A stretch of DNA of 64,000 bases. Origin: Candidatus Eremiobacter antarcticus. GTDB lineage: Bacteria; Vulcanimicrobiota; Vulcanimicrobiia; Eremiobacterales; Eremiobacteraceae. Position numbers and translations under genes: made by a program. The notes under the pieces were generated by a model. That model did no database searches. It worked only from the letters and a program-made list of their open reading frames with translations, and was not told where the DNA came from. The stretch lies in assembly GCA_003244105.1 (NCBI GenBank), contig QHBK01000002.1, positions 1 through 64,000 on the forward strand, read 5' to 3'. This document shows positions 1 to 64,000 of the stretch, piece after piece. Positions within the stretch are counted from its first letter, which is position 1, and every line of letters begins with the position of its first letter.

Positions 1-173
1 GCTTCATAATGGGTCCCATGCCAACCTGGAATACAGTCCCAACATAGCCCATACGGACAGGACTCGGATCGTTGACAACACTAGTCCTCTGGACCGTGCG
101 GACTTGGGCTGGGGACTCCAGGGACCAGTAATCGTCGACCCACTTCCGACTGCTACAGCTGAGCTTGAATAGC

Positions 174-2057
174 TTATTTTTCCATGAAGCCGTTGACTTG
201 TACGCTGATGGTGGGCTGGACCGCGAACTCATTGACCTTAATCTTCCACACAATTCCATCAGTAATGGCTCCCGGAGCGACGGCGCGCGCATCTTGAGAA
301 GATGGGGCGATCGCATAAAGCGCGCCAATCCCATGCTTGCCGTTCTCGGCATTTAGTAATTCTGCGGTTTCGTATTTATTGCTATGCGGCAACAGCACTA
401 GCGTCACTTTCAGCGAGAAAGGGCCGTACAACACGCGGTTAGAGGTGTTTCGGATGCGTACCGGGAGTGATACAACGTGCGACTTCGCGTCCCACCCAGC
501 GCGGTCAAAAGAAAGAGCAACGTATTTTGTAACATCGGCGCCCTCAAGCGTCAGTGGCGCTTGCTGGCCACTCTGGAGGCGAACCGCAGCGGTATAAATT
601 TGATATGTCCCCGAGCGCGCGTCGATCCAGAAGGGATGAAACGTGTCATTTTTGTCGGCCGTCAATCCCATATAGTCGCCGCCATTAATGAAACGCCCAA
701 ATGGCGAGGTCAGGAACACCGCATAACTACCTTTGAACAGATCAGCGCCCGCCGGTGAAAAGGCCGTATTACCGGCCCCCTTTGGGTACGATGTGGCGGA
801 AGAAACTCTCACCGGCCGAAGGAATGTCTTTCCGCCATCCGACGAGGCACTAAAGTATTCGTTGTAACCTCGGCCGATGGAGTCACGTGTATCGTACCAG
901 GACACCCCCACAGCCCCGGACCGGCTTGTGACAATGGAAGCCTGGTATTGACTTCCCGTTCCCCGACTGTCGGCGGCTAAGATTCTGGGCTGTGACCAGC
1001 TCTTTCCGCGATCGCGTGAATACGTGAAAAGCAAGCGCGAATCGCCAAAGCGCATATCGCTCCACACCAGATACACACTATCTTTGAAGCGGTCGTTGGA
1101 GGCGTCCACCGCGTATCGCGGCACGGTATCAGGATCCCAGTCGAAACGGCCCGCGCGCTGTCGCTCCAACATCGCCTTTGAATCACCCATCCAACGACGG
1201 GCGATCGTATGCGCTGTAGAGACGGAGCGCCCACCGTCAGCTGACGTGACAAACTCCAGCCTTTCATACGGGGCAAACTTTCCCGGTGCTCCGTCCATAT
1301 GTATATACGGAATCATAAGCGTTCCGTCGCTAAACTGCGCCAGATTGCTGTTAAAATTCCAACCGGTCGCGACGGGTACAGGCCCTTGGAATGTACGGCC
1401 TGAATCGCTGGAATATAATAGCCCAAGCTGATTGACTTGGGGCTCTTGGCGAACGCTGTACAACGTGTAAAGGTAAATGCGACCACGACCTTTGCTTGCC
1501 GTGCTATCGATCAGGAGTTGCTCATGGTCGTAGGCGCGGCGCAAGAAAGTGCGCCGTTGCCACGTCATACCTTGATTGGTTGAGCGGAAAAGGTACAACC
1601 CGTTGTCGGTGCTGCTCGGCTTCTCCGGGTTCGGGGATGGTCCCAGCGCTGCAAAGTAGGCGTTGCCGTCGGGCGCAAAAGCCACCTGTACGTCGCCGAG
1701 ATCTGTATATGCGCTGGGCGGCTCCGCTTGGCGCCACGTGTTGCCCGAGTCCCACGACGCGAACGAGCGTCCGAACCAACTCGATGTCCAAAAGAGGGCG
1801 GAAGCTCCGACGAGATTCTTTGGGTTTGATGGGTTCGCCGCAACCGCGGGCTCGACGTACGGTGTATTGGGATCCTGATCCACTTGCACGTTAGGCCCGA
1901 CGCTAAGTCGCGTTCCGGGTGCTACGGTGACTTGCTCTAACGAAGGAAATGAAGTCCCCGCAGTGGACCTGGTACTCGCCGTCAACCACAATACAGCGGT
2001 GGCGAAAACGGTGGCCACCTTTTTATGATTTATTGCAAGCTTTCGGTGTTGGGTCAT
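174..2057 (-). CDS. Secreted six-Asp-box beta-propeller protein (sialidase-like fold), paralogue 1
   Basis: 627 aa with an N-terminal signal peptide (hydrophobic stretch about residues 14-27). Six Asp-box repeats of the S-x-D-x-G-x-T/S-W/F type are visible: SWDSGNTW (101-108), STNQGMTW (159-166), SSDSGRTF (216-223), TSADGGRS (271-278), SRDRGKSW (347-354) and SSDGGKTF (405-412). That fits a six-bladed propeller. A C-terminal beta-sandwich-like domain of about 110 residues follows, shared with three other proteins in the window. Such proteins are usually labelled exo-alpha-sialidase, but I see no convincing FRIP motif or arginine triad, so enzymatic activity is unproven and a binding role is equally possible. 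It is the last gene of a three-gene operon (S8 protease, LuxR regulator, this gene), starting 10 bases after the regulator's stop. Confidence 0.8.
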   Translation of the reverse strand: MTQHRKLAINHKKVATVFATAVLWLTASTRSTAGTSFPSLEQVTVAPGTRLSVGPNVQVDQDPNTPYVEPAVAANPSNPKNLVGASALFWTSSWFGRSFASWDSGNTWRQAEPPSAYTDLGDVQVAFAPDGNAYFAALGPSPNPEKPSSTDNGLYLFRSTNQGMTWQRRTFLRRAYDHEQLLIDSTASKGRGRIYLYTLYSVRQEPQVNQLGLLYSSDSGRTFQGPVPVATGWNFNSNLAQFSDGTLMIPYIHMDGAPGKFAPYERLEFVTSADGGRSVSTAHTIARRWMGDSKAMLERQRAGRFDWDPDTVPRYAVDASNDRFKDSVYLVWSDMRFGDSRLLFTYSRDRGKSWSQPRILAADSRGTGSQYQASIVTSRSGAVGVSWYDTRDSIGRGYNEYFSASSDGGKTFLRPVRVSSATSYPKGAGNTAFSPAGADLFKGSYAVFLTSPFGRFINGGDYMGLTADKNDTFHPFWIDARSGTYQIYTAAVRLQSGQQAPLTLEGADVTKYVALSFDRAGWDAKSHVVSLPVRIRNTSNRVLYGPFSLKVTLVLLPHSNKYETAELLNAENGKHGIGALYAIAPSSQDARAVAPGAITDGIVWKIKVNEFAVQPTISVQVNGFMEK

Positions 2058-2067
2058 TATGCGCGTT

Positions 2068-4878
2068 CTAAGAGACCGAATCTCTTATGCGGTGCTCGAG
2101 ATGCTGCTCCGCCATCAGTGCGGCCAATCGTGAACGCGAGCGAATGGACAAGCGGTTGAAAATTGAGTCGAGGTGGTGCTCGACCGTGTTTTCGCTAATT
2201 TTTAGCCGACAGGCTATTTCGCGATTCGTGTAACCGTCTGCAACGAGCGCTGCGATGTCGTTTTCCCTACGCGTAAGCGCAGTGCCGGCGCGGCCGCGGT
2301 GCCGCGTATTGTTGGTCTCTGCCTTAAGGCGCCGTTCGCTCCTTATATCGCCGAGTCTCTGGTAAACGGTTTGAGCTTCGGCTTGCATGTCGCTTAGCTC
2401 GAGCGCTTGCGCGTAATATGGCCAGAGTCCAATAGCTTGGAACGCGTTAGCGGCGCCCTTTGCGAGCCTGACGGCTTTCAAGCGACGCCGCTCACGCTGC
2501 GCTGAGAACGCGTCGAAGAGCGTAAGGCATGCCTTGGAAAGATCGTGGCCTGGCAGGGCACTTTCCCGTTCGAGCAAACCCCGCGCAGCGCTCGTATCAG
2601 CTTCATCGCCTAGCAGTGCGGCCAATAACAGTAGGTCCCAAGCCTGATGGGCGGTGCTGAGCGAACGCAGCCCTTGGCGAAGAATATGTCTGGCTTCCGT
2701 GACGTGCCCCCGGCTGCGGTATAGATCCACAAAAGCTGCTGCGACGCCCCCAACGCGGTCGGGTTCGGCCGAGTGCAGCCCCAGTTCAAGAGTCTCGCTG
2801 TCTGCGCACAGTTTGATCAGTTCCTGGTCTTCGGTCCGCAGTCCCAACGGGATTCCGACGGCAGCCGAAAGCAATCTGACGCCAGCAGACTCTGTGCCGC
2901 CCGCTAAAGTTTCATAAACAATGTCCTTGGCGTGTTGAAACTCTCCGATGAGCATCAGCGTGGACGCATACCTCAGCGACAGGTACGAGGAGCGCCATAA
3001 GACGCCGCGTTTTGTTGCGATGGCTACCGCACGCTGACGCAGTTGTAACGCCGTGCGAATCCGACCCAGTGCGGTGGCGACGTTGGCCCAGTCGTCGAAC
3101 GCAACGGTTTGCAAATATACGTCCCCGGCGGCTTCAGCACTCTGCGCTGAGCGGCGGAAGTAAAGAAAAGAGTCAGTCAACTTGCCCGTGTGCGCGAACG
3201 CGATAGCCCGCGTATTCAGGTAGGTAGGAGTTGGTCGCTGCGCCAGTCCCTCGGCGACTTGCAAATGTTCCTGCGCCTGTGCGTAGCGGCCCAACAAGTT
3301 GCAATAGGAAGCCATTTTGACGCGGCTTTCAAATCGCAGAGCACTGTCATTGAGGGATTCAGTCAATTGTATGGCTCGTTCAATGTGAGGTAAGGCCGCC
3401 TCCGTGTTAGCGGCCACCCAGCACTGGCGCGCCAGGCTTAGAAGCATCCGCGACTGGCTCTCCCGATCATCCAACAGCGAATACTCCCTCAGCGATTCTT
3501 CATACCACGGTGTGGCTGACTCCGGAAGGCCGCCGCGATAAAGGCTGTCGGCGAGCTTGTTACATAACGACGCGCGCTTTTCGCCGCAGTCGGTCTGGAA
3601 GTCCAGCGCTCGGCGATACAGCCGAGCGGCGTCCCGGAATGCGTTGAGCTGCACAGCCTGATCGGCGGCGGCTTCGTTATAAGAGACTGCTTTGTCCGAA
3701 TCACCAGCTGCGGCCCAGTGAAAGGCCAGCTCGGCGGTTTGGCTATCTTCGTATTTCTCGAGTTGCGCTGCAATCTTCGCATGCAAGGGCAGCGTTTGTG
3801 CCGGTAATAGTTCGGCGTAGAGGATATGACGAGTTAAGGCGTGATGAAACTCAAATTGGTTCAAACCGTTAGGATTTTGGCGTACGATCTGCAACTGACG
3901 TGCGCGACGAAACGTCTCTAGAACTTGCTCCCGCGAACTGCCGGCAATGCGAGCAACAAACTCCAGCCCAAACGATCGCCCAATTACGGCTGCTAGGGTA
4001 AGAATTCGCTGTTGCGTGTGGGTCAATTGGCCCAGGCGCCGCAAGACGGCGCAACGCAAAGTTGGAGAAACAGCTTCACCGGTGCCGCAGTCGTCGGCCG
4101 GCCCGTCCATCGTCGCCCGCAAAAGCTCTTCGATGAAAAGTGGATTACCTTCGGCCAGTTCCAGGACCTTATCGACGCCCTCCTTAGACACGCTATCTCG
4201 ACCCCGCAGACCCTGGCGAACCAACCGAAGACTATCTGCCTCAGAAAGCGCGCCGAGTTGAATCCGAAATGCTCCCTTGCGCTCGAGGCGCGCCAACGGA
4301 CTTTGCAGCCATTGCTGCTCTGAGGGCTCAGATCTGTAGCTCGCGAGGAAGAATACGCGAGACTTAGCAAGTGGTGTCACTAAATATTCGAGCAGCTCCA
4401 TGCTGGCATTGTCCGCCCATTGCAAATCCTCGATGATGGCAACGATAGGCCGAACCTTGCTTAAATCACGTAAACGCTTCGCGACAGAGGTAAAAACTTG
4501 CAACTTCTTTGCGTTGCGATGCACGGAGCTGCGGGTTCGCACTTGAGAGTCGGGACTGTCCCCCGTAACCAGGGGGTTTGCATGCTCCCCAAACTCCTCT
4601 TTGTCGGTGCCGAATAGATGATCGAAAATTTCGGTAAACGGTAAGTACGGAGATTGTACGAATTCCAGACACGACCCGATAGCGTGCCAATTTTGCACAC
4701 TTTCCAGCGCTTTGCGGAACTCTGAGAGAAGTCGAGTTTTGCCGATACCGGGCTCGCCGCCAAGGAGTGCCATGGTACCGCGACCGTTGACGGCCTCCGT
4801 ATGTTGCTCAAGCAGAAATGCCAGCTCAGCGCGCCGGCCCACGAACTCGTCGAAGTGAATCGGTGCAGAAATGCTCAT
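2068..4878 (-). CDS. LuxR-family transcriptional regulator of the LAL/MalT type (STAND ATPase)
   Basis: 936 aa from the chosen ATG. Walker A GEPGIGKT at about residues 41-48 and a Walker B region IIEDLQWAD at about 148-156 define an AAA/STAND NTPase. A long alpha-helical TPR-like middle follows. The last 70 residues are a LuxR-type helix-turn-helix (LTRRENDIAALVADGYTNRE region, then ISENTVEHHL). LAL regulators are ATP-dependent activators that sense an inducer through the middle region; the ligand here is unknown. An in-frame start 21 bases upstream (4899) is possible. I prefer 4878 because its ATG overlaps the TGA of the upstream protease as ATGA, a translational-coupling arrangement. It sits between a protease and a propeller gene, so it probably controls the secreted proteins of this island (inference). 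Confidence 0.88.
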   Translation of the reverse strand: MSISAPIHFDEFVGRRAELAFLLEQHTEAVNGRGTMALLGGEPGIGKTRLLSEFRKALESVQNWHAIGSCLEFVQSPYLPFTEIFDHLFGTDKEEFGEHANPLVTGDSPDSQVRTRSSVHRNAKKLQVFTSVAKRLRDLSKVRPIVAIIEDLQWADNASMELLEYLVTPLAKSRVFFLASYRSEPSEQQWLQSPLARLERKGAFRIQLGALSEADSLRLVRQGLRGRDSVSKEGVDKVLELAEGNPLFIEELLRATMDGPADDCGTGEAVSPTLRCAVLRRLGQLTHTQQRILTLAAVIGRSFGLEFVARIAGSSREQVLETFRRARQLQIVRQNPNGLNQFEFHHALTRHILYAELLPAQTLPLHAKIAAQLEKYEDSQTAELAFHWAAAGDSDKAVSYNEAAADQAVQLNAFRDAARLYRRALDFQTDCGEKRASLCNKLADSLYRGGLPESATPWYEESLREYSLLDDRESQSRMLLSLARQCWVAANTEAALPHIERAIQLTESLNDSALRFESRVKMASYCNLLGRYAQAQEHLQVAEGLAQRPTPTYLNTRAIAFAHTGKLTDSFLYFRRSAQSAEAAGDVYLQTVAFDDWANVATALGRIRTALQLRQRAVAIATKRGVLWRSSYLSLRYASTLMLIGEFQHAKDIVYETLAGGTESAGVRLLSAAVGIPLGLRTEDQELIKLCADSETLELGLHSAEPDRVGGVAAAFVDLYRSRGHVTEARHILRQGLRSLSTAHQAWDLLLLAALLGDEADTSAARGLLERESALPGHDLSKACLTLFDAFSAQRERRRLKAVRLAKGAANAFQAIGLWPYYAQALELSDMQAEAQTVYQRLGDIRSERRLKAETNNTRHRGRAGTALTRRENDIAALVADGYTNREIACRLKISENTVEHHLDSIFNRLSIRSRSRLAALMAEQHLEHRIRDSVS

Positions 4879-7800
4879 AGTCTTATCACGTCTTGCCAAA
4901 CGCTGGGCCAGGCAGTACGGGGTGCCGGTTTTGCTTTCATCATGTCGACAATGGTTGTTGCCTTACTTTTCGCCCAGATGTAAGTTGCCTGTTCCGCCTC
5001 AAATTGCCGCAGTGCCACAAGACTTGAACCCGGTGGTACGCGCCCCATTCGGTGAATTTCTGCCACAGCCGTCGTGCTGCCCCCGGAAACCATGTGTGGG
5101 GTCGCAGCTCGCATGCGCACGCTTCCATACAACGCGCTGGCTACTACCTGACGATAGCGCAGCGTCACATCACCCGTGGGGACTGAGGGCTCAATGACTG
5201 CGACCCAGCGGCCGGGCGCGACGTTGCTATCAGTGTAGCGTGCGACGTTGCTGACTTTCGTGTCTGCGCTCGCTTTCAAGGTGCACTCTCGCCCGTAGGG
5301 CTCGCCAGGGGTTCGTTTTTGCGTTTTGGCAGTTATTTCCGTACAGCTAAACAGGAACACGTCCACCGGATCCGTCGCGTCGCTAACCGCAACCTCAACC
5401 TGCGTCGTCTGATTCGGAACCTCAATAGCGATCAGTTTGGGCGAACCGGAGCGAACTTTGATGGTTTTTTCGCGCATAACTCCCAGAAGCGACACCGTAG
5501 GGCGAAGTGCTACCGGTGCCATGCGGTTGACGAGCATGTACGATTCTACGGTGTGGCTACCCCGCGCGGCGGCGTTGAGCGGCAGAGCCCTTAGGGAAAA
5601 GGTGGACGCAGTGAGAGAATACGTGGTCGGCGGAATCGGTTTTAGCGTTGCTGGGTCACTGCTAATCGCCCACGGCGATGAAAAGCCGTCGGGATTAGTG
5701 TTGTTGATGTCAACCTCCCAAACGCCCGGTAAGGGGTCGGCAAACGACTCACTCCACATTGACCCATCATGGTAGGGACTGCGTTGATAAAAGCCCGGCG
5801 AGCGCCTTCCATCGGGCATGTGAACTTCCAAAAATTGACTAGCAACCCACGGATTGCTGATCGCAGCCAGATCGCGGTGGGCGACGGATACCCGTGCGGT
5901 GAAGTTGTTCGCCTCTTTTGGAACCCTAAAGAAATAACGCATAATTCCGGGATGCTCGATGCTGCCGCGATGAGTTACTGTAAACTGATTTCCGGGATTA
6001 AATTCCTCAGCGGCGATGACGGTGTTAAGACGGGTATCAACGACAGTCTTCGTCGTCGGATCGACTAGCTGCAAAATCGCGCTGTGCGCGCCTGAACTTG
6101 CCGGAGCGACGGCAACATCGTAGTTAATCGGCTCGCCGAACGGTAACCGTATCGTGTTAGCACTCTTAAATGTGCCGTCATTGTGTAACCAGCTCACGTC
6201 GTAGGTCTGCGGCTCGGAAGGACCATTAACACGGACGAACGTGTACGCGCGCGTTGCATGGCGCCCCGCGCGCCAACCCTCCCGTTCAAAGAGCCCTTCT
6301 CCGCGGTTCGGTGTGCGTAAGCTGTCGCTAGAAACATCGAGGACCGGAGCAGTCGCATTGACGCGTACAAGCTCACCTTGCATTTTGTTGAGCGATCGCC
6401 ATGCGTTAGGAACGTTGATGAGGCCGCCGCCCTGTTCCGCAGCGCCATACCCGTTAAGTGCGCGCGCACTGGCTACGAGGGCCCGCTTTATGCGGAGCGG
6501 ATCGTGAAGTATTCCAATCTGCTTAGCAGCGCTAATCAAGAGGGCGGCGGCGCCGGCGGCCATTGGCGCGGCAGTTGATGTGCCGTTCGAAATACCGTAG
6601 CCGCGCGGGAGCAGAATACGCTGCTGTAAGAGCACGCGCGGCGTCACCATAGGCTTGGCGCTCAAAACTTCCGTTGGCGCCACTAGGTCAGGCTTGAAAC
6701 CTCCATCCCGGCGCGGTCCCCGAGACGAGTAATACGCTAGATAGTCGGCTTGCGGCACTGCCGCACCGTCATTGCCTGCGAACATAGCTTGAGAAGTGTA
6801 AGCGCCCACCGATACGGCTCCATCGGAAGTTGAGGGCGAACATACGGTGGATAAAGCTGGACCGTCGTTTGAGGCTGAGATAAACGGCAGTACCTGGTAG
6901 CGCTGCACCAAACGGTCGACGATCAGATCCATAACGCTCATACCGTCTTCATTGAAGAAACACGCACCCCAGGACAGGGAGATGACGTCTACTCCTGGAT
7001 AACGAGCGGCCATGATCAAACCTTCAAGACCGCCGGAATAGGGCGCCTCTCCGGCCACCGTTGAAACCATTTCGGCCGACGGGGCTACGCCGTCGAACGC
7101 ACCGCCAAAATAACCATGGCCTACAGCGGCGCTAGCTACCCCTGTGCCATGAATACTATGAAACGGCATGTGCACAGCGACATAGTCGCGATGAGGATCT
7201 GTTTGAATCAAAAATACAAAATTCGTCGGTGGGGTATCACCCGTTGTATAGTGCTCGCCCCACATAGACCAGTTGTCCAAGCGCAACCGCAGGTGACCAA
7301 GGTCGTGATGCACGCGGAAATCGTGCATGGCTATGTCTTTTGAGAAATCGCCATTCTGTTCGGCGTTTACCCACACCGTGCCCGTTGATTTTTCCCACAG
7401 CAGTGGAAAGTGCTGGCTGTCAACATAAGCCGTACCGTGCGGATGAAGCATGTTCTTGAATTTTACGTCGTCCCTTAATCGGAAAAGGCCAACTTGATAG
7501 GCACCGTCGTGCGGGGCTCGATATATCTTTCCGCGATACGTAAAGGTGCCATTCATCGCACGTATTCGTATTGCCATGTTCGTCCAACCAAAATACTCAC
7601 GATCGTTGTTAGTCGAAACCTCTGCAAGCTCATCGGGGCTTACCGCGTTGACCATGTCCACTAACTTAGGAACGATTCTTCCCTGTAACGAATGACCGTG
7701 TTGTAGAAATGGTGAGGTAGGATCCTCGCGTTCTAAGAAAGCAATCCGTACGCCACGTCCGTCATATGTGCGCTGCGCTTTCTTGAATTCTGCCCCTCCT

Positions 7801-8384
7801 ATTTCGGCCACGCCGGTGAATGCGTTGGCTTGGCGGGTCGACGCGTTAGGCGTAGGCCAAGGGTAGGGGCTGCCTTTTCCGGTCGACACGGCAGTTATAA
7901 CGTCATTAGTACGTACAGGACCATTGATCAGGTGAAGTTGGTTTAGCTCTACATCTGACTGATCCGCCCCATCGACGTTTATTCTAATGATGCCCGTCAG
8001 GTTCGCAATGGCCTGGACCCGACCGATTGGAATGCGGACGCGCACGTATCCAAGGTCATCGTTGCGGTACCGTACCATTGCTCCTTGGTTGATGAGGATT
8101 GGGATGAGCGCCGCCGACTGACCGGGTTCCCCGGCGACGAGCAGCTCAATTTTGACGCGGCCTTCGGCGAGTGATCGAGCGATCAAAATACGATCATTTC
8201 GCGTTAAGCCTCGATGTGGCGTCATGGCTGCTTCTTCACCCTGCGCCTTAGCCGCTGGCACAGCAATCACAACCGCTAGAGCAGCCGCCACTAACCTAGA
8301 AACACAGGCTTTCACGGCTTTTGCTTCCGCGTACTGGCTCCTCGCAATGTTGCAAGACGCAACAGCGCTGGTCTGCATCCCCAC
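4875..8384 (-). CDS. Secreted subtilisin-family (S8) serine peptidase with Glu at the Asp position
   Basis: 1169 aa with a signal peptide (hydrophobic run near residues 30-46, then AKAQG). The S8 fold is recognisable: His in HGTGVASAAVG (H412), oxyanion Asn in SASNDGP (N506) and Ser in GTSTAAP (S603). At the catalytic-Asp position the strand reads GVRIAFLERED, placing Glu218 where family members have Asp. About 190 residues are inserted between the Asp and His motifs, including an acidic loop near residues 340-350. The last 500 residues are beta-rich accessory domains. It opens a three-gene operon and its stop overlaps the start of the LuxR regulator. The start is a GTG; an ATG six bases downstream is an alternative. 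Whether it is an active protease depends on the Glu218 question. Confidence 0.85.
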   Translation of the reverse strand: MGMQTSAVASCNIARSQYAEAKAVKACVSRLVAAALAVVIAVPAAKAQGEEAAMTPHRGLTRNDRILIARSLAEGRVKIELLVAGEPGQSAALIPILINQGAMVRYRNDDLGYVRVRIPIGRVQAIANLTGIIRINVDGADQSDVELNQLHLINGPVRTNDVITAVSTGKGSPYPWPTPNASTRQANAFTGVAEIGGAEFKKAQRTYDGRGVRIAFLEREDPTSPFLQHGHSLQGRIVPKLVDMVNAVSPDELAEVSTNNDREYFGWTNMAIRIRAMNGTFTYRGKIYRAPHDGAYQVGLFRLRDDVKFKNMLHPHGTAYVDSQHFPLLWEKSTGTVWVNAEQNGDFSKDIAMHDFRVHHDLGHLRLRLDNWSMWGEHYTTGDTPPTNFVFLIQTDPHRDYVAVHMPFHSIHGTGVASAAVGHGYFGGAFDGVAPSAEMVSTVAGEAPYSGGLEGLIMAARYPGVDVISLSWGACFFNEDGMSVMDLIVDRLVQRYQVLPFISASNDGPALSTVCSPSTSDGAVSVGAYTSQAMFAGNDGAAVPQADYLAYYSSRGPRRDGGFKPDLVAPTEVLSAKPMVTPRVLLQQRILLPRGYGISNGTSTAAPMAAGAAALLISAAKQIGILHDPLRIKRALVASARALNGYGAAEQGGGLINVPNAWRSLNKMQGELVRVNATAPVLDVSSDSLRTPNRGEGLFEREGWRAGRHATRAYTFVRVNGPSEPQTYDVSWLHNDGTFKSANTIRLPFGEPINYDVAVAPASSGAHSAILQLVDPTTKTVVDTRLNTVIAAEEFNPGNQFTVTHRGSIEHPGIMRYFFRVPKEANNFTARVSVAHRDLAAISNPWVASQFLEVHMPDGRRSPGFYQRSPYHDGSMWSESFADPLPGVWEVDINNTNPDGFSSPWAISSDPATLKPIPPTTYSLTASTFSLRALPLNAAARGSHTVESYMLVNRMAPVALRPTVSLLGVMREKTIKVRSGSPKLIAIEVPNQTTQVEVAVSDATDPVDVFLFSCTEITAKTQKRTPGEPYGRECTLKASADTKVSNVARYTDSNVAPGRWVAVIEPSVPTGDVTLRYRQVVASALYGSVRMRAATPHMVSGGSTTAVAEIHRMGRVPPGSSLVALRQFEAEQATYIWAKSKATTIVDMMKAKPAPRTAWPSVWQDVIRL

Positions 8385-8588
8385 AAAAAGGGCGTGGTTA
8401 TCCGATGTGTTCTTGATCCTGATCCTCTGTTTAGTACCACTTGCCTAAATTGCATCCGATCTGTTGTCGATCTCCGATTGGGCACATTTTGCTTCCGACT
8501 TCAACCGGCGTTGATTCGGACCGCTTGCGCCGCTAAAGGCGTAAATCGCGGCGGTACTCTACTGCGCAATACTGCCGACGCGATGACT

Positions 8589-10532
8589 TCATGGGCTACC
8601 CCGTTTAGTCGGCTGCGCTTTTGCTCTCTTTTGCTGTGCCTTGGCGTAGACGCGCGCTTGCAACGAGATGAACTGTGTGAGCGAGTTCCAAGGGTACATC
8701 ACGACTGAATGCAGGTTCGCGATATGAAAGGTTACACACTGGGCCTGGGAACGCTTCCCTGCTGCTAGCGCTCCCGCTATTTGCGGTGTGAAATCTAGAA
8801 TTTGAGATTGTGCGTAATCCGTCGCCGATGTTACAAGGCTGGCAGCACCCAGCTTCGACCTAAGGCTGGTAATGCGTAGCTTGAGCGGCGCCTCCAGGCT
8901 TACTTTGGAGGTGTTAGCGAGATAAAAGTCTGCGGTGAGGTCCGATGTGCTCTTGTTGAAGCGCACATTAGCGACGTCTATAGTTGCCTTTTCGGTCACA
9001 TCAGATAAGGAGGCAAGGTCCGGGGATCCGTGGTTGACGGCTATGCCAATTGTACGCATGGGCGCAGTCCAGACCGCAAAGATGCCCGCCCGGTTGTCGG
9101 TCCACAGTCCATGAAAAACGCCGTCACCATCGGCCGCTAACCCGATCGTGTCGCCCCCAATATAGTCGAAGCGGCCATCATAACCTAGCTCGACCGCGAG
9201 TGGTTGCCCACGCGTGTAGTCCTCCCGGTTGCCGCCCCCGCTACTCGCTCCCCATAGTTCGAGCATTTTTCCCCTGCCAATCGCGGCAGACGCCGTCGAT
9301 ACGGCGACGCTCGGCTCGAAAGATTCGCCACCATCGAATGAGGCCGCGAAGCGCAACGAGTATCCGAGGTTAGTGGAATCCGATTGACGGCTCTGCCACA
9401 GCACGCCCACTACTCCGTTTTTGTTCACTGCGATTGCAGGCATAAAATCATCGGGCCCGGTCTTAGGCGAGGGCCGGGCAACATCGTCGTTAACCGTGGC
9501 CGGCGAGGACCACGTTTTCCCTTTGTCCTTGGAGTAGGAGAACTTTATTTCACACCGGCCAGATCCCTGATCCGGCCACACCACGTACAAGCGGTCTTTA
9601 AAGGGACCACCCGAATAGTCTGTTGCCACTTGCGGCAGCATGGAGAACGTCGATCCTTGGGAGCAGGATGCTTGCGGGCTGATAATCACGGCTTTGTTAA
9701 AAGTCTCGCCCGCGTCTTCTGAGGCCAGTAGCTTCAGCGTCGTATCCGGTTCCGTATGATCCGGCGGTAGCTGTTTTTTCCGATTGTTGAGATCAGGAAA
9801 AACCGCTATGTAAGTTCCATTGGACAAGACTGTTGAGCCCCCATCCGCGAACACGTATTGGTAGTCATTCGGCGCGAGCACTCCGGAGCGTTCAAAGCTC
9901 TTGCCACCATCGCTCGAGACGAAAAAGCCGAACGTGTTTATGGAGTTGGTAATCGAGGCCCAGTCATCGTTAAGATTTCGCACATACTTCGCGGCGTTCA
10001 CATAGACAAATCCGCGCTGTTTACCAGAGGTCTTATCCACCGCGATAAACTCTCGATCAAGGGATCGTGAGAGATCGACCGGCGGAAGCCAGTGCTCACC
10101 GGCATCGGTCGAGCGATAAAACCTCGTCATGCTAAAGCGCTTGTTATGAGAATTGAGTTTCGTCTCTATGGCGGCGAAATAGGCCCGTCCCTCGACCCCT
10201 ACGGCACATGCGGGGTCGCCCGCATCACGCACATAAAGGGTTTGAGTCCAATGCGCGCCGGAATCTGAAGAGACGTAGACGGCACTGTCGTATGGGGAAT
10301 CCGCCAAATCGCGATTGGCGACCGTGGTGCATGCAAGGAGGTGCGTCGCATTCGAAGGGTCGGCCGAGAGCAAGACCTCATAGTACGCCTTGCCGCTGCC
10401 GGGATTGCTGACCATTACGTTTTGGCCGACGGATATAGGCGCGGATCGCGTGGGCTGCGGCGCAACAAACATGGAAAAGGTACTGGCAACCAGCGCTGCG
10501 GCAAACACGGACTTGTCGACAGAATCGCTCAA
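8589..10532 (-). CDS. Secreted six-Asp-box beta-propeller protein (sialidase-like fold), paralogue 2
   Basis: About 647 aa from a TTG at 10532, which sits 5 bases after a clean GGAGG. The longer GTG start at 10547 would put that GGAGG inside the gene. A signal peptide is visible at the N-terminus. Six Asp boxes occur in order: SSDSGAHW, STDAGEHW, SSDGGKSF, SEDAGETF, SKDKGKTW and SFDGGESF. It shares a D-[HR]-E-x-x-x-[IV]-D signature and a G-D-x-x-G...FHGLW.DNR region with the other three paralogues, but is the most diverged: its fifth blade reads VVWPDQGSG and its C-terminal domain is longer. Sialidase activity is not supported by visible catalytic motifs. It is separated by 204 bases from the protease operon downstream. 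Confidence 0.78.
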   Translation of the reverse strand: MSDSVDKSVFAAALVASTFSMFVAPQPTRSAPISVGQNVMVSNPGSGKAYYEVLLSADPSNATHLLACTTVANRDLADSPYDSAVYVSSDSGAHWTQTLYVRDAGDPACAVGVEGRAYFAAIETKLNSHNKRFSMTRFYRSTDAGEHWLPPVDLSRSLDREFIAVDKTSGKQRGFVYVNAAKYVRNLNDDWASITNSINTFGFFVSSDGGKSFERSGVLAPNDYQYVFADGGSTVLSNGTYIAVFPDLNNRKKQLPPDHTEPDTTLKLLASEDAGETFNKAVIISPQASCSQGSTFSMLPQVATDYSGGPFKDRLYVVWPDQGSGRCEIKFSYSKDKGKTWSSPATVNDDVARPSPKTGPDDFMPAIAVNKNGVVGVLWQSRQSDSTNLGYSLRFAASFDGGESFEPSVAVSTASAAIGRGKMLELWGASSGGGNREDYTRGQPLAVELGYDGRFDYIGGDTIGLAADGDGVFHGLWTDNRAGIFAVWTAPMRTIGIAVNHGSPDLASLSDVTEKATIDVANVRFNKSTSDLTADFYLANTSKVSLEAPLKLRITSLRSKLGAASLVTSATDYAQSQILDFTPQIAGALAAGKRSQAQCVTFHIANLHSVVMYPWNSLTQFISLQARVYAKAQQKRAKAQPTKRGSP

Positions 10533-10740
10533 GTGAGCCTCCGGCACTCAGAGAAATCTACTAGCATGGGCCAACGGGGCGCACAAGGAGCCAACACACC
10601 GGAAATCGGCCCATCTCGCCCCGGCTAACCTGAATGTTGCACACCGAAGACGCGAGCAGCTGGCGCCTCCCGGTCGTCGCGCCATCTCCGACAGTCGTTA
10701 GCGTCAACTTTCCCGCTCGGAAGTCGCGGCGCGGAATTGG

Positions 10741-13566
10741 CTATGTGCCCGGACGTCCGGTGTCTTTGTGAATGGAGAAACGGATGATACGGCCGCCGAT
10801 GCCGTTAGCCGCGGCAGGCTGTGCATACTGGGCCCCCTGGACAACTGGAATTGCCACTCCAAATCCAAGGTATTCATACGGAAAGCTGTTTGTGTTGAAA
10901 AGATTGTCGACGGTTAACTGCATGGTCGTCGTGGAGTTGTATTTCTTGGACGCCGCGGCGCGTGCCACGAAAAAGGCCGGTAACTGCTCCGGATTGTTCG
11001 GCCCGTGGTAGGTTTCGCCAAACGCGAAGAACCACTCGTTGCGCGTGCGATAGTTGATCTCGGCATTTCCCGTCGAGTAGGGCGCATTGCCCGCAGAATA
11101 TGTACCGCCGATCGTGAAGTTTTGGTTCGGTAGAACCGTTTGGTTCACGGCAAATTTCGCTCCGCCCGGTAAGTCGTAGAACCCGGGCGGCAAGTTATAA
11201 GTATACGCCCGCATCAGCGCGCTACTCAACGTATAGCCAAAACCGTAAGCGGGATAACGGTAAAGCGCAAGCTCCAGACCATAATATCGCGCATCGGACA
11301 AGTTATCTGGTCGATACTGATAGTACGGGTGAACCCCGTGGCCCAGATGGTCGTCGTAAGTGCCTACTAGTTCGGTTGAATAGTAGAATTGGTTTTTGAG
11401 GTTAGTCAAATAATAATCGGTGCTAAAGACAGTTTGACCATCGCGGCCCAGCCGCCAGTCGCCTCCGATATCGTAGCCAACGGCCGTTTCCGGACGAATA
11501 TTGCCATTTGATGTATAGGCCACATAAATGCTGCTGCCCTGATCAAAGCTTACGATGGGTACTGAGGTGTTGTTTATTAACTGAGCAAAAGGAGGCGTGT
11601 TAGAACTACCAACCGCTAAGCGCAGCGACGTATCTAGATTTGGATGATAGGTCAGACCAATTCTACCGTCATCGCGATGCTGGAAGTTGCTGCTGTAGGT
11701 AAGGCCAGCGTCGAGAGAATGGTACAGGTTGTAGGCTTGTAGATAGTTGGCGAGGGTGACGCTCAGCTTATCCGTTGGATTCAACAACGCGCGCAGCATG
11801 AGTGTCGTAGTAGTCTGACGCGCTCCCGCGGGAATACTGAGTGAAGTTAAATACTGCCCGGAAGACGCGTATGAATACACATCGTACGAGCCCGCCACCC
11901 ACTTGTCGAGCGATAATGTGTACATGTTGTTCCCAGAGGGATGATCCCACTCAAGCGATGCACCGTTCATGTGGTCGCGTCTGTCCTCGACGTTGTAGGA
12001 GTTGGTCAGCCCCAGCGCCGCTGGTTGGCCATTGAAATCGGTCGGTGTTGAAGGAAGCGTGAACGGCCCACCGGCTGGACCACACATCCCCGAAAAACCA
12101 TCGCTGCTTTGACCCAACGGGCACAACTGAACGGTGCCCCATACTTTCGAAGTTTGCGTGCCGCCTTTTGAGCCACCGTAGATGTAGCTATTGAGATGCA
12201 CGGAGTACCAACGCGCCAGGAAAGTGTCGGTCTTACGGTGCGTACGGAGTTCGCCCTCGAAGATGGGTTCAGAATTATTGAAGAAACCGGGAACCTGCGC
12301 GTCGAGATTTATCAGTAGGTTAGCATTGGTCGGCAGCGCGCCTGCATAGCCCGATCCCGGAGTAAAGGTTGAATTCTGGACAAATATATAGCCCCCACCC
12401 CCACCATAACCACCTTGAGTACCGTAGTAACTTCCAGTGAAACTGGTGGCATCCGAAAAATGGTATCGAAGCTTCGCGAGCTGGCTATGAGTATAGCCTC
12501 CTTCCGTGTAGGGATTGATGGGCTGAGCAACCGCCGAGACGCTCGCGTCCCAAAAAGGTGCGCTACCACCCACACTACCATAGCCGACAGGTTGTGCCGC
12601 GACCGCGTGTCCGTTGATGCTGTTGTTAAAAATCGGTTGATAAACATTCTTGGGGATCCAGGGTCCCTCGGTCAGATCGTTCGCAAGTACAAACGCATAT
12701 CCGAGCTTTCGATTTCCTGACGTACCAGTTGCGGTGAAGCTATACGGGAAGCCGCCAAAGTTGTCGGCGGCTGCATCGATGCTAAAGTATGGGTAACTCG
12801 TCGGCTCTTTCGTGCGATAGTTAACAGCGCCATTGATAGCACCCGTAATAACGTTGGGTGCCGCACCCGGCCCTTTAATGATCTCAACGTCCTCAAAAAT
12901 AGCGGTGTTCAACAAATTTGTGCGGTACGCACCTTGAATGCCATTGGCCAAGGGATGCCCGTCTATGGTCTGCTCAGTCTCATAAGCTAGCCCATCTCGA
13001 ACGGTCACAAACTTAGGGGCAAACTGATTCGAAACATTGTAGCCGCCAAGCGTATCGGCAACCACGCCGGGAATTTGGTCAAAGATGCGTGACACGGACG
13101 TCTGACCTTGCGTTTGAAAGACCTGCGGACTAAGCACGACCTGGGAGGCAGTCGAACTGTTGAACACGTTGCGAGTGGCGGATGTTACTACACGGCCTAG
13201 GGTGCGTACACTCGTGAACGTTGGTTGCAACAATTGCACATCCACTCGCTGCATCGCAATCCCCGCGCCCAAGAAAATATCCGTGACCGTCGCTTTTGTC
13301 CAGCCTTCCTTTGTCACGGTGAGGCTAAATCTACCGTTCGGCACGTTGGTAAACGAGTACGTGCCATCTTTTCGTGTGATGGTCTTGCGAGGCGCTTGCA
13401 TTACATTGCCTTCTAGCGTCACTCCCGCATTCGGAACGACGTTGGTCTGGTTATCAGTGATAGTTCCTGAAATCACGCCCTGTTGCCCTGAATCTGCACG
13501 AACAGCGGCAGGCGCTAGGAGTAGGCACACGATAAACAAGACGATGCCGGTCAGTCTATTCTTCAT
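10741..13566 (-). CDS. TonB-dependent outer-membrane receptor with N-terminal carboxypeptidase-regulatory-like domain
   Basis: 941 aa. A signal peptide (hydrophobic residues about 7-23) is followed by a carboxypeptidase-regulatory-like beta-sandwich (about 28-113, GVISGTITD start and DGTYSFTNVPNG core), a plug domain (about 130-250, with ATRNVFNSS and the IFEDVEIIKGPGAA motif), and a 22-strand-type barrel to the C-terminus. GGAGG lies 6 bases before the ATG. Receptors with this layout (SusC/Oar-like) import large ligands such as peptides, siderophores or oligosaccharides using TonB energy. The substrate cannot be read from sequence. Its neighbours are propellers and peptidases, so uptake of proteolysis products or a peptide ligand is a reasonable inference. 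No SusD-like partner is present. Confidence 0.9.
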   Translation of the reverse strand: MKNRLTGIVLFIVCLLLAPAAVRADSGQQGVISGTITDNQTNVVPNAGVTLEGNVMQAPRKTITRKDGTYSFTNVPNGRFSLTVTKEGWTKATVTDIFLGAGIAMQRVDVQLLQPTFTSVRTLGRVVTSATRNVFNSSTASQVVLSPQVFQTQGQTSVSRIFDQIPGVVADTLGGYNVSNQFAPKFVTVRDGLAYETEQTIDGHPLANGIQGAYRTNLLNTAIFEDVEIIKGPGAAPNVITGAINGAVNYRTKEPTSYPYFSIDAAADNFGGFPYSFTATGTSGNRKLGYAFVLANDLTEGPWIPKNVYQPIFNNSINGHAVAAQPVGYGSVGGSAPFWDASVSAVAQPINPYTEGGYTHSQLAKLRYHFSDATSFTGSYYGTQGGYGGGGGYIFVQNSTFTPGSGYAGALPTNANLLINLDAQVPGFFNNSEPIFEGELRTHRKTDTFLARWYSVHLNSYIYGGSKGGTQTSKVWGTVQLCPLGQSSDGFSGMCGPAGGPFTLPSTPTDFNGQPAALGLTNSYNVEDRRDHMNGASLEWDHPSGNNMYTLSLDKWVAGSYDVYSYASSGQYLTSLSIPAGARQTTTTLMLRALLNPTDKLSVTLANYLQAYNLYHSLDAGLTYSSNFQHRDDGRIGLTYHPNLDTSLRLAVGSSNTPPFAQLINNTSVPIVSFDQGSSIYVAYTSNGNIRPETAVGYDIGGDWRLGRDGQTVFSTDYYLTNLKNQFYYSTELVGTYDDHLGHGVHPYYQYRPDNLSDARYYGLELALYRYPAYGFGYTLSSALMRAYTYNLPPGFYDLPGGAKFAVNQTVLPNQNFTIGGTYSAGNAPYSTGNAEINYRTRNEWFFAFGETYHGPNNPEQLPAFFVARAAASKKYNSTTTMQLTVDNLFNTNSFPYEYLGFGVAIPVVQGAQYAQPAAANGIGGRIIRFSIHKDTGRPGT

Positions 13567-13847
13567 TGGTCCTCCGCCGGCCGACGCCGCTTTTCAAAAG
13601 TCCGGCGCACTGGCCACAAGCCACGATTGGTTAACAGATAGCTAAAAGGTCCTCGAAGGAGTTTACCACCGCGCCGTGCGCTTCACACCCCGGAAACCCG
13701 CCATGATGCGCGAGGAAGTGAAGTTAAGAGCCAGCCGCAGCCATAACAACCGCTACATCTACAGGTTGGTAGTAACGACGCCAATAGCCATCGCCCCAGT
13801 AGGCGAGGCTGCCAGCTAACGAGCTGAGGGTCGTTTGGTTAGCTACC

Positions 13848-15707
13848 TCACTGGGTCACGTAGCCACGTACGCGCACTCCAAAGTAGGGTTGAGTTGTGG
13901 GTCCCATGTGCACTCGCCAGACAATCGCCTCGGAGAGCGCCCCTGGCTCTAACACGCTGAGGGTTCCAAGTGCGCGCGAGTAATCAAACACAGCACCGAC
14001 AGCCTGTTTACCGTTGGTCGCGTTTAGAATCGAAAAGCTGTTCTTGGGATCGACGCGATCATACTGAATATCGTATGGATCAATTGTTTTCTCTACGGTC
14101 AGGGCGACGGGCCCGTATAGCGTTTGCTTTGAGATATTCCGAATCTGGACCGGAATCGTATAAACCTTCTCGGCCTCGTTGAACGAAATCGTCCCGAACG
14201 TGACTGCTACCTTCTTCGTGATGTCGGCTGGTATTTTACGGCTAACGCTGGGGAGCTTCGGCAGCACTTGAACCTTCGCCGTGAACAACTGGAAGGTGCC
14301 GGTCCGGCTATCCGCCCACATTGGATGGAATGCCCCGTTTAGGTCTGTCGTAATCCCCATATAATCTCCACCGGCCGGATAGCGCGTAAACGCGGACATA
14401 AAGCGTAGTCCCAGCAACGGCGTCGCCCGATCGTTTTCTAAAGGTATGAGTCGCGCATTGCCTGGACCCTGCGGGAATGACGCCATCGACGAAACTGGCG
14501 TAGAGCGAAGAAACGTACGGCCGCCATCTAGCGAAGCTGTAAAGTACTCGCGATAGCGATCCTGGCGATAAGAGTCACGGGTGTCTAGCCAAGCAATACC
14601 TACAACGCCATCACGGTTCACGACGACTTCGGGTTGATACTGACTCGCCCACCGGGGTGTGTCGGGATCAACAAATTTTGAGGCGCTCCAGCTCCGCCCA
14701 CGCGTATCTGAATATGCAAACCATGCTTTAGTGTTGCCGCTACGCCTATCGCTCCACACCATGTAAATCCGATCGCGCCGGGGGCCAGTACTTGGATCGT
14801 CCGCGAAGTCGGCAAAGGTTTGCTCATCAAAGCGGCCAGCGCGGCTGCGCGCCATCATGGCCTCATAACTGCCGGTGTATTGCCGCTCCGCACGCCGGGA
14901 TGAGCTAAACGTTCGCCCCCCATCATCGGATTCAACAGTCCAAATCGTCGAATAAGTGCTCTTTTTCGCCTTTTTTGTTTCGAACTCAAAGTCTTGATAA
15001 GGAAGGATGAGCGCTCCGTCGCTCAGCACGAGCGGGTTTGCGTCGTTTATACCAATCTTCTTGTGGCCGCTCGCTGCTAAGACTGGACCCTGAAAAGAAC
15101 GTCCGCCATCTGCTGAATGCACAACGCCAACATTATAGTCTGGGTACGGTCCGTATAGAATGCCGATATAGATGCGACCACGATTACGCGATGCGGATTG
15201 ATCGATTACGACTTGTTCATGATCGAAACTCCCCAGTTTCGTGCGATAACCGAAATTGAACGGTATGCTCCAGCTTCGGCCCCCATCGCTTGAACGATAA
15301 AGCATCATCTGGTCATGTGGTACATTTTTTAGCGTCACGTTGACGAGACTGACATAATAGGCTGTGCCGTTTGGACCGAATGCGACTTGTGGGTCGGCAC
15401 TACCACGGGCGAAGATTTGTGGAGTGACCGCGTCTGTCCAAGTGTAACCGCCGTCGATGGAAGCGTATGTTTTGGTCATGATGTCGGACCCGGGTTTTAG
15501 AAAAGTTATCGATGTGCCCAGAATGTTGAGCGGGTTCACCGGATTGGCGGCCGCCATTACTTCCACGTGCGCGGCGTCGCCATCATTGCTAACCTGGATA
15601 TTCGGTCCAACAGCAATCAACGGTGCGGCACTCGTGCGCATGGCGGTCACCATGATCGACACGGAGACCAGTGCTGTGACTACCGAACCGAAGACATTTC
15701 GCTGCAT
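13848..15707 (-). CDS. Secreted six-Asp-box beta-propeller protein (sialidase-like fold), paralogue 3
   Basis: 619 aa from the ATG at 15707, chosen because TTGGAGG lies 7 bases upstream and a normal signal peptide (MQRNVFGSVV, ending near TSAAP) follows. The longer open frame from 15827 lacks these. Asp boxes: SIDGGYTW, SSDGGRSW, SADGGRSF, SDDGGRTF, SDTRGRSW and SLDGGRTF, predicting six blades. It shares FDHEQVVID and GGDYMGITTD signatures with paralogues 1 and 4, and a C-terminal domain with the ISKQTLYGPVALTVE pattern. It is divergently transcribed from the S9 peptidase gene; the 248-base gap must hold both promoters, though I see no strong consensus boxes. Enzymatic function is unassigned. 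Confidence 0.8.
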   Translation of the reverse strand: MQRNVFGSVVTALVSVSIMVTAMRTSAAPLIAVGPNIQVSNDGDAAHVEVMAAANPVNPLNILGTSITFLKPGSDIMTKTYASIDGGYTWTDAVTPQIFARGSADPQVAFGPNGTAYYVSLVNVTLKNVPHDQMMLYRSSDGGRSWSIPFNFGYRTKLGSFDHEQVVIDQSASRNRGRIYIGILYGPYPDYNVGVVHSADGGRSFQGPVLAASGHKKIGINDANPLVLSDGALILPYQDFEFETKKAKKSTYSTIWTVESDDGGRTFSSSRRAERQYTGSYEAMMARSRAGRFDEQTFADFADDPSTGPRRDRIYMVWSDRRSGNTKAWFAYSDTRGRSWSASKFVDPDTPRWASQYQPEVVVNRDGVVGIAWLDTRDSYRQDRYREYFTASLDGGRTFLRSTPVSSMASFPQGPGNARLIPLENDRATPLLGLRFMSAFTRYPAGGDYMGITTDLNGAFHPMWADSRTGTFQLFTAKVQVLPKLPSVSRKIPADITKKVAVTFGTISFNEAEKVYTIPVQIRNISKQTLYGPVALTVEKTIDPYDIQYDRVDPKNSFSILNATNGKQAVGAVFDYSRALGTLSVLEPGALSEAIVWRVHMGPTTQPYFGVRVRGYVTQ

Positions 15708-15955
15708 TGTTGCCTCCAAAAAAGCGCGCATCCGGATGAATCGCGCGAGCGCTTTGTACACTGTAACCATTTGACCCTGCGCTCGCATTGGACGAGGGAT
15801 TATGGCGAACGCCGAGGCTGAACTCACACCTCAGCGGTCGCTCTCTTTCCAAAAGGGGACCATGCGTCAAAGAAAAGCCTCAACCGCAAATCTATCCCGG
15901 ATAACCGCCATGGGTCGACGACAGGCATTCATCTTCGACTTCCCAAGATAGATGA

Positions 15956-18256
15956 ATGGGCAACCGCAGGTTGTTTGCACTGGTAGTTGCGACCGCAAGC
16001 GCTCTCTGTTGTTACGCTTACCCGGCTGGCAAAACGCCGGTCTCGGTTGAGGACGCTATCTCAATGGTCCGCATACAAAGGACCTATGCGAACGGCGAAC
16101 AGCTTGCAGCGGTTTCACCGGACGGACAGCGCTTTGCCAGCGTTACTTGGTATGGTGATCTGAAGCGTAATGTTGACGTTTTTTCACTGGTGCTCTTTGG
16201 CCGAGATAGAGATGGGCGGTGGCGAGGCCCGAATACCGTCTATTCGATCGATTTTCATGGGGATCCGGAAAATCAGCACGCGACCCCGATCGCACATTTG
16301 CAATTCTTGCCAGATAACAAGACTGTCACCTTTTTGGCCACCTTGCACGGTGAGCCACGCCAAGTATTTAGCATCGACATAACCAACCGTAGACTCAGGC
16401 AGCTCACGGACAACCCTACGGAAGTGGTCGCCTATGGCGCAGCTGCCGACGGACGTTCTCTTCTGTATGCGGCAACGAGCCCCGCCCGGCAGGCTGTTGT
16501 GCGAGGACTGTATCGCGAGGGCTTTTCCATTGCGCAGCACCCTGGTACCGACTACGGTTTTGGCATACTCCTAAGCGCGCTCACCTACGGGGTTAATGAG
16601 CTTTCCGCAGACAGAACGGTCCAATTCTATTATATCAATTTCTCAGGGCAGAGGCGTTTGTTATACGACACCGCGCGCAATCCAACGGTCGCGCAACGGA
16701 CGGCAGACAGTTTGAGTGGTCTTTATAATCTGATCACGAGCGCTCCCTCGGGGGCTTTGGCCGTGATCTCCCCCTATAACCCCGCGACTGATCCACTCGA
16801 CCTTCATGCCTACGCTCGCTTCCCGAAACTCAACAGTTCAGCACCATTGAGCAACCACCGAGTGCAAGACGTCTCGTCGTCGTTTGGCCTGGTGAATCTC
16901 TCAAGCGGGTCCCTGCGAAGGCTGCTGAACGCGCCGACCGACCCGTTTGATTCCTTCGGCGGCCTTGAGGTGCTATGGTCGCCCGATGGCGAAACGGTCA
17001 TCGTTCCCTCAATGTTGCCGCTTGACGTTGCCGACAAGGTGGAACGTGCACGCCGCGCTGCGATGACCAAACAGCCCTATGTGGAGGTCAATCCCCGCAC
17101 CGGCGCGTTGTCGGCATTCAACGTGCACGGCGACTGGAGCCTGGCGGGCCGCACCAACAAGGCATTGGTCTTCTTGCGTAATGCCTACGCCCATGATAGT
17201 GACAGTGCGCATACGTTGGCGCTCTTGAACAAGTCCGGTAGTGCCTGGGGAAATTTGCAACGTGTTGATCCAGCCGCGTGCCCGCGCATAAACCTTCGTT
17301 ATCCAGCCACCGTATCGAACGCACTGTTGTTGGCCGTCCACGACGGCCTTATGACGCCGGCCGAGTTCGCCACATACGATTTGACTTCGCACGCAACAAG
17401 GATTATTAGCGACCTGAACCCTCAGCTTCGTCAGCGCTCATTTGGCGCGGTGAGCAGAATCCGCTGGAGCGGTCCTTATGATAAGAACACTTCTTTCGGA
17501 TATCTCATTAAACCGGTCAGCTACGTTGCCGGCAAGCGCTACCCACTCGCATATCTTTTCAAAGACGAAGGCTATTATCCCGAAGACAACTCCTTCATCA
17601 TCGACGGTGTGGACCAACTTAATGCATTCGCGATTCAGACGTTGGCAAATGACGGATTCGTGATCTTGTTTGCGCCTGACCCGCTATCAGTTCGCAGAGT
17701 CATCGAAACCCCTGCCGAACTCATTCACGTCCGCGCGCATGTTGAGAGCGGTATCGCCTACCTCGACAAGCTAGGCTTGATTGATCCGCAACGCGTGGCA
17801 ATCTCCGGATGGAGCCGCGCCGCGTATTACACAGATTGGCTGATTGCGCACTCGAATATACGCTTCGCCGCGGCAGCGGATCAAGACGGTGGTGGCAACT
17901 ACGATCTCTTTATGCGCAAAAACGGCGGCGCCGGGAAGAACGAGCAGCTAGTAGACGATATTGTTGACCTGCGGCTGCGTACCATTCACACTCCGCTGTT
18001 GAGCGAAGAGCATGGCCCGATAAGTCTGATCGGGCAGTCAACGCTTATCGCCCGCCTGCAGGATATGCATAAGCCGTTCGATTTTTACTACTACTCGGGC
18101 GAACCGCACACACTGTTAATGCCCGCACACCGCTACACATCACTAACCGTTCACACCGATTGGTTGCGGTTTTGGTTGCAAAATTATGAAGATCCGCAGC
18201 CCAGCAAAGCGCTGCAGTACGCATACTGGCGGACGTTGCGACCGTTGACCAAGTGA
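15956..18256 (+). CDS. Prolyl-oligopeptidase-like (S9) peptidase, possibly isopeptidase-like
   Basis: 766 aa with an N-terminal signal peptide (LFALVVATASALCCYA). The first 450 residues or so are a beta-propeller with SPDGQRFA- and SPDGETVI-type blades. The C-terminal part is an alpha/beta hydrolase with the nucleophile in SGWSRAAYY (S620) and the catalytic His in GEPHTL (H718). The nucleophile elbow is G-W-S-R-A rather than the usual G-x-S-x-G. The family cleaves short or specialised peptides. Some S9-like enzymes (Atxe2 type) open lasso peptides and sit near TonB receptors, as here, but no lasso precursor or maturation genes are visible, so that reading is weak. It is probably followed by the S8 gene 138 bases downstream on the same strand. 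Confidence 0.82.
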   Translation: MGNRRLFALVVATASALCCYAYPAGKTPVSVEDAISMVRIQRTYANGEQLAAVSPDGQRFASVTWYGDLKRNVDVFSLVLFGRDRDGRWRGPNTVYSIDFHGDPENQHATPIAHLQFLPDNKTVTFLATLHGEPRQVFSIDITNRRLRQLTDNPTEVVAYGAAADGRSLLYAATSPARQAVVRGLYREGFSIAQHPGTDYGFGILLSALTYGVNELSADRTVQFYYINFSGQRRLLYDTARNPTVAQRTADSLSGLYNLITSAPSGALAVISPYNPATDPLDLHAYARFPKLNSSAPLSNHRVQDVSSSFGLVNLSSGSLRRLLNAPTDPFDSFGGLEVLWSPDGETVIVPSMLPLDVADKVERARRAAMTKQPYVEVNPRTGALSAFNVHGDWSLAGRTNKALVFLRNAYAHDSDSAHTLALLNKSGSAWGNLQRVDPAACPRINLRYPATVSNALLLAVHDGLMTPAEFATYDLTSHATRIISDLNPQLRQRSFGAVSRIRWSGPYDKNTSFGYLIKPVSYVAGKRYPLAYLFKDEGYYPEDNSFIIDGVDQLNAFAIQTLANDGFVILFAPDPLSVRRVIETPAELIHVRAHVESGIAYLDKLGLIDPQRVAISGWSRAAYYTDWLIAHSNIRFAAAADQDGGGNYDLFMRKNGGAGKNEQLVDDIVDLRLRTIHTPLLSEEHGPISLIGQSTLIARLQDMHKPFDFYYYSGEPHTLLMPAHRYTSLTVHTDWLRFWLQNYEDPQPSKALQYAYWRTLRPLTK

Positions 18257-18393
18257 GAGCGTTACTTTGGCTCGCCCTCTTATCCATGCTTACGAGGGCG
18301 AGTCGACCTTGGCTAACCGTCACAGACTCTCGAGAAGGCGCGAAAATGTAGCGTGGACATGCAATACCCAATCATCACGAAAAGCCGGTCGTC

Positions 18394-21372
18394 ATGCGAC
18401 AAAAGCCAAATTTGAAGCCGCTCGCAAGAGCCATAATTCTTGCCGGTCTTTCCCTTATCGTTTCAGTATCGGTAAGGCAGCCAACCTCCCGCATCGATGC
18501 GACCGACGTTAGGAGCTTCTTCTATAAAGACAGCCGTGCGGATCTTGCGCAAGCAAAAGCGAACGGCGTGCAGGACGTTTCCCTTGTGTTCGCAGCAAAG
18601 CGTGGAATGAACGGTGTGCTAGCCCTCGCTATTGAGGCAAGTGGTGGGACGCTGCGGGTTCGAGATGATGCGATCAATTATATTCGTGCGCGGGTGCCAC
18701 TAAACCAGATTGACGTAATCATTCAAAGCGGCGCGGTTGAGTCTGCTGCGTTTAACGTTGGCTCGCAAAAGTCTGCCGCCCGTCCGTTTGCCCGAACGCA
18801 CCTCCGGCCTACCGATTCGGAGTTCGAACGCCAATGGCCGCCGAGACAGAGCGACTTTCCATTGACCCACCCTTTTTCTCCGCTGCACGACATGGATGCC
18901 GACGAGTTTCAAAGAGCACACCCGACCTTCGACGGTCGGGGTGTGGTCGTGGCCGTGCTCGACGGCAACTTCGACTTTCTCTTGCCGGAGCTCCAAAGCG
19001 CGATGACGGCCGACGGAGCCGCGGTTCCTAAATTGGCTGATTTTCGGATCTCAACCGATCCCACGGAAAACCGCTCACCGCAGTGGGTCAACATGAGTGC
19101 CCAGGTCACAAGCGCTGACGGCAAAGCGACCTTCAAGGGCAAGCATTTCGTACTACCCCATCCTGGAACGTACCGCATTGGTTTTTTTAGCGAGCGGGGC
19201 TGGGGTGAGGACGACGCGGCATACATCCACAAAGACATCGATCGCGACGGTAACCCGCCGGGTGATGATGGTCTTTTCGGCGTCCTTTGGGATGAATCGC
19301 ACAATTTGGTCTATGTCGATACCGACCGCAGCGGAGACTTTTCAAAAAAGAATGCCATGCGGGACTATCGCGCCGCGCATCAGACCGGCGTGTTTGGCCA
19401 CATTCGTCCAAGTCGAGCGGTCCGTGATTCGATCGGCTTTGCGGTTCAGACAGATCCGAAGGACAAGTATGTCGCGATCGTTGTGGGCATTTACCAGCAC
19501 GCTACCAGCATTGTCGGAGCATTAGCCGCAAACCCGCGGCCGCATGGCCGCTTTCGGGGCATTGCGCCAAACGTCCAGCTTGCGTCCATCAGTTACGGTG
19601 TCGGTCCACTTGGAGCAATGATCGATGCATTACGAATGAGCTTCGAGGATCCGAAAATCGACGCCGTTTTGTTTGAGTGGGACTATGAGCTATTTGGGCG
19701 CTACCTACTGCGCGATGGCCACAACGTTGCCAGCATCATCATCGACCGACTCGCGCAACGCTACCAAAAGCCTATCTTTATCCCCGGTGACAACTCTCCC
19801 GGTTTAGCTCTAGCCGCCGAACTCGGAATGCACACTCATGCGATCATCGTCGGAGGTTATGAAAGCCGCGATGCGTACCGACGAAATCTTGGGTTATTTA
19901 CAAAGTATCAGGATAACTTGCACTGGGGAGGTTTGTCGCACGGCCCCGGAGCGAACGGTGCCTTGAAGCCGGATGTTCTGGCACCGTCGGGCAGCCTCGG
20001 TCTGGACCCCGGTTATCGCGATACCGACACCATCGGCGGGGAGCTCAAAGGCCTTTTTCACCTTCCGCCCGGATATGGTATCAGCGGTGGGACTTCTCAA
20101 GCGACGCCGCTTGCAACGTCTGCTGCCGTACTGCTGATCAGCGCAGCCAAACAAACTCATACGCCCTACAATGCCGACCGACTTTACTATGCGCTACGCA
20201 ACGGGGCACGGTTTATTGCACACCACCAAGCTTACGAGCAGGGGAACGGATTGGTTGACGTTGCTCAGGCGTGGAGCATTCTGCACCAGCTGAGGGATAA
20301 TTCACCGTTGACGTTTGTGAGTGCCGCACCGGTACAGACAGTCAACAGTAATCTCTTTCAAACTCCCAACATTGGACCGGGGCTGTACGAGCGCGAAGGT
20401 TGGAATGCAGGCATGCAGGCAGCTCGCGCAATCGTCGTGACCCGAACTTCAGGACCGGTTCATCGAATGCGGTTCCAAGTGGGCTGGATCGGGAACGACG
20501 GCACATTTAGCGGCCCGCCATCGGTATGGTTACCTTTAAATGCGCCCACGGCGATTCCGATCCGAATCCACGTTCGCAAGCGCGGCCCGCACAGCGCCCT
20601 GCTCACATTGAACAATGATCAGATGCACGGAGCTCAATATCGCGTTATGACAACCATCGTCGCGGCGAACGAGTTTGACGAAGCCCGCGGCTTTGTGGTT
20701 AAGGACAGCATTGACGTGGCGCGGCCAGGCGATGGCGGATTTTTTCTTAATGTTCCATCGCGTGTAAACGTGCTCAAAGCCACCATAAGCGTTGAGAAGG
20801 CCAACGTTCTCGCGTATTGGATTTCCCCAGACGGGAATGAAGCAGCGGGCGAATGGTCGCGCGGTTCAGACGAGGGCGGCGAGCGGACTCTAGTTATGCC
20901 AAGGCCGATGGCGGGCGTGTGGGAGCTGGTGCTGGACAACTCCTTCGCGGACGAAATGTCATATGATCCTGATAGGCCGCGTCCTCTGCTGGATACACAC
21001 GTCAGCCTGGAAGCAAGAGTTTATCGAGCTGAGATTGACAGCACCCCAGGCACGAAACAACAACCACTTACATTCGTCGCGACAAATACTCTGGCAGCAG
21101 CGCCAGCTCGCCTGGTGGGCAACTCGCTTGCAAGTGTTTTCCAGGCGGCCCCGACAATCGCTCAGGATGATCTTCAAGAGTATGCGATTGATGTTCAGCC
21201 AGGGTCGGACAGCGTAGGGGCGGCGGTCTCTAGTGCGCCAACCACAGACTTGGATTTATACCTGTTCAACTGCACAAAAAGTAAATGCTCGCTGGTGGCA
21301 CAAGGTTCATCTCGCGGGGGGAACGAGCTTGTGGTTGCTAATCATCCTTCCGCCGGGAGGTGCTTACGGTAG
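18394..21372 (+). CDS. Secreted subtilisin-family (S8) serine peptidase, frameshifted near the C-terminus
   Basis: 992 aa as it reads. The full triad is present: Asp in VAVLDGNFD (D190), His in YQHATSIVG (H369, replacing the usual HGT) and Ser in GTSQATP (S568); the oxyanion Asn is in PGDNSPG (N467). A long Asp-His insertion carries an EF-like acidic loop (VDTDRSGDF, 308-316), also found in degenerate form in the other S8 protein of this island. The N-terminus has a short signal-like segment. The frame stops at 21370 just after SAGR. A second open frame to 21626 continues the homology, so the gene has lost one base, most simply from the G run at 21355-21357. The protease domain itself is intact. 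Confidence 0.85.
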   Translation: MRQKPNLKPLARAIILAGLSLIVSVSVRQPTSRIDATDVRSFFYKDSRADLAQAKANGVQDVSLVFAAKRGMNGVLALAIEASGGTLRVRDDAINYIRARVPLNQIDVIIQSGAVESAAFNVGSQKSAARPFARTHLRPTDSEFERQWPPRQSDFPLTHPFSPLHDMDADEFQRAHPTFDGRGVVVAVLDGNFDFLLPELQSAMTADGAAVPKLADFRISTDPTENRSPQWVNMSAQVTSADGKATFKGKHFVLPHPGTYRIGFFSERGWGEDDAAYIHKDIDRDGNPPGDDGLFGVLWDESHNLVYVDTDRSGDFSKKNAMRDYRAAHQTGVFGHIRPSRAVRDSIGFAVQTDPKDKYVAIVVGIYQHATSIVGALAANPRPHGRFRGIAPNVQLASISYGVGPLGAMIDALRMSFEDPKIDAVLFEWDYELFGRYLLRDGHNVASIIIDRLAQRYQKPIFIPGDNSPGLALAAELGMHTHAIIVGGYESRDAYRRNLGLFTKYQDNLHWGGLSHGPGANGALKPDVLAPSGSLGLDPGYRDTDTIGGELKGLFHLPPGYGISGGTSQATPLATSAAVLLISAAKQTHTPYNADRLYYALRNGARFIAHHQAYEQGNGLVDVAQAWSILHQLRDNSPLTFVSAAPVQTVNSNLFQTPNIGPGLYEREGWNAGMQAARAIVVTRTSGPVHRMRFQVGWIGNDGTFSGPPSVWLPLNAPTAIPIRIHVRKRGPHSALLTLNNDQMHGAQYRVMTTIVAANEFDEARGFVVKDSIDVARPGDGGFFLNVPSRVNVLKATISVEKANVLAYWISPDGNEAAGEWSRGSDEGGERTLVMPRPMAGVWELVLDNSFADEMSYDPDRPRPLLDTHVSLEARVYRAEIDSTPGTKQQPLTFVATNTLAAAPARLVGNSLASVFQAAPTIAQDDLQEYAIDVQPGSDSVGAAVSSAPTTDLDLYLFNCTKSKCSLVAQGSSRGGNELVVANHPSAGRCLR

Positions 21373-21626
21373 TAGATGGCTTTCGCGTGCCCGGTACAAC
21401 GGTCCACTACTATTATGAGGATTTTTTCACGAATCGACAATTCGGAGCGGTCACAACGAGCGACTTTGAGAGACCGCACCCAGCCCAAGCTTCGTGGAAT
21501 ACGCCTGCCCAAGTTTGGATTGCGAAGCGACCATCTGCACCACGTCAATTGGCGGTGATCTTGTCCGTGACGAGCAGCGCGCTGCCGAAAGAAGTTTTGG
21601 GAATGCGGTTGTTCGAGCGGCCCTAG
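21360..21626 (+). pseudogene. Out-of-frame C-terminal tail of the preceding S8 peptidase
   Basis: This frame reads VLTVVDGFRVPGTTVHYYY and continues to a stop at 21624. It is beta-rich, like the C-terminal end of the other S8 peptidase in the window (there APGRWVAVIEPSVPTGDVTLRYR). Restoring one G at 21355-21357 would give SAGE-VLTVVDGF in a single frame and a protein of about 1078 aa. It has no ribosome-binding site or plausible start of its own, so I read it as part of the upstream gene, not as a separate gene. Confidence 0.8.
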
Positions 21627-21703
21627 CCCGAAGTGGACAACGTTCCTGCCAGGTTATATGAGGCGCGTAAACTCACCAAGTGATATACCGTCGGAGGTTG
21701 AGG

Positions 21704-23587
21704 ATGCACTGTTTTCATCGCTTACTGGCCGGCTTTGCGGCGCTTGCCCTTATTGCATTGCTCGTCACCTCAACCCGGGAGGGGCTTAACTCCGCACGAG
21801 CGGCCGACACCGTGCGCATCACGGTCGAGCCAAACATCTTGGTAACCCAAGATATAGATGCGCCCCACACTGAGACCTCATTGGCCACCGACGCGGCAAA
21901 TCCAAGACGGTTGCTGGGTGCGGTAACGACGTTTGCCCGCACTGGTCAAGGGCTCTATGATAAGCCGCAAGCATCTCTCGATGGCGGGTATACCTGGGCT
22001 GACTCGACAGTACCGGAGTCACGGGAGGGGAGCGGCGATCCCCAAACCGCTTACGGTATCACTGGCACGAGCTATTTCGTCACGCTCAACAATAAGTACG
22101 GAATGCTATTTTACCGCTCGATCGACGGCGGTATAACTTGGAAAAAGCCACTCGCTCTGGGGCACTGCGATCATGAGCAAATCGCAATCGATCGGACAAG
22201 TGGACCGCATCGAGGACGCGTCTATATCACGGCCGAGCACATCCTGCCAAAGTCAAGGCGCTTGCAAGGCGACCGCGTCCTCGAGTTGTGGCGCTCCGAT
22301 AACGATGGCCGCTCGTTCACCTCGAGGGTTCTTGAGAGCGGTCATGTCGCCGCGGACAAACCCTTCGCTGACGGCGGGCTTGCGGCGGAAGGCCTTGCAG
22401 TACTCAGCGATGGCTCCCTGGTCGCCGGTGTCGTGCGTTATGTCACCGAAAGAGACTTTCCATATGAACGCTTCTATACGACCGTGTCGAGAGACGGCGG
22501 CAATACGTTTGGCCCCGAACGGAAAAGCGTGGATTTGAATTTCGGCGGACAGTCGAAAATGATGGATCACCAGCTTGCGGTTCAACATGGCGACATGACG
22601 CGCTCGTTTTCCTTGTCTGTCCTGGCCGCCGACACCGACAAAAAGAGCCCTTATCGCGACCGCTTGTATGTCGTGTACGGCGTAATTTCCGCCAACAATT
22701 CGCGACTCGATACTATTTATTCGATTGATCGCGGACGCTCTTGGAGCGCTCCCGTTGGCGTCGTATCGGGCGCGGGCGGGGGGACAGATTTCCAGCCGGC
22801 GATTGCCACCAATGCTCGGGGTGAAGTTGGCATTCTTTACTATCACGCACCAGCCGACAACAGCAACAATCGTTTTCACGTGTATGTTACTGTCTCGCTG
22901 GATGGAGGGAAGTCGTGGTTACCAAGCGCGCGCGTCAGCTCCCGTAGCTCGCTCCCGCACGCCCGGGGCAATATGTTGCCCATGGGTTTCTATACGCAGA
23001 GCAGCAAGAAGGAACTGAGCGCGTCCGTCATTTCCGCCAACTCCCGATGGCCAGAGGGCGGTGACTATATTGGTTTCAGTGCAGACGCTAGTGGTGTGTT
23101 TCATGCGCTCTGGCCCGACAGCCGCACGGGAACGTACCAACTCTACGCTGCGCGCGTCAACGTCGCCGGGCCGCCGATGCCTTCGGCCGAAGGCCCTATC
23201 CAGCTAGTCAACGATAAGCTACAGCTTATTTTCGACCCATCACGCTACGATGCAAGCGCGGGTGATTTCATTTTCCCCATCCGCCTGCGCAATGTATCCA
23301 AGGGCGTGATCTATGGGCCGCTCACGACGACCTTGAAGGGCACGGTGGACAAGTACATAATCGCGGAGCACCGAAAACGGGTGCCCTACGTTATACGCAA
23401 TGCTGCAAACGGTCAACGTGGCCCAGGCGCAACGTTTGACTATACGACGGCGCTGGGCGGCACAGGGCGACTCTCACCGGGCGCCCTTACTGACGCCGTT
23501 GAGTGGCGAGTGCACTTAAGCGACCCTACCCGGCTCGACACATTTCAGTTTCACCTTGACGCGCACGGACGGTACTCAGCACCCTAA
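21704..23587 (+). CDS. Secreted six-Asp-box beta-propeller protein (sialidase-like fold), paralogue 4
   Basis: 627 aa from the ATG at 21704, preceded 7 bases upstream by GGAGG. A GTG at 21680 would place that site inside the gene. A signal peptide (FAALALIALLVTS) is followed by six Asp boxes: SLDGGYTW, SIDGGITW, SDNDGRSF, SRDGGNTF, SIDRGRSW and SLDGGKSW. It shares CDHEQIAID and GGDYIGFSAD signatures with paralogues 1 and 3. In the fifth blade the usual VWSDxR is replaced by VVYGVIS. The C-terminal domain has the VSKGVIYGPLTTTLK pattern. It is the last gene before the tRNA-fragment border of the island. No substrate can be assigned. Confidence 0.8.
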   Translation: MHCFHRLLAGFAALALIALLVTSTREGLNSARAADTVRITVEPNILVTQDIDAPHTETSLATDAANPRRLLGAVTTFARTGQGLYDKPQASLDGGYTWADSTVPESREGSGDPQTAYGITGTSYFVTLNNKYGMLFYRSIDGGITWKKPLALGHCDHEQIAIDRTSGPHRGRVYITAEHILPKSRRLQGDRVLELWRSDNDGRSFTSRVLESGHVAADKPFADGGLAAEGLAVLSDGSLVAGVVRYVTERDFPYERFYTTVSRDGGNTFGPERKSVDLNFGGQSKMMDHQLAVQHGDMTRSFSLSVLAADTDKKSPYRDRLYVVYGVISANNSRLDTIYSIDRGRSWSAPVGVVSGAGGGTDFQPAIATNARGEVGILYYHAPADNSNNRFHVYVTVSLDGGKSWLPSARVSSRSSLPHARGNMLPMGFYTQSSKKELSASVISANSRWPEGGDYIGFSADASGVFHALWPDSRTGTYQLYAARVNVAGPPMPSAEGPIQLVNDKLQLIFDPSRYDASAGDFIFPIRLRNVSKGVIYGPLTTTLKGTVDKYIIAEHRKRVPYVIRNAANGQRGPGATFDYTTALGGTGRLSPGALTDAVEWRVHLSDPTRLDTFQFHLDAHGRYSAP

Positions 23588-23668
23588 TGGTAAAGGGCCT
23601 TTGAAAGCCTTCCCCCTTGGCCTGCGGGCTACCGCGGCTAAGCGACCATTAATTGCGAAGGTTAAGAG

Positions 23669-23692
23669 CTGCCACCATTTCTGCCACCATTT
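23669..23692. repeat. Exact tandem 12-bp repeat near the island end
   Basis: CTGCCACCATTT occurs twice back to back (23669-23680 and 23681-23692). It lies about 115 bases inside the tRNA-fragment border. Short direct repeats at this distance from a core site are typical of arm-type binding sites of tyrosine integrases. That role is inferred from position only. Confidence 0.45.
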
Positions 23693-23805
23693 TTCCGTTA
23701 TTCCGTGTGTTAGATGGGATTGGATAGAGATCTGGTGTGCGCGGACTGCGACTGTTCAAGCCTCCCCGTCACTTGTCATCACTAATTGGCTGGTCGGTAT
23801 CAGAA

Positions 23806-23850
23806 TTGACACTGTAGAGGTCAGAGGTTCGAGACCTCTCGCGCCCACCA
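23806..23850 (+). other. 3' fragment of a tRNA-Val(GAC) gene; putative attR of an integrated element
   Basis: The stretch reads as the last 45 bases of a tRNA: anticodon loop TTGACAC (anticodon GAC), 3' anticodon strand TGTAG, variable loop AGGTC, T-arm AGAGG-TTCGAGA-CCTCT with a perfect 5-bp stem (23823-23839), acceptor strand CGCGCCC, discriminator A and CCA (23848-23850). The 5' half is absent: no GGGCGCG acceptor strand or D-arm lies within 80 bases upstream, and the five bases before the loop (CAGAA) pair poorly with TGTAG. A truncated 3' tRNA end beginning at the anticodon loop is the usual scar of site-specific integration. The intact copy is expected to the left of the window. Confidence 0.75.
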
Positions 23851-23908
23851 TTGCAACCCTCACGCGATAAGCCTCAGTGAGACAACGCAACGAAAGCTTC
23901 TCTTTCGT

Positions 23909-24469
23909 ATGTCGAAGTTGATCTACATCACCAATACGTCGCTCGACGGTTACATCGAGGACGAAACCGGTGCCTTCGATTGGGAGAATTCCGATCAAGT
24001 ACACCCGTTCGTCACAGAGTTGTTGCGGCCGATCGGAACTCATCTCTATGGGCGGCGACTGTATGAGACGATGGCCTACTGGGATGCGCCGGTGGAGGGC
24101 TATCCGCTCGAACACCGCGACTTCGCACAGGTGTGGCAGAGGGCCGAGAAGATCGTCTTCTCACGCACGCTAACCGGCGCTACGACGCGCAACACACGTA
24201 TCGAGCGGAACTTCGACGTCGAGGCTATTCGGAAGCTCAAGCGGGAGTCGGAGCACGACATCATCATCGGTGGCGCCGAGCTTGCGGGGCTCGCGCTCGA
24301 AGCCGATCTCGTCGACGAATGTCACCTGTTTCTCAACCCGGTGATCCTCGGCGGCGGAAAGCCGGCATTCCGAGCCGCCTTACGACGGAATCTCGAACTC
24401 TATGAGACGCGCCGTGTCGGCACCGGAATAGTCCACTTGCACTATCGAATACGACGCGGCACCCCTTAA
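23909..24469 (+). CDS. Dihydrofolate reductase / RibD C-terminal family protein
   Basis: 186 aa. The N-terminus SKLIYITNTSLDGYIED, the GRRLYETM segment and the IIIGGAELAG and PVILGGGKPAF motifs are those of the RibD_C/DHFR-like fold (YyaP/YwjB-type reductases). These are cytoplasmic NADPH-binding proteins whose substrate is usually unknown; they are not the housekeeping folate reductase. The start is fixed by the conserved N-terminus. No Shine-Dalgarno is present: a 7-bp-stem hairpin occupies the 19 bases before the ATG. It is the first gene on the chromosome side of the putative att site and precedes the LanC-like gene by 42 bases on the same strand. Confidence 0.87.
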   Translation: MSKLIYITNTSLDGYIEDETGAFDWENSDQVHPFVTELLRPIGTHLYGRRLYETMAYWDAPVEGYPLEHRDFAQVWQRAEKIVFSRTLTGATTRNTRIERNFDVEAIRKLKRESEHDIIIGGAELAGLALEADLVDECHLFLNPVILGGGKPAFRAALRRNLELYETRRVGTGIVHLHYRIRRGTP

Positions 24470-24511
24470 AAGCCGTTCGCGGCCGGCAGCTCGGCTGACG
24501 AGGAGGAAACG

Positions 24512-25726
24512 ATGGCCGCAGCAATGCTCTACGAGCCGGCGCAGTTCGAGCCTCTGATCGACGAGCCGTGGGCTCCGGCGCGTGTTGAGGATTCAATCGC
24601 CGCAATCGTCGCCGACGCCGACGCGGCGTTTGATCCGGATGCCCTCTGGCCGGCGGAGGAATGGGACGGGCGCGAGGAGCCGCTGCCGCTGAAGAGCTTT
24701 TACGTCGGTGCAGCCGGTGTCATCTGGGCGCTCGATGCGCTGCGGCGAAACGGCCACGCCGAGAGCTCGCTCGATCTCGCCGCCGCGGCGCTGCACACGC
24801 TCAAACTTAAGCGGGCGGCACCGGACTTCACCGCGGATGAGCATTACCATCCTGGCTCGCTCTTCTGTGGCGAGACTGGACCGCTGCTCGTCGCCTTCAG
24901 GCTGACATCCGATCCGGCGCTCGTTGACGACCTCCATTCGCTCGTTCGCGCGAACGTACACAACCCGACGGACGACATCAATTGGGGAGCACCCGGCACC
25001 CTTCTCGCAGCCGTGGCGATGGGCGAATGGACCCGAGAGCCGCGCTGGGAGGAGGCGGCGCGCGAGACAGCGACAGCGCTACGTGGCCGGCGGGGCGACG
25101 ATGGGCTGTGGCGGCAGGATGATGACTACCGCGGCGTCGGCACGCTTCACGGCGCCGCCGGAAACACACTTGCCCTGCTCCGATTCGAGCCGGACGACGC
25201 GCTTGCGAGCGAGACCGCAGGCGTTCTCAGCCGGCATGCGTTCCGCCAGGGCGGCCTCGCCAATTGGCCAGGCTCGCCGCGTCCCCAGCTCGCGCGGCCG
25301 CGAGATGGTCGGATCTGTCTTCAATGGTGCACCGGCGCTCCCGGTGTCCTCGCCGGCGCCTGGGACTACCTGGACGAGGACCTCCTCCTCGCCGCCGCCG
25401 AGCTCATCTGGCACGCGGGGGCTCACAGTGACGAGAAAGGCCACGGCCTCTGCCATGGCACATCGGGTAACGGCTTCGCACTTCTCAAAGCCTTCGCACG
25501 CACAGGCGACGAGCGCTGGCTCGAACGCGCCCGCCGCTTCGCAGTGCACGCGCTCGCCCAAGCGGAGCGGATCGCGGCCGCGAACGGCCGGCGCCACTAC
25601 TCACTCTTCACCGGAGACGTCGGCACCGCACTCTTCGCCGCCGCCTGCCTCGACGCCGACGCGCGCTACCCGATTATCGAAGCCCTTCTAGAGCCGGCGA
25701 AGAACGCGCAAAAGCGCGGACTTTAA
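24512..25726 (+). CDS. Stand-alone LanC-like (lanthionine synthetase C family) zinc protein
   Basis: 404 aa with a strong GAGGAGG site 7 bases before the ATG. The alpha-toroid fold is indicated by repeated G-x-x-G motifs (VGAAGVIWAL about 65-74, GAPGTLLA about 159-166, LHGAAGNTLAL about 212-222, TGDVGTALF near the C-terminus). The zinc ligands of LanC proteins are present: Cys273 in QWCTGAPG and Cys314-His315 in LCHGTSGNG. LanC enzymes add Cys thiols to dehydroamino acids; eukaryotic-type LanCL homologues act in other thiol chemistry. There is no LanB, LanM, transporter or obvious precursor peptide nearby, so a RiPP role is unsupported and a LanCL-like role is as likely. High-GC codon use differs from the island to its left. 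Confidence 0.88.
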   Translation: MAAAMLYEPAQFEPLIDEPWAPARVEDSIAAIVADADAAFDPDALWPAEEWDGREEPLPLKSFYVGAAGVIWALDALRRNGHAESSLDLAAAALHTLKLKRAAPDFTADEHYHPGSLFCGETGPLLVAFRLTSDPALVDDLHSLVRANVHNPTDDINWGAPGTLLAAVAMGEWTREPRWEEAARETATALRGRRGDDGLWRQDDDYRGVGTLHGAAGNTLALLRFEPDDALASETAGVLSRHAFRQGGLANWPGSPRPQLARPRDGRICLQWCTGAPGVLAGAWDYLDEDLLLAAAELIWHAGAHSDEKGHGLCHGTSGNGFALLKAFARTGDERWLERARRFAVHALAQAERIAAANGRRHYSLFTGDVGTALFAAACLDADARYPIIEALLEPAKNAQKRGL

Positions 25727-28700
25727 TCGTGGCGCCAGAGCTGATGGATCCGCATGGTGAAGTCCAGGAATACGCCGTTGTGCTCCCGGCCAGAGTCGAA
25801 TACTGTTTGGTCGATCTTCCCACCGCTGAATCCGAGCGCCGCTCGGGTCTCTGGCGAAGTCAGATATCCGGCCTGCCACACGAAACCGCTCTCGTGAAAA
25901 CCGCCGCTGTTAGAAAGAATTTGGCGCAGTTCCCCGCTGACGTCATAACGCTGACCGATGAGGTAGCGTGCACGAGCCTGAAGGAATTGAATGGTTGAAC
26001 CGCTCGTGACGGCCGGTGACACTTGCGTCCGCTGATTGCGGGTCGCGAACTTTCCATACAGTTCAAAACGCGGCGAGACGCCTTCAATCCCTTCAATCGA
26101 CACCGTAGCCGCTTGAGCGACTATGTTGCGGTTGGCCAGCAGCTGATTCTGCTGCACGATCTGCCCTGGCGTGAGCAGCTGCGTCGGGAGCAGGCCCGGG
26201 TTGTCTTGAAACTGATACGAGAGAAGCCAATTATGATTGTCGGCGCGTGGATCGCGAAGGGCGAAGCCGACGTTCAGCTCGCTCGATGGCGGCATGCCTC
26301 CGAGGAGTTGGTTGGCCGCGGCTTCTCTATCGTATGACGCCAAGAGTTTGTTGGCGACATTGATGATGCCCGCGGCAGAGACGTGCACTACGGTGTTGGT
26401 GCCGTAGCTCGATGCGCTTTGTTCAAGTCGGGCACTGGCCAGGAAATCCTTAACGCCGATCAGCTCAGCACCGACATGATAGCTCGTGCCTCCTGTGATG
26501 CCCAAGCCGGCAGTGTTGGTCGACACCGCATATGGTTGGGCGAACTGCAGACCGGCCGCTGTCAGGTTGAACAGCGACCCCGTCGCATTCTCATACCCGA
26601 TGTCAGCGCGCACGTGCTTAGAAATCGGGAGGCGGCTATTGAGACCGATCTCCTGTTGCGCCGTAAATCCACCCATTCCGTTGACCAGCGAATATTTCGT
26701 CGTCAACTCAGTGAATTTGTCCAAATGACGGTCCACAACGGCGTCAAGCGAGGTGAAATGGCGATCGCCGAAGCTGCCGCCATGCAGCGCTTGCATCGTC
26801 GCGCCGAGCAGAACGCCCTCCGCCACTTTGTACGAGACGCCGAGCGCCTCGCGTCCGGGATAAAGCGCAGTGCTGGGACCTGACAGCGTCGAATCAACCT
26901 CGCCAAGCGCTGAAAAGCGCGGACCGAGTGGGGCCAGCACGCGGGCCAATCCCTGTGTGCTGTTCGTGTTGAGCGACGGTTGCAGATAGTTCGAGTACGA
27001 ATTGGCGCTCAACGCGAGCCGTAGCGAGGCCGCGCCAAGCTTCTCCTCTAGGCTTGCGCCGATAGTGCCCAGGCGCGTATCGACCTGGCTGCCGGGGGGC
27101 GTGCTCGTGCCGGGGTTTAGGTAATCGACGGGTGAGGTCAACACTGCTGGCGCCGTACCCCTGTCGCGCTCCAGGCTGCCGAAAAGCGAGAGGGTCGTTC
27201 GCTCGCTTGCGCGATCATCGGTGTTCAATGCATAACGAGTTTGACCAGGTACGAAACTCTGGGAGGTCGCGTCGTTAGCGAAGCCGGCGTCCGAATGGGT
27301 CACGTAGGCATCGCCGACGAATCGTGATCTTCCACCGATGTGTTCCTCGACGCGATACGCATCGCCGCTCATCGCCGCCGAGGCTTCGGGAAGCAGATGC
27401 GAATGAGCATATTCGGCCAGTAACCGGGAGTCTGCGCCTTGCGCGACCGCAATATCCGCCGAATGCAAGGCGTATTTTCGCGCTCCCATATTCTCGTTGA
27501 AGCTTGAAATTCCAAATGCGGATGGGTTGAGCTTCACCCCGCTCCAATTATACTGCAACCGGCCTCCGATACCGTCCGCGCCCTGGCCCCCGTCGTATTG
27601 ATATGAGGCGACAATGTGCTGAACAAGCGTGACGCCGCTTTTTGGATCGATCAGCGTCCGTTCGATGGGCTGCCGGAAAAGCAACGAACCGCTAATAGGA
27701 TTGAGATCGTAGTCGACGCCTGGCACGAGCCGCTTCACGCTGACTTCTGTGCCTGGCCGGTCAAGTTTCTCAAGCTCGAGGCTCACGCTTTGGCTTCCGG
27801 GCACGACCAGTCGTCGTGAGAGGTAGTAGGCCCCGGATGTGCCGTCGGGCGCGATGATGTCGCGCTGGAACGCCTGCATATTTGTCGCGTACAATCCCGT
27901 GAGGTCGAGCTTACCGAAGCCGTAGTTGGCCTTCGCGCCGTGAAAAGAAGTCATCAGCGCAGCGTACGTCTGCCCGAGGGATGCAAACTCACTCGTATCA
28001 TAGTCGCCCCACTGCACGAAGTCCCTATTGTGTTCAAGGCGGACGTAAACGTTGTCCGAGCTGTTTGCGAGATGAACGGCATCGGAAGAATCGCCATAGA
28101 TGGGATATTTAGGGCGGCAGGCCGTGAGCTCGTGCGTTGAGCCGTAGATCGGCGTCAGGCCGGAGCAGTCGCCGTTGATCGGCGCTTGATTGTCGAGCGC
28201 CGCCGTGAGCTGTGTCTGTCCGATCGCCCCCTGGGTGAAAGCCGTGAGCTGATACGGCGCATAGCTGCCATTCGTGAGAAAGTGGTCGAAGGGTGCATAA
28301 AAGTTCGAGACCTTTGGACCGAGGTGCAGGTCCAGCGCACCCGCGGCGATGTTGGGCCGGAGCGCGGTCGTGAACCTCACGAGCGTTTGCGCGGCGACCT
28401 TGCCCGAATACGCGTTCACAATAGCCATTCCCGAGACCGTCGGCGCACGCAACACCGCCTGGAAGGCGCCGTGCCTCGCGATGACATGAAAGCCAAGCGC
28501 AGCCGGGCCGAAATCCGCACCGGCAAAACTTCCGAGTGAGGTCGTCAACATGATGTCGGCATCTCGGTCCAGAGGCTCGCCATGGACGCCCGCAATCGTG
28601 CCGCTGATCGTCACGAGTCCGACGCCATCCGCCGGCACGCTGGCGGCGACCGAGTCAAGCCGCAACGTCGCGTACGATGGCGCAGGGTCAACGGTCGCGG

Positions 28701-28866
28701 AGGACGCCGGGGTGACCCCTCCCGTCTCGGATTCGCTCGCAAGAGCAGGTGTGGAGACGACGAGCGCCGTGGCCATAACGGCAATCGCTAACCAGAGCGC
28801 AGCCACCCAGGTGCGGATGAACGATAACGTTTCAACCGTGTGGAAGCGTGCGATGCGTCGCGCCAT
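25723..28866 (-). CDS. Large outer-membrane beta-barrel protein with N-terminal invasin/Ig-like domain
   Basis: 1047 aa. A signal-anchor region (hydrophobic residues about 20-42, ending PALASES) is followed by an Ig-like Big_1/invasin-type domain (SVPADGVGLVTISGTIAG, to about 170). The remainder, about 850 residues, shows alternating hydrophobic and polar strands with aromatic girdles, as expected of a large barrel or barrel plus surface beta domain. I do not recognise a characterised family. It starts 4 bases after the stop of the upstream DUF11 gene, so the two are surely co-transcribed and probably form a surface complex or exporter/passenger pair. It converges tail-to-tail with the LanC-like gene, overlapping its last 4 bases. 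Confidence 0.65.
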   Translation of the reverse strand: MARRIARFHTVETLSFIRTWVAALWLAIAVMATALVVSTPALASESETGGVTPASSATVDPAPSYATLRLDSVAASVPADGVGLVTISGTIAGVHGEPLDRDADIMLTTSLGSFAGADFGPAALGFHVIARHGAFQAVLRAPTVSGMAIVNAYSGKVAAQTLVRFTTALRPNIAAGALDLHLGPKVSNFYAPFDHFLTNGSYAPYQLTAFTQGAIGQTQLTAALDNQAPINGDCSGLTPIYGSTHELTACRPKYPIYGDSSDAVHLANSSDNVYVRLEHNRDFVQWGDYDTSEFASLGQTYAALMTSFHGAKANYGFGKLDLTGLYATNMQAFQRDIIAPDGTSGAYYLSRRLVVPGSQSVSLELEKLDRPGTEVSVKRLVPGVDYDLNPISGSLLFRQPIERTLIDPKSGVTLVQHIVASYQYDGGQGADGIGGRLQYNWSGVKLNPSAFGISSFNENMGARKYALHSADIAVAQGADSRLLAEYAHSHLLPEASAAMSGDAYRVEEHIGGRSRFVGDAYVTHSDAGFANDATSQSFVPGQTRYALNTDDRASERTTLSLFGSLERDRGTAPAVLTSPVDYLNPGTSTPPGSQVDTRLGTIGASLEEKLGAASLRLALSANSYSNYLQPSLNTNSTQGLARVLAPLGPRFSALGEVDSTLSGPSTALYPGREALGVSYKVAEGVLLGATMQALHGGSFGDRHFTSLDAVVDRHLDKFTELTTKYSLVNGMGGFTAQQEIGLNSRLPISKHVRADIGYENATGSLFNLTAAGLQFAQPYAVSTNTAGLGITGGTSYHVGAELIGVKDFLASARLEQSASSYGTNTVVHVSAAGIINVANKLLASYDREAAANQLLGGMPPSSELNVGFALRDPRADNHNWLLSYQFQDNPGLLPTQLLTPGQIVQQNQLLANRNIVAQAATVSIEGIEGVSPRFELYGKFATRNQRTQVSPAVTSGSTIQFLQARARYLIGQRYDVSGELRQILSNSGGFHESGFVWQAGYLTSPETRAALGFSGGKIDQTVFDSGREHNGVFLDFTMRIHQLWRHD

Positions 28867-28870
28867 GTCG

Positions 28871-31800
28871 CTAACCTCTCTTCTTGATCACGGCAAAGTT
28901 CATGCGCGCCATGCCGCCCGGTTCGAGCTGAACCGTTACCGTCGCGGTTGTCTTGTCGAGCCGAATCAAATTTGGCGCTGTAGCATAACCAGGCACCGAC
29001 TGAAAATCGAGCGTGCCCGTGCGCCAGCCCGGATGCGTGCACGCCATATGGAACATCCCATCCTGGTCGGTCTCGATGCGCGTGCCATCGTCCAGGACGA
29101 CAACGGCGTGCGGCACGCCGGCTTCGCCAGGCTCCTGCGCGCCGTCGCCGTTGAGATCGACGAACACTCGACCAACGATTGTTCCGCAAGATTCAAGAAT
29201 GCCGGGCTGCAGCGCAATGGTAACGCTTGCGGGTCCACCTCTGACCGCGGCACCGTTGACCAGCGCGCTCACGAGCGCAACGTTGCGGCCGTCACCTCGC
29301 AAAGCGTCTGGGCCGATGGTCACAGCGTACACGATGTGCAGCAACGCTCCCGGCGCAATCAATCCCCTCAGGGCGAACTGCACGGTATTGCCCGACTGCG
29401 ATGCCGAGACGACGGCCGGCACCCCGGCGATAGACGCGCTCACCGAGCCTGCGACAAGCGTGAAGCCCCGCGGTAGGAAATCGGAGACCACCACATCGTT
29501 CGCGGGAGCCAATGAGCGCTGGCTGATGTCCAGCGCGTAGGTCACGACATCGCCTGGTTGGGCTGACGGTGTGTTCGCGGTTTTCGAGATGGAAAGCTGG
29601 GGCGGCGCCGTCAGGGTATCCGTAACGATGCCGCTCGTGATGGCGGAGGTTGCACCTCCAGCGGTGATCGTGGCCGAGAGCGTGTCAGTGATCGTAAGGC
29701 CTGCCGCGCCGGCAGGAACCAGATATCGAACGCCAACCGTCACGCTACCGCCTGCCGCCGTAGGCGCAAGTGCGGCGAGCGCAGCTTGCAGGTCTTGCAA
29801 AGGTGTATTTCCGGGGATGTGCGGTACCGGAGCGCCATTGAGCGTGTAGCCGATTGGAGTGATCGCGCCACCGGGGCCCACGATCGAGGGCGGCGACGCA
29901 ATGTTGAACTTCCCAGGCTGCGACGATGTGTTCGTCAGTGTAAAGGTGTCGGTTGCCGTCGTGCCAGGCGTAACAGGGGCGCCGGCGCCGGTCACGATGA
30001 GCGTCGGCAATGGGTTGATCGTCGTGGTGTCGGCTGCACTATTCGATGCGGAGCCGGGACCTGTGTGAACGGGATCTCCGCCCCCGAATGAGCCTGCAAC
30101 ATTGGAGATCGAATCCGTGCCGACGGGCGTTCCGGCGCCGATGGTCACGGGTACGCTAATGGTGGGTGCGCTCGCCCCAGCGGCGATGACTGCAGTGGTG
30201 CTGCACACGACGGACACGCCTGCCGAACCGGAGCAATTCCATCCACTGCCTGTCGGGGCGGCGCGCAGCGTGAGATTCCCCGGCAGTGTATCGCGAACGG
30301 TGATCGTCCCCATTGTCGGCGCTGCGCCGAGATTCGCCACGCCGATCGTGTACTGCGCACCAGATTGCCCGATCGTCCAGGGACCGTTGTCGCTCTTGCT
30401 CGTCTGCAGCGACGGAGCGCGCACCGTATCAGTCACAGTCGCGCTGGCCGGCGGCGATGTTCCTGTTGCAGTCGTAACCGTTGCGCTCAGCTGGTCCGCC
30501 GTTGTTTGGCCCGTCGTCAATCCAGCCGGAACCAGAAATTGAACGCCGATGATGATCGAAGTGCCGTTGGCTACCTGCGAACCAGGGAGCGCAAGCGCCG
30601 CATTCAACGCGGCTAAGGTCGGGTAACTGCCGTTGACGCCACCGGGGTTGCCCGGAATGTTCAGCGTGAAGCCGCTTGGAGCGATCGAACCGGCTGGACT
30701 TGAAATGGCCGGTGGTGAGATGGTGAAGTTCCCACCAAGCGCGCTTGTGTTCGTGACTGTGAATACATCGGTCGCCGTGGTGCCGGGCACGATCGCCCCG
30801 TTCGTGCCGGCTACGGTGAGACTCGATGGTGCGCCGATTGTCGTCTGATCAGGGGGGCTGATCACAGCGCTTGCGGCCGATGTGTGGATCGGATCCCCGC
30901 CGCCAAAGGCATTCGCTACATTTGTAATCGCATTTGTGCCAATCGGCGTCGCCACCCCGATGTTGACTGGTACTGTGATCGGCGTGCCGCTTGCACCCGC
31001 AGCAATCACTGTCGTCGAGGTGCAGTTGATGGTTGCGCCGCTCGATCCCGAGCAGTTCCATCCCGCGCCAACGGGCGTCGATGATATCGTCAGGCTAGAC
31101 GGCAGCGCGTCGGTGACGGTGATTGTGCCCGAGGTCGGAGCAGCTCCAGTGTTGCGAACGGTGAGCGTGTACGCTGCGCCAGATTGGCCGATGTCCCAGG
31201 CGCCATTGTCGGTCTTCGTGATGGCGAGTGTTGGCGCCGCCAGCACCTGGATCTCGGTGGGATCGCCAATAGCCGGGCTCGCGGGATCGTCCGAGAGTAC
31301 GCTCGCCGGATATCCCGCAGGTAGGCCTGACAGCGATGCCTGATTCGCATAGGTTCCCGCGGTTGCCCCAGGCGGGAGTGTGACCTGCGCGGTGATACTG
31401 ACGGACCCGCGGGCGGGAACGAGCAGGCCGGTAATCGACAGGCTATGTCCACCGCCGGAAAGCGCAATGATGCCTGAGCCGTTTGAAACGGTCACGCTGC
31501 CCCCGACAAATGTGCCATTGACCGGCGTGCCCGGAGAGACGACACTTAAATCGTCCGTGAAATTCACCGTGCTGGGCACGCCGCTGCCGTTCGATGCGAC
31601 ATACGTGTACGTGACCACGGCACCCGGCAGGGCCGCGGTTGGAGACACCTGTTTGCTGAGGGCAAACGAACTGCTGCACGAGCTTGCGTCGATCTGATTG
31701 ACGGATGCGATAGAGGAGAGCTTGACCATGTCACCAGTGCTGAGGCTTGCGCTGTAGACGCCGCCGGAAGTCGAGACGAAATAGTAGTTTCCGGCACTGT

Positions 31801-32506
31801 CAAACCACTGGCCACCCGCGTTGGTATTCAAGACCGTCGTGGACTGCGGTATGGTTCTTGTGATTATGCCGCTCACGGGATCGAACGCTATGATGCTGTT
31901 GAGCGCTCCGCTCTCGTCGATCGCATAGACGAGCCCGTCAAGAGGATTGTAAGCCAGATCGTTGGTCTTGACAGTACCCGAACTCATCGGAACGGCCCCG
32001 ATCACGGCTCGAGTTGAAATATTGATCCTATAGATAGTTTGAGGAAGGGAGCCGGATACCGTCACGAAGGTGCCGTCCGGTAGAATCGTGGCAGCGAAAT
32101 AATTCGTCGCCGGGAGCCCCGTAACAGCGCCGAGATCTATTTCTGCGCCGCTGCTGTCTATTTGAAGCAGATGGTTCGTGCTGAGCGCATAGAGATAGTT
32201 ATCCAGCACGTTGAAGCCGAGCGCGTTGTAGATAACCGGAGCCGCGGCACCGATTGGGCTAAAGACGAAAGGTATCGATGAGGAGTTGACTGCATAGAGT
32301 TGGGTCCTGGTGCCCGTGACGGCTGATACATATCCAACGGAAGTACAAATGAAGGTCGGTCCCGCGGCGGCAGCCGGCGTCGGGGATAGCGCGCTCCAAG
32401 CGGCAGCAACCAGCAACATTGCGACGAGGACCGCAACCAACGCGTAGACGGAAGCACCACTCCCAAGCGGGGGTTTTCGGGCATAGAAAACGGACCGGAA
32501 TATCAT
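28871..32506 (-). CDS. DUF11-repeat cell-surface protein with propeller-like N-terminus and SdrD-B-like C-terminus
   Basis: 1211 aa from the ATG at 32506, preceded by CAGGAG at a proper distance; a longer frame to 32587 exists. After a hydrophobic export signal (ALVAVLVAMLLVAAAW) come a propeller-like region with repeated short blades, several DUF11 repeats (KTDNGAWDIGQSGAAYTLTV and SKSDNGPWTIGQSGAQYTIG starts, each with an LPSSLTISS- or LPGNLTLRA-like core), and a terminal SdrD-B/carboxypeptidase-like domain (VGRVFVDLNGDGAQEPGEAG) whose DLNGDG is a calcium-type loop. Such proteins form extended surface fibres. There is no LPXTG motif. The coupled barrel gene may anchor it. Confidence 0.82.
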   Translation of the reverse strand: MIFRSVFYARKPPLGSGASVYALVAVLVAMLLVAAAWSALSPTPAAAAGPTFICTSVGYVSAVTGTRTQLYAVNSSSIPFVFSPIGAAAPVIYNALGFNVLDNYLYALSTNHLLQIDSSGAEIDLGAVTGLPATNYFAATILPDGTFVTVSGSLPQTIYRINISTRAVIGAVPMSSGTVKTNDLAYNPLDGLVYAIDESGALNSIIAFDPVSGIITRTIPQSTTVLNTNAGGQWFDSAGNYYFVSTSGGVYSASLSTGDMVKLSSIASVNQIDASSCSSSFALSKQVSPTAALPGAVVTYTYVASNGSGVPSTVNFTDDLSVVSPGTPVNGTFVGGSVTVSNGSGIIALSGGGHSLSITGLLVPARGSVSITAQVTLPPGATAGTYANQASLSGLPAGYPASVLSDDPASPAIGDPTEIQVLAAPTLAITKTDNGAWDIGQSGAAYTLTVRNTGAAPTSGTITVTDALPSSLTISSTPVGAGWNCSGSSGATINCTSTTVIAAGASGTPITVPVNIGVATPIGTNAITNVANAFGGGDPIHTSAASAVISPPDQTTIGAPSSLTVAGTNGAIVPGTTATDVFTVTNTSALGGNFTISPPAISSPAGSIAPSGFTLNIPGNPGGVNGSYPTLAALNAALALPGSQVANGTSIIIGVQFLVPAGLTTGQTTADQLSATVTTATGTSPPASATVTDTVRAPSLQTSKSDNGPWTIGQSGAQYTIGVANLGAAPTMGTITVRDTLPGNLTLRAAPTGSGWNCSGSAGVSVVCSTTAVIAAGASAPTISVPVTIGAGTPVGTDSISNVAGSFGGGDPVHTGPGSASNSAADTTTINPLPTLIVTGAGAPVTPGTTATDTFTLTNTSSQPGKFNIASPPSIVGPGGAITPIGYTLNGAPVPHIPGNTPLQDLQAALAALAPTAAGGSVTVGVRYLVPAGAAGLTITDTLSATITAGGATSAITSGIVTDTLTAPPQLSISKTANTPSAQPGDVVTYALDISQRSLAPANDVVVSDFLPRGFTLVAGSVSASIAGVPAVVSASQSGNTVQFALRGLIAPGALLHIVYAVTIGPDALRGDGRNVALVSALVNGAAVRGGPASVTIALQPGILESCGTIVGRVFVDLNGDGAQEPGEAGVPHAVVVLDDGTRIETDQDGMFHMACTHPGWRTGTLDFQSVPGYATAPNLIRLDKTTATVTVQLEPGGMARMNFAVIKKRG

Positions 32507-32607
32507 AGCATCTCCTGCGCTCGCGTCGGTTAGACGTGGCGCCGTGCGAAGGCTCCCCAATGCTACTTCGGCTGATTCCTTAGCCAACTTGAGCTAGTGC
32601 AGATGCC

Positions 32608-32636
32608 TTGACAAATCGAGAGGTCCACGTCATTGT
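32608..32636 (+). promoter_or_regulatory. Possible promoter for the DtxR/MntR regulator
   Basis: A perfect TTGACA (32608-32613) is followed after 17 bases by CATTGT, a weak -10 match. If used, transcription would begin near 32643, just upstream of the 18-bp palindrome, which would then lie at the start of the transcript. The -10 is poor, so this is tentative. Confidence 0.3.
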
Positions 32637-33379
32637 CGGCGCGAACCGGCTCCGGAGAAGTGTTAACAATTGTTAACAAACCGTCCGGAACGCGGTTGAA
32701 AAGCTCGGTAGATCGGACCGATCGTTCGCCAGAGCGAGCGCGCCAGGACTACGTCAAAGCGATCTATCAGCTCGGCGGAGATTTTCCCGTGAGCGGCGCC
32801 GACTTGGCCCGCTACCTCGCGGTGTCGCGCGCTGCGGTCACGAAGTCACGCCGGATCCTCGTGAAGGAAGGCTTGGTCAGGCCGGCCTCCTCGCGCACCG
32901 ACCTCATCCAACTGACCGCCCTGGGGCGCCGGCTCGCGGCGACAATGCTGCGGCGTCACCGGCTCATCGAGACGTTCTTGCATCGGTCCTTGAAGATGCC
33001 GCTCGACGGTTTGCATCGCCAAGCAGAAGCGATCGAGCACGTCATCTCTGATGACGTCGCCGCTCGGCTTGCGCGCTTCCTCGGGAATCCGAAGCTGGAC
33101 CCGCACGGACATCCGATCTCAACCAAGAGCCGCGGATTGATCCCTCGCAAGAGCATATCACTTGCCGAGGCCGAGGCGGGCAGCCGGCTACGGATAGAGA
33201 GCATCCCAGACCGCAATCCGTCGGTGGTCAGGCAGCTGTCGTTCCACGGTGTCTTGCCGGGCCTCAAGGCCCGAGTGTCCGGACGCCGCGACGGTTGCAT
33301 CCTGTTGCGATCCGGTCACACGACCCATTCCGTACCGACCGCGGTCGCGCGGTTGATTCGCGTATGCCCCTCGAAGTGA
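32633..33379 (+). CDS. DtxR/MntR-family metal-dependent transcriptional regulator
   Basis: 248 aa from a TTG. The winged helix lies at about residues 33-95 (ARQDYVKAIYQL; VSGADLARYLAVSRAAVTKS), then the dimerisation/metal-binding region (HRLIETFLH; AEAIEHVISDDV, containing the E-x-x-x-H ligands of the family), and a C-terminal SH3-like FeoA domain (about 175-245). The family represses metal uptake genes when loaded with Mn2+ or Fe2+. The first 30 or so codons have no counterpart in the family and contain an 18-bp palindrome; a TTG at 32696 (227 aa) may be the true start. An NRAMP transporter follows 13 bases downstream, so Mn/Fe control of that transporter is very likely. Confidence 0.88.
   Translation: MSARTGSGEVLTIVNKPSGTRLKSSVDRTDRSPERARQDYVKAIYQLGGDFPVSGADLARYLAVSRAAVTKSRRILVKEGLVRPASSRTDLIQLTALGRRLAATMLRRHRLIETFLHRSLKMPLDGLHRQAEAIEHVISDDVAARLARFLGNPKLDPHGHPISTKSRGLIPRKSISLAEAEAGSRLRIESIPDRNPSVVRQLSFHGVLPGLKARVSGRRDGCILLRSGHTTHSVPTAVARLIRVCPSK
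32661..32678. promoter_or_regulatory. 18-bp perfect palindrome, likely operator of the DtxR/MntR regulator
   Basis: TGTTAACAATTGTTAACA is its own reverse complement over all 18 bases. Its AT-rich character stands out in GC-rich surroundings. Size and symmetry fit the operator of a dimeric winged-helix repressor, and it lies next to the gene for one. It falls inside the longest reading of the regulator, arguing for a downstream start. Confidence 0.6.
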
Positions 33380-33392
33380 AAGTGCTGCCGCG

Positions 33393-34697
33393 ATGAGCGG
33401 GCTCGAATTAGCCGACCTCGATCCGTTCAGCCGGCGCGCCCGCATCGCCGCGCAAGAAGTGCTCGCCGGCCGGCGCAAGGGTATCCGCGCTTTGTTGCCT
33501 TTCGCTGGGCCTGCGTTTATCGCGTCCGTCGCATACATGGATCCGGGCAATTTCGCCACCAATGTTCAGGGAGGCTCCGCATTCGGCTACAAACTCCTCT
33601 GGGTCGTCGTCTTTGCCAACCTGACGGCGATGCTGTTCCAGGCGCTGTCGGCCAAGCTCGGCATCGTCACCGGGAAGAACCTGCCGGAAGTCTGCCGGGA
33701 ACAGTTTGCAAAACCGGTGACCTACACGATGTGGCTCGTGAGCGAGGTGGGAGCCATGGCCACCGATCTCGCAGAGCTGCTCGGTGCCTCCATCGGGCTG
33801 AATCTTCTGTTTCACATCCCACTCTTGCTGGCCGCGGTGATAGCCGGGGCTGTCACGTTCGCCATCTTGCTCATGCAGACGAAAGGCTTCCGGCCGATCG
33901 AGGGCACAATCGCGGCCCTTGTCGGCGTTATCGCGCTATGCTACATCGTCGAGACTGTGCTCGCGCGTCCGAACTGGAATCAGGTCGCCTATCATTCAGT
34001 TGTCCCTTGGTTGGGAAGCGGCTCGGCCCTACTTTTGGCGGTTGGGATCGTCGGCGCGACGGTGATGCCGCATGCCGTGTACCTCCACTCAAGTCTCACC
34101 CAGGACAGAATCGTCCCCCTGAACCGCTCGGAGATGCGCGCCGTTGTGCGCTTTTCGAACATCGATGTGCTCATCGCCCTCGGTATCGCGGGGCTCGTCA
34201 ACCTCGCGATGATGTACATGTCGGCGGCGGTCTTCCACTTCGGCGGCCATCCCGAGATCGCGAGCATTCAATCGGCGTACAAGACGTTAACGCCGCTCCT
34301 GGGGAGCGCGGCGGCCGCCGTCTTTCTGTTGTCGCTCATGGCGTCTGGTATCTCAAGCTCGGTCGTGGGCACGATGGCCGGTCAAGTCATCATGCAAGGC
34401 TTCGTCGAGTTCGTGATACCGCTCTGGGCCCGGCGTCTCATCACGATGTTGCCGACGTTCGCGGTCATTGCGCTGGGCGTCGACACGACCCACGCCTTGG
34501 TGCTGAGTCAGGTGGTGCTGAGTCTGGTGTTGCCGCTGCCGCTTATCGTGCTCTTGCTTTTCACTAACAAGCGTTCGGTCATGGGGGAGTCGGTGAGCAA
34601 TCCGGTGATGCGCGTTCTAGGCGTCGGTGCCGCAGCAGTCGTGGTTGGTCTTAACTGCGTGCTCTTGTGGCAGACGCTGGTCGTACTCCGTGGCTAA
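33393..34697 (+). CDS. mntH: NRAMP-family divalent metal (Mn2+/Fe2+) transporter
   Basis: 434 aa, about 11 transmembrane helices. The two signature metal-binding segments are present: DPGN in helix 1 (VAYMDPGNFATN, about residue 50) and ATVMPHAVYLHS in helix 6 (about 225-236), where the Ala and Met supply ligands; the usual MPHN is MPHA here. The family imports Mn2+ and Fe2+ with protons across the inner membrane. It is directly downstream of the DtxR/MntR-type regulator, and the pair almost certainly forms one metal-homeostasis operon. Its length is normal for bacterial MntH. Confidence 0.93.
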   Translation: MSGLELADLDPFSRRARIAAQEVLAGRRKGIRALLPFAGPAFIASVAYMDPGNFATNVQGGSAFGYKLLWVVVFANLTAMLFQALSAKLGIVTGKNLPEVCREQFAKPVTYTMWLVSEVGAMATDLAELLGASIGLNLLFHIPLLLAAVIAGAVTFAILLMQTKGFRPIEGTIAALVGVIALCYIVETVLARPNWNQVAYHSVVPWLGSGSALLLAVGIVGATVMPHAVYLHSSLTQDRIVPLNRSEMRAVVRFSNIDVLIALGIAGLVNLAMMYMSAAVFHFGGHPEIASIQSAYKTLTPLLGSAAAAVFLLSLMASGISSSVVGTMAGQVIMQGFVEFVIPLWARRLITMLPTFAVIALGVDTTHALVLSQVVLSLVLPLPLIVLLLFTNKRSVMGESVSNPVMRVLGVGAAAVVVGLNCVLLWQTLVVLRG

Positions 34698-34758
34698 GCG
34701 GTAGCGCCAGGTGGTCGATCAGTGAGGACTGCGGTGCCGGAAATGCCGCGAAAAACTC

Positions 34759-36032
34759 CTACCGAAAAACGATAGTCGAGCCAAGAGCAGGCAACGTCGT
34801 TGGGGGCGGTCCGCCACTACTGGAGATGCTACCGCTGTCTAGCACTCCGCTTCCTGACAACACCAGCGTATGCAGATATTTGTTGCCGTATGGGTAGGCC
34901 TGCGCAGAGGCTGGATCAGGGTTAACTATCACAGCACATGCCCCGACGGCCGATCCGCTTATATAGCAATGCGCATACTCGCGGCCGTACACACCGCTAG
35001 TCAGCCTCAGACCGCTGATGTCGCTCGGGGTCGGGACGAGTGGGTCCAGAGCGACGAGACGCGTTTCCGGCATGACGTGGAAGCGCGAAGGCGTCGCGTA
35101 CAACTCCCACAGAACGGTCGATGCCGGATCGTATGTCAGTAGAAATGAACTGTAGGTATATAGCCGGCTGTCGGCCGCGCTGCTCGCGTCGGCCGTGTCG
35201 ACCCCATAGCAGAAGAAACATTTTCCCCTGCTGCGCCATGGCGATCTCGTTATTTTCGATCAACGCCCAATACTTAATCGCCTTTGGCTCATCCCGAGAT
35301 GAATAGCAGCCCTCCTGCAGGCCACCGATCACGTTGGGAGACACGTTGAGCTCCTTCTCATCATCAATTCGAAGCCCGCTGTAGATGATAGGAGTCGGCG
35401 CCTGTGCGCTGTTCAATTCCTGCGCAGCTGCTAACCATGAGCCAGCCGAATAATTGCATGGCAATGTCGGAAGATACAGCACATCGTTGGCGTTATCTTC
35501 AAAGATTGCGTCCCATGTCACCCCGACGCTTTGCGAGGCGATCCAGTTCTTCCAAAGCGTCCGCAAACTTGAGGATGCTGGATCCATCAAATACTGTTGA
35601 TAGGCCCCTTGGATGCGCGAGCCTGTGCAATCGTGAGCAAACGTCGTCTCGTCGCTTGTATAGAGCGGGTCGCTTGGCGCTTGCCGATTAGGGTCGCTGT
35701 AGAGCATGGCTTTGATCCCGGCTGCATGGACCGCCGCGTTGCCGTCCATGGTTGTTTCTGCCCAATCGAGATAAGGGCTCAACAGCGGGGGGCATTTGCG
35801 TTCCTTGCGTCACTGATACAAAGTCGCTCGTAAGCACATGCTTCATCGCAACGATCGCAGTCGAGGTCGGACTGGGCGAAGGGGCACGAGTCGGTATCGA
35901 CGCCGGCCCGCTCTGCTGCGAGGGGTTGCTAACGCTTCCGCTACCGCTGCAGCCACCAAGCAGCAAGGCGACCGTGGTTGCAATTACTGCGCTGCCAACT
36001 GGGCGTTGGCGTGGATGGATCATCGACTGCAA
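34759..36032 (-). pseudogene. Frameshifted lipoprotein gene, paralogue of the lipoprotein at 59.8-61.6 kb
   Basis: Three open frames join into one protein of roughly 420 aa. The first (from 36032) has a lipoprotein signal (VALLLGGCSGSG), a Pro/Ser/Thr linker, then KHVLTSDFVSV. The second (to about 35230) continues with SPYLDWAETT and GIKAMLYSDPN. The third ends with GREYAHCYISGSAVGACAV and TLVLSGSGVLDSGS. Each block matches the 602-aa lipoprotein (HVLT; APYLSWA; SGIKAYAYTD; AREYAHCFYRG; TLVLSGSDVLDGGS). The frame breaks sit at a six-G run (35787-35792) and at a C4/T4 stretch (35221-35228); removing one base at each restores the frame. It could be a true pseudogene or two assembly indels. Confidence 0.75.
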
Positions 36033-36301
36033 TATCCCAGCCTTTGTGGCTTGGCTTTGGTGGTGCGGACTCGTCGTTACGGAAGGGACCGCTTGGTACT
36101 TCTAGGTGCCTACGAGGAACCCATGGCGTACGCTGCCGCAAAGAAAAATTTCTCCGATTCCAAGCGGCCGGGAGCCCACTGCGGTACGCTTAACGGATCG
36201 CAAGAGAGTACCGCCGGAGCGTGGATGCGGGTTCCCCCGGCGACCGATGAGCTGTTAGGGCGCGGTGAGGAAATTATCGACCAACGTGAAACAGCAGCCG
36301 C

Positions 36302-37198
36302 GTGCAGGTCTATCTGGTCGACGGAACCTATGAACTGTTCCGGCACTTTTTTGCGGTACCCAAATCGTCAGACCTGAATGGGCGGGAAGTCGGAGCCGTG
36401 CGAGGTGTCCTGGCTTCTGTTTTGTCCATGGTCGAGCGCGGTGCCACGCACATCGGTGTCGCAACGGATCGGGTCATAGAGTCTTTTCGAAACGACCTCT
36501 ACTCCGGATATAAAACCGGCGAAGGCGTGGCTCCTCAGCTGCTCTCGCAGTTTCCCATTTTAGAAGCGGCCCTCGAGGCGATGGGAGTCGTGGTGTGGCC
36601 GATGGTTTACTACGAGGCCGATGATGCCTTGGCTTCCGCCGCTGCCAAGGCGTCGGGAGACGACCGTGTCAGTCGCGTGTTCATTTGTACGCCCGACAAG
36701 GATCTAACTCAGTGCGTCGTCGGCACGCGGGTCGTTCAGCTCGATCGCCGACGCAAAATCGTGCGCGACGAGGCAGCAGTCGTGGCCAAGTTCGGGGTAA
36801 CACCGGAATCGATTCCAGACTACTTAGCGCTGGTCGGCGATAGCGCGGATGGCTTCCCAGGTCTCTCAGGGTGGGGTTCGGACGCTGCGGCCAAGACCTT
36901 GTCGCGGTATCGCCACCTTGAAGAGATTCCCAAGGACTGGCACAAGTGGCATCCTTCCATCTCTCGAGCTCGCTCGCTCTCACAGTCCCTTTTCGGCGCC
37001 TGGAATGATGCGGTGCTGTTTCGCACCCTAGCAACCTTGCGAGCGGATGTGCCCGTCTTCACTACGGTCGATGATCTTCTCTGGAAGGGACCGCGGGAAG
37101 ACTTCTCCGACCTCGTCAATCAACTGAAGGCACCCGATCTACTGCGGCGCGCCGCCTTAGCGTCGGGCAATTCCGAATCGACGCCGGCACCGGCATGA
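36302..37198 (+). CDS. Stand-alone 5'-3' exonuclease / flap-endonuclease-like protein (PIN + H3TH)
   Basis: 298 aa from a GTG. The acidic metal-binding residues of the polymerase-I 5' nuclease family are in place: YLVDGTY (about D7), GVATDR, YYEADDALAS, TPDKDLTQ, and the H3TH segment GDSADGFPGLSGWGSDAAAK. It lacks any polymerase domain, so it corresponds to a free-standing nuclease such as ExoIX/Xni, acting on flaps or RNA primers in the cytoplasm. The preceding 268 bases hold no recognisable gene. The next gene follows closely on the same strand but is functionally unrelated. Confidence 0.88.
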   Translation: MQVYLVDGTYELFRHFFAVPKSSDLNGREVGAVRGVLASVLSMVERGATHIGVATDRVIESFRNDLYSGYKTGEGVAPQLLSQFPILEAALEAMGVVVWPMVYYEADDALASAAAKASGDDRVSRVFICTPDKDLTQCVVGTRVVQLDRRRKIVRDEAAVVAKFGVTPESIPDYLALVGDSADGFPGLSGWGSDAAAKTLSRYRHLEEIPKDWHKWHPSISRARSLSQSLFGAWNDAVLFRTLATLRADVPVFTTVDDLLWKGPREDFSDLVNQLKAPDLLRRAALASGNSESTPAPA

Positions 37199-37324
37199 CA
37201 GGACCCTCCGGTGGCCGGATGCGCGGCTGCTCGCCGGTCGCGCCGTGTTCGCGCCCGAAGCTTGCATGAGCGGATGAAGAAACGCGTCCTCGTACTCGGA
37301 GCAGGCTTCGGCCGGAGGAAAATC

Positions 37325-38509
37325 GTGAGTAGGACTGCGACACTCCTTGCTGCTATAGCGTCGGGCTGCGCCGTATTTCTCACGACAACCGCACGGCCGG
37401 CCGCCGCGGCACCCTCACTGTCGAATCCATCGGTTCGCGCAGCCATAGACGCGGCAGTGCAAAGAGAACGCAGGGTGTATGGCGGTCGCAGCCCGGTTCC
37501 TGCTGTGCTGGTCGGGGTTTGGGATGGCGCAGGCGGCAGCTACGTCCGAGCCTACGGCTTCGCCGATCTTGCTAAGCGAAGGGCGCTGACACCGAACGAC
37601 CACTTTCGCATTGGCAGCAACACGAAAACATTTGTCGTCAGCGTCGTGTTGCAACTGGTCGATGAGGGAAGGCTAAGCCTTGGCGACCCATTGAGCCGCT
37701 TCAGGTTAGGCGTTACGGTTCCCAACGCGCGCCACATCACGATCGGCGAACTGAGCCAGATGCGAAGCGGCCTGTTCGAAGCCTACGACACTCCCGAAGC
37801 CGATCGGATGAACTTTACGCCGGAAACAATTGTCGACCCGCGCACCATCATCAGGTGGGCGGTCAAGCAAAAGCCGTACTTCGCGCCTGGTAAAGGCTAC
37901 CACTATAGCAACGCCAACTACCTGCTCCTCGGCCTTATCATTGAAAACGTGACGAAGGACAGCGTTGCTGATCAAATACGGAAGCGTCTGCTTGTTCCGT
38001 TTGCCCTGCAGCACACAAGCTACCCAGTTACTCAGGCGATGCCCGACCCATGGGCGCACGGTTACGGTCTTGACAAGCACCGCAACTGGCAGGATGTCAG
38101 CGGTACCATTCCCGTGTCGCTGATGGGCTCTGCCGGAGAGATGATTTCCGACCTCGCGGACATGAAACGGTGGGTCAAGCTTTACGTTACCGGAAAGACC
38201 AGCGGCCCAGCGACCTATCACGCGTTGACCACGTGCCTCCCCACCGGTGAAGGAAATCTATCGTTCGGACTCGGCTTGGGGTGCAGTGCCGGATGGTACG
38301 GCTACACCGGGGGACTTCCGGGTTACAACACCGCTAACTACTACTTCCCAGCCAGCGGCGTCACCGTCGTCTCCTACGTACCAGCCCAATTAAGCAAGCC
38401 CTTTCCCGGCGTCGCCAATTCGATCTTTCGCGACATCGCACGCATGATGACACCTTCGAATGTTCCATTTGTCTTGAAAAGAAAGGCATCGAGTCGTTCG
38501 GGTTTGTAG
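37325..38509 (+). CDS. Secreted serine hydrolase of the class-C beta-lactamase / DD-peptidase family
   Basis: 394 aa from a GTG at 37325 with GGAGG 6 bases upstream. A signal peptide (ATLLAAIASGCAVFL, cleavage near AAAAP) precedes the domain. The S-x-x-K motif is SNTK (S98, K101) and the Y-x-N motif is YSN (194-196). The third motif (KTG-like) is not clear; HYT/GYTGG-like sequence near the C-terminal third may substitute, as in many beta-lactamase-like esterases and peptidases. Role: hydrolysis of a beta-lactam, D-amino-acid peptide or ester in the periplasm; which of these is unknown. The frame is open further upstream and contains an apparently unrelated Rossmann-like start. Confidence 0.85.
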   Translation: MSRTATLLAAIASGCAVFLTTTARPAAAAPSLSNPSVRAAIDAAVQRERRVYGGRSPVPAVLVGVWDGAGGSYVRAYGFADLAKRRALTPNDHFRIGSNTKTFVVSVVLQLVDEGRLSLGDPLSRFRLGVTVPNARHITIGELSQMRSGLFEAYDTPEADRMNFTPETIVDPRTIIRWAVKQKPYFAPGKGYHYSNANYLLLGLIIENVTKDSVADQIRKRLLVPFALQHTSYPVTQAMPDPWAHGYGLDKHRNWQDVSGTIPVSLMGSAGEMISDLADMKRWVKLYVTGKTSGPATYHALTTCLPTGEGNLSFGLGLGCSAGWYGYTGGLPGYNTANYYFPASGVTVVSYVPAQLSKPFPGVANSIFRDIARMMTPSNVPFVLKRKASSRSGL

Positions 38510-38577
38510 GACAGTTTGGCTCACCAACGGGGTTCAACGTTGCGGACTATGCCCTTTCTCGGCGCTTCCTTGGTCGC

Positions 38578-39429
38578 TCAGCGCTTGTGCCGCGTGGCAT
38601 TCAGGACATCATCGATCGCTTTGATAACCGCGTTGGGCTCATCGTTTTGGATATAGTGGCGAGAGGTCGGGACCAGCACATGGGTGCCACGGCCGAGCCG
38701 ATCCATGAATGCATCGTGCAAGCGGAGCTTTGTATCCTGTTCCAACGGGTTGCCGGGGAACTCCGGATTCTTCTTGGTGCCGGTCAAAAGCATAATCGGG
38801 ACGTCGGGCAACGGCCACGCCTGAGAGGCCTGTCGTCCACTGATCGTCAGAGCGTTTTGCTCACGTTGAGCGGCCAGCGATAGAGTGCCGACCGCTTTGG
38901 TGATGGCCGCTGCTCTGGCTGCCCACTGCGCCGGCGGCATCTTCGCCTGCAGCGAGGCTTCCAGCTGTTCGTCGATGGGATCCACGAAGACGAGACCGGC
39001 TACTTCTCCTGAGTACATGGCCGCGAACACGCGAAGTACGTAACCGCCGAGCGAGTGCCCAACCAATAAAAAGGGCTCGGGAGCGTGGAGATTCCTGAGA
39101 ATCGTATGAAGCTCGACCGCCATCTCACGGGCGTCTCGTGAACTCGCTGACCGTTCGGAGCCTCCCAAACCTGCACGGTCATATGCAATGGTCAGCGCGC
39201 GCTGTGACACCACCGCTTGAACGTCGTTCCACGTCGAGCTGCCCTCTCCGAGACCGGCTTCAAACACCGTAGTAACGCCGCCGGAGCCGGCAAGGCGTGC
39301 ATGCACCTTGAAGCCACCTGCATCGACCAGTTCATTCGTGCTGGGAAATGATACTGCGGACCGTACGACTTCCGGAGACGTACTCATCGCAGCCACAAGA
39401 ACGGCGATCGCAAGACGCTTGAGATGCAT
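38578..39429 (-). CDS. Exported alpha/beta hydrolase
   Basis: 283 aa with an N-terminal signal peptide (LAIAVLVAAMSTS). Nucleophile Ser126 in GHSLGG, a YDRAGLGGS oxyanion-type loop (83-91), an acid candidate in the segment PDVPIMLLTG onward, and a catalytic His near 258 (TSRHYIQ). This is the haloperoxidase/esterase-like alpha/beta hydrolase group; substrates are small esters or amides and cannot be predicted. It converges with the serine hydrolase gene, with about 70 bases between the two stops. Confidence 0.85.
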   Translation of the reverse strand: MHLKRLAIAVLVAAMSTSPEVVRSAVSFPSTNELVDAGGFKVHARLAGSGGVTTVFEAGLGEGSSTWNDVQAVVSQRALTIAYDRAGLGGSERSASSRDAREMAVELHTILRNLHAPEPFLLVGHSLGGYVLRVFAAMYSGEVAGLVFVDPIDEQLEASLQAKMPPAQWAARAAAITKAVGTLSLAAQREQNALTISGRQASQAWPLPDVPIMLLTGTKKNPEFPGNPLEQDTKLRLHDAFMDRLGRGTHVLVPTSRHYIQNDEPNAVIKAIDDVLNATRHKR

Positions 39430-39604
39430 CTACAAGACCCACAAATCTTAGTGCGCTGGTGACCTCTACCTTGGGTGTGTCGAAAAGTTTCGCGATGGCA
39501 GAAATGGGGCAGCGTCGCGCGCTGCGGCATGTTTTTCGCGTGGTCTCAAAGCTTCTTGATCAGATGCGGCCATTACGTAGGCGAAGACGCCGCCTACAGC
39601 GCTG

Positions 39605-40429
39605 TTACGGCGTCGGCGCCGTGACGCGATTACTCAGTAGAGTCACCGCTCCGCTTTGCGCTAAGACTCGGCCGTTCACCACCACGCCGGTACCGAGCGA
39701 TACCGATGCCGCCGCCAGAACTGTTCCGTTGAAAAGGGAAGCAGTCAACAACGTTGCGGAACTGCCGACCTCCCAGAACACGTTGCATGCCCCTGCCTGA
39801 TTGATCAGGGTAACGCTGCTGTTCGTCGACGTGGTCAGCGTTGTGGGTATTTGGAAAATAAAGACGCTGCTTGCGTTGTTCTGGCCGTCGAGTGTGACGT
39901 TTCCTGTGATGGCAAGCGAAACGGGGGCGTTGTAGACACCAGGTGTTATCACGGTCCCACCGATATCCGCGGGCAGGGCCGTGGGGTTCGGACGGCCTGC
40001 GGCGTTGTTAAAGGCGGTTGTCAAATCGAGTTGAGCTTGTGCCGCGGTCGTATCGCCTGCGTGAATCGAACCGTTGACCACTTGGCCGTTTCCTGGCCCG
40101 AAGCCCGTCACGGCGCTACCCGGACTGACGCCAAGGTTCCCGGAGACGATGGTAGGACCGGAGTTCGTAACTGTAGACGCAGCGAGCACGGCAAAACTCG
40201 CGGCTGTGCCCAACGGCACGCCGGTGACGGGGTTTTCCGTGCACGAGAGCGGGAGAATCGATGGGATTGGTTGCGGAGCCGACGGGCCGGGTCGCGGGGC
40301 TGCGGCGTTAAAAGCCGGTACCGAGCAAACACCGCTGCAGCCGACGAGGACGACCATCGCCATCAGCGCTGCGGGCGCGAACGCATGGAAGAACTGCGAG
40401 GTCTTGAGCATCTGGGTGGTCCTTTGCAT
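39605..40429 (-). CDS. DUF3494 (ice-binding-like) lipoprotein
   Basis: 274 aa. A lipoprotein signal (MVVLVGCSGV) leads into the DUF3494 beta-helix fold: LGTAASFAVLAAS, TNSGPTIVSGNLGVSPG, VNGSIHAGD, GVYNAPVSLAITGNVTLDG, FIFQIPTTL, NVFWEVGSSATL, GTVLAAASVSLGTG and VVNGRVLAQSGAVTL, all in family order. The family includes ice-binding proteins, but many members are surface adhesins in non-cold organisms, so ice binding should not be assumed. It begins 4 bases after the stop of the stalk/barrel gene upstream, so the two are co-transcribed. Confidence 0.9.
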   Translation of the reverse strand: MQRTTQMLKTSQFFHAFAPAALMAMVVLVGCSGVCSVPAFNAAAPRPGPSAPQPIPSILPLSCTENPVTGVPLGTAASFAVLAASTVTNSGPTIVSGNLGVSPGSAVTGFGPGNGQVVNGSIHAGDTTAAQAQLDLTTAFNNAAGRPNPTALPADIGGTVITPGVYNAPVSLAITGNVTLDGQNNASSVFIFQIPTTLTTSTNSSVTLINQAGACNVFWEVGSSATLLTASLFNGTVLAAASVSLGTGVVVNGRVLAQSGAVTLLSNRVTAPTP

Positions 40430-40433
40430 CTGT

Positions 40434-41813
40434 TTAGAACCTCACGCCGAGGCCGATGTATGGACCGGCATGCGTCTGATCGATCGGCGCGTTCTGCTTC
40501 GCCGTATAGCGGTCACCGCTGAAGCCCCCATAGAGATACAAGGGCGAAATCCCAAACGTCAGCGACAGGCCGACATCGTAGGTCAAGATCCGGTACTGCT
40601 GTTTGAAGCTGACACCGTTATTCGGGCTCGCAGCATCGGTCACGGTATAGTCACCGCTCGCGCTCGGATAGTAGAACGCAGAGCCGAAGAAATCGAGTCC
40701 CGATCGCAGGTCCGGCAGCTTCTCCACGCCCCCGCCGAACGCGTTCAGACGCGGGTAGCCGTAGTTTGTGATCGCTTGGAGGTAGCCCGCGCCGATGTAA
40801 ATGCGCGGCGCTGCGACCTGATACTCCAAGCGCGCATCCCAGGTGGTTTGCCTGGCTAGGAAGACGGGCGTGAAGGCGCTGCCGCCGTCGATGGTGTTGA
40901 AGTTGGTATAGTGGTTGCCGAACGAATCGATGACATTTTCCGCCGTGACATATTCATCCCGGCGGTAGTCGCCTTTGATGGCGAACGGCGAGTTCTTGAA
41001 CGCATACGCTGTGCTCGCCAGGTACGATCTGCAGCAGCGCTGGCCCGAGGCGAACTCATTGTACGTCCTGGACGAGGCACCGGCGGCTTGGATGAATCCC
41101 TGATACGTCTTTTCCTCAGGCGGGGCCGTGGGAGTCGGACTGGAGATCGGCGGCGCAGGCGTGGCCATGGGAGTCGGCACGGGATGCGGCGCCTCCACGG
41201 CTGGGATGTAGCGAATCACGACTATGTGGCGGGCGGGCAGCCATTCGACATATGCGCCAAGCGCTTCTGAGATCACTCGCACCGGCACGAGCACGATGCC
41301 ACGGTACATCACCGGTGGAACGTCGAGCGGTCGCTTCTCACCGTTGATGACGACCTCGTTTTTGCCCAAAGTGACGGACACGCTGGCGCCGCTCTTGCTC
41401 GCGGTGACGGTCTTGCCGCCATCCGTCGTTGAAACGGTAGCGCCCATCTCTTCGAGCATGCTGCGCAACGGCACGTAGATACGGCTGCCCTTCACGAGCG
41501 CCGCCAGCACGCGCTGTTGCTTGAGGATGTCTGGCTTCGTGTAGACGGTATGATCGTTGAAGATAATTGGAATCTTGCCCGATGGCGGGCTGCCAAAGTC
41601 CGCGAGGGCGATGACATACGACGTCTGCGGTGTCGCGTTTGCGGCGGTGCCCCAACCGCAGAACACAAGAGCCGCAAGGGCAACGACGACCGCACGCGGG
41701 CAAAGCGCCGTAGCATGGGTCTTAGACGGTATAAGCCATGTTCGCATGCTACTAAGCATCGGCACTTCAACCCGAGTTTTGAGGCCGGACGCAGGCTGGA
41801 AGCGGGAGGCCAA
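40434..41813 (-). CDS. Copper-amine-oxidase-N-like stalk domain fused to an outer-membrane barrel
   Basis: 459 aa in the longest frame; a start at about 41747 (MRTWLIPSK) fits the signal peptide better. Two stalk-type modules are visible: RIYVPLRSMLEEMGATVSTT with SVTLGKNEVVINGE, and GIVLVPVRVISEALGAYVEW with IVVIRY. A Pro/Thr linker (TPMATPAPPISSPTPTAPP) follows. The last 220 residues are amphipathic strands ending in GLGVRF, a typical barrel C-terminus with terminal Phe. The stalk domain is common in Firmicutes cell-wall proteins; fusion to an outer-membrane barrel is unusual. It may tether the barrel to the envelope, like OmpA (inference). It is coupled to the DUF3494 gene. Confidence 0.72.
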   Translation of the reverse strand: MASRFQPASGLKTRVEVPMLSSMRTWLIPSKTHATALCPRAVVVALAALVFCGWGTAANATPQTSYVIALADFGSPPSGKIPIIFNDHTVYTKPDILKQQRVLAALVKGSRIYVPLRSMLEEMGATVSTTDGGKTVTASKSGASVSVTLGKNEVVINGEKRPLDVPPVMYRGIVLVPVRVISEALGAYVEWLPARHIVVIRYIPAVEAPHPVPTPMATPAPPISSPTPTAPPEEKTYQGFIQAAGASSRTYNEFASGQRCCRSYLASTAYAFKNSPFAIKGDYRRDEYVTAENVIDSFGNHYTNFNTIDGGSAFTPVFLARQTTWDARLEYQVAAPRIYIGAGYLQAITNYGYPRLNAFGGGVEKLPDLRSGLDFFGSAFYYPSASGDYTVTDAASPNNGVSFKQQYRILTYDVGLSLTFGISPLYLYGGFSGDRYTAKQNAPIDQTHAGPYIGLGVRF

Positions 41814-42018
41814 GCATCGCTTGATGCAGGCTGCGCTCGAGCGCCACGACGCGAGTCATGCGGGACGATAGGCGCGCACGGGGACGGTCTTCAAGACGAT
41901 CGGGACCCTATTTGCGCCGTTTTTCCAAGTCCGCCGGCAGCGGTCGCCGCGGCGCTCGAGATCCAATCGTGCGCTTAATAAGGAAGATTGGCACGCGGTC
42001 TTTCAGCGGTTGTCGCGC

Positions 42019-42414
42019 TTAGCTTGCGCTGACGCCTACCTTGGCCGGTGAGTGCAAGCCGTGAATGTTGCCTTCGGAATCCTTGAACATCGCCCACCCG
42101 CCCCATTGCTCGTCGCGCGGGCCGTCCGTGAATTCGATGTCTTTGTTCTCGAACTGCTTGTGAGCCTCGTGGACGTCGTCGACCTCGATGATGACGCCGC
42201 TGAAGCCGCCGACCTTCTCCGGCGCCCAGTCAGGGGAACCCTTTGAGAGCGTGAACGAGGTCTGGCCGCCCGACGGCGCCACCGTCACCCAGCGAGAGTC
42301 TTCGCCCATAGCGACGTCCATAGTCTTTTGCCAGCCCAATTTGTTCGTGTAGAAATCGACTGCTCGATCGACATCGTTCACGAAAAGCGTGACCACCGAA
42401 ATATACATGTTCAA
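42019..42414 (-). CDS. VOC-family (glyoxalase/bleomycin-resistance-like) protein
   Basis: 131 aa with the VOC pattern: ISVVTLFVNDVDRAVDFYTNKLG at the N-terminus, then WVTVAPSGG, and a second half with GVIIEVDDVHEAHKQF and WAMFKDSEGNIHGL. It may bind a metal; the substrate is unknown. The start overlaps the stop of the OsmC gene by 4 bases (ATGA), so the two are translationally coupled, suggesting a joint role in detoxifying electrophiles or peroxides. Confidence 0.9.
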   Translation of the reverse strand: MNMYISVVTLFVNDVDRAVDFYTNKLGWQKTMDVAMGEDSRWVTVAPSGGQTSFTLSKGSPDWAPEKVGGFSGVIIEVDDVHEAHKQFENKDIEFTDGPRDEQWGGWAMFKDSEGNIHGLHSPAKVGVSAS

Positions 42415-42944
42415 TCCTTTCCTGGATCTTCAGGCGTCTTCTTGAACGTCGACACCGGCCGCACGCCATTCGCCAACGTCTGGTAGACAACACAGTAGCG
42501 TTCGGTCAGCTTTTGCAGTTGATCTATGTGCTCCCGGTCCGCTTCAGTATCCAGCTCGAACGACAGACGTATGTTCTTGAAGCCGACCGGCACTTGCTTA
42601 TCAACGGCCAGTGTGCCGCGAAAATCGAGGTCGCCCTCTGCCGTGATGGTGCCGCCGGCCAACGGGAACTCTATGGAGGTGGCGACAGCCCGCAAAGTCA
42701 CGCCGGCGCAGGCGACCAGCGCTTGCAGCAACATGTCGCCCGAACATGCCAGCATGCCGTTGCCCCCGGTCGCCGGATGCAAGCCCGCCTCGACCAGCGA
42801 GTGCCCGGTCTCAACGCTGCACGAAAGATTCTGAGAATCGTCGACGCGCCCGCGAGCGCGCAGGGTCACGAAAGCCGCCTCAGGCGCTTCGCGGTAGCGT
42901 TCCTTGAGGGGGGTCTGCATCGAACGCAACGTTGAGGAATCCAT
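42411..42944 (-). CDS. OsmC-family peroxiredoxin-like protein
   Basis: 177 aa. The OsmC core is clear: a Cys-bearing helix (CSGDMLLQALVACAGVTLRAVA) and the second catalytic Cys near the C-terminal third (LTERYCVVYQTLANG). The pair of cysteines reduces organic hydroperoxides. The N-terminal 40 residues are typical of the longer OsmC/YhfA-like branch. It heads a two-gene operon with the VOC protein. No regulator (OhrR) is nearby. Confidence 0.9.
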   Translation of the reverse strand: MDSSTLRSMQTPLKERYREAPEAAFVTLRARGRVDDSQNLSCSVETGHSLVEAGLHPATGGNGMLACSGDMLLQALVACAGVTLRAVATSIEFPLAGGTITAEGDLDFRGTLAVDKQVPVGFKNIRLSFELDTEADREHIDQLQKLTERYCVVYQTLANGVRPVSTFKKTPEDPGKD

Positions 42945-43099
42945 ACTTCAAGCCATCTCGGGCCAACCGGCCAGCTTTTGGGAGTTGAAACTGGCGGTCC
43001 ATTGCGTGGCCTTCTGCCGAAATCTTCTTCCTCAGGCGGACCACCCAAGTGTGACGTTCGAATCAGACATAGGTCGAGGCCCACTCAAGCGTCGGCGAA

Positions 43100-43821
43100 G
43101 TAGCCTTGTTCTCGAGGAGACCGCCTTGCGACAGCAGCTGCAGGCCGCGCTCGCGCTTCTATGTGTGAGCGTTGGCTCTTTTTCCATCTCGGTACGTGCA
43201 GCCGGCAAGATCGACGCCGCGCCGCCGGGCATCGTCGCCACCACCGCCACGATCGATGACGTTATGGACGCCCACGAAAAAGCGGTCCACGTCGACAAAA
43301 AATGGGTCACTGACATCGAAGAGGGCACCGTCACATGAACGGCCTCAAAGGCACGTATCGTCCTGGCTCGTTCGTGCCGCCCGCCGATGCATTCGCCGTC
43401 GACACCGTCCTCGACGACGGCGTACCCTTCGTGTCAGTGCAGGTAGGCGACGCGACTGGGGATCACTTCATCATCGATACGGGTGCGAACCGTGGCATGA
43501 TCTTCTCGTCTTTCGCCTCCGCGCACCCGGCTGACATCGTCGAAGGATTGGGCCGGCAGATCAGCGCCTACGTGCCCTTCACGAGCTTTCAAGGGGTGGG
43601 CGGCACCATCCAGATCAGGCCCATCCAAGTGAAGTCGCTTCGCGTGGGGGCGTGAGCCTCACGGAGTGGCTCTCATCTTTCGATCCACCGGCGACCGCGC
43701 CTTTGAATTCGAGGACATGGATGGAATTCTGGGCTATGACTTCCTGAAGTATTTCACGGTGTATCTCGACTATCCAGATTCACACATCTACTTGATGCCG
43801 AACAGACTCGTCAAACGCTGA
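43100..43821 (+). pseudogene. Decayed secreted aspartyl-protease-like (retropepsin-fold) gene
   Basis: Pieces of one gene lie in three frames. An N-terminal piece ends DAHEKAVHVDKKWVTDIEEG before a stop at 43336. The next frame starts NGLKGTYRPG and contains the active-site motif FIIDTGANRG, but stops at 43653. The third holds GILGYDFLKYFTVYLDY and ends at 43821. The middle break is at a five-G run (43646-43650): removing one G gives RVG-REPHGVALIFRSTGD in frame. The region between GLKGTYR and the protease motif is also much shorter than I would expect, suggesting an internal deletion. Its 3' end overlaps the convergent GT87 gene. The upstream start is uncertain. Confidence 0.6.
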
Positions 43822-45179
43822 CCCGGTATGCCGATAGCGTGCGGCTTGGTCGCTAGCGCCTTCCTCGCCATCACTAATAAGGCGCTCCAGAGCACTGCAG
43901 TCGCAAAGAAATAATGCGTTCCAGTCGTGCGGCTCGCTGCGAAGGCTATCGAAACAATAACCATCGCGCCCAGCGGGCCGCCGGGAAACTGAGCTCGATT
44001 GCGCAGCAACCAGGCCATCGGCACTGCGCATAACAGGGTGGATCCGAACCCGGTCGGGGGATAGATCATGAGCATAGCGGGGACTGTCAGCACGAACGCC
44101 AAGCCGCTGTACTCGCTCTTATCAAGCGCAACGACCACCAGAAAGGTGATGACGAAAATCAGCCCGGCGATCACTAGATACATAGGGTTTAGAAATGCGG
44201 CATGCTGGGTGGGAACGTCGTGCATAAATTTCACGATCGTGCCCAACAACGAAGCGTTCTGATCCTCAGCGAACCATTTGTTTGGGTAGTGACCGGTCGA
44301 GACCAGCTGAAAGCTTGCGAGGTAGGCGACGAACACCGAAGTTCCAAAGCGCGCGATAGCGAGAGCCGAAAGAAGCAGGGCGGCGACAACCGCTCCGATC
44401 AAGGCGCGCCAATACCGCTCGAGTATAAGGTAGAGCGGCAATAGTGCAAGAACCGGCCGGATGAGGATGCCGACTGTGAGCCACGCGCCTCCCCACCACG
44501 ATTCGCGATGCCTCCAGAGCATCAGCAGCGTCAACAGCGCAATACAGTTTGCCTGGCCCAGCCCGAAGGACTCATAGGTCGAACCCAAGCCAAGCACGAG
44601 GATTGTGACCACGAGGAAGGTCTCGATGTCGCGCCGTTCGAGTAAAATAGTCGACAGCAAGCCGATATCAACAACGAGCCCAATCGCCAGCATCGAGTAC
44701 CATAACACGGCACCAGAATGAAGGCCGAAATGGCCAAGCGGCAGGAAGAAAAACATGGATGGCGGCGGATACTGGAAATATAGATCAAAGAAGCGGTCCG
44801 CGTACGCTTCCACCGGCAGAGTGAGGGACTGCAGGAAAGCAACCGCATTGTTGGCATCATAAAAGTTTTGGCCTCGCACCGCAACCTGCGCATAGATCCA
44901 GTACAGGCTGAAGTCGTAATACGGGGGCTCGAGTATCCGTTCACGCACGATCGCGACCATGTAGTAGACGTAGAGAACTGCCGACGCGGCCGCCAATCCA
45001 TACCAGCCGGCGCGAATCGGCCTCGCTAGCGTGTCACGGTAATAGTACCCTAAAAGGACAACGAGAAAAAGAACAAATGAAGGTGCGGTCTTGGGAAAAT
45101 TTGGCGTAAGCGTGAGCGCGATCCCAAACAACGCGCCAATGATGGCTAGCACCGCAGTCCACGCAGCCGTGATGTACAT
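43788..45179 (-). CDS. GT87-family (DUF2029) integral-membrane glycosyltransferase
   Basis: 463 aa with about 10 transmembrane helices. The GT-C pattern is present: an acidic residue in the first extracytoplasmic loop (YYDFSLYW) and an aromatic YPPPSMFFFLPL segment. Enzymes of this family use polyprenyl-phosphate sugars on the periplasmic side, for example PimE mannosyltransferase. It marks the left end of the exopolysaccharide locus and is divergent from the nucleotidyltransferase-like gene (73-base gap). Substrate unknown. Confidence 0.85.
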   Translation of the reverse strand: MYITAAWTAVLAIIGALFGIALTLTPNFPKTAPSFVLFLVVLLGYYYRDTLARPIRAGWYGLAAASAVLYVYYMVAIVRERILEPPYYDFSLYWIYAQVAVRGQNFYDANNAVAFLQSLTLPVEAYADRFFDLYFQYPPPSMFFFLPLGHFGLHSGAVLWYSMLAIGLVVDIGLLSTILLERRDIETFLVVTILVLGLGSTYESFGLGQANCIALLTLLMLWRHRESWWGGAWLTVGILIRPVLALLPLYLILERYWRALIGAVVAALLLSALAIARFGTSVFVAYLASFQLVSTGHYPNKWFAEDQNASLLGTIVKFMHDVPTQHAAFLNPMYLVIAGLIFVITFLVVVALDKSEYSGLAFVLTVPAMLMIYPPTGFGSTLLCAVPMAWLLRNRAQFPGGPLGAMVIVSIAFAASRTTGTHYFFATAVLWSALLVMARKALATKPHAIGIPGQRLTSLFGIK

Positions 45180-45251
45180 GAGAGCGGGTTCAACGCTTCA
45201 CCACGCGCCTCCGTTTGTAACAGAACGCGCTGTTCGTTCGGCGCGCCACGG

Positions 45252-46214
45252 ATGAGCGATCTCACCGCCGCATATGAAAATGCGGTCAATGCCGGCGGAC
45301 GTTCGGGTGCTCAAATCCTGAGTGGCAGATCAATTCACTGGCGATACGCCGGAAAGGCGCGGCCAACGCAGCGGTCGGACGAGCCCTCCCTCGAACTGGC
45401 ACTGCAGCCCTTCGACAACGAGTCGCTGGTCGTTTCACCGAACGCCGACGACGTGCCGGCGGTCGCTCGCATTCTCGTCCACGGCAGCCAAGCCACTGCG
45501 GACACGTGTGACTTCAGCGATGCGGATATCCTCGTGGTTCTCGACGATCATCGCGAATTCACCCGCGAAGAGCATATTCGAACCGTTCGGGAACTGCGCA
45601 AACTGCTCCAACGCATCTATGCGTTTGACCCTCTGATGCACCACGGCCTGATGTGGCTTCCGGCCAGTGCGCTGGATGACTATGACGAGGCTTTTCTACC
45701 GGTGGAGACACTGCGGTTGTCCAAAGTCCTCTTCGGGCCGCTCAGCTTGCAACTCAGCAGTCGCTCCTCAGATGCCGCAATCAGCGGTCCACGCCTCCGT
45801 CTGGCTGCGGAATCGCTTCAAGAGCAATTGATTCGCCGCCAACACCTTCGGGGCGACTACCACTTGAAAAACTTCATCTCCGGTATACTTCTGCTGCCCT
45901 CGCTCTTTTTGGCCAGCAAAAGCATCTTCGTTTACAAGCGGGAGTCTTTCGATCTTGCACGCTCATATTTCTCGACGGAGGGTTGGAACTTCGTCGCGCG
46001 CGCGGAGGAGGTGCGTCGACAATGGCTGCGTCCACTTGATCCCTGGTGGAAAGGCGCCGTCGCCACGCTCGGGCACCCACGCAGCCGCACGCTTCTTTCC
46101 GATGTGCTGCCTTCGCGACTGAACATCATGCGTCCGGCCCAACAGGCGGCTCTCCGAGCCCTCGAAAAGCACGCCGATGCCTTTTTTAGGGAACTTGAGG
46201 CGGCCCTGCGTTGA
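45252..46214 (+). CDS. Nucleotidyltransferase-fold protein in the exopolysaccharide locus
   Basis: 320 aa. The Pol-beta-type signature HGS-x(9)-SDADILVV lies at about residues 77-96, with the GS pair and the D-x-D metal ligands intact. The rest is helical with no familiar domain; HHGLMWLP and the FISGILLLPSLFLASKS stretch are distinctive. MNT/HEPN and antibiotic-adenylyl families share the fold, but this protein is longer. In this place it may modify a sugar or lipid acceptor, or it may be an unrelated passenger. It converges with a GT2 gene, overlapping its 3' end by 29 bases. Confidence 0.7.
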   Translation: MSDLTAAYENAVNAGGRSGAQILSGRSIHWRYAGKARPTQRSDEPSLELALQPFDNESLVVSPNADDVPAVARILVHGSQATADTCDFSDADILVVLDDHREFTREEHIRTVRELRKLLQRIYAFDPLMHHGLMWLPASALDDYDEAFLPVETLRLSKVLFGPLSLQLSSRSSDAAISGPRLRLAAESLQEQLIRRQHLRGDYHLKNFISGILLLPSLFLASKSIFVYKRESFDLARSYFSTEGWNFVARAEEVRRQWLRPLDPWWKGAVATLGHPRSRTLLSDVLPSRLNIMRPAQQAALRALEKHADAFFRELEAALR

Positions 46215-47157
46215 CTTTGACCGTATGTGTCGCACGCTGTTGTACGGCGGTCTGTTTTCGCAGGGATAACGACCGCTTGGGCGTGTTTCGCGCTTGCATT
46301 CCGAAAACGGGCAATCCCATGCGGTTACGGAGCCACATGAGGGACTCGCCAAACATCCACCACAGCCTCCACGCTCGATTCAGCGGCTGGCGGGATGCGT
46401 CAAGCTTGTCGAAAAAGTAGAGAAAGTTATCCCACCGATCTCGCTGCAGCTGCGGAATCGCGTAGCGATTCTGCGGCGAGGCATGGTGAACGAACTGTGA
46501 CTCCCGCGAGAGCAACAGCCGGCCATACCGCAAGAGGCGGTACGAAAGTTCCCAGTCCTCCCCGTACGAATAGGCGACGAGATTCTCGTCGAACTGCTCG
46601 CGCAAAAGAACGTCGCGTCTCACTGCCGCGGCGCACGAGCCAAGCCTGCGCAATTCCGTCATGCCGCCTTGGGTCCGCGCCTCTGAGTTGAAAAAGCCGC
46701 GCCCGAAGAGCCAAGCGTGAACTTTCCATAAGCCCAAGCCCGTGCTGTTGTTGATGACGGAACAACCCACCCCGACAGCATCCGGATTGTGCCGCAGGCA
46801 CTCTCTCAGCGTTTCGATGCATGCCGGCAGCAACTCCACATCGTCGTCCAGGAATAAGATGACCGCGCTCGTGCTTGCTCGGGCTCCGGCATTCTTGGCG
46901 GCGGACGCACCACTCAAGCTTGGGTCGTAGATATGAACGAGGCCCTCCACTTTGGGGAGGCCATACGCCGAACCAGATTGATCCACGAGAATGATCTCGT
47001 TGGGCAGCTGGGTTTGCCGTTCGATCGACGCCAGGCAGCGCAAAACATCTGATGGCCGATTCTTGGATGGGATACAAACCGCGATCGTTAAGGCATCCTC
47101 TGCCGTCGTCGTCGCCGTCACGTCAGACAAAGAAGCGGTAGAGTGCGGCGCCGGCAT
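46186..47157 (-). CDS. GT2-family glycosyltransferase
   Basis: 323 aa. GT-A fold: IAVCIPSKNRPSDVLRCL nucleotide-binding start, FLDDDVEL as the D-x-D-type metal site (about residues 106-113), and a SYGEDWELSYRLLRYG segment (the ED acceptor motif). It is cytoplasmic or membrane-peripheral and transfers a sugar to the growing repeat unit. Last gene of the minus-strand run that begins with the sugar-phosphate transferase at 51.8 kb; its start overlaps the upstream acyltransferase gene. Confidence 0.88.
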   Translation of the reverse strand: MPAPHSTASLSDVTATTTAEDALTIAVCIPSKNRPSDVLRCLASIERQTQLPNEIILVDQSGSAYGLPKVEGLVHIYDPSLSGASAAKNAGARASTSAVILFLDDDVELLPACIETLRECLRHNPDAVGVGCSVINNSTGLGLWKVHAWLFGRGFFNSEARTQGGMTELRRLGSCAAAVRRDVLLREQFDENLVAYSYGEDWELSYRLLRYGRLLLSRESQFVHHASPQNRYAIPQLQRDRWDNFLYFFDKLDASRQPLNRAWRLWWMFGESLMWLRNRMGLPVFGMQARNTPKRSLSLRKQTAVQQRATHTVKVNAGPPQVP

Positions 47158-48172
47158 CGGCAGCGGCGGCCAACGGCACTTCGGGCTCCGTCAGTACACG
47201 CGTTAACGCAGACAGCGTCCTCTCAAGCTCTGCCACTTCTTCGGTTTTTGGCCGCTCAGCGTAACGCCCGACGTAGTACGGCGCCGATGCGGCTCCGAGG
47301 TGGCGCTTAAACCGCCGCAACCCCTCGTCAATCGAAATGCCCAAATCCAGACGGCGGTAGCCGCGCACGACGGCTTCCTCAATCGCCTTTTGGAACAAGA
47401 AGTTCGACGGGCGCAGATCCCCGGCGTCCGCATTGGAAGCGCCGTATTTGTAATATAATGTGTCCCCCTCGGCCAAGAAGATCATAGCAGCCAGAACATT
47501 ACCGTTCAGTTCTGCGAAGAGGGCAAATCCGTGCTCAGGAAAGTATGCCGCCGCTAGCCGTTCAAAAAATTCTTTGGATTGCGGCAGCAGGCGGAACTTG
47601 CGCTTTCGCAAGGTCGCGAACAAGCAATAGAACGGCTCAAGGAACGTCCGGTCTGAGATCTTGCGGCAGGTTCCGCCCGCTCGTTCCAATCGACGAGCGT
47701 TGACTCGCTGTTTCTCGTGGGTCATCGCGAGAGCTTGTGGCACCGTCGCCGGCAACTCCATGGTTTGATGCACGCCTGGACTGTCGATGCTGTCGGCCGC
47801 AGCCGAAGGAGCAAGCAGAGAACGGATTTGCCAAGGAATGCCTTCGGAGCACAGCGCGGCCTCTATCGCGGGCCACGCGGATGCAAGCCCCAATGGACCG
47901 CAGACATCCGAAAATGCGTACGCGACCCGCCGTCGACCGCGAAAATCGTTCACCTCAGCATAGGGCAACCCCGCCACCACCGTGGAGCCGCTGAGAGCAA
48001 GCGCCACCCGCCCGGGAAAGCCGTATTCAGTGGAGATGAGACTGCACCAGCGGGGTGTGTGAAACAACGACGGGTGAGCGTCGCTCAAAAATCTTAGCCA
48101 GCGCTCATCGCTTTGGGCCACGAGCTCGACCCGCGGATCCGCTCCGACGGGTTCAACCGTTCGATGTTGCAT
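47123..48172 (-). CDS. FemAB/GNAT-like acyltransferase (BioF2-type acetyltransferase domain)
   Basis: 349 aa from an ATG at 48172; a longer frame reaches 48271 but would run deep into the upstream GT2 gene. The family pattern is visible: HTPRWCSLI in the N-terminal half, VNARRLERAG, and the GNAT core FALFAELNGNVLAAMIFLAEGDTLYY followed by SNFLFQKAIEEAVVRGYRRLDLG. Proteins of this type in polysaccharide loci (PEP-CTERM FemAB-like) attach acyl or aminoacyl groups to sugars. The donor is unknown. Confidence 0.83.
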   Translation of the reverse strand: MQHRTVEPVGADPRVELVAQSDERWLRFLSDAHPSLFHTPRWCSLISTEYGFPGRVALALSGSTVVAGLPYAEVNDFRGRRRVAYAFSDVCGPLGLASAWPAIEAALCSEGIPWQIRSLLAPSAAADSIDSPGVHQTMELPATVPQALAMTHEKQRVNARRLERAGGTCRKISDRTFLEPFYCLFATLRKRKFRLLPQSKEFFERLAAAYFPEHGFALFAELNGNVLAAMIFLAEGDTLYYKYGASNADAGDLRPSNFLFQKAIEEAVVRGYRRLDLGISIDEGLRRFKRHLGAASAPYYVGRYAERPKTEEVAELERTLSALTRVLTEPEVPLAAAADAGAALYRFFV

Positions 48173-49205
48173 GTGCGCCCACGCCCGTCTGCGCTTGGGC
48201 AAATGACCCCGGCCATTTGGACACGTGCCGCTTGCGATGAGCGAAAAAGCCGACCCACCATCCCAGCCCATAACTCAAGTGCATGCTCATGAGAACTGCG
48301 GGAGCGATCAACAATGCGATGGGATCCTTCAGCTTCAGCACCGCGCTAGCCGCCGCGACCGCAAGAAACGCCCCGTACGGCATGAGTGCCGCCAGCGACG
48401 GCAGCCAGCCCGTTGCCGCGAACACGACACCCGATATCGCACATGTCAACAGCAGCAGTGGTGGGGCCATCACCCGCAAGGGAACGTACTCTGGGTGCCG
48501 GAGCTGTGTGCGCCGCCGCCAGTAACCGTAACGGTACATCTGCCTCGCGAGGCTGGGTATGGAGGGGCGCGCGTGATACTTGACCTTAATTGCGGGCGTA
48601 CAGTAGATCGTGTGGCCGGCCTTGCGAAGGCGATAGTCGAACTCGCAATCCTCGTTGACCGCGAAAGATTCGTCGTACCCACCCATTGCTTCGAACGTTG
48701 AACGTTTCAGAAAAATTGTAAAGACATGGTCTACGAACTCCGCCGTGCTAGCGTATCGAAATCTGCCGTTTCCTATCGCAAAAGGTGACTGCATGGCCCA
48801 GGCGATGACGCCGCCGACGTGGCCTTGACCGACCGGCACTTGAATGCCGCCGACGTTGGCCGCCCCCGTCGCTTCGAGCGCGTGGATGCAGCTCGCAAGG
48901 TAGTCAGAACTGTACTCGGTATGAGCGCTGATCAGCGCGACGTACTGAGCTTTGGCGGCACGTGCGCCCATATTCCAGGCATGGACTTGCAACCGTTTGG
49001 GGTTGTGCAGCAGGGCGACGGGGTCACCGGGCTCGATGAAGCGTTTCACCAGTTCGACGGTGCGGTCTTGGCTGCCGCCGTCGATGACGAGTATCTCCAC
49101 AGTGCCGTCAAGGCCATCCTGCGCCAGCAGATCATGGAGGCATTTTTCGATATGCCCCTCTTCGTTGAAAGCAGCTACGACCGCAGTCACAAGCGGTCTA
49201 GACAT
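48153..49205 (-). CDS. ExoA-like GT2 glycosyltransferase
   Basis: 350 aa. VTAVVAAFNEEGHIEKCL nucleotide-binding start, IDGGSQDRT, ALISAHTEY at the metal-site position (S-A-H rather than D-x-D), and GGYDESFAVNEDCEFDYRLRKAG acceptor motif. Two or three transmembrane helices at the C-terminal end resemble the succinoglycan glucosyltransferase ExoA. It acts on the polyprenyl-linked repeat unit at the inner membrane. It overlaps the GT4 gene upstream by 8 bases and the FemAB-like gene downstream by 20. Confidence 0.88.
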   Translation of the reverse strand: MSRPLVTAVVAAFNEEGHIEKCLHDLLAQDGLDGTVEILVIDGGSQDRTVELVKRFIEPGDPVALLHNPKRLQVHAWNMGARAAKAQYVALISAHTEYSSDYLASCIHALEATGAANVGGIQVPVGQGHVGGVIAWAMQSPFAIGNGRFRYASTAEFVDHVFTIFLKRSTFEAMGGYDESFAVNEDCEFDYRLRKAGHTIYCTPAIKVKYHARPSIPSLARQMYRYGYWRRRTQLRHPEYVPLRVMAPPLLLLTCAISGVVFAATGWLPSLAALMPYGAFLAVAAASAVLKLKDPIALLIAPAVLMSMHLSYGLGWWVGFFAHRKRHVSKWPGSFAQAQTGVGAHATSNG

Positions 49206-50382
49206 GGCTCACGGCAAGCCGTCCATCGCCAGACTCCAACCGCGCGTACAAACCCAGCAGACGGTCGCCCTGCGGTTCCCACCCATAGCGTGAGCGAACC
49301 GCTTGCTGGCCGCGTCGGCCCATCTCTTCTGCGCGCTGCGGATCCGCAAGCAACGAAGCGATAGCACGGGCAATCGCGTCGCAGTCCAGCGGGTCGACCA
49401 CTAAACCGCAGCCTGCGCCCTCGAGGATCTCTCGCCACAGCGGAAAATCAGAGGCGACGATCGGGATTCCCGCGGACATGTATTCAAACAATTTCGTAGG
49501 CTGTGCCTCAATGTGCGGCTTCTCAGGGTGGAACAGGAGGAGCCCAACTCTCGCGCTTTGCAAAAGCGCGCGGACGTCGGTATGGGATCGCCAGCCTAGG
49601 AAGTCCACCCGCTGCCATCCCGTGGACGACCGGACGCTTTGTTCCAATTCCGGATCGCCATACGTGCCGAAGCTTCCGGCGATCACCAGCCGGGCATCCC
49701 GTGGTACGACCGGCCGCGCAAGGGCATCGATCATCTGGATGATGCCCCGGATCCTGGTTATGCTGCCAACATATACCAACGTTTGGGGACGATCGGCATA
49801 GTCCTCAGCCGCGACACTCGTGGCTGCGCTGATCCTTGGAAAGTTTTGGACGATCGCAGTCTTGAAAACCGGAAATCGCCTCGCGATACGCGGGTTAGCG
49901 GCGACGATGCCGCTGCAGATCTCGCCCGATAGTCTCGTGAGGAGACCCATAAGAACCGCAACGGGCGCTCGCAACCATCCGGGAATCCAGTCCTTGGCCA
50001 TGACGTCATCTGGCAGATCTTCGTGGGCGTCGTAGATCACCTGCTTTCCGAAGAGGCGCAATACAAACCCAAACGGCAGCAGCTCCGGATCGTGCACATG
50101 GTAAAGATCCGCATTCTCGTCAACGGCAGCGCGGCACGCGCTCCACAGCGTGCTCGTCATGCGCTGCATGCGTCGCGATGGTCGCGGTATCGCACGAAGT
50201 GACACACCTGCGCGCACCTCACTGCTAGCTGCAGGGGCGACGATGACGACGCGGTAGCCGGCCTCTGCGAGCGTCACGCATTCCCGATAGAATATCCGGT
50301 CATCCAGCGGGTCGTGCACGGTCGTCACGTGGCACACTTTGAGCGCCTTGTGCGTCATGGCATCCGTCATTGCCGTGCTCAC
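49198..50382 (-). CDS. GT4-family glycosyltransferase
   Basis: 394 aa, GT-B fold. N-terminal CHVTTVHDPLDDRIF; C-terminal Rossmann with YVGSITRIRGI, VIAGSFG, and the E-x7-E motif EAQPTKLFE followed by YMSAGIPIVASD. Uses a nucleotide sugar in the cytoplasm. It begins 2 bases after the end of the sugar-phosphate transferase gene, so the pair is co-transcribed and it probably adds the second sugar (inference from order). Confidence 0.9.
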   Translation of the reverse strand: MSTAMTDAMTHKALKVCHVTTVHDPLDDRIFYRECVTLAEAGYRVVIVAPAASSEVRAGVSLRAIPRPSRRMQRMTSTLWSACRAAVDENADLYHVHDPELLPFGFVLRLFGKQVIYDAHEDLPDDVMAKDWIPGWLRAPVAVLMGLLTRLSGEICSGIVAANPRIARRFPVFKTAIVQNFPRISAATSVAAEDYADRPQTLVYVGSITRIRGIIQMIDALARPVVPRDARLVIAGSFGTYGDPELEQSVRSSTGWQRVDFLGWRSHTDVRALLQSARVGLLLFHPEKPHIEAQPTKLFEYMSAGIPIVASDFPLWREILEGAGCGLVVDPLDCDAIARAIASLLADPQRAEEMGRRGQQAVRSRYGWEPQGDRLLGLYARLESGDGRLAVSHV

Positions 50383-50384
50383 CG

Positions 50385-51812
50385 CTACGCGGCCTTGTGG
50401 AAGAGGAACTCAACGCCAGTTTTGAAGATGACGGAGATGTCCAAAAAGATTGACCAGTTTTCAATGTAGAAGAGATCGTGGCTCAAGCGCACGCCGATGT
50501 CGGCATTCGGCGCGTTGCGTTTCATATGTACGTGCGACCAGCCGGTTAGCCCGGGGCTCACCAAATGCCGCTCATCGTAGCGCGGCAGATGCCCCCGAAA
50601 AAGCTGCGCAAACACTGGGCGCTCGGGCCTCGGACCGACGATGGACATATCACCGCGAATCACATTGAACAGCTGGGGCAACTCATCAAAGCTTGTTCGG
50701 CGAAGCAGCGCGCCCAGTTTGGTGGCACGTTTATCTCCCACATGAGTCCAGACAGGGCCGGTGCTGTCCTCAGCCGAGCACGGCATCGTTCGGAATTTGA
50801 GAATATCAAACAGAGCCCCGTTGCGCTTGACCCGCTGTTGACGGTAGAGGATCGGACCACTTTTGTCGGCCCAGATGAGCACAGCGATGATCAACATCAA
50901 GGGTCCGAACGCGACGAACATGCTTGAGGCGACGACGATGTCGAATATCCGCTTGATGAGTTGAGCGGGCGGCCTGCAAGCACGCAAGGATCTCGGAACG
51001 ATAAGCGCTTGGTGTCCGTTCGTCTCAAAGGCAAGGGAAAACGCTTGCCACTTCAACCGCGGCGCCGCGAAGGCGATTTTTATGCGATGCCGTTCAGCGA
51101 CCTGCAACAGGTAGGGCAACAGGTCCGGGTGGACGACCTCCGTCAAGATCAGCCGATCACATCCCCAGCGCTTGACCGCACGGAACCAAGCGATGTTGTC
51201 AAGCTCCGGATCCTCGCTCAGATTGATTTGAGCCAACGCGGCGTCAACGTCGCCGACCTCAAAGCGCCGCACTTCGTCGTTGCGGTTGAAGTGGAGCGCC
51301 TGTGCCACTTCATCGAGCCTGCCTGATTGGCCGACCATCGCGACGCGGCGCGGCCGCTTCACGTCTTTATCGCGAATGGCATGGGCAAGACCTCGGGTGC
51401 CACCCACGGCGACAATGGAAAGCAAAAGTGAAACGAGCAGAACGAGCCGGGACGTCGCGATCGAGTGAAACATGGTGAAAAAAACCAGCTGCGGGGCAAT
51501 GCCGACGCATAACGCGGCGACGGTGCAGTAGAACTCGTCTTTTCTCGAAAGCGCGAATGACCGCTCGTAAAGGCCCACGACCTGAAAGACTATGATCCAG
51601 ACCAGCACGAACACCACTGCTGAGACGTAGACTCGCAGCTGAAAAACGTCGTGCCTGGGCTTCCAAAGTCCCACAATGTGCATCGCCGCGTAGGACGAGA
51701 CGACGAACATCACGATGTCCGAGCACAGCAACGCCAAGGCCCAGCTCTTGTTATACCTGTCAGCAACCCGAACGCTGGCCGCTACCGGCGGAGTCAGGAC
51801 TTGGTGTACCAT
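50385..51812 (-). CDS. Polyprenyl-phosphate sugar-phosphate transferase (initiating transferase)
   Basis: 475 aa. Four or five N-terminal transmembrane helices, a central CoA-binding-like domain, and a C-terminal bacterial sugar-transferase domain with KRIFDIVVASS, DILKFRTM, RRTSFDELPQLFNVIRGDMS and GPRPERP in order. This layout is that of WbaP/WcaJ-type enzymes, which start the repeat unit by moving hexose-1-phosphate onto undecaprenyl phosphate at the inner membrane. It opens the minus-strand run. The divergent DegT gene begins about 207 bases away; the gap holds promoters for both, though no clear boxes stand out. Confidence 0.93.
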   Translation of the reverse strand: MVHQVLTPPVAASVRVADRYNKSWALALLCSDIVMFVVSSYAAMHIVGLWKPRHDVFQLRVYVSAVVFVLVWIIVFQVVGLYERSFALSRKDEFYCTVAALCVGIAPQLVFFTMFHSIATSRLVLLVSLLLSIVAVGGTRGLAHAIRDKDVKRPRRVAMVGQSGRLDEVAQALHFNRNDEVRRFEVGDVDAALAQINLSEDPELDNIAWFRAVKRWGCDRLILTEVVHPDLLPYLLQVAERHRIKIAFAAPRLKWQAFSLAFETNGHQALIVPRSLRACRPPAQLIKRIFDIVVASSMFVAFGPLMLIIAVLIWADKSGPILYRQQRVKRNGALFDILKFRTMPCSAEDSTGPVWTHVGDKRATKLGALLRRTSFDELPQLFNVIRGDMSIVGPRPERPVFAQLFRGHLPRYDERHLVSPGLTGWSHVHMKRNAPNADIGVRLSHDLFYIENWSIFLDISVIFKTGVEFLFHKAA

Positions 51813-52018
51813 GGATAGTTATCGCCCGATCGTATTGAGCGTTTGGCAGGCCAAAGCTATTGAGGCTCGCCGAGAAACAGCCGGCGGATCTCGACGGTGA
51901 TTTCCAATGTAATGCGGCCAAGCGATGAGGACAAGGGCCAAGGGACCCTAGCTGTTCTGAAATTAATCGGGTATTGCGGCGCAAGGCCCCTTGCAACGCT
52001 GCGCAAATATCAGGTAGG

Positions 52019-53179
52019 ATGAACGATTTACAGGAAGTCGCTGTTCCGTTCTTTGATCTGCAAGGTCAACTAGCCGATCTTCGCCCGGAATTTGAGGCTG
52101 CGCTCGATGAGATCTACCGGAGCGCCACCTTCATCATGGGACCGCAGGTCGAGCGCTTTGAGGAAGCTTTTGCCGACTTTTGCGGTGCATCGCACTGCGT
52201 CAGCGTAGGCTCCGGCACCGCGGCGCTCAAGTTGACGCTTCAAGCCTTGGAGATCGGGCCAGGTGACGAGGTCATCGTCCCGGCCAACACCTACATCGCC
52301 TCAGCGCTTGCGGTCTCACTTGTCGGCGCCAGGCCCGTGCCTGTCGACATCGATCAGTATTACCACATGGATCCGGCCCTCGTCGAGCAAGCCATCACAC
52401 CCCGCACGAAGGCGCTTATGCCCGTTCACCTCTATGGGCAGGCGATGCCCATGACAGGGCCGCTGCGGCTGGCCGCATCGCATGGCTTGAAGGTGGTGGA
52501 GGATGCATGCCAAGCGCATGGCGCCATTATCGAGGGGCGGCGTGCGGGAACCATAGGCGACGCGGGCTGTTTCAGCTTTTATCCGAGCAAGAACTTAGGC
52601 GCATTGGGAGATGGCGGAGCGGTTGTGACCAACGACGCCGGGCTGGCCGAAGCCGTGCGTCTCAGGCGGGACTTCGGGCAGCGAAAAAAATACGAACATC
52701 TCATCAAAGGCGAGAACTCAAGGCTCGACACCATTCAAGCCGCCTTCCTCTTGGCAAAACTAAAACACCTGACAGCGTGGAACGATAGGCGGCGAGCTCT
52801 TGCGGCTTCCTACGACCGCGAACTGGCCGCCCTAGGCGTTCGACCTCCGCTGCGACGCGCGGCTGACGCCCACGTCTACCACCTCTATGTCATCGAGTTT
52901 CCGAACCGGGATCGAGCGCGCGCCTTCCTGCAAGACGAGGGAATCCACACGGGTGTCCACTATCCGGTGCCGTTTCATCGCCAGCCTGCCTACGCGGACT
53001 TAGACCTACCTGCTGGGAGCCTGCCCAAAGCGGAACGATCTTGCCTCCGCGTTCTCTCCCTTCCGATGTTTCCTGAGATGACGGACTCACAACTCGGTCG
53101 GGTCGTACGAGCGATTCGTTCGTACCTGAACGGTGAAGCGTCCGCTGGGTATAAAGTACTATCTGGAGCAACCGTATAG
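52019..53179 (+). CDS. DegT/DnrJ/EryC1/StrS-family sugar aminotransferase
   Basis: 386 aa from the ATG at 52019, which has AGGTAGG just upstream; an open frame from 51974 exists but would add a non-homologous tail. PLP-binding Lys191 is in SFYPSKNLGALGDGG, and EDACQAHGA is the conserved cofactor loop. Residues match the enzymes that aminate keto sugars bound to dTDP or UDP (QdtB/FdtB, WlbE type). With the Gfo/Idh gene downstream it points to an amino sugar in the polymer. Confidence 0.92.
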   Translation: MNDLQEVAVPFFDLQGQLADLRPEFEAALDEIYRSATFIMGPQVERFEEAFADFCGASHCVSVGSGTAALKLTLQALEIGPGDEVIVPANTYIASALAVSLVGARPVPVDIDQYYHMDPALVEQAITPRTKALMPVHLYGQAMPMTGPLRLAASHGLKVVEDACQAHGAIIEGRRAGTIGDAGCFSFYPSKNLGALGDGGAVVTNDAGLAEAVRLRRDFGQRKKYEHLIKGENSRLDTIQAAFLLAKLKHLTAWNDRRRALAASYDRELAALGVRPPLRRAADAHVYHLYVIEFPNRDRARAFLQDEGIHTGVHYPVPFHRQPAYADLDLPAGSLPKAERSCLRVLSLPMFPEMTDSQLGRVVRAIRSYLNGEASAGYKVLSGATV

Positions 53180-53254
53180 GGGTTAAGTCCTATCGGTGAG
53201 GTGCGTCGCGAGCCTTGTCGAAGCGCGCGCTGCTTAGTATAGTCGTCAGACGGC

Positions 53255-55486
53255 ATGGTGTTTTTGCCGTTCTTCTCACACTCTTCGCTTACGCGGAACC
53301 GCATGTTCAAACTCATGGAACCACCCACAGAGTCTTCCGGCCCTAGGGCTCTGAACTCTGGGGGCAGCGGCCTGACGTCGGATAACGACTTCAATTCCAT
53401 TTTCAGCGTGCTGTCGCGCCGGCGCTTGGCGATGCTGGCGATATTCACCACGTTCCTCATGGCCGTAGGCTTTTTCACACTGACCGCCCCAAAGAAATAC
53501 GTTGCGACGGTGACGTTCATCGCGGGCAATGGCGGTTCCACTCTCTCCCAGGGATCAAACGCCAGCGCAGGCGTTTCTTCCATCCCCATCTTGAATGCGT
53601 TGCTCGCCATCAACGGCGGCCAGTCACCGGAGACGTATATCGCTCTGCTCCAAGAGCGGCCTCTTGCGGCGGCGGTGATACAGGATGTCGGTCTGGACAG
53701 CTCACCCCGAGCGTTGCTTTCGCACATAAACGTCCAGCCGGTGACCAACACTGCCATGTTGGCGCTGAAGGCCTGGTGGACTGATCCCCAAACGGCCGCT
53801 CGAATCGCCAACTCCTTCGCCACGGTCTTCGTCGAACGTGAGCGGGATCTGATATCAGGTCAGTCCCGGTCCGCCTTGGAGTTCATCACCAAACAGTTGC
53901 CGGCGGCTCAGGCAAACCTGCGGCGGGCCAGCGCGGATTTGGCAGCGTACCAAGTCGCTCACTCGCTCGCCGACATCAACGTCCAGACCCAAACGACGCT
54001 GAATACGGTGTCCGGCATCGAGTCGCGAATCGCTCAAAATCAAGTGGATGCGGGGCAGGCCCAAGCGCAGCTTGCGAGCGTTAGCGGTCAACTGGGCAGC
54101 ATGGCGTCGACCATCCAAGGCTCCCTTCTGCTCGCAAAAAACCCGGTTCTCGCGCAGTTGCAGGACCAATTGTCACAGACGACCATCCAACTGCAAGCGC
54201 TCAGCCACCGCTACACCGAAAATCACCCGCAAGTGATCGCGATGCGAGGCCGTCAGGCGGAGCTGGAGAGACAGATCGCCCAGCAGCAAACGACCGTTAC
54301 CCTCAACAACAATATTGTGCCTAATCCCCTCTATCAACAACTCAATCAGCAGGCCGCAACCTTACGAGCGCAGATCGCAGGCGACAAAGCGCAGGTATCG
54401 CTGCTGAACAATCAGCTCGCGAGTTCCTCGCAGTCCCTAAAGCGGCTCCCGGTGGAAGCCCTGAAGCTGGCAGATCTCAAACGCCAGGCCACCCTGGCGG
54501 AAAACATCTATAACGCCTTACAGCAAAAGCAAAGCGAAGCGATCATCTCAAAGACAACGTCCCTGAGCGACGTTGCTGTGACCGAGACGGCTTCGCCAGA
54601 CGATGTCGCCGTGAAGCCCGATGTTCGATTCAACCTTTTGGTCGGGTCCATCGTGGGGCTCTTCTTGGCCCTCAGCGGAGCGTTCGTCCTCGAGCTCTTC
54701 GATAGGTCCATCAAAGACGAGAAGGCGGCGCTCCAAGAACTTGGCCTGCCCATTTTGACGACGGTGCCGAAGATAACCGCTAAGAGGCGCGCGGCGCTGC
54801 CCTGGCTCCGAGCTGTGACTATCGAGTCCTTCATCATGCTCGTCAGCGCGTTGCGCTACTCGTCCGATCGCCAGCTGCGGTCGTTTGCGCTGACCAGCCC
54901 GATGCAGGGCGACGGCAAATCCACAATTGCGCTGAACACCGCGGTCGCGATGGCTGAGGTACGGCCCAAAGTGCTGCTGGTGGACGGCGACATGCGCCGG
55001 CCCACGCTTCACGAAAAGCTGCAGCTCAAGAACACGCTGGGATTCTCCGACGTGTTGGTCAACAACGCCTCGTTGTCATCGGTGATCCAACAGACTCGCT
55101 ACAGCGGGCTCGATTTTCTCCCTAGCGGTTTCGGGCCGCCCAACGCGTTTCGGCTATTGGAATCGCCTCGTTTTCTCTCGGCGCTGGCTGAGATGCTCGA
55201 ATCATACGACGCCGTCATATTCGACACGCCCGCGATCGCGGGGATGTTGGATGCATTGACGATCGCGAGCAAGGTCGATGGCACGCTGCTCGTCGTGTCG
55301 GCCGGCGTCACCGATACCCGCGCCACCAAGCGGGCCCTGTACCGGCTAGAGAATACCACCGGTGTGTCGCTGTTGGGGATGATCCTGAACCAAACCGAAC
55401 TGCGCCGGAACGAGGGCGCTTACAACAACTACTACATCGATGCCATGGCACCGCTGCCTTTGGCGGAAGACACGCAAGCCGTCTAA
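53255..55486 (+). CDS. Polysaccharide co-polymerase / tyrosine autokinase (Wzz + BY-kinase)
   Basis: 743 aa. N-terminal Wzz domain with a first transmembrane helix (LAMLAIFTTFLMAVGFF), a long coiled-coil periplasmic arm, and a second helix (LLVGSIVGLFLALSGAFVLEL), followed by the cytoplasmic kinase: Walker A GDGKST (552-557), Walker A' LLVDGDMRRP and Walker B AVIFDTPA. The C-terminal tail holds a small tyrosine cluster (AYNNYYID), fewer than in Wzc. The kinase controls chain length and export by autophosphorylation. Likely starts are 53255 or 53303. It overlaps the following oxidoreductase frame, whose true start is probably 55497. Confidence 0.93.
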   Translation: MVFLPFFSHSSLTRNRMFKLMEPPTESSGPRALNSGGSGLTSDNDFNSIFSVLSRRRLAMLAIFTTFLMAVGFFTLTAPKKYVATVTFIAGNGGSTLSQGSNASAGVSSIPILNALLAINGGQSPETYIALLQERPLAAAVIQDVGLDSSPRALLSHINVQPVTNTAMLALKAWWTDPQTAARIANSFATVFVERERDLISGQSRSALEFITKQLPAAQANLRRASADLAAYQVAHSLADINVQTQTTLNTVSGIESRIAQNQVDAGQAQAQLASVSGQLGSMASTIQGSLLLAKNPVLAQLQDQLSQTTIQLQALSHRYTENHPQVIAMRGRQAELERQIAQQQTTVTLNNNIVPNPLYQQLNQQAATLRAQIAGDKAQVSLLNNQLASSSQSLKRLPVEALKLADLKRQATLAENIYNALQQKQSEAIISKTTSLSDVAVTETASPDDVAVKPDVRFNLLVGSIVGLFLALSGAFVLELFDRSIKDEKAALQELGLPILTTVPKITAKRRAALPWLRAVTIESFIMLVSALRYSSDRQLRSFALTSPMQGDGKSTIALNTAVAMAEVRPKVLLVDGDMRRPTLHEKLQLKNTLGFSDVLVNNASLSSVIQQTRYSGLDFLPSGFGPPNAFRLLESPRFLSALAEMLESYDAVIFDTPAIAGMLDALTIASKVDGTLLVVSAGVTDTRATKRALYRLENTTGVSLLGMILNQTELRRNEGAYNNYYIDAMAPLPLAEDTQAV

Positions 55487-55496
55487 GGAGTTCGTG

Positions 55497-56627
55497 GTGC
55501 ACGCTTCGGGAAATGTCACGTTCGCGGTGGTCGGCTTCGGGTATTGGGGGCCGCATCTGGTGCGCAATATCTTGCTGTGCGAGGGCGCCGGCGTTGCATG
55601 GATAAGCGATCAAGACGATGCACGCCTTCAAGAGGCCGGGCGCCGCTTTCCGGGCATTAGGGCTACCCCCTCGCTCGAGGAGGTCCTATGCGACCCTGGC
55701 GTCGATGTGGTGGCAATCGCGACTCCGGTCCATAGCCACCATGCTCTCGCATTAAAGGCGCTGCGAGAAGGCAAGCACGTCTTTATCGAAAAGCCGCTGA
55801 CGGCAAGTCGTCGTCAGGCCACCGAAATTCTCGCCGTGGCTGCACAATTCGGACGAAGGGTATTCGTCGACCACACCTTCGTCTTCACACCTGCGGTTCA
55901 AAAAATGCGCCAACTCTTGCTCTCCCACGAGTTAGGCCGCCCCCTGTACTACGACTCCGTGCGGATCAACCTCGGTATTTTTCAGCATGACGTGAACGTC
56001 GTTTGGGATCTGGTCACCCATGACATCGCCATTTTGGATTTCCTATTGCAGGGCACGATGCCCGTGACCGCCAGCTGCACGGGGACTGCGCACTTCGGCT
56101 CGCAGCACGCAGACCTGGCCTACTTGACTCTCGCCTATGAAGACGATTTCATCGCGCACATCAACGTGAACTGGCTTGCCCCCGTAAAGGTGAGACAGGT
56201 GCTCTTGTGCGGCGACCGCAAGATGGTCGTCTACGACGACAACAGCGCAAGCGAGAAGATCAAGGTCTACGACAGCGGCGTTAACGTGCGGCAGAGAGAA
56301 GACATCTACGAGATGCTCGTGCAGTACCGCGTCGGAGACATGCATGCCCCCCGCTTGGAGACAACTGAGGCGTTATCGAACGAAATCACCAATGTGGTGG
56401 AAGCGCTGCGCGACGGTGCGGTTGCAGTCGCAGATGGGGAGGCCGGCCTGCGGGTCGTATCTATTTTAGAGGCGGCCGATGCGTCGCTGAGGCTGGGCGG
56501 CATTTCAGTTCCCATCGTGCCGCTGGACTTGGCGGCCCTGCTTGACGGAAAGCGAACCCAACTCGATGGAGACGGCCTTCGGAAAACGAAGCCTCACGAC
56601 GACCTAACACCAAGCCTGCATCGTTAG
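55497..56627 (+). CDS. Gfo/Idh/MocA-family oxidoreductase
   Basis: 376 aa from a GTG at 55497 with AAGGAG (55485-55490) upstream; the longer frame from 55440 overlaps the kinase gene and lacks this site. Rossmann motif VGFGYWGPHLVRN, EKPLTAS (the conserved E-K-P) and the catalytic-domain segment WDLVTHDIAILDFLL. The form resembles WlbA-type enzymes that oxidise NDP-sugars. The coupling to the DegT aminotransferase suggests synthesis of a 3-amino or 2,3-diamino sugar (inference). Confidence 0.9.
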   Translation: MHASGNVTFAVVGFGYWGPHLVRNILLCEGAGVAWISDQDDARLQEAGRRFPGIRATPSLEEVLCDPGVDVVAIATPVHSHHALALKALREGKHVFIEKPLTASRRQATEILAVAAQFGRRVFVDHTFVFTPAVQKMRQLLLSHELGRPLYYDSVRINLGIFQHDVNVVWDLVTHDIAILDFLLQGTMPVTASCTGTAHFGSQHADLAYLTLAYEDDFIAHINVNWLAPVKVRQVLLCGDRKMVVYDDNSASEKIKVYDSGVNVRQREDIYEMLVQYRVGDMHAPRLETTEALSNEITNVVEALRDGAVAVADGEAGLRVVSILEAADASLRLGGISVPIVPLDLAALLDGKRTQLDGDGLRKTKPHDDLTPSLHR

Positions 56628-56635
56628 CATGCAAC

Positions 56636-58150
56636 GTGACTCTGGTTAGCCTGCGCTTTGCTCGCACAGCACTGATCAAGCGCTTACAATCCCCACCGTC
56701 TACGGTCGCACCCGTCGTTGCAGGGGTGCTCTTTTTCATCTTCCTGGCGTTGTGCGCTCGTTTTCTCTCCGGCGGTAGCGTCTCGCGTGCGGTGCTCTGC
56801 CTCATGGTCGCGCTGGCGCCTCCAGCCGTGTATTTGCTCGTGAAGCGGCCTCTGATCTTTCCGTTCGCGTGCTACGTCTGTCTGGTGCCACTCAACGCCA
56901 TCCTCTTCTTTGGCCACCTCGGAACGCTGTCAAAGCTTCTTGGTGCGATGAGCTTCATCGCTCTTGCGCTTTGGTTGGTGCGTCATCGGCTGGTCGTCAA
57001 GCCACACGCGACAACGTTCGTGTGGTTGGCTTTGACGCTCTGGATAATTCTGGGCGGCCTGTGGGCGATAGATCGATACGACTGGCTCGGAGATCTGACC
57101 CCTGGGGGCGGCGTTGGACTTTTGACGTTTCTCGAGCTTCTCGGGCTCTATATCGTCGTGGCGGCTATTCCAGTACGGTCGATTGATTGGAACGTCACCT
57201 GCATTGCGGTGGTGACCGGCGGACTTATCGCAGCCGCCGTCAGCTTCTACCAGTTGTTCGTTACGGGCGGCTTTTTGTCCGGGCGCCTATGGGTGACTGG
57301 CGTCGGCGGGCAAGTGGCGGATCCCAATCACTTCGCAGGAGCGCTGCTGCTGGCGATTTTTGTCACGACTGCAGCCGCGCTGCACCAAAAAGCCGCGATG
57401 GCAAAACTCGCATTGATGCTTTGCCTGTGTGCTTTGATGTGCGGCATCTTCTTGAGCGGGTCACGCGATGCGATGATAGCGGTCGCGATTGGCTTTTTCT
57501 ACATGATGTGGCGCGGTCGTTACCGGGCGCAACTTGCTGTCTATGCCTTAGTCGCGGGGCTTGCAGCGGCGCCCATGTTGCCCGCCTTGGCCGCACGCTT
57601 TGTGCTCGCTACGTCGGATTTCGGCGCCGGCAGGCTGTTCATATGGCGCGTCGGCTGGGACGCGTTAAAGACCTATTGGCTCTTGGGCGCGGGCTTCAAC
57701 AATTTTCCAAACGCCTTCGACCGATCATATTTACACGTGTATATGTCCCAAGCCACGGGCTATCAACGCGCTGGACACAATCTTCTTCTGACGAGCGCTG
57801 TTGAGCTGGGCCTGCTAGGGGCGGGCTTGATGCTGCTGGCGTGGGTCCTTCAATTTCGAATGCTCAAGAGCATCGACCGGACGAGCCCCTTCTACGATTG
57901 GCGCGTCGCACTCGAGGCTGCGCTTCTGGCGCTGTTCGTTTCCTGTATGTTTTTGGACAACATGTTCGAGAAATACACGTGGCTCACGTTTTGTGTGGTT
58001 GCGCTTTTCCGCTCGCGCTACGTCACGAGCTTGAATGATAACGTCGAACTTGCGATGCCCCGCGAGCCGGGATGCCGCCTACCGGATTCGGATGTATATC
58101 GCGACTCAGCGGCACCGTGGCCTTTGACGACGTCTTCTCTCGATCGTTGA
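56636..58150 (+). CDS. O-antigen ligase / Wzy-like polymerase
   Basis: 504 aa from a GTG, with about 11 transmembrane helices. The ligase/polymerase core is seen in GGQVADPNHFAGALLLAIF and a later loop with RAGHNLLLTSAVELGLLG, the usual positions of the catalytic Arg and His-containing loop. It joins repeat units at the periplasmic face. It starts 9 bases after the oxidoreductase stop and is followed by the GT39-like gene with an overlapping start/stop (TGATG). Confidence 0.88.
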   Translation: MTLVSLRFARTALIKRLQSPPSTVAPVVAGVLFFIFLALCARFLSGGSVSRAVLCLMVALAPPAVYLLVKRPLIFPFACYVCLVPLNAILFFGHLGTLSKLLGAMSFIALALWLVRHRLVVKPHATTFVWLALTLWIILGGLWAIDRYDWLGDLTPGGGVGLLTFLELLGLYIVVAAIPVRSIDWNVTCIAVVTGGLIAAAVSFYQLFVTGGFLSGRLWVTGVGGQVADPNHFAGALLLAIFVTTAAALHQKAAMAKLALMLCLCALMCGIFLSGSRDAMIAVAIGFFYMMWRGRYRAQLAVYALVAGLAAAPMLPALAARFVLATSDFGAGRLFIWRVGWDALKTYWLLGAGFNNFPNAFDRSYLHVYMSQATGYQRAGHNLLLTSAVELGLLGAGLMLLAWVLQFRMLKSIDRTSPFYDWRVALEAALLALFVSCMFLDNMFEKYTWLTFCVVALFRSRYVTSLNDNVELAMPREPGCRLPDSDVYRDSAAPWPLTTSSLDR

Positions 58151-59643
58151 TGGAAAGACCCAGACCATTCCCCGCGGCGGCCCCCTACGTCGTGCCCTTG
58201 CTGGTTTTGGTCAATCTCGTCATCTGCGCTTACTTCGCTGCGACGCTCAATATCTGGGTGGACGAGGCGTATTCGCTGCACACGACGCAAAGCGGGATGC
58301 GGTATGCACTGGGGGCAGCAGTGCATTTCGAAAATCAAGCGCCCATGTATTTTTCGCTGCTGGCTCTGTGGCGAAGCTTGGACCACTCCGTGTTCTTTGC
58401 GCGCCTTTTTTCAATGCTCTGCATCGCGGGGGCACTATTCGCATTGGCCGCCGTAGCCCGGGAGCGGCGTCTGCCGGAGTCTTGGATGGTTGCGGCCGCG
58501 GCCTTCAACCCGATTATGATCGTTCTGGCCGTCGAAATCCGCGTCTACGCGCTCACGATCTTGCTTTCCACACTGCTTTTGCTGGCGTTTTTCAAAGGCT
58601 TTTGGACGGAACGGCCCGATCGGCGCTGGCAATGGATCTATTTCGGGCTCGCGCTCTTGGGGCTCTACACGCAATACTTCATCGCCTTCCTGTTGTGCGC
58701 GCAGGCGCTCGTGCTAATTGTGAAGCGCGGCCGTTGGATGTGGTTCTTTTTGGCAGGCATGGCGGTGGTGCTCATCGCCTTCATACCGTTGGCGATCGCC
58801 GTACGCCAACAAATGGGTGTCACCCAGGCGAACTCGGGACCGCCGTCGACCTTTGCGCAAAACGGCGTGCAACTGCTGGTGGCGCTGATGGAGTACGTAT
58901 TTCCTCTTATCGTCAGACATCACGCGGTCCAGACGCTCGCCGTGATGGCGGTTGTTGCCTTGGCCGTGTTGGCGGCTGGCCGTTTTCGCTTTGCGGCGGC
59001 ACAATGGGCGCCGGTCCCGGTCACGATCGCGATCGCCGCTTTCCTTATGCTTCTCGTGGTCACGCAAGTCGGAAGTTATCAGATCAACGACCGATACGCC
59101 GCATTCTTGTTGACGCCGGCCGTATTCGCTACTTTTTCCTACTTTGAATATGTGCGCTTCGAGCGTAAGCAATGGTGCATCGGCGTGTTTACGATCGTTA
59201 GCATAGCGACGGGCCTGTGGGGGTTGTGGACGTTGTTCGGTTCCGGGGCGAAATCGGGCGATTGGAAGCGGGTCGCCGCCTACGTGGAATCGCACGAACG
59301 ACCCGGGCAACCCATTCTTATCTTTCCGGCGAGCCAAGCGTTGCCATTAGCTCACTACTACAACGGTCTCAATGCGGTCATCCCCATCCCGCGAGCGATC
59401 CGCTTCCAGAACTGGAACGCGCGCCAGAACGTCTTAGTTGACGCGCGAGAAATCAGAAAGGCGCTGTCGCCGTCTGAACGTGCGGCGCCGGCTTTATGGT
59501 TGCTGCGCTACGACGAATGCAGTTGGGCCGCGATCGACTACAACTGTCACGCCCTGGACGAGTTCGTCAGGCGACACTATACATTGCAAGCATCGCAGGC
59601 ATTCGTGGGCACGCGCGTTGAGCTGTTGCGCCGCGTGCACTGA
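58150..59643 (+). CDS. GT39/ArnT-like membrane mannosyl- or glycosyltransferase
   Basis: 497 aa from the ATG at 58150, whose first base is the last base of the upstream stop. About 12 transmembrane helices. The GT-C catalytic acidic pair is in the first periplasmic loop (NIWVDEAYSLH), and the loop AVHFENQAPMYFSLLALW follows. Such enzymes move a sugar from a polyprenyl phosphate onto a protein, lipid or polysaccharide. A longer frame from 58072 exists but overlaps the polymerase gene. Confidence 0.87.
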   Translation: MERPRPFPAAAPYVVPLLVLVNLVICAYFAATLNIWVDEAYSLHTTQSGMRYALGAAVHFENQAPMYFSLLALWRSLDHSVFFARLFSMLCIAGALFALAAVARERRLPESWMVAAAAFNPIMIVLAVEIRVYALTILLSTLLLLAFFKGFWTERPDRRWQWIYFGLALLGLYTQYFIAFLLCAQALVLIVKRGRWMWFFLAGMAVVLIAFIPLAIAVRQQMGVTQANSGPPSTFAQNGVQLLVALMEYVFPLIVRHHAVQTLAVMAVVALAVLAAGRFRFAAAQWAPVPVTIAIAAFLMLLVVTQVGSYQINDRYAAFLLTPAVFATFSYFEYVRFERKQWCIGVFTIVSIATGLWGLWTLFGSGAKSGDWKRVAAYVESHERPGQPILIFPASQALPLAHYYNGLNAVIPIPRAIRFQNWNARQNVLVDAREIRKALSPSERAAPALWLLRYDECSWAAIDYNCHALDEFVRRHYTLQASQAFVGTRVELLRRVH

Positions 59644-59773
59644 CCGATGAGAGACCGTACACCATGTGACACCGGCCACATCATGCGATGGTGGGTGAAT
59701 ACCTACTACCAAACAGGGGCGCTCATCATATGATATTGCCTTCCTCGAACGGTACACTTGACAGACCGCATCG

Positions 59774-61582
59774 ATGTTGTACCTCGGAAGGATGGACGCA
59801 CTCATGCCATACGAAGACTTTGGTCAACGACGCCATTGGAGTGCTGCCATGGGTCTAGCATGTTTGATGCTCATCTGCCTGTGCGCCAGCACAGGCTGCG
59901 GCGGATCCGGTGGGTCAGGCGTCTTCCCAGGTACGCAAAGCCCAGCGAACAATCAACTCGCTGCCGGTCCAAACGCAAGCGTGCAACCAAATCCGGATCA
60001 GCACCACGGGCGTCCGTGGAACTCGCCGACCCCTTCTCCGTCAGTTGCGCCTTCGACAGGGCCGACCTCGACGCCGATCGCCACATCAACCCCGCCATCG
60101 GTGATTTCGGAGTCAGGCACAGTCAGAACCGTCAACCCTTACGGTACGCTGCCGTTCGATCTCATGGTGCAGATCTCGCCGGGCGTGCCGTACGGAGCCA
60201 TCAACTGCTACGCCGCAAACTCGGGAAATTTCCGAGTCGGCGATCTTGTCAATTGTGTAGGCCAGTACACAAAGAACGTCTTCAACAACCAATGGATCAT
60301 AGCGTCCAGTCTCACCTTGCAAGCGGGGCCCCAGCCGACGGCCTCACCGCCGATCACCACCCCGACGCCGGCTCCACCCCCGCCGCCGACGTCAGCGCCT
60401 ACAGCGACGCCGACGCCAAGCCCGGTGCCCACTACGACTGTAACGTCACCTCCTGCGACCGCTACTCCCGCCGGGGTAGCGCCCGCCAACCATGTGCTGA
60501 CAATGGCCTTGGTGCATGCGTGGAACGGAGGCCAGAACGTCAGCGCGTCCCAGGCGGCTCCCTACCTGTCGTGGGCTTCCAACGTGAGCAATTACGTGTC
60601 CACGCTGTCCGCTTCGGGCATCAAAGCCTATGCTTATACAGACGGGACGACTGAAGCATCGTGCTCCGGTTGCTCGTATCTATGGAACACTCTGCAGGCA
60701 AATCCCCAGTACATATCCCGGAACTGCAGCAACGCTACTAATAACGTGTATGGGGATACCGGTCAAGAGTGGGTTGACGTCACAAAAACGGGCTGGTATC
60801 CATATTGGGTCGGCGAGGTGGAACACGCTTACTCGACAGAGGGGTCCACCCTGGCTGCTGTGTTCTCGGACAACAATGGGGCGCCGCCCACATCTGCGCT
60901 CCCTTGCGGGGTTACTCAGTCTCAGTACGTGGCGGCTGTCGGCAAGATGTTAGCGTCCACCTCCCGACCCGTCATCTTCAATGGGCTGGCCTTCGGCGCT
61001 GACGAACAAGCTTTGCTCGACATCCCGAATGTCATCGGCGGGATGACCGAAGGTTGTTACTCAGGCAGCTGGACATGGACGACAGACGAGAACGCACAGT
61101 TGGCCGCTGTCGCCAAGAACAAGCTTTCGATCTGTTATGATACGCGGGGCACAAGCGGAGCGAGCTCCACAGGATCCCGTCTTTTCGATTACGCGTCCTT
61201 CTTGCTCGTCTTCAATCTCCCGACGACCATGCTCTTCGAATCCTTTGCTCCGGCGACAAGTGGGGGCCTCTCCGTTTATCCTGAGACCGGCTTAGTGCCG
61301 ACGAATCCGCTTGTTGCTACTCCGGGGACGATCGCAGCACTAAGCACCGGCGGTGCCTATGCTCGAGAGTACGCGCACTGCTTCTATCGCGGAACCGACG
61401 AAGGCGCGTGTGCGGCCGTTGTCAATCCCAGCGGAACTTCCGTCGCCTTTCCATACGTCGGCAAGTACTCTCGCACGTTGGTGCTGTCGGGCAGCGACGT
61501 TCTAGACGGCGGCTCCGCCAGTTTCAACGGCTCCGCTCCGGGAACGCTCGCCCCGTATTCCGGCGTCATTGCTTTCAAATAA
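59774..61582 (+). CDS. Unknown exopolysaccharide-locus lipoprotein with TIM-barrel-like domain
   Basis: 602 aa. Export signal with lipobox-like CASTGCGG (a start at ATG 59792 may be better), a small N-terminal beta domain (SGTVRTVNPYG ... FRVGDLVNCVG), a Pro/Thr linker of about 50 residues, and a C-terminal domain of some 360 residues with HVLTMALVHAWNGG, SGIKAYAYTDG, VFSDNNGAPP, PVIFNGLAFG and VIGGMTEGCY. The spacing suggests an alternating beta/alpha barrel, and glycoside hydrolases are a reasonable guess, but no catalytic pair can be named. A frameshifted paralogue lies at 34.8-36.0 kb. I do not recognise a described family. Confidence 0.7.
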   Translation: MLYLGRMDALMPYEDFGQRRHWSAAMGLACLMLICLCASTGCGGSGGSGVFPGTQSPANNQLAAGPNASVQPNPDQHHGRPWNSPTPSPSVAPSTGPTSTPIATSTPPSVISESGTVRTVNPYGTLPFDLMVQISPGVPYGAINCYAANSGNFRVGDLVNCVGQYTKNVFNNQWIIASSLTLQAGPQPTASPPITTPTPAPPPPPTSAPTATPTPSPVPTTTVTSPPATATPAGVAPANHVLTMALVHAWNGGQNVSASQAAPYLSWASNVSNYVSTLSASGIKAYAYTDGTTEASCSGCSYLWNTLQANPQYISRNCSNATNNVYGDTGQEWVDVTKTGWYPYWVGEVEHAYSTEGSTLAAVFSDNNGAPPTSALPCGVTQSQYVAAVGKMLASTSRPVIFNGLAFGADEQALLDIPNVIGGMTEGCYSGSWTWTTDENAQLAAVAKNKLSICYDTRGTSGASSTGSRLFDYASFLLVFNLPTTMLFESFAPATSGGLSVYPETGLVPTNPLVATPGTIAALSTGGAYAREYAHCFYRGTDEGACAAVVNPSGTSVAFPYVGKYSRTLVLSGSDVLDGGSASFNGSAPGTLAPYSGVIAFK

Positions 61583-61677
61583 CGAGCTCAAACCGAAGAT
61601 CCGCTCGGCCTCAAAGGTCGATGTTAGGGCGCTCGGCTTCGGCAGGTGCCGCTTCGACGGCTAGGTGATTTGGTCTG

Positions 61678-62832
61678 ATGCGCATACTGGTCGTACCACC
61701 CGCGTTCCCTTACCCAGGGAACTCGGTGCCCTTCGTCTTCGTGTTGCGCCAGTGTCAGGCGCTGGCCGCGCGCGGCCACGCGGTAGAAGTCGCGTACGTC
61801 GTTCCCGCCGCGCCGCCAATTAGCGCGAAGTGGCGAGCATACCGGTCGATTCCCACAAGCTACATCTATGAGGGCGTTCCCGTCATCGTCATGCGCGCGT
61901 TGGTGCCGCCGAAGATGCTGAATCTCCAAGCCGTCCGCCGACAAGTGCGCCCACAGCTTCAGGCAATCATCGCGCGCCTTCAGCCGGATATCGTGCATGT
62001 GCACTGTCTCGTACCACCCGGCTTTTTTACGGTTGGGCTGGCTAAGCCGGTCCTGCTGACGGCGCATGGCAGCGACGTCTATCTCTATCCGCGGCAACGC
62101 GCGGACTTGCTAGCCGCTGCAGTAACCGCTCTGGAAACGCCGCGGGTTGTCGTGGCGGTCAGCGAGTTTATCAAGCGCGAAGTTCAACAATTGAAAGCGC
62201 GCGACGTGCGAGTGATCTATAACGGGGCAGATCCCAGAATTTTCGTACCCGCCGATCGCGCCGCAGCTCGCGCTGTATTGGGGTTGCATAGCGAGCGGCC
62301 CGTCGTCGCTTACGCGGGCACGATTGCGCGCTTCAAGGGGCTTTTCGAGCTGGTCCAGGCGGCCCAGAGATTAGCTGCCCTCCAACCTCAGGTCGTGCTC
62401 GCGGGCAGCGGGCCCGACACAGCCGAGTTGCGCAGCGCGTTTCGCACCAGCCGAGTGGAGGCGACCTTTCTCGGTGCGTTGCCGCAAGGTCAGGTCGCAA
62501 AGATGTTTGCCGCGGCCGACGTTGTCACGCTTCCGAGCCATGCTGAAGGGTTGCCTACGGTGATCTGCGAGGCCATGCTTTCCGGCCGCGCGGTCGTCAC
62601 GACGCCGGTGGGTGGACTACCGGAAATCGTTCGAGACGGAGAAACCGGATTGCTCACGCCCGTCGGCGATGACGCAGCGCTTGCCGGCGCCTTGCGGCGG
62701 GTTTTGACGGACAGTAGCCTTCGAACACAGATGGAAGCGAATGCGCTGGAGTTCGCCAGCCGTCATCTCACCTGGAGTGCGAACGCCCGGGCATACGAAG
62801 CTGTCTATTCAGAGCTGTTGAGCGCGGGGTAG
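61678..62832 (+). CDS. GT4-family glycosyltransferase
   Basis: 384 aa, GT-B fold. N-terminal FPYPGNSVPFVFVLRQCQAL, the acceptor-domain segment DIVHVHCLVPPGFF, C-terminal VAYAGTIARFKGLFELVQA and VVLAGSGPD, and the E-x7-E motif EGLPTVICE followed by AMLSGRAVVTT. Uses a nucleotide sugar in the cytoplasm. It follows the lipoprotein gene by 95 bases and closes the visible exopolysaccharide locus. Confidence 0.91.
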   Translation: MRILVVPPAFPYPGNSVPFVFVLRQCQALAARGHAVEVAYVVPAAPPISAKWRAYRSIPTSYIYEGVPVIVMRALVPPKMLNLQAVRRQVRPQLQAIIARLQPDIVHVHCLVPPGFFTVGLAKPVLLTAHGSDVYLYPRQRADLLAAAVTALETPRVVVAVSEFIKREVQQLKARDVRVIYNGADPRIFVPADRAAARAVLGLHSERPVVAYAGTIARFKGLFELVQAAQRLAALQPQVVLAGSGPDTAELRSAFRTSRVEATFLGALPQGQVAKMFAAADVVTLPSHAEGLPTVICEAMLSGRAVVTTPVGGLPEIVRDGETGLLTPVGDDAALAGALRRVLTDSSLRTQMEANALEFASRHLTWSANARAYEAVYSELLSAG

Positions 62833-62843
62833 GTCTCCGAGCC

Positions 62844-63593
62844 TTACGGAGTCAGCACCACCTTGATGCAGTCTTGCTTGCGCGACGCGAATAGTTTGTA
62901 GGCGTCGGGTGCATCCTCGAGCGAGCACCGATGCGTCACGACGAAGCTGGGATCGACTTGACCGCGCTCGATCAGGTTCAGCAACGGGCCCATATATCGT
63001 TGGCAATGCGTCTGACCCATGCGGAACGTCAGGCCCTTATCGAAGGCGGCTCCCATGGGCATGGAATCGAGATAGCCGCCGTACACACCGGGAATGGAAA
63101 TAACGCCGCCCTTTCCGCATGCATGAATCGCCTGGCGCAGCGTGTGAGCACGGTCGGTCACAAGGCGCACCCGTTGTTCGCTCTTATCGACGAGCGTGTC
63201 GAAGTTCGGCCCATGTGCTTCCATGCCGACCGCGTCGATGCACGCATCCGGGCCGCGGCCGGCGGTCAGTTCGTCGAGCGCTTCCAAGACATTCACGTCG
63301 TCGTGATGCAGCGTTTCGGCGCCGGCCTGGCGGCCCATAGCAAGCCGCTTGGGGACGCGATCGACCGCGATCATGCGCTCGGCACCGAGCAGAAACGCGC
63401 TGCGGATCGCGAATTGGCCGACGAGGCCGCAGCCCTTTTTCACGACTTGTTCCCCGCAGCCACCGGCAGGCTCTTTGCCGCAGCCAGCGGCAAAGCTCAT
63501 GCCCAAGAACGACGGCATGGGCTCGGAACGTACGAGCGGCGCTGAAAGCGAGACGCCGTTGACAGCCTCTTGGCTGACATCGCTTGGACGCAA
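62844..63593 (-). pseudogene. Truncated zinc-type alcohol/formaldehyde dehydrogenase
   Basis: 249 aa, covering the NAD-binding and C-terminal parts of glutathione-independent formaldehyde-dehydrogenase-like enzymes: GCGLVGQFAIRSAFLLGA, ERMIAVDRVPKR, GRGPDACIDAVGMEAHG, ACGKGGVISIPGVYGG and VVTHRCSLEDAPDAYKLF. The first 150 or so residues, holding the zinc ligands and substrate pocket, are missing; the N-terminal 55 residues present have no match to that domain. It starts at a TTG with stops in all frames just upstream, so it is probably a remnant. Confidence 0.7.
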
Positions 63594-63648
63594 GGCATCC
63601 TACCGGCTCAATCAGTTGCCTGGGAAGGATGACGTCTAGGACTGCGCG

Positions 63649-64000
63649 TCACTGACCGCTGGCGGTGCGCAACCTCTGCTGCGCTTCTGGAGCCGCGGTT
63701 TCACGCGACAGCGCATAGATGAGATTTTGCGTGATGACATCGACCGGGCCGCCGGCGAATTTCGGTGTCAGTTGGCCGACCCAATTGATGGTGCCGGCGG
63801 TGAAGACCGTGCCTGCGCCCGGAACGGATCGCCCTCTCTCATAGATGCCCATCGTTGCGTAACCCGGACGGCCGTTTGTGTACGACCAATCCGACAAGTC
63901 ACAATAGCCTAAAATCACTTCATCTTTGGGCGTACCGTCGACCCCTGTCGGAACAGCGACTCCATCGATGATCTCATAGGCCGCGGCGTCCGTCTCATAT
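63649..64000 (-). CDS. N,N-dimethylformamidase-beta-like protein, C-terminal part (runs off the window)
   Basis: 117 codons remain open to the window edge. The tail is DAAAYEIIDGVAVPTGVDG..VILGYCDLSDWS, then MGIYERGRSVPGAGTVFTAGTINWV and DVITQNLIYALS, the pattern of the C-terminal domain of N,N-dimethylformamidase large-subunit-like proteins (amidohydrolase-related, beta-rich). The 5' part, and hence catalytic residues, lie outside. Confidence 0.7.
   Translation of the reverse strand, partial: YETDAAAYEIIDGVAVPTGVDGTPKDEVILGYCDLSDWSYTNGRPGYATMGIYERGRSVPGAGTVFTAGTINWVGQLTPKFAGGPVDVITQNLIYALSRETAAPEAQQRLRTASGQ

Follow-up and report, generated by a model that had tools for sequence, protein, structure and literature searches.

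Insertion of mobile elements into tRNA genes is a common, textbook mechanism. In IncP-type (Trb, MPF_T) integrated conjugative elements (ICEs) that reside in tRNA genes, the integrase lies by attL, the 3' half of the tRNA forms the att core, and a trb operon, a TraG coupling protein, a TraI/MobP relaxase and a TraF peptidase are accompanied by cargo placed by attR. Islander-type tRNA islands (PMC4383910), which range from 2-200 kb in length, combine an intact tRNA gene and a displaced 3' fragment in the same orientation with an integrase inside the island and a crossover in the anticodon loop. In Myxococcus phage Mx8, attP lies inside the integrase gene and the integrase is altered after integration (PMC6070905, PMC4701971); the Islander paper notes Mx8 and SSV too (PMC4383910).

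The locus described here resembles each of these systems. It lies in the window, a stretch of 64,000 nt forming the start of contig C2 (QHBK01000002.1) in a genome of 2.64 Mb and 19 contigs, and very probably represents the right attachment site (attR) of an ICE that measures at least 44.6 kb and occupies the host's only tRNA-Val(GAC) gene. Unlike the known tRNA-inserted IncP-type ICEs, it is found in an Eremiobacterota/Vulcanimicrobiota host and carries exoproteases and propeller proteins. Compared with Islander-type islands, it is split over two contigs, its length is a minimum of 44.6 kb plus a gap, its regenerated tRNA has lost the encoded CCA, and the downstream position of its tRNA fragment on the chromosome rests on a putative link between contigs C1 and C2. 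As in Mx8, the att core lies in the 3' end of a tyrosine integrase reading frame and integration replaces the last integrase residues, but the element is an ICE rather than a phage, is known from sequence, and exchanges 5-12 residues, against 112 for 13 in Mx8.

The tRNA-Val(GAC) fragment and its partner

At positions 23805-23850 the window reads ATTGACACTGTAGAGGTCAGAGGTTCGAGACCTCTCGCGCCCACCA, the 3' part of a tRNA-Val(GAC) from the anticodon loop TTGACAC (GAC) through the 3' anticodon stem, variable loop, T arm and 3' acceptor strand to the discriminator A and CCA. With up to three mismatches allowed, this pattern matched once in the window and never in 100 shuffles. Its 5' flank bears no relation to a tRNA-Val 5' half, and neither ARAGORN nor Rfam called a tRNA anywhere in the window, so that the fragment stands without its 5' half; the original prediction of such a fragment is confirmed by reading of the sequence, with both programs silent.

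The sole intact tRNA-Val(GAC) gene found in the genome, whose other Val tRNAs are TAC and CAC, lies at C1:31050-31121, and a tyrosine integrase gene (C1:31061-32377; Phage_integrase, E = 2.6e-22) stands directly 3' of it on the opposite strand, overlapping attL. The core pattern, queried with the last 28 bases of the fragment, occurs at two places in the whole genome, namely the fragment and this tRNA. The two copies form a 43-bp direct repeat (attL at C1:31079-31121 and window 23805-23847) with zero mismatches, in the same orientation and on the correct sides, and joining the outer flanks in silico yields a perfect 75-nt tRNA-Val(GAC) with CCA. An intact tRNA matching the last 45 bases, with an integrase nearby, had been proposed as the counterpart: the tRNA and the adjoining integrase were found, but the match covers 43 bases and lies on another contig, so that distance and physical continuity are inferred.

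The attR core (23805-23847, plus strand) is followed at 23848-23850 on the same strand by the host-side CCA of the original tRNA gene, which falls outside the 43-nt repeat. On C1 the regenerated tRNA has no encoded CCA and reads on as CCCA-TTCG. Since the displaced fragment keeps its CCA, as do the unoccupied tRNA-Val(GAC) genes of relatives, the direction of the exchange is clear. Regarding the empty site that was sought, no relative carrying both of the same flanks and no element was found, but unoccupied, CCA-bearing tRNA-Val(GAC) genes are present in related genera, one of which (genome G001, contig C45) shares the gene just upstream.

Both att copies are accompanied by a motif pair. In the window, CTGCCACCATT occurs on the plus strand at 23669-23679 (copy 1, on the P side of attP) and at 23681-23691 (copy 2). 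The underlying TGCC[AG]CCATT pair (window 23670 and 23682, 12 bp apart) lies about 115-135 bp left of attR, and its counterpart on C1 (31193 and 31204, 11 bp apart) about 70-90 bp right of attL. Neither the window nor C1 12000-51883 holds further copies, and 0.05 are expected per window against the 2 found. The paired 11-bp motifs, which recur in the same place in a homologous ICE of a relative (genome G006), are probable arm-type integrase sites on the two attP arms, and the attP junction is predicted to join window ...TATCAGAATTGACACTG... to C1 ...GCGCCCATTCGTCAAAG...

Base composition and codon use, which had been claimed to change at the fragment, indeed do so. GC in the window is about 0.56 before 24 kb and about 0.60-0.66 after it, and GC3 lies at 0.57-0.64 in the nine genes left of the fragment against 0.66-0.79 in the sixteen to its right, without overlap (Mann-Whitney p = 5e-5). 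On C1, GC is about 0.60 up to the tRNA and about 0.55 beyond it, and returns upwards at window 23.85 kb. The int/trb genes there have a GC3 of 0.54-0.64, and their mean of 0.595 does not differ from the cargo mean of 0.605 (p = 0.49), whereas the two host flanks average 0.73 and 0.71, with no overlap between element and flanks (p = 7e-9).

Other rearrangements can yield tRNA fragments, and the fragment alone would permit a degenerate or duplicated tRNA gene with no mobile element involved; this is hardly credible, since the sequence breaks off exactly at the anticodon loop, the 43 nt match without a single mismatch, the intact copy has an integrase beside it, both ends carry motif pairs, and the composition changes in the same place. 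A draft assembly combined with a sharp composition change might likewise point to a chimeric metagenome join of two organisms at 23.8 kb, but this explanation is highly improbable, because the break coincides with a tRNA site that makes biological sense, because a second break mirrors it at the partner tRNA of C1, and because the homologous ICE of an independent assembly shows the same left-end structure. The 43-bp repeat, the motif pairs, the GC3 separation and the perfect joined-flank tRNA instead identify 23805-23847 as attR and the genes to its left as cargo, and the partner tRNA with its adjoining integrase supports the earlier reading of the fragment as the scar of a tyrosine-integrase element in a tRNA gene.

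In the proposed mechanism, the attP would carry its own version of the tRNA-Val(GAC) 3' half. A tyrosine integrase would recombine this attP with the host gene, and the crossover would fall in the anticodon loop (TTGACAC), which the anticodon stem flanks. On C1, at the left end, the host 5' half and the element's 3' half would then make up a complete tRNA gene that encodes no CCA; the host's own 3' half, together with its CCA, would be displaced at the right end, in the window.

Conjugation genes, cargo and flank

The element would extend from C1:31079 to the end of C1 and, across an unsequenced junction, to window 23847, with the integrase, trbI-G-F-L-J-E-D-C-B, traG, the TraI/MobP relaxase gene and traF in its left part and the protease, propeller, TonB and LuxR cargo in its right part. 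From the integrase to the contig end (51883), C1 encodes TrbI, G, F, L, J, E, D, C and B, TraG, a TraI/MobP relaxase and TraF, so that by gene content a full type IV secretion set is present (TrbB, C, D, E, F, G, I, J and L plus TraF). TrbB, TrbL, TrbJ, TrbD, TrbE, the relaxase and TraF score above their NCBIfam cut-offs: the relaxase reaches 370 bits (TraI_MobP_relax NF041893; cut-off 250), TrbB_P 408 (305), TrbL_P 189 (129), TrbJ_Ti 137 (101) and TrbE 847 (PRK13830; 810), and the coupling protein reaches 629 (TraG NF010453; 586). Judged by its genes, the transfer module is IncP-type (Trb/MPF_T).

The cargo in the window, assigned by Pfam, begins on the minus strand with a BNR/Asp-box propeller protein (BNR_2; paralogue 1, 174-2057), a large AAA_16-TPR-LuxR regulator (2068-4899), an S8 subtilase of 1169 aa (4875-8384), a second propeller protein (8589-10547), a TonB-dependent receptor with a CarboxypepD_reg domain (10741-13566), whose homologues in relatives reach at most 39% identity, and a third propeller protein (13848-15827). 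On the plus strand follow an S9 prolyl-oligopeptidase-type peptidase (15956-18256), an S8 subtilase of 992 aa (18394-21372) and a fourth propeller protein (21680-23587), the last gene inside the right end. Within 174-23587 the four propeller proteins are all mutually paralogous, as are the two subtilases. A plausible role of this cargo, read from its domains, would be the digestion and import of external protein; PADLOC detected no convincing defence system in it. The claim that the element lies left of the fragment and covers the propellers, proteases, TonB receptor and LuxR regulator is thus supported, its continuity with the partner tRNA being probable.

That continuity spans a gap, in which extra sequence or a second att copy might lie. 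The right end of C1 and the left end of the window are unjoined in the assembly, a metagenome-type draft with an estimated completeness of 95.8%, because both contigs stop at short repeats common to other contig ends: the C1 repeat recurs at ends of C4, C12, C14 and C17, and the C2 repeat at C7. Neither overlaps between contig ends nor the end repeat elsewhere closed the gap, and in no genome examined do int/trb and this cargo occur on one contig. The C1-C2 link is putative, as is the mobility of the element. The tip TGTGTTAGCCAGTACTTCAT is common to five contig ends (C1 right, C4 left, C12 left, C14 right and C17 right) and probably belongs to the terminus of an insertion sequence that is present in several copies and absent from 60 relatives.

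Outside the element, the first gene (23909-24469, plus strand) encodes a RibD_C/dihydrofolate-reductase-like protein and has a host-type GC3. It was considered as an empty-site marker and rejected, since the gene is patchy, with its best relatives in another family. The next large gene (25723-28866, a 1047-aa protein) has no relative in 60 genomes, which makes the right flank lineage-specific over its first kilobases. The region 23909-28866 therefore combines a host-like GC3 with relatives that are patchy or none, and is perhaps an older insertion at the same tRNA-Val hotspot.

Relatives and recurrent use of the tRNA-Val site

A homologous ICE occupies the same tRNA-Val(GAC) on contig C196 of G006, an Eremiobacterota MAG of another genus in the same family; compared with the C1 element, its integrase is 66% and its TraG and TrbE each 75% identical, and the order of the conjugation genes is the same. 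TrbE relatives (E <= 1e-100) occur in 15 of the 149 genomes searched in the phylum. The closest ones found belong to the phylum Eremiobacterota/Vulcanimicrobiota (75 and 62%), and the nearest outside it are mostly proteobacterial (Thiomonas, Acidithiobacillus), at about 49-53% identity. Furthermore, trb modules stand beside other integrases in genomes G021 and G002, in G021 adjoining tRNA-Glu, which indicates that modules and integrases have been exchanged; no 3' tRNA fragment was detected within 80 kb of the tRNA-Glu/trb module of G021, the right end of which was not found. The integrase alone, used as a query, had no match in the named genomes, where the TrbE query gave matches. In IMG/VR contigs the tRNA core is absent, and the sole integrase relative found there is distant (28%).

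Copies of the tRNA-Val(GAC) sequence accumulate in several relatives: G005 has an intact gene plus at least 5 tandem 3' fragments, G002 an intact gene plus two, and G009 five copies on one contig. Behind two of the core copies in G005 stand in-frame remnants of integrase C-termini of this kind. In this family, tRNA-Val(GAC) is an insertion hotspot with tandem accretion.

Tandem fragments at the same tRNA in these three relatives, together with an unsequenced C1-C2 gap that ends in repeats, could also mean that two or more elements are stacked here, C1 holding the newest and the window the right-hand portion of an earlier insertion, which would have its att and integrase in the gap or would have lost them by decay. 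This scenario is unlikely: the whole assembly contains 2 core copies only, the motif pair at attR matches the C1 integrase's own pair, and GC3 is the same in both parts. A single ICE between attL on C1 and attR in the window remains the preferred reading.

At one locus of G005 (L108; G005:C18:186000-205999) tRNA-Val cores lie near 2856, 8444, 12650, 17679, 18520 and 18936, and the 3' fragments alternate with RHS-repeat genes and decayed integrase ends; the array looks as if islands bearing RHS genes had accreted repeatedly at a single tRNA. Other integrase genes or pieces in the genome to which the window belongs, at L004 (C19), L005 and L006 (C11) and L008 (C4), lie near tRNA-Lys(CTT), tRNA-Pro(GGG) and tRNA-Thr(CGT), and these four loci are candidates for further islands.

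The integrase frame within the tRNA gene and its significance

The integrase reading frame runs antisense into the tRNA, its last codons being tRNA sequence (...GRERSRTSDLYSVN-VALYP, then stop), so that the last residues differ between the integrated and the excised state: the integrated form ends in ...SVNVALYP, and the form with joined ends in ...SVNSDTDQPISDDK (...SVN-SDTDQPISDDK), each before a stop. The same overlap is present in G006, and at 23 further integrase loci of the own genome and its relatives the tRNAs lie outside the matched integrase gene.

Additionally, nine right-end copies from four genomes (three genera) encode KERK after YSV (YGV in one), in five nucleotide spellings whose differences are all synonymous, as seen in a post hoc test. 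YSVKERK stands antisense, just left of tRNA-Val core copies, at L109, L110, L111, L108 and L077. The restriction to synonymous differences hints at selection on the excised-form integrase tail; the excised tail of the element itself (NSDTDQPISDDK) is not KERK. It is conceivable, though doubtful, that in this Eremiobacterota family of ICEs and islands the host tRNA-Val gene serves the integrase as an inbuilt switch, whose tail swap would alter the activity or stability of the enzyme with integration state. In this reading the tail would be coded by the element, mostly as SVKERK..., in the excised form and by the host tRNA, as SVN[VA].LYP, in the integrated form. The relevance of the overlap is hypothetical, and a frame may also stay open across a tRNA incidentally.

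Among the titles and abstracts of the open literature, subscription papers aside, none describes an ICE in Eremiobacterota, Vulcanimicrobiota or WPS-2; conjugative elements thus seem to be undescribed in this little-studied Eremiobacterota/Vulcanimicrobiota phylum, the mechanism itself being already known. The analysis delimits a mobile element in a phylum without a described ICE in the searched literature; secreted proteases, propellers, a TonB receptor and a regulator probably move with this element as one block. The overlap between integrase and tRNA offers a testable case in which the C-terminus of an integrase would be set by its integration state, a situation otherwise known in few elements.
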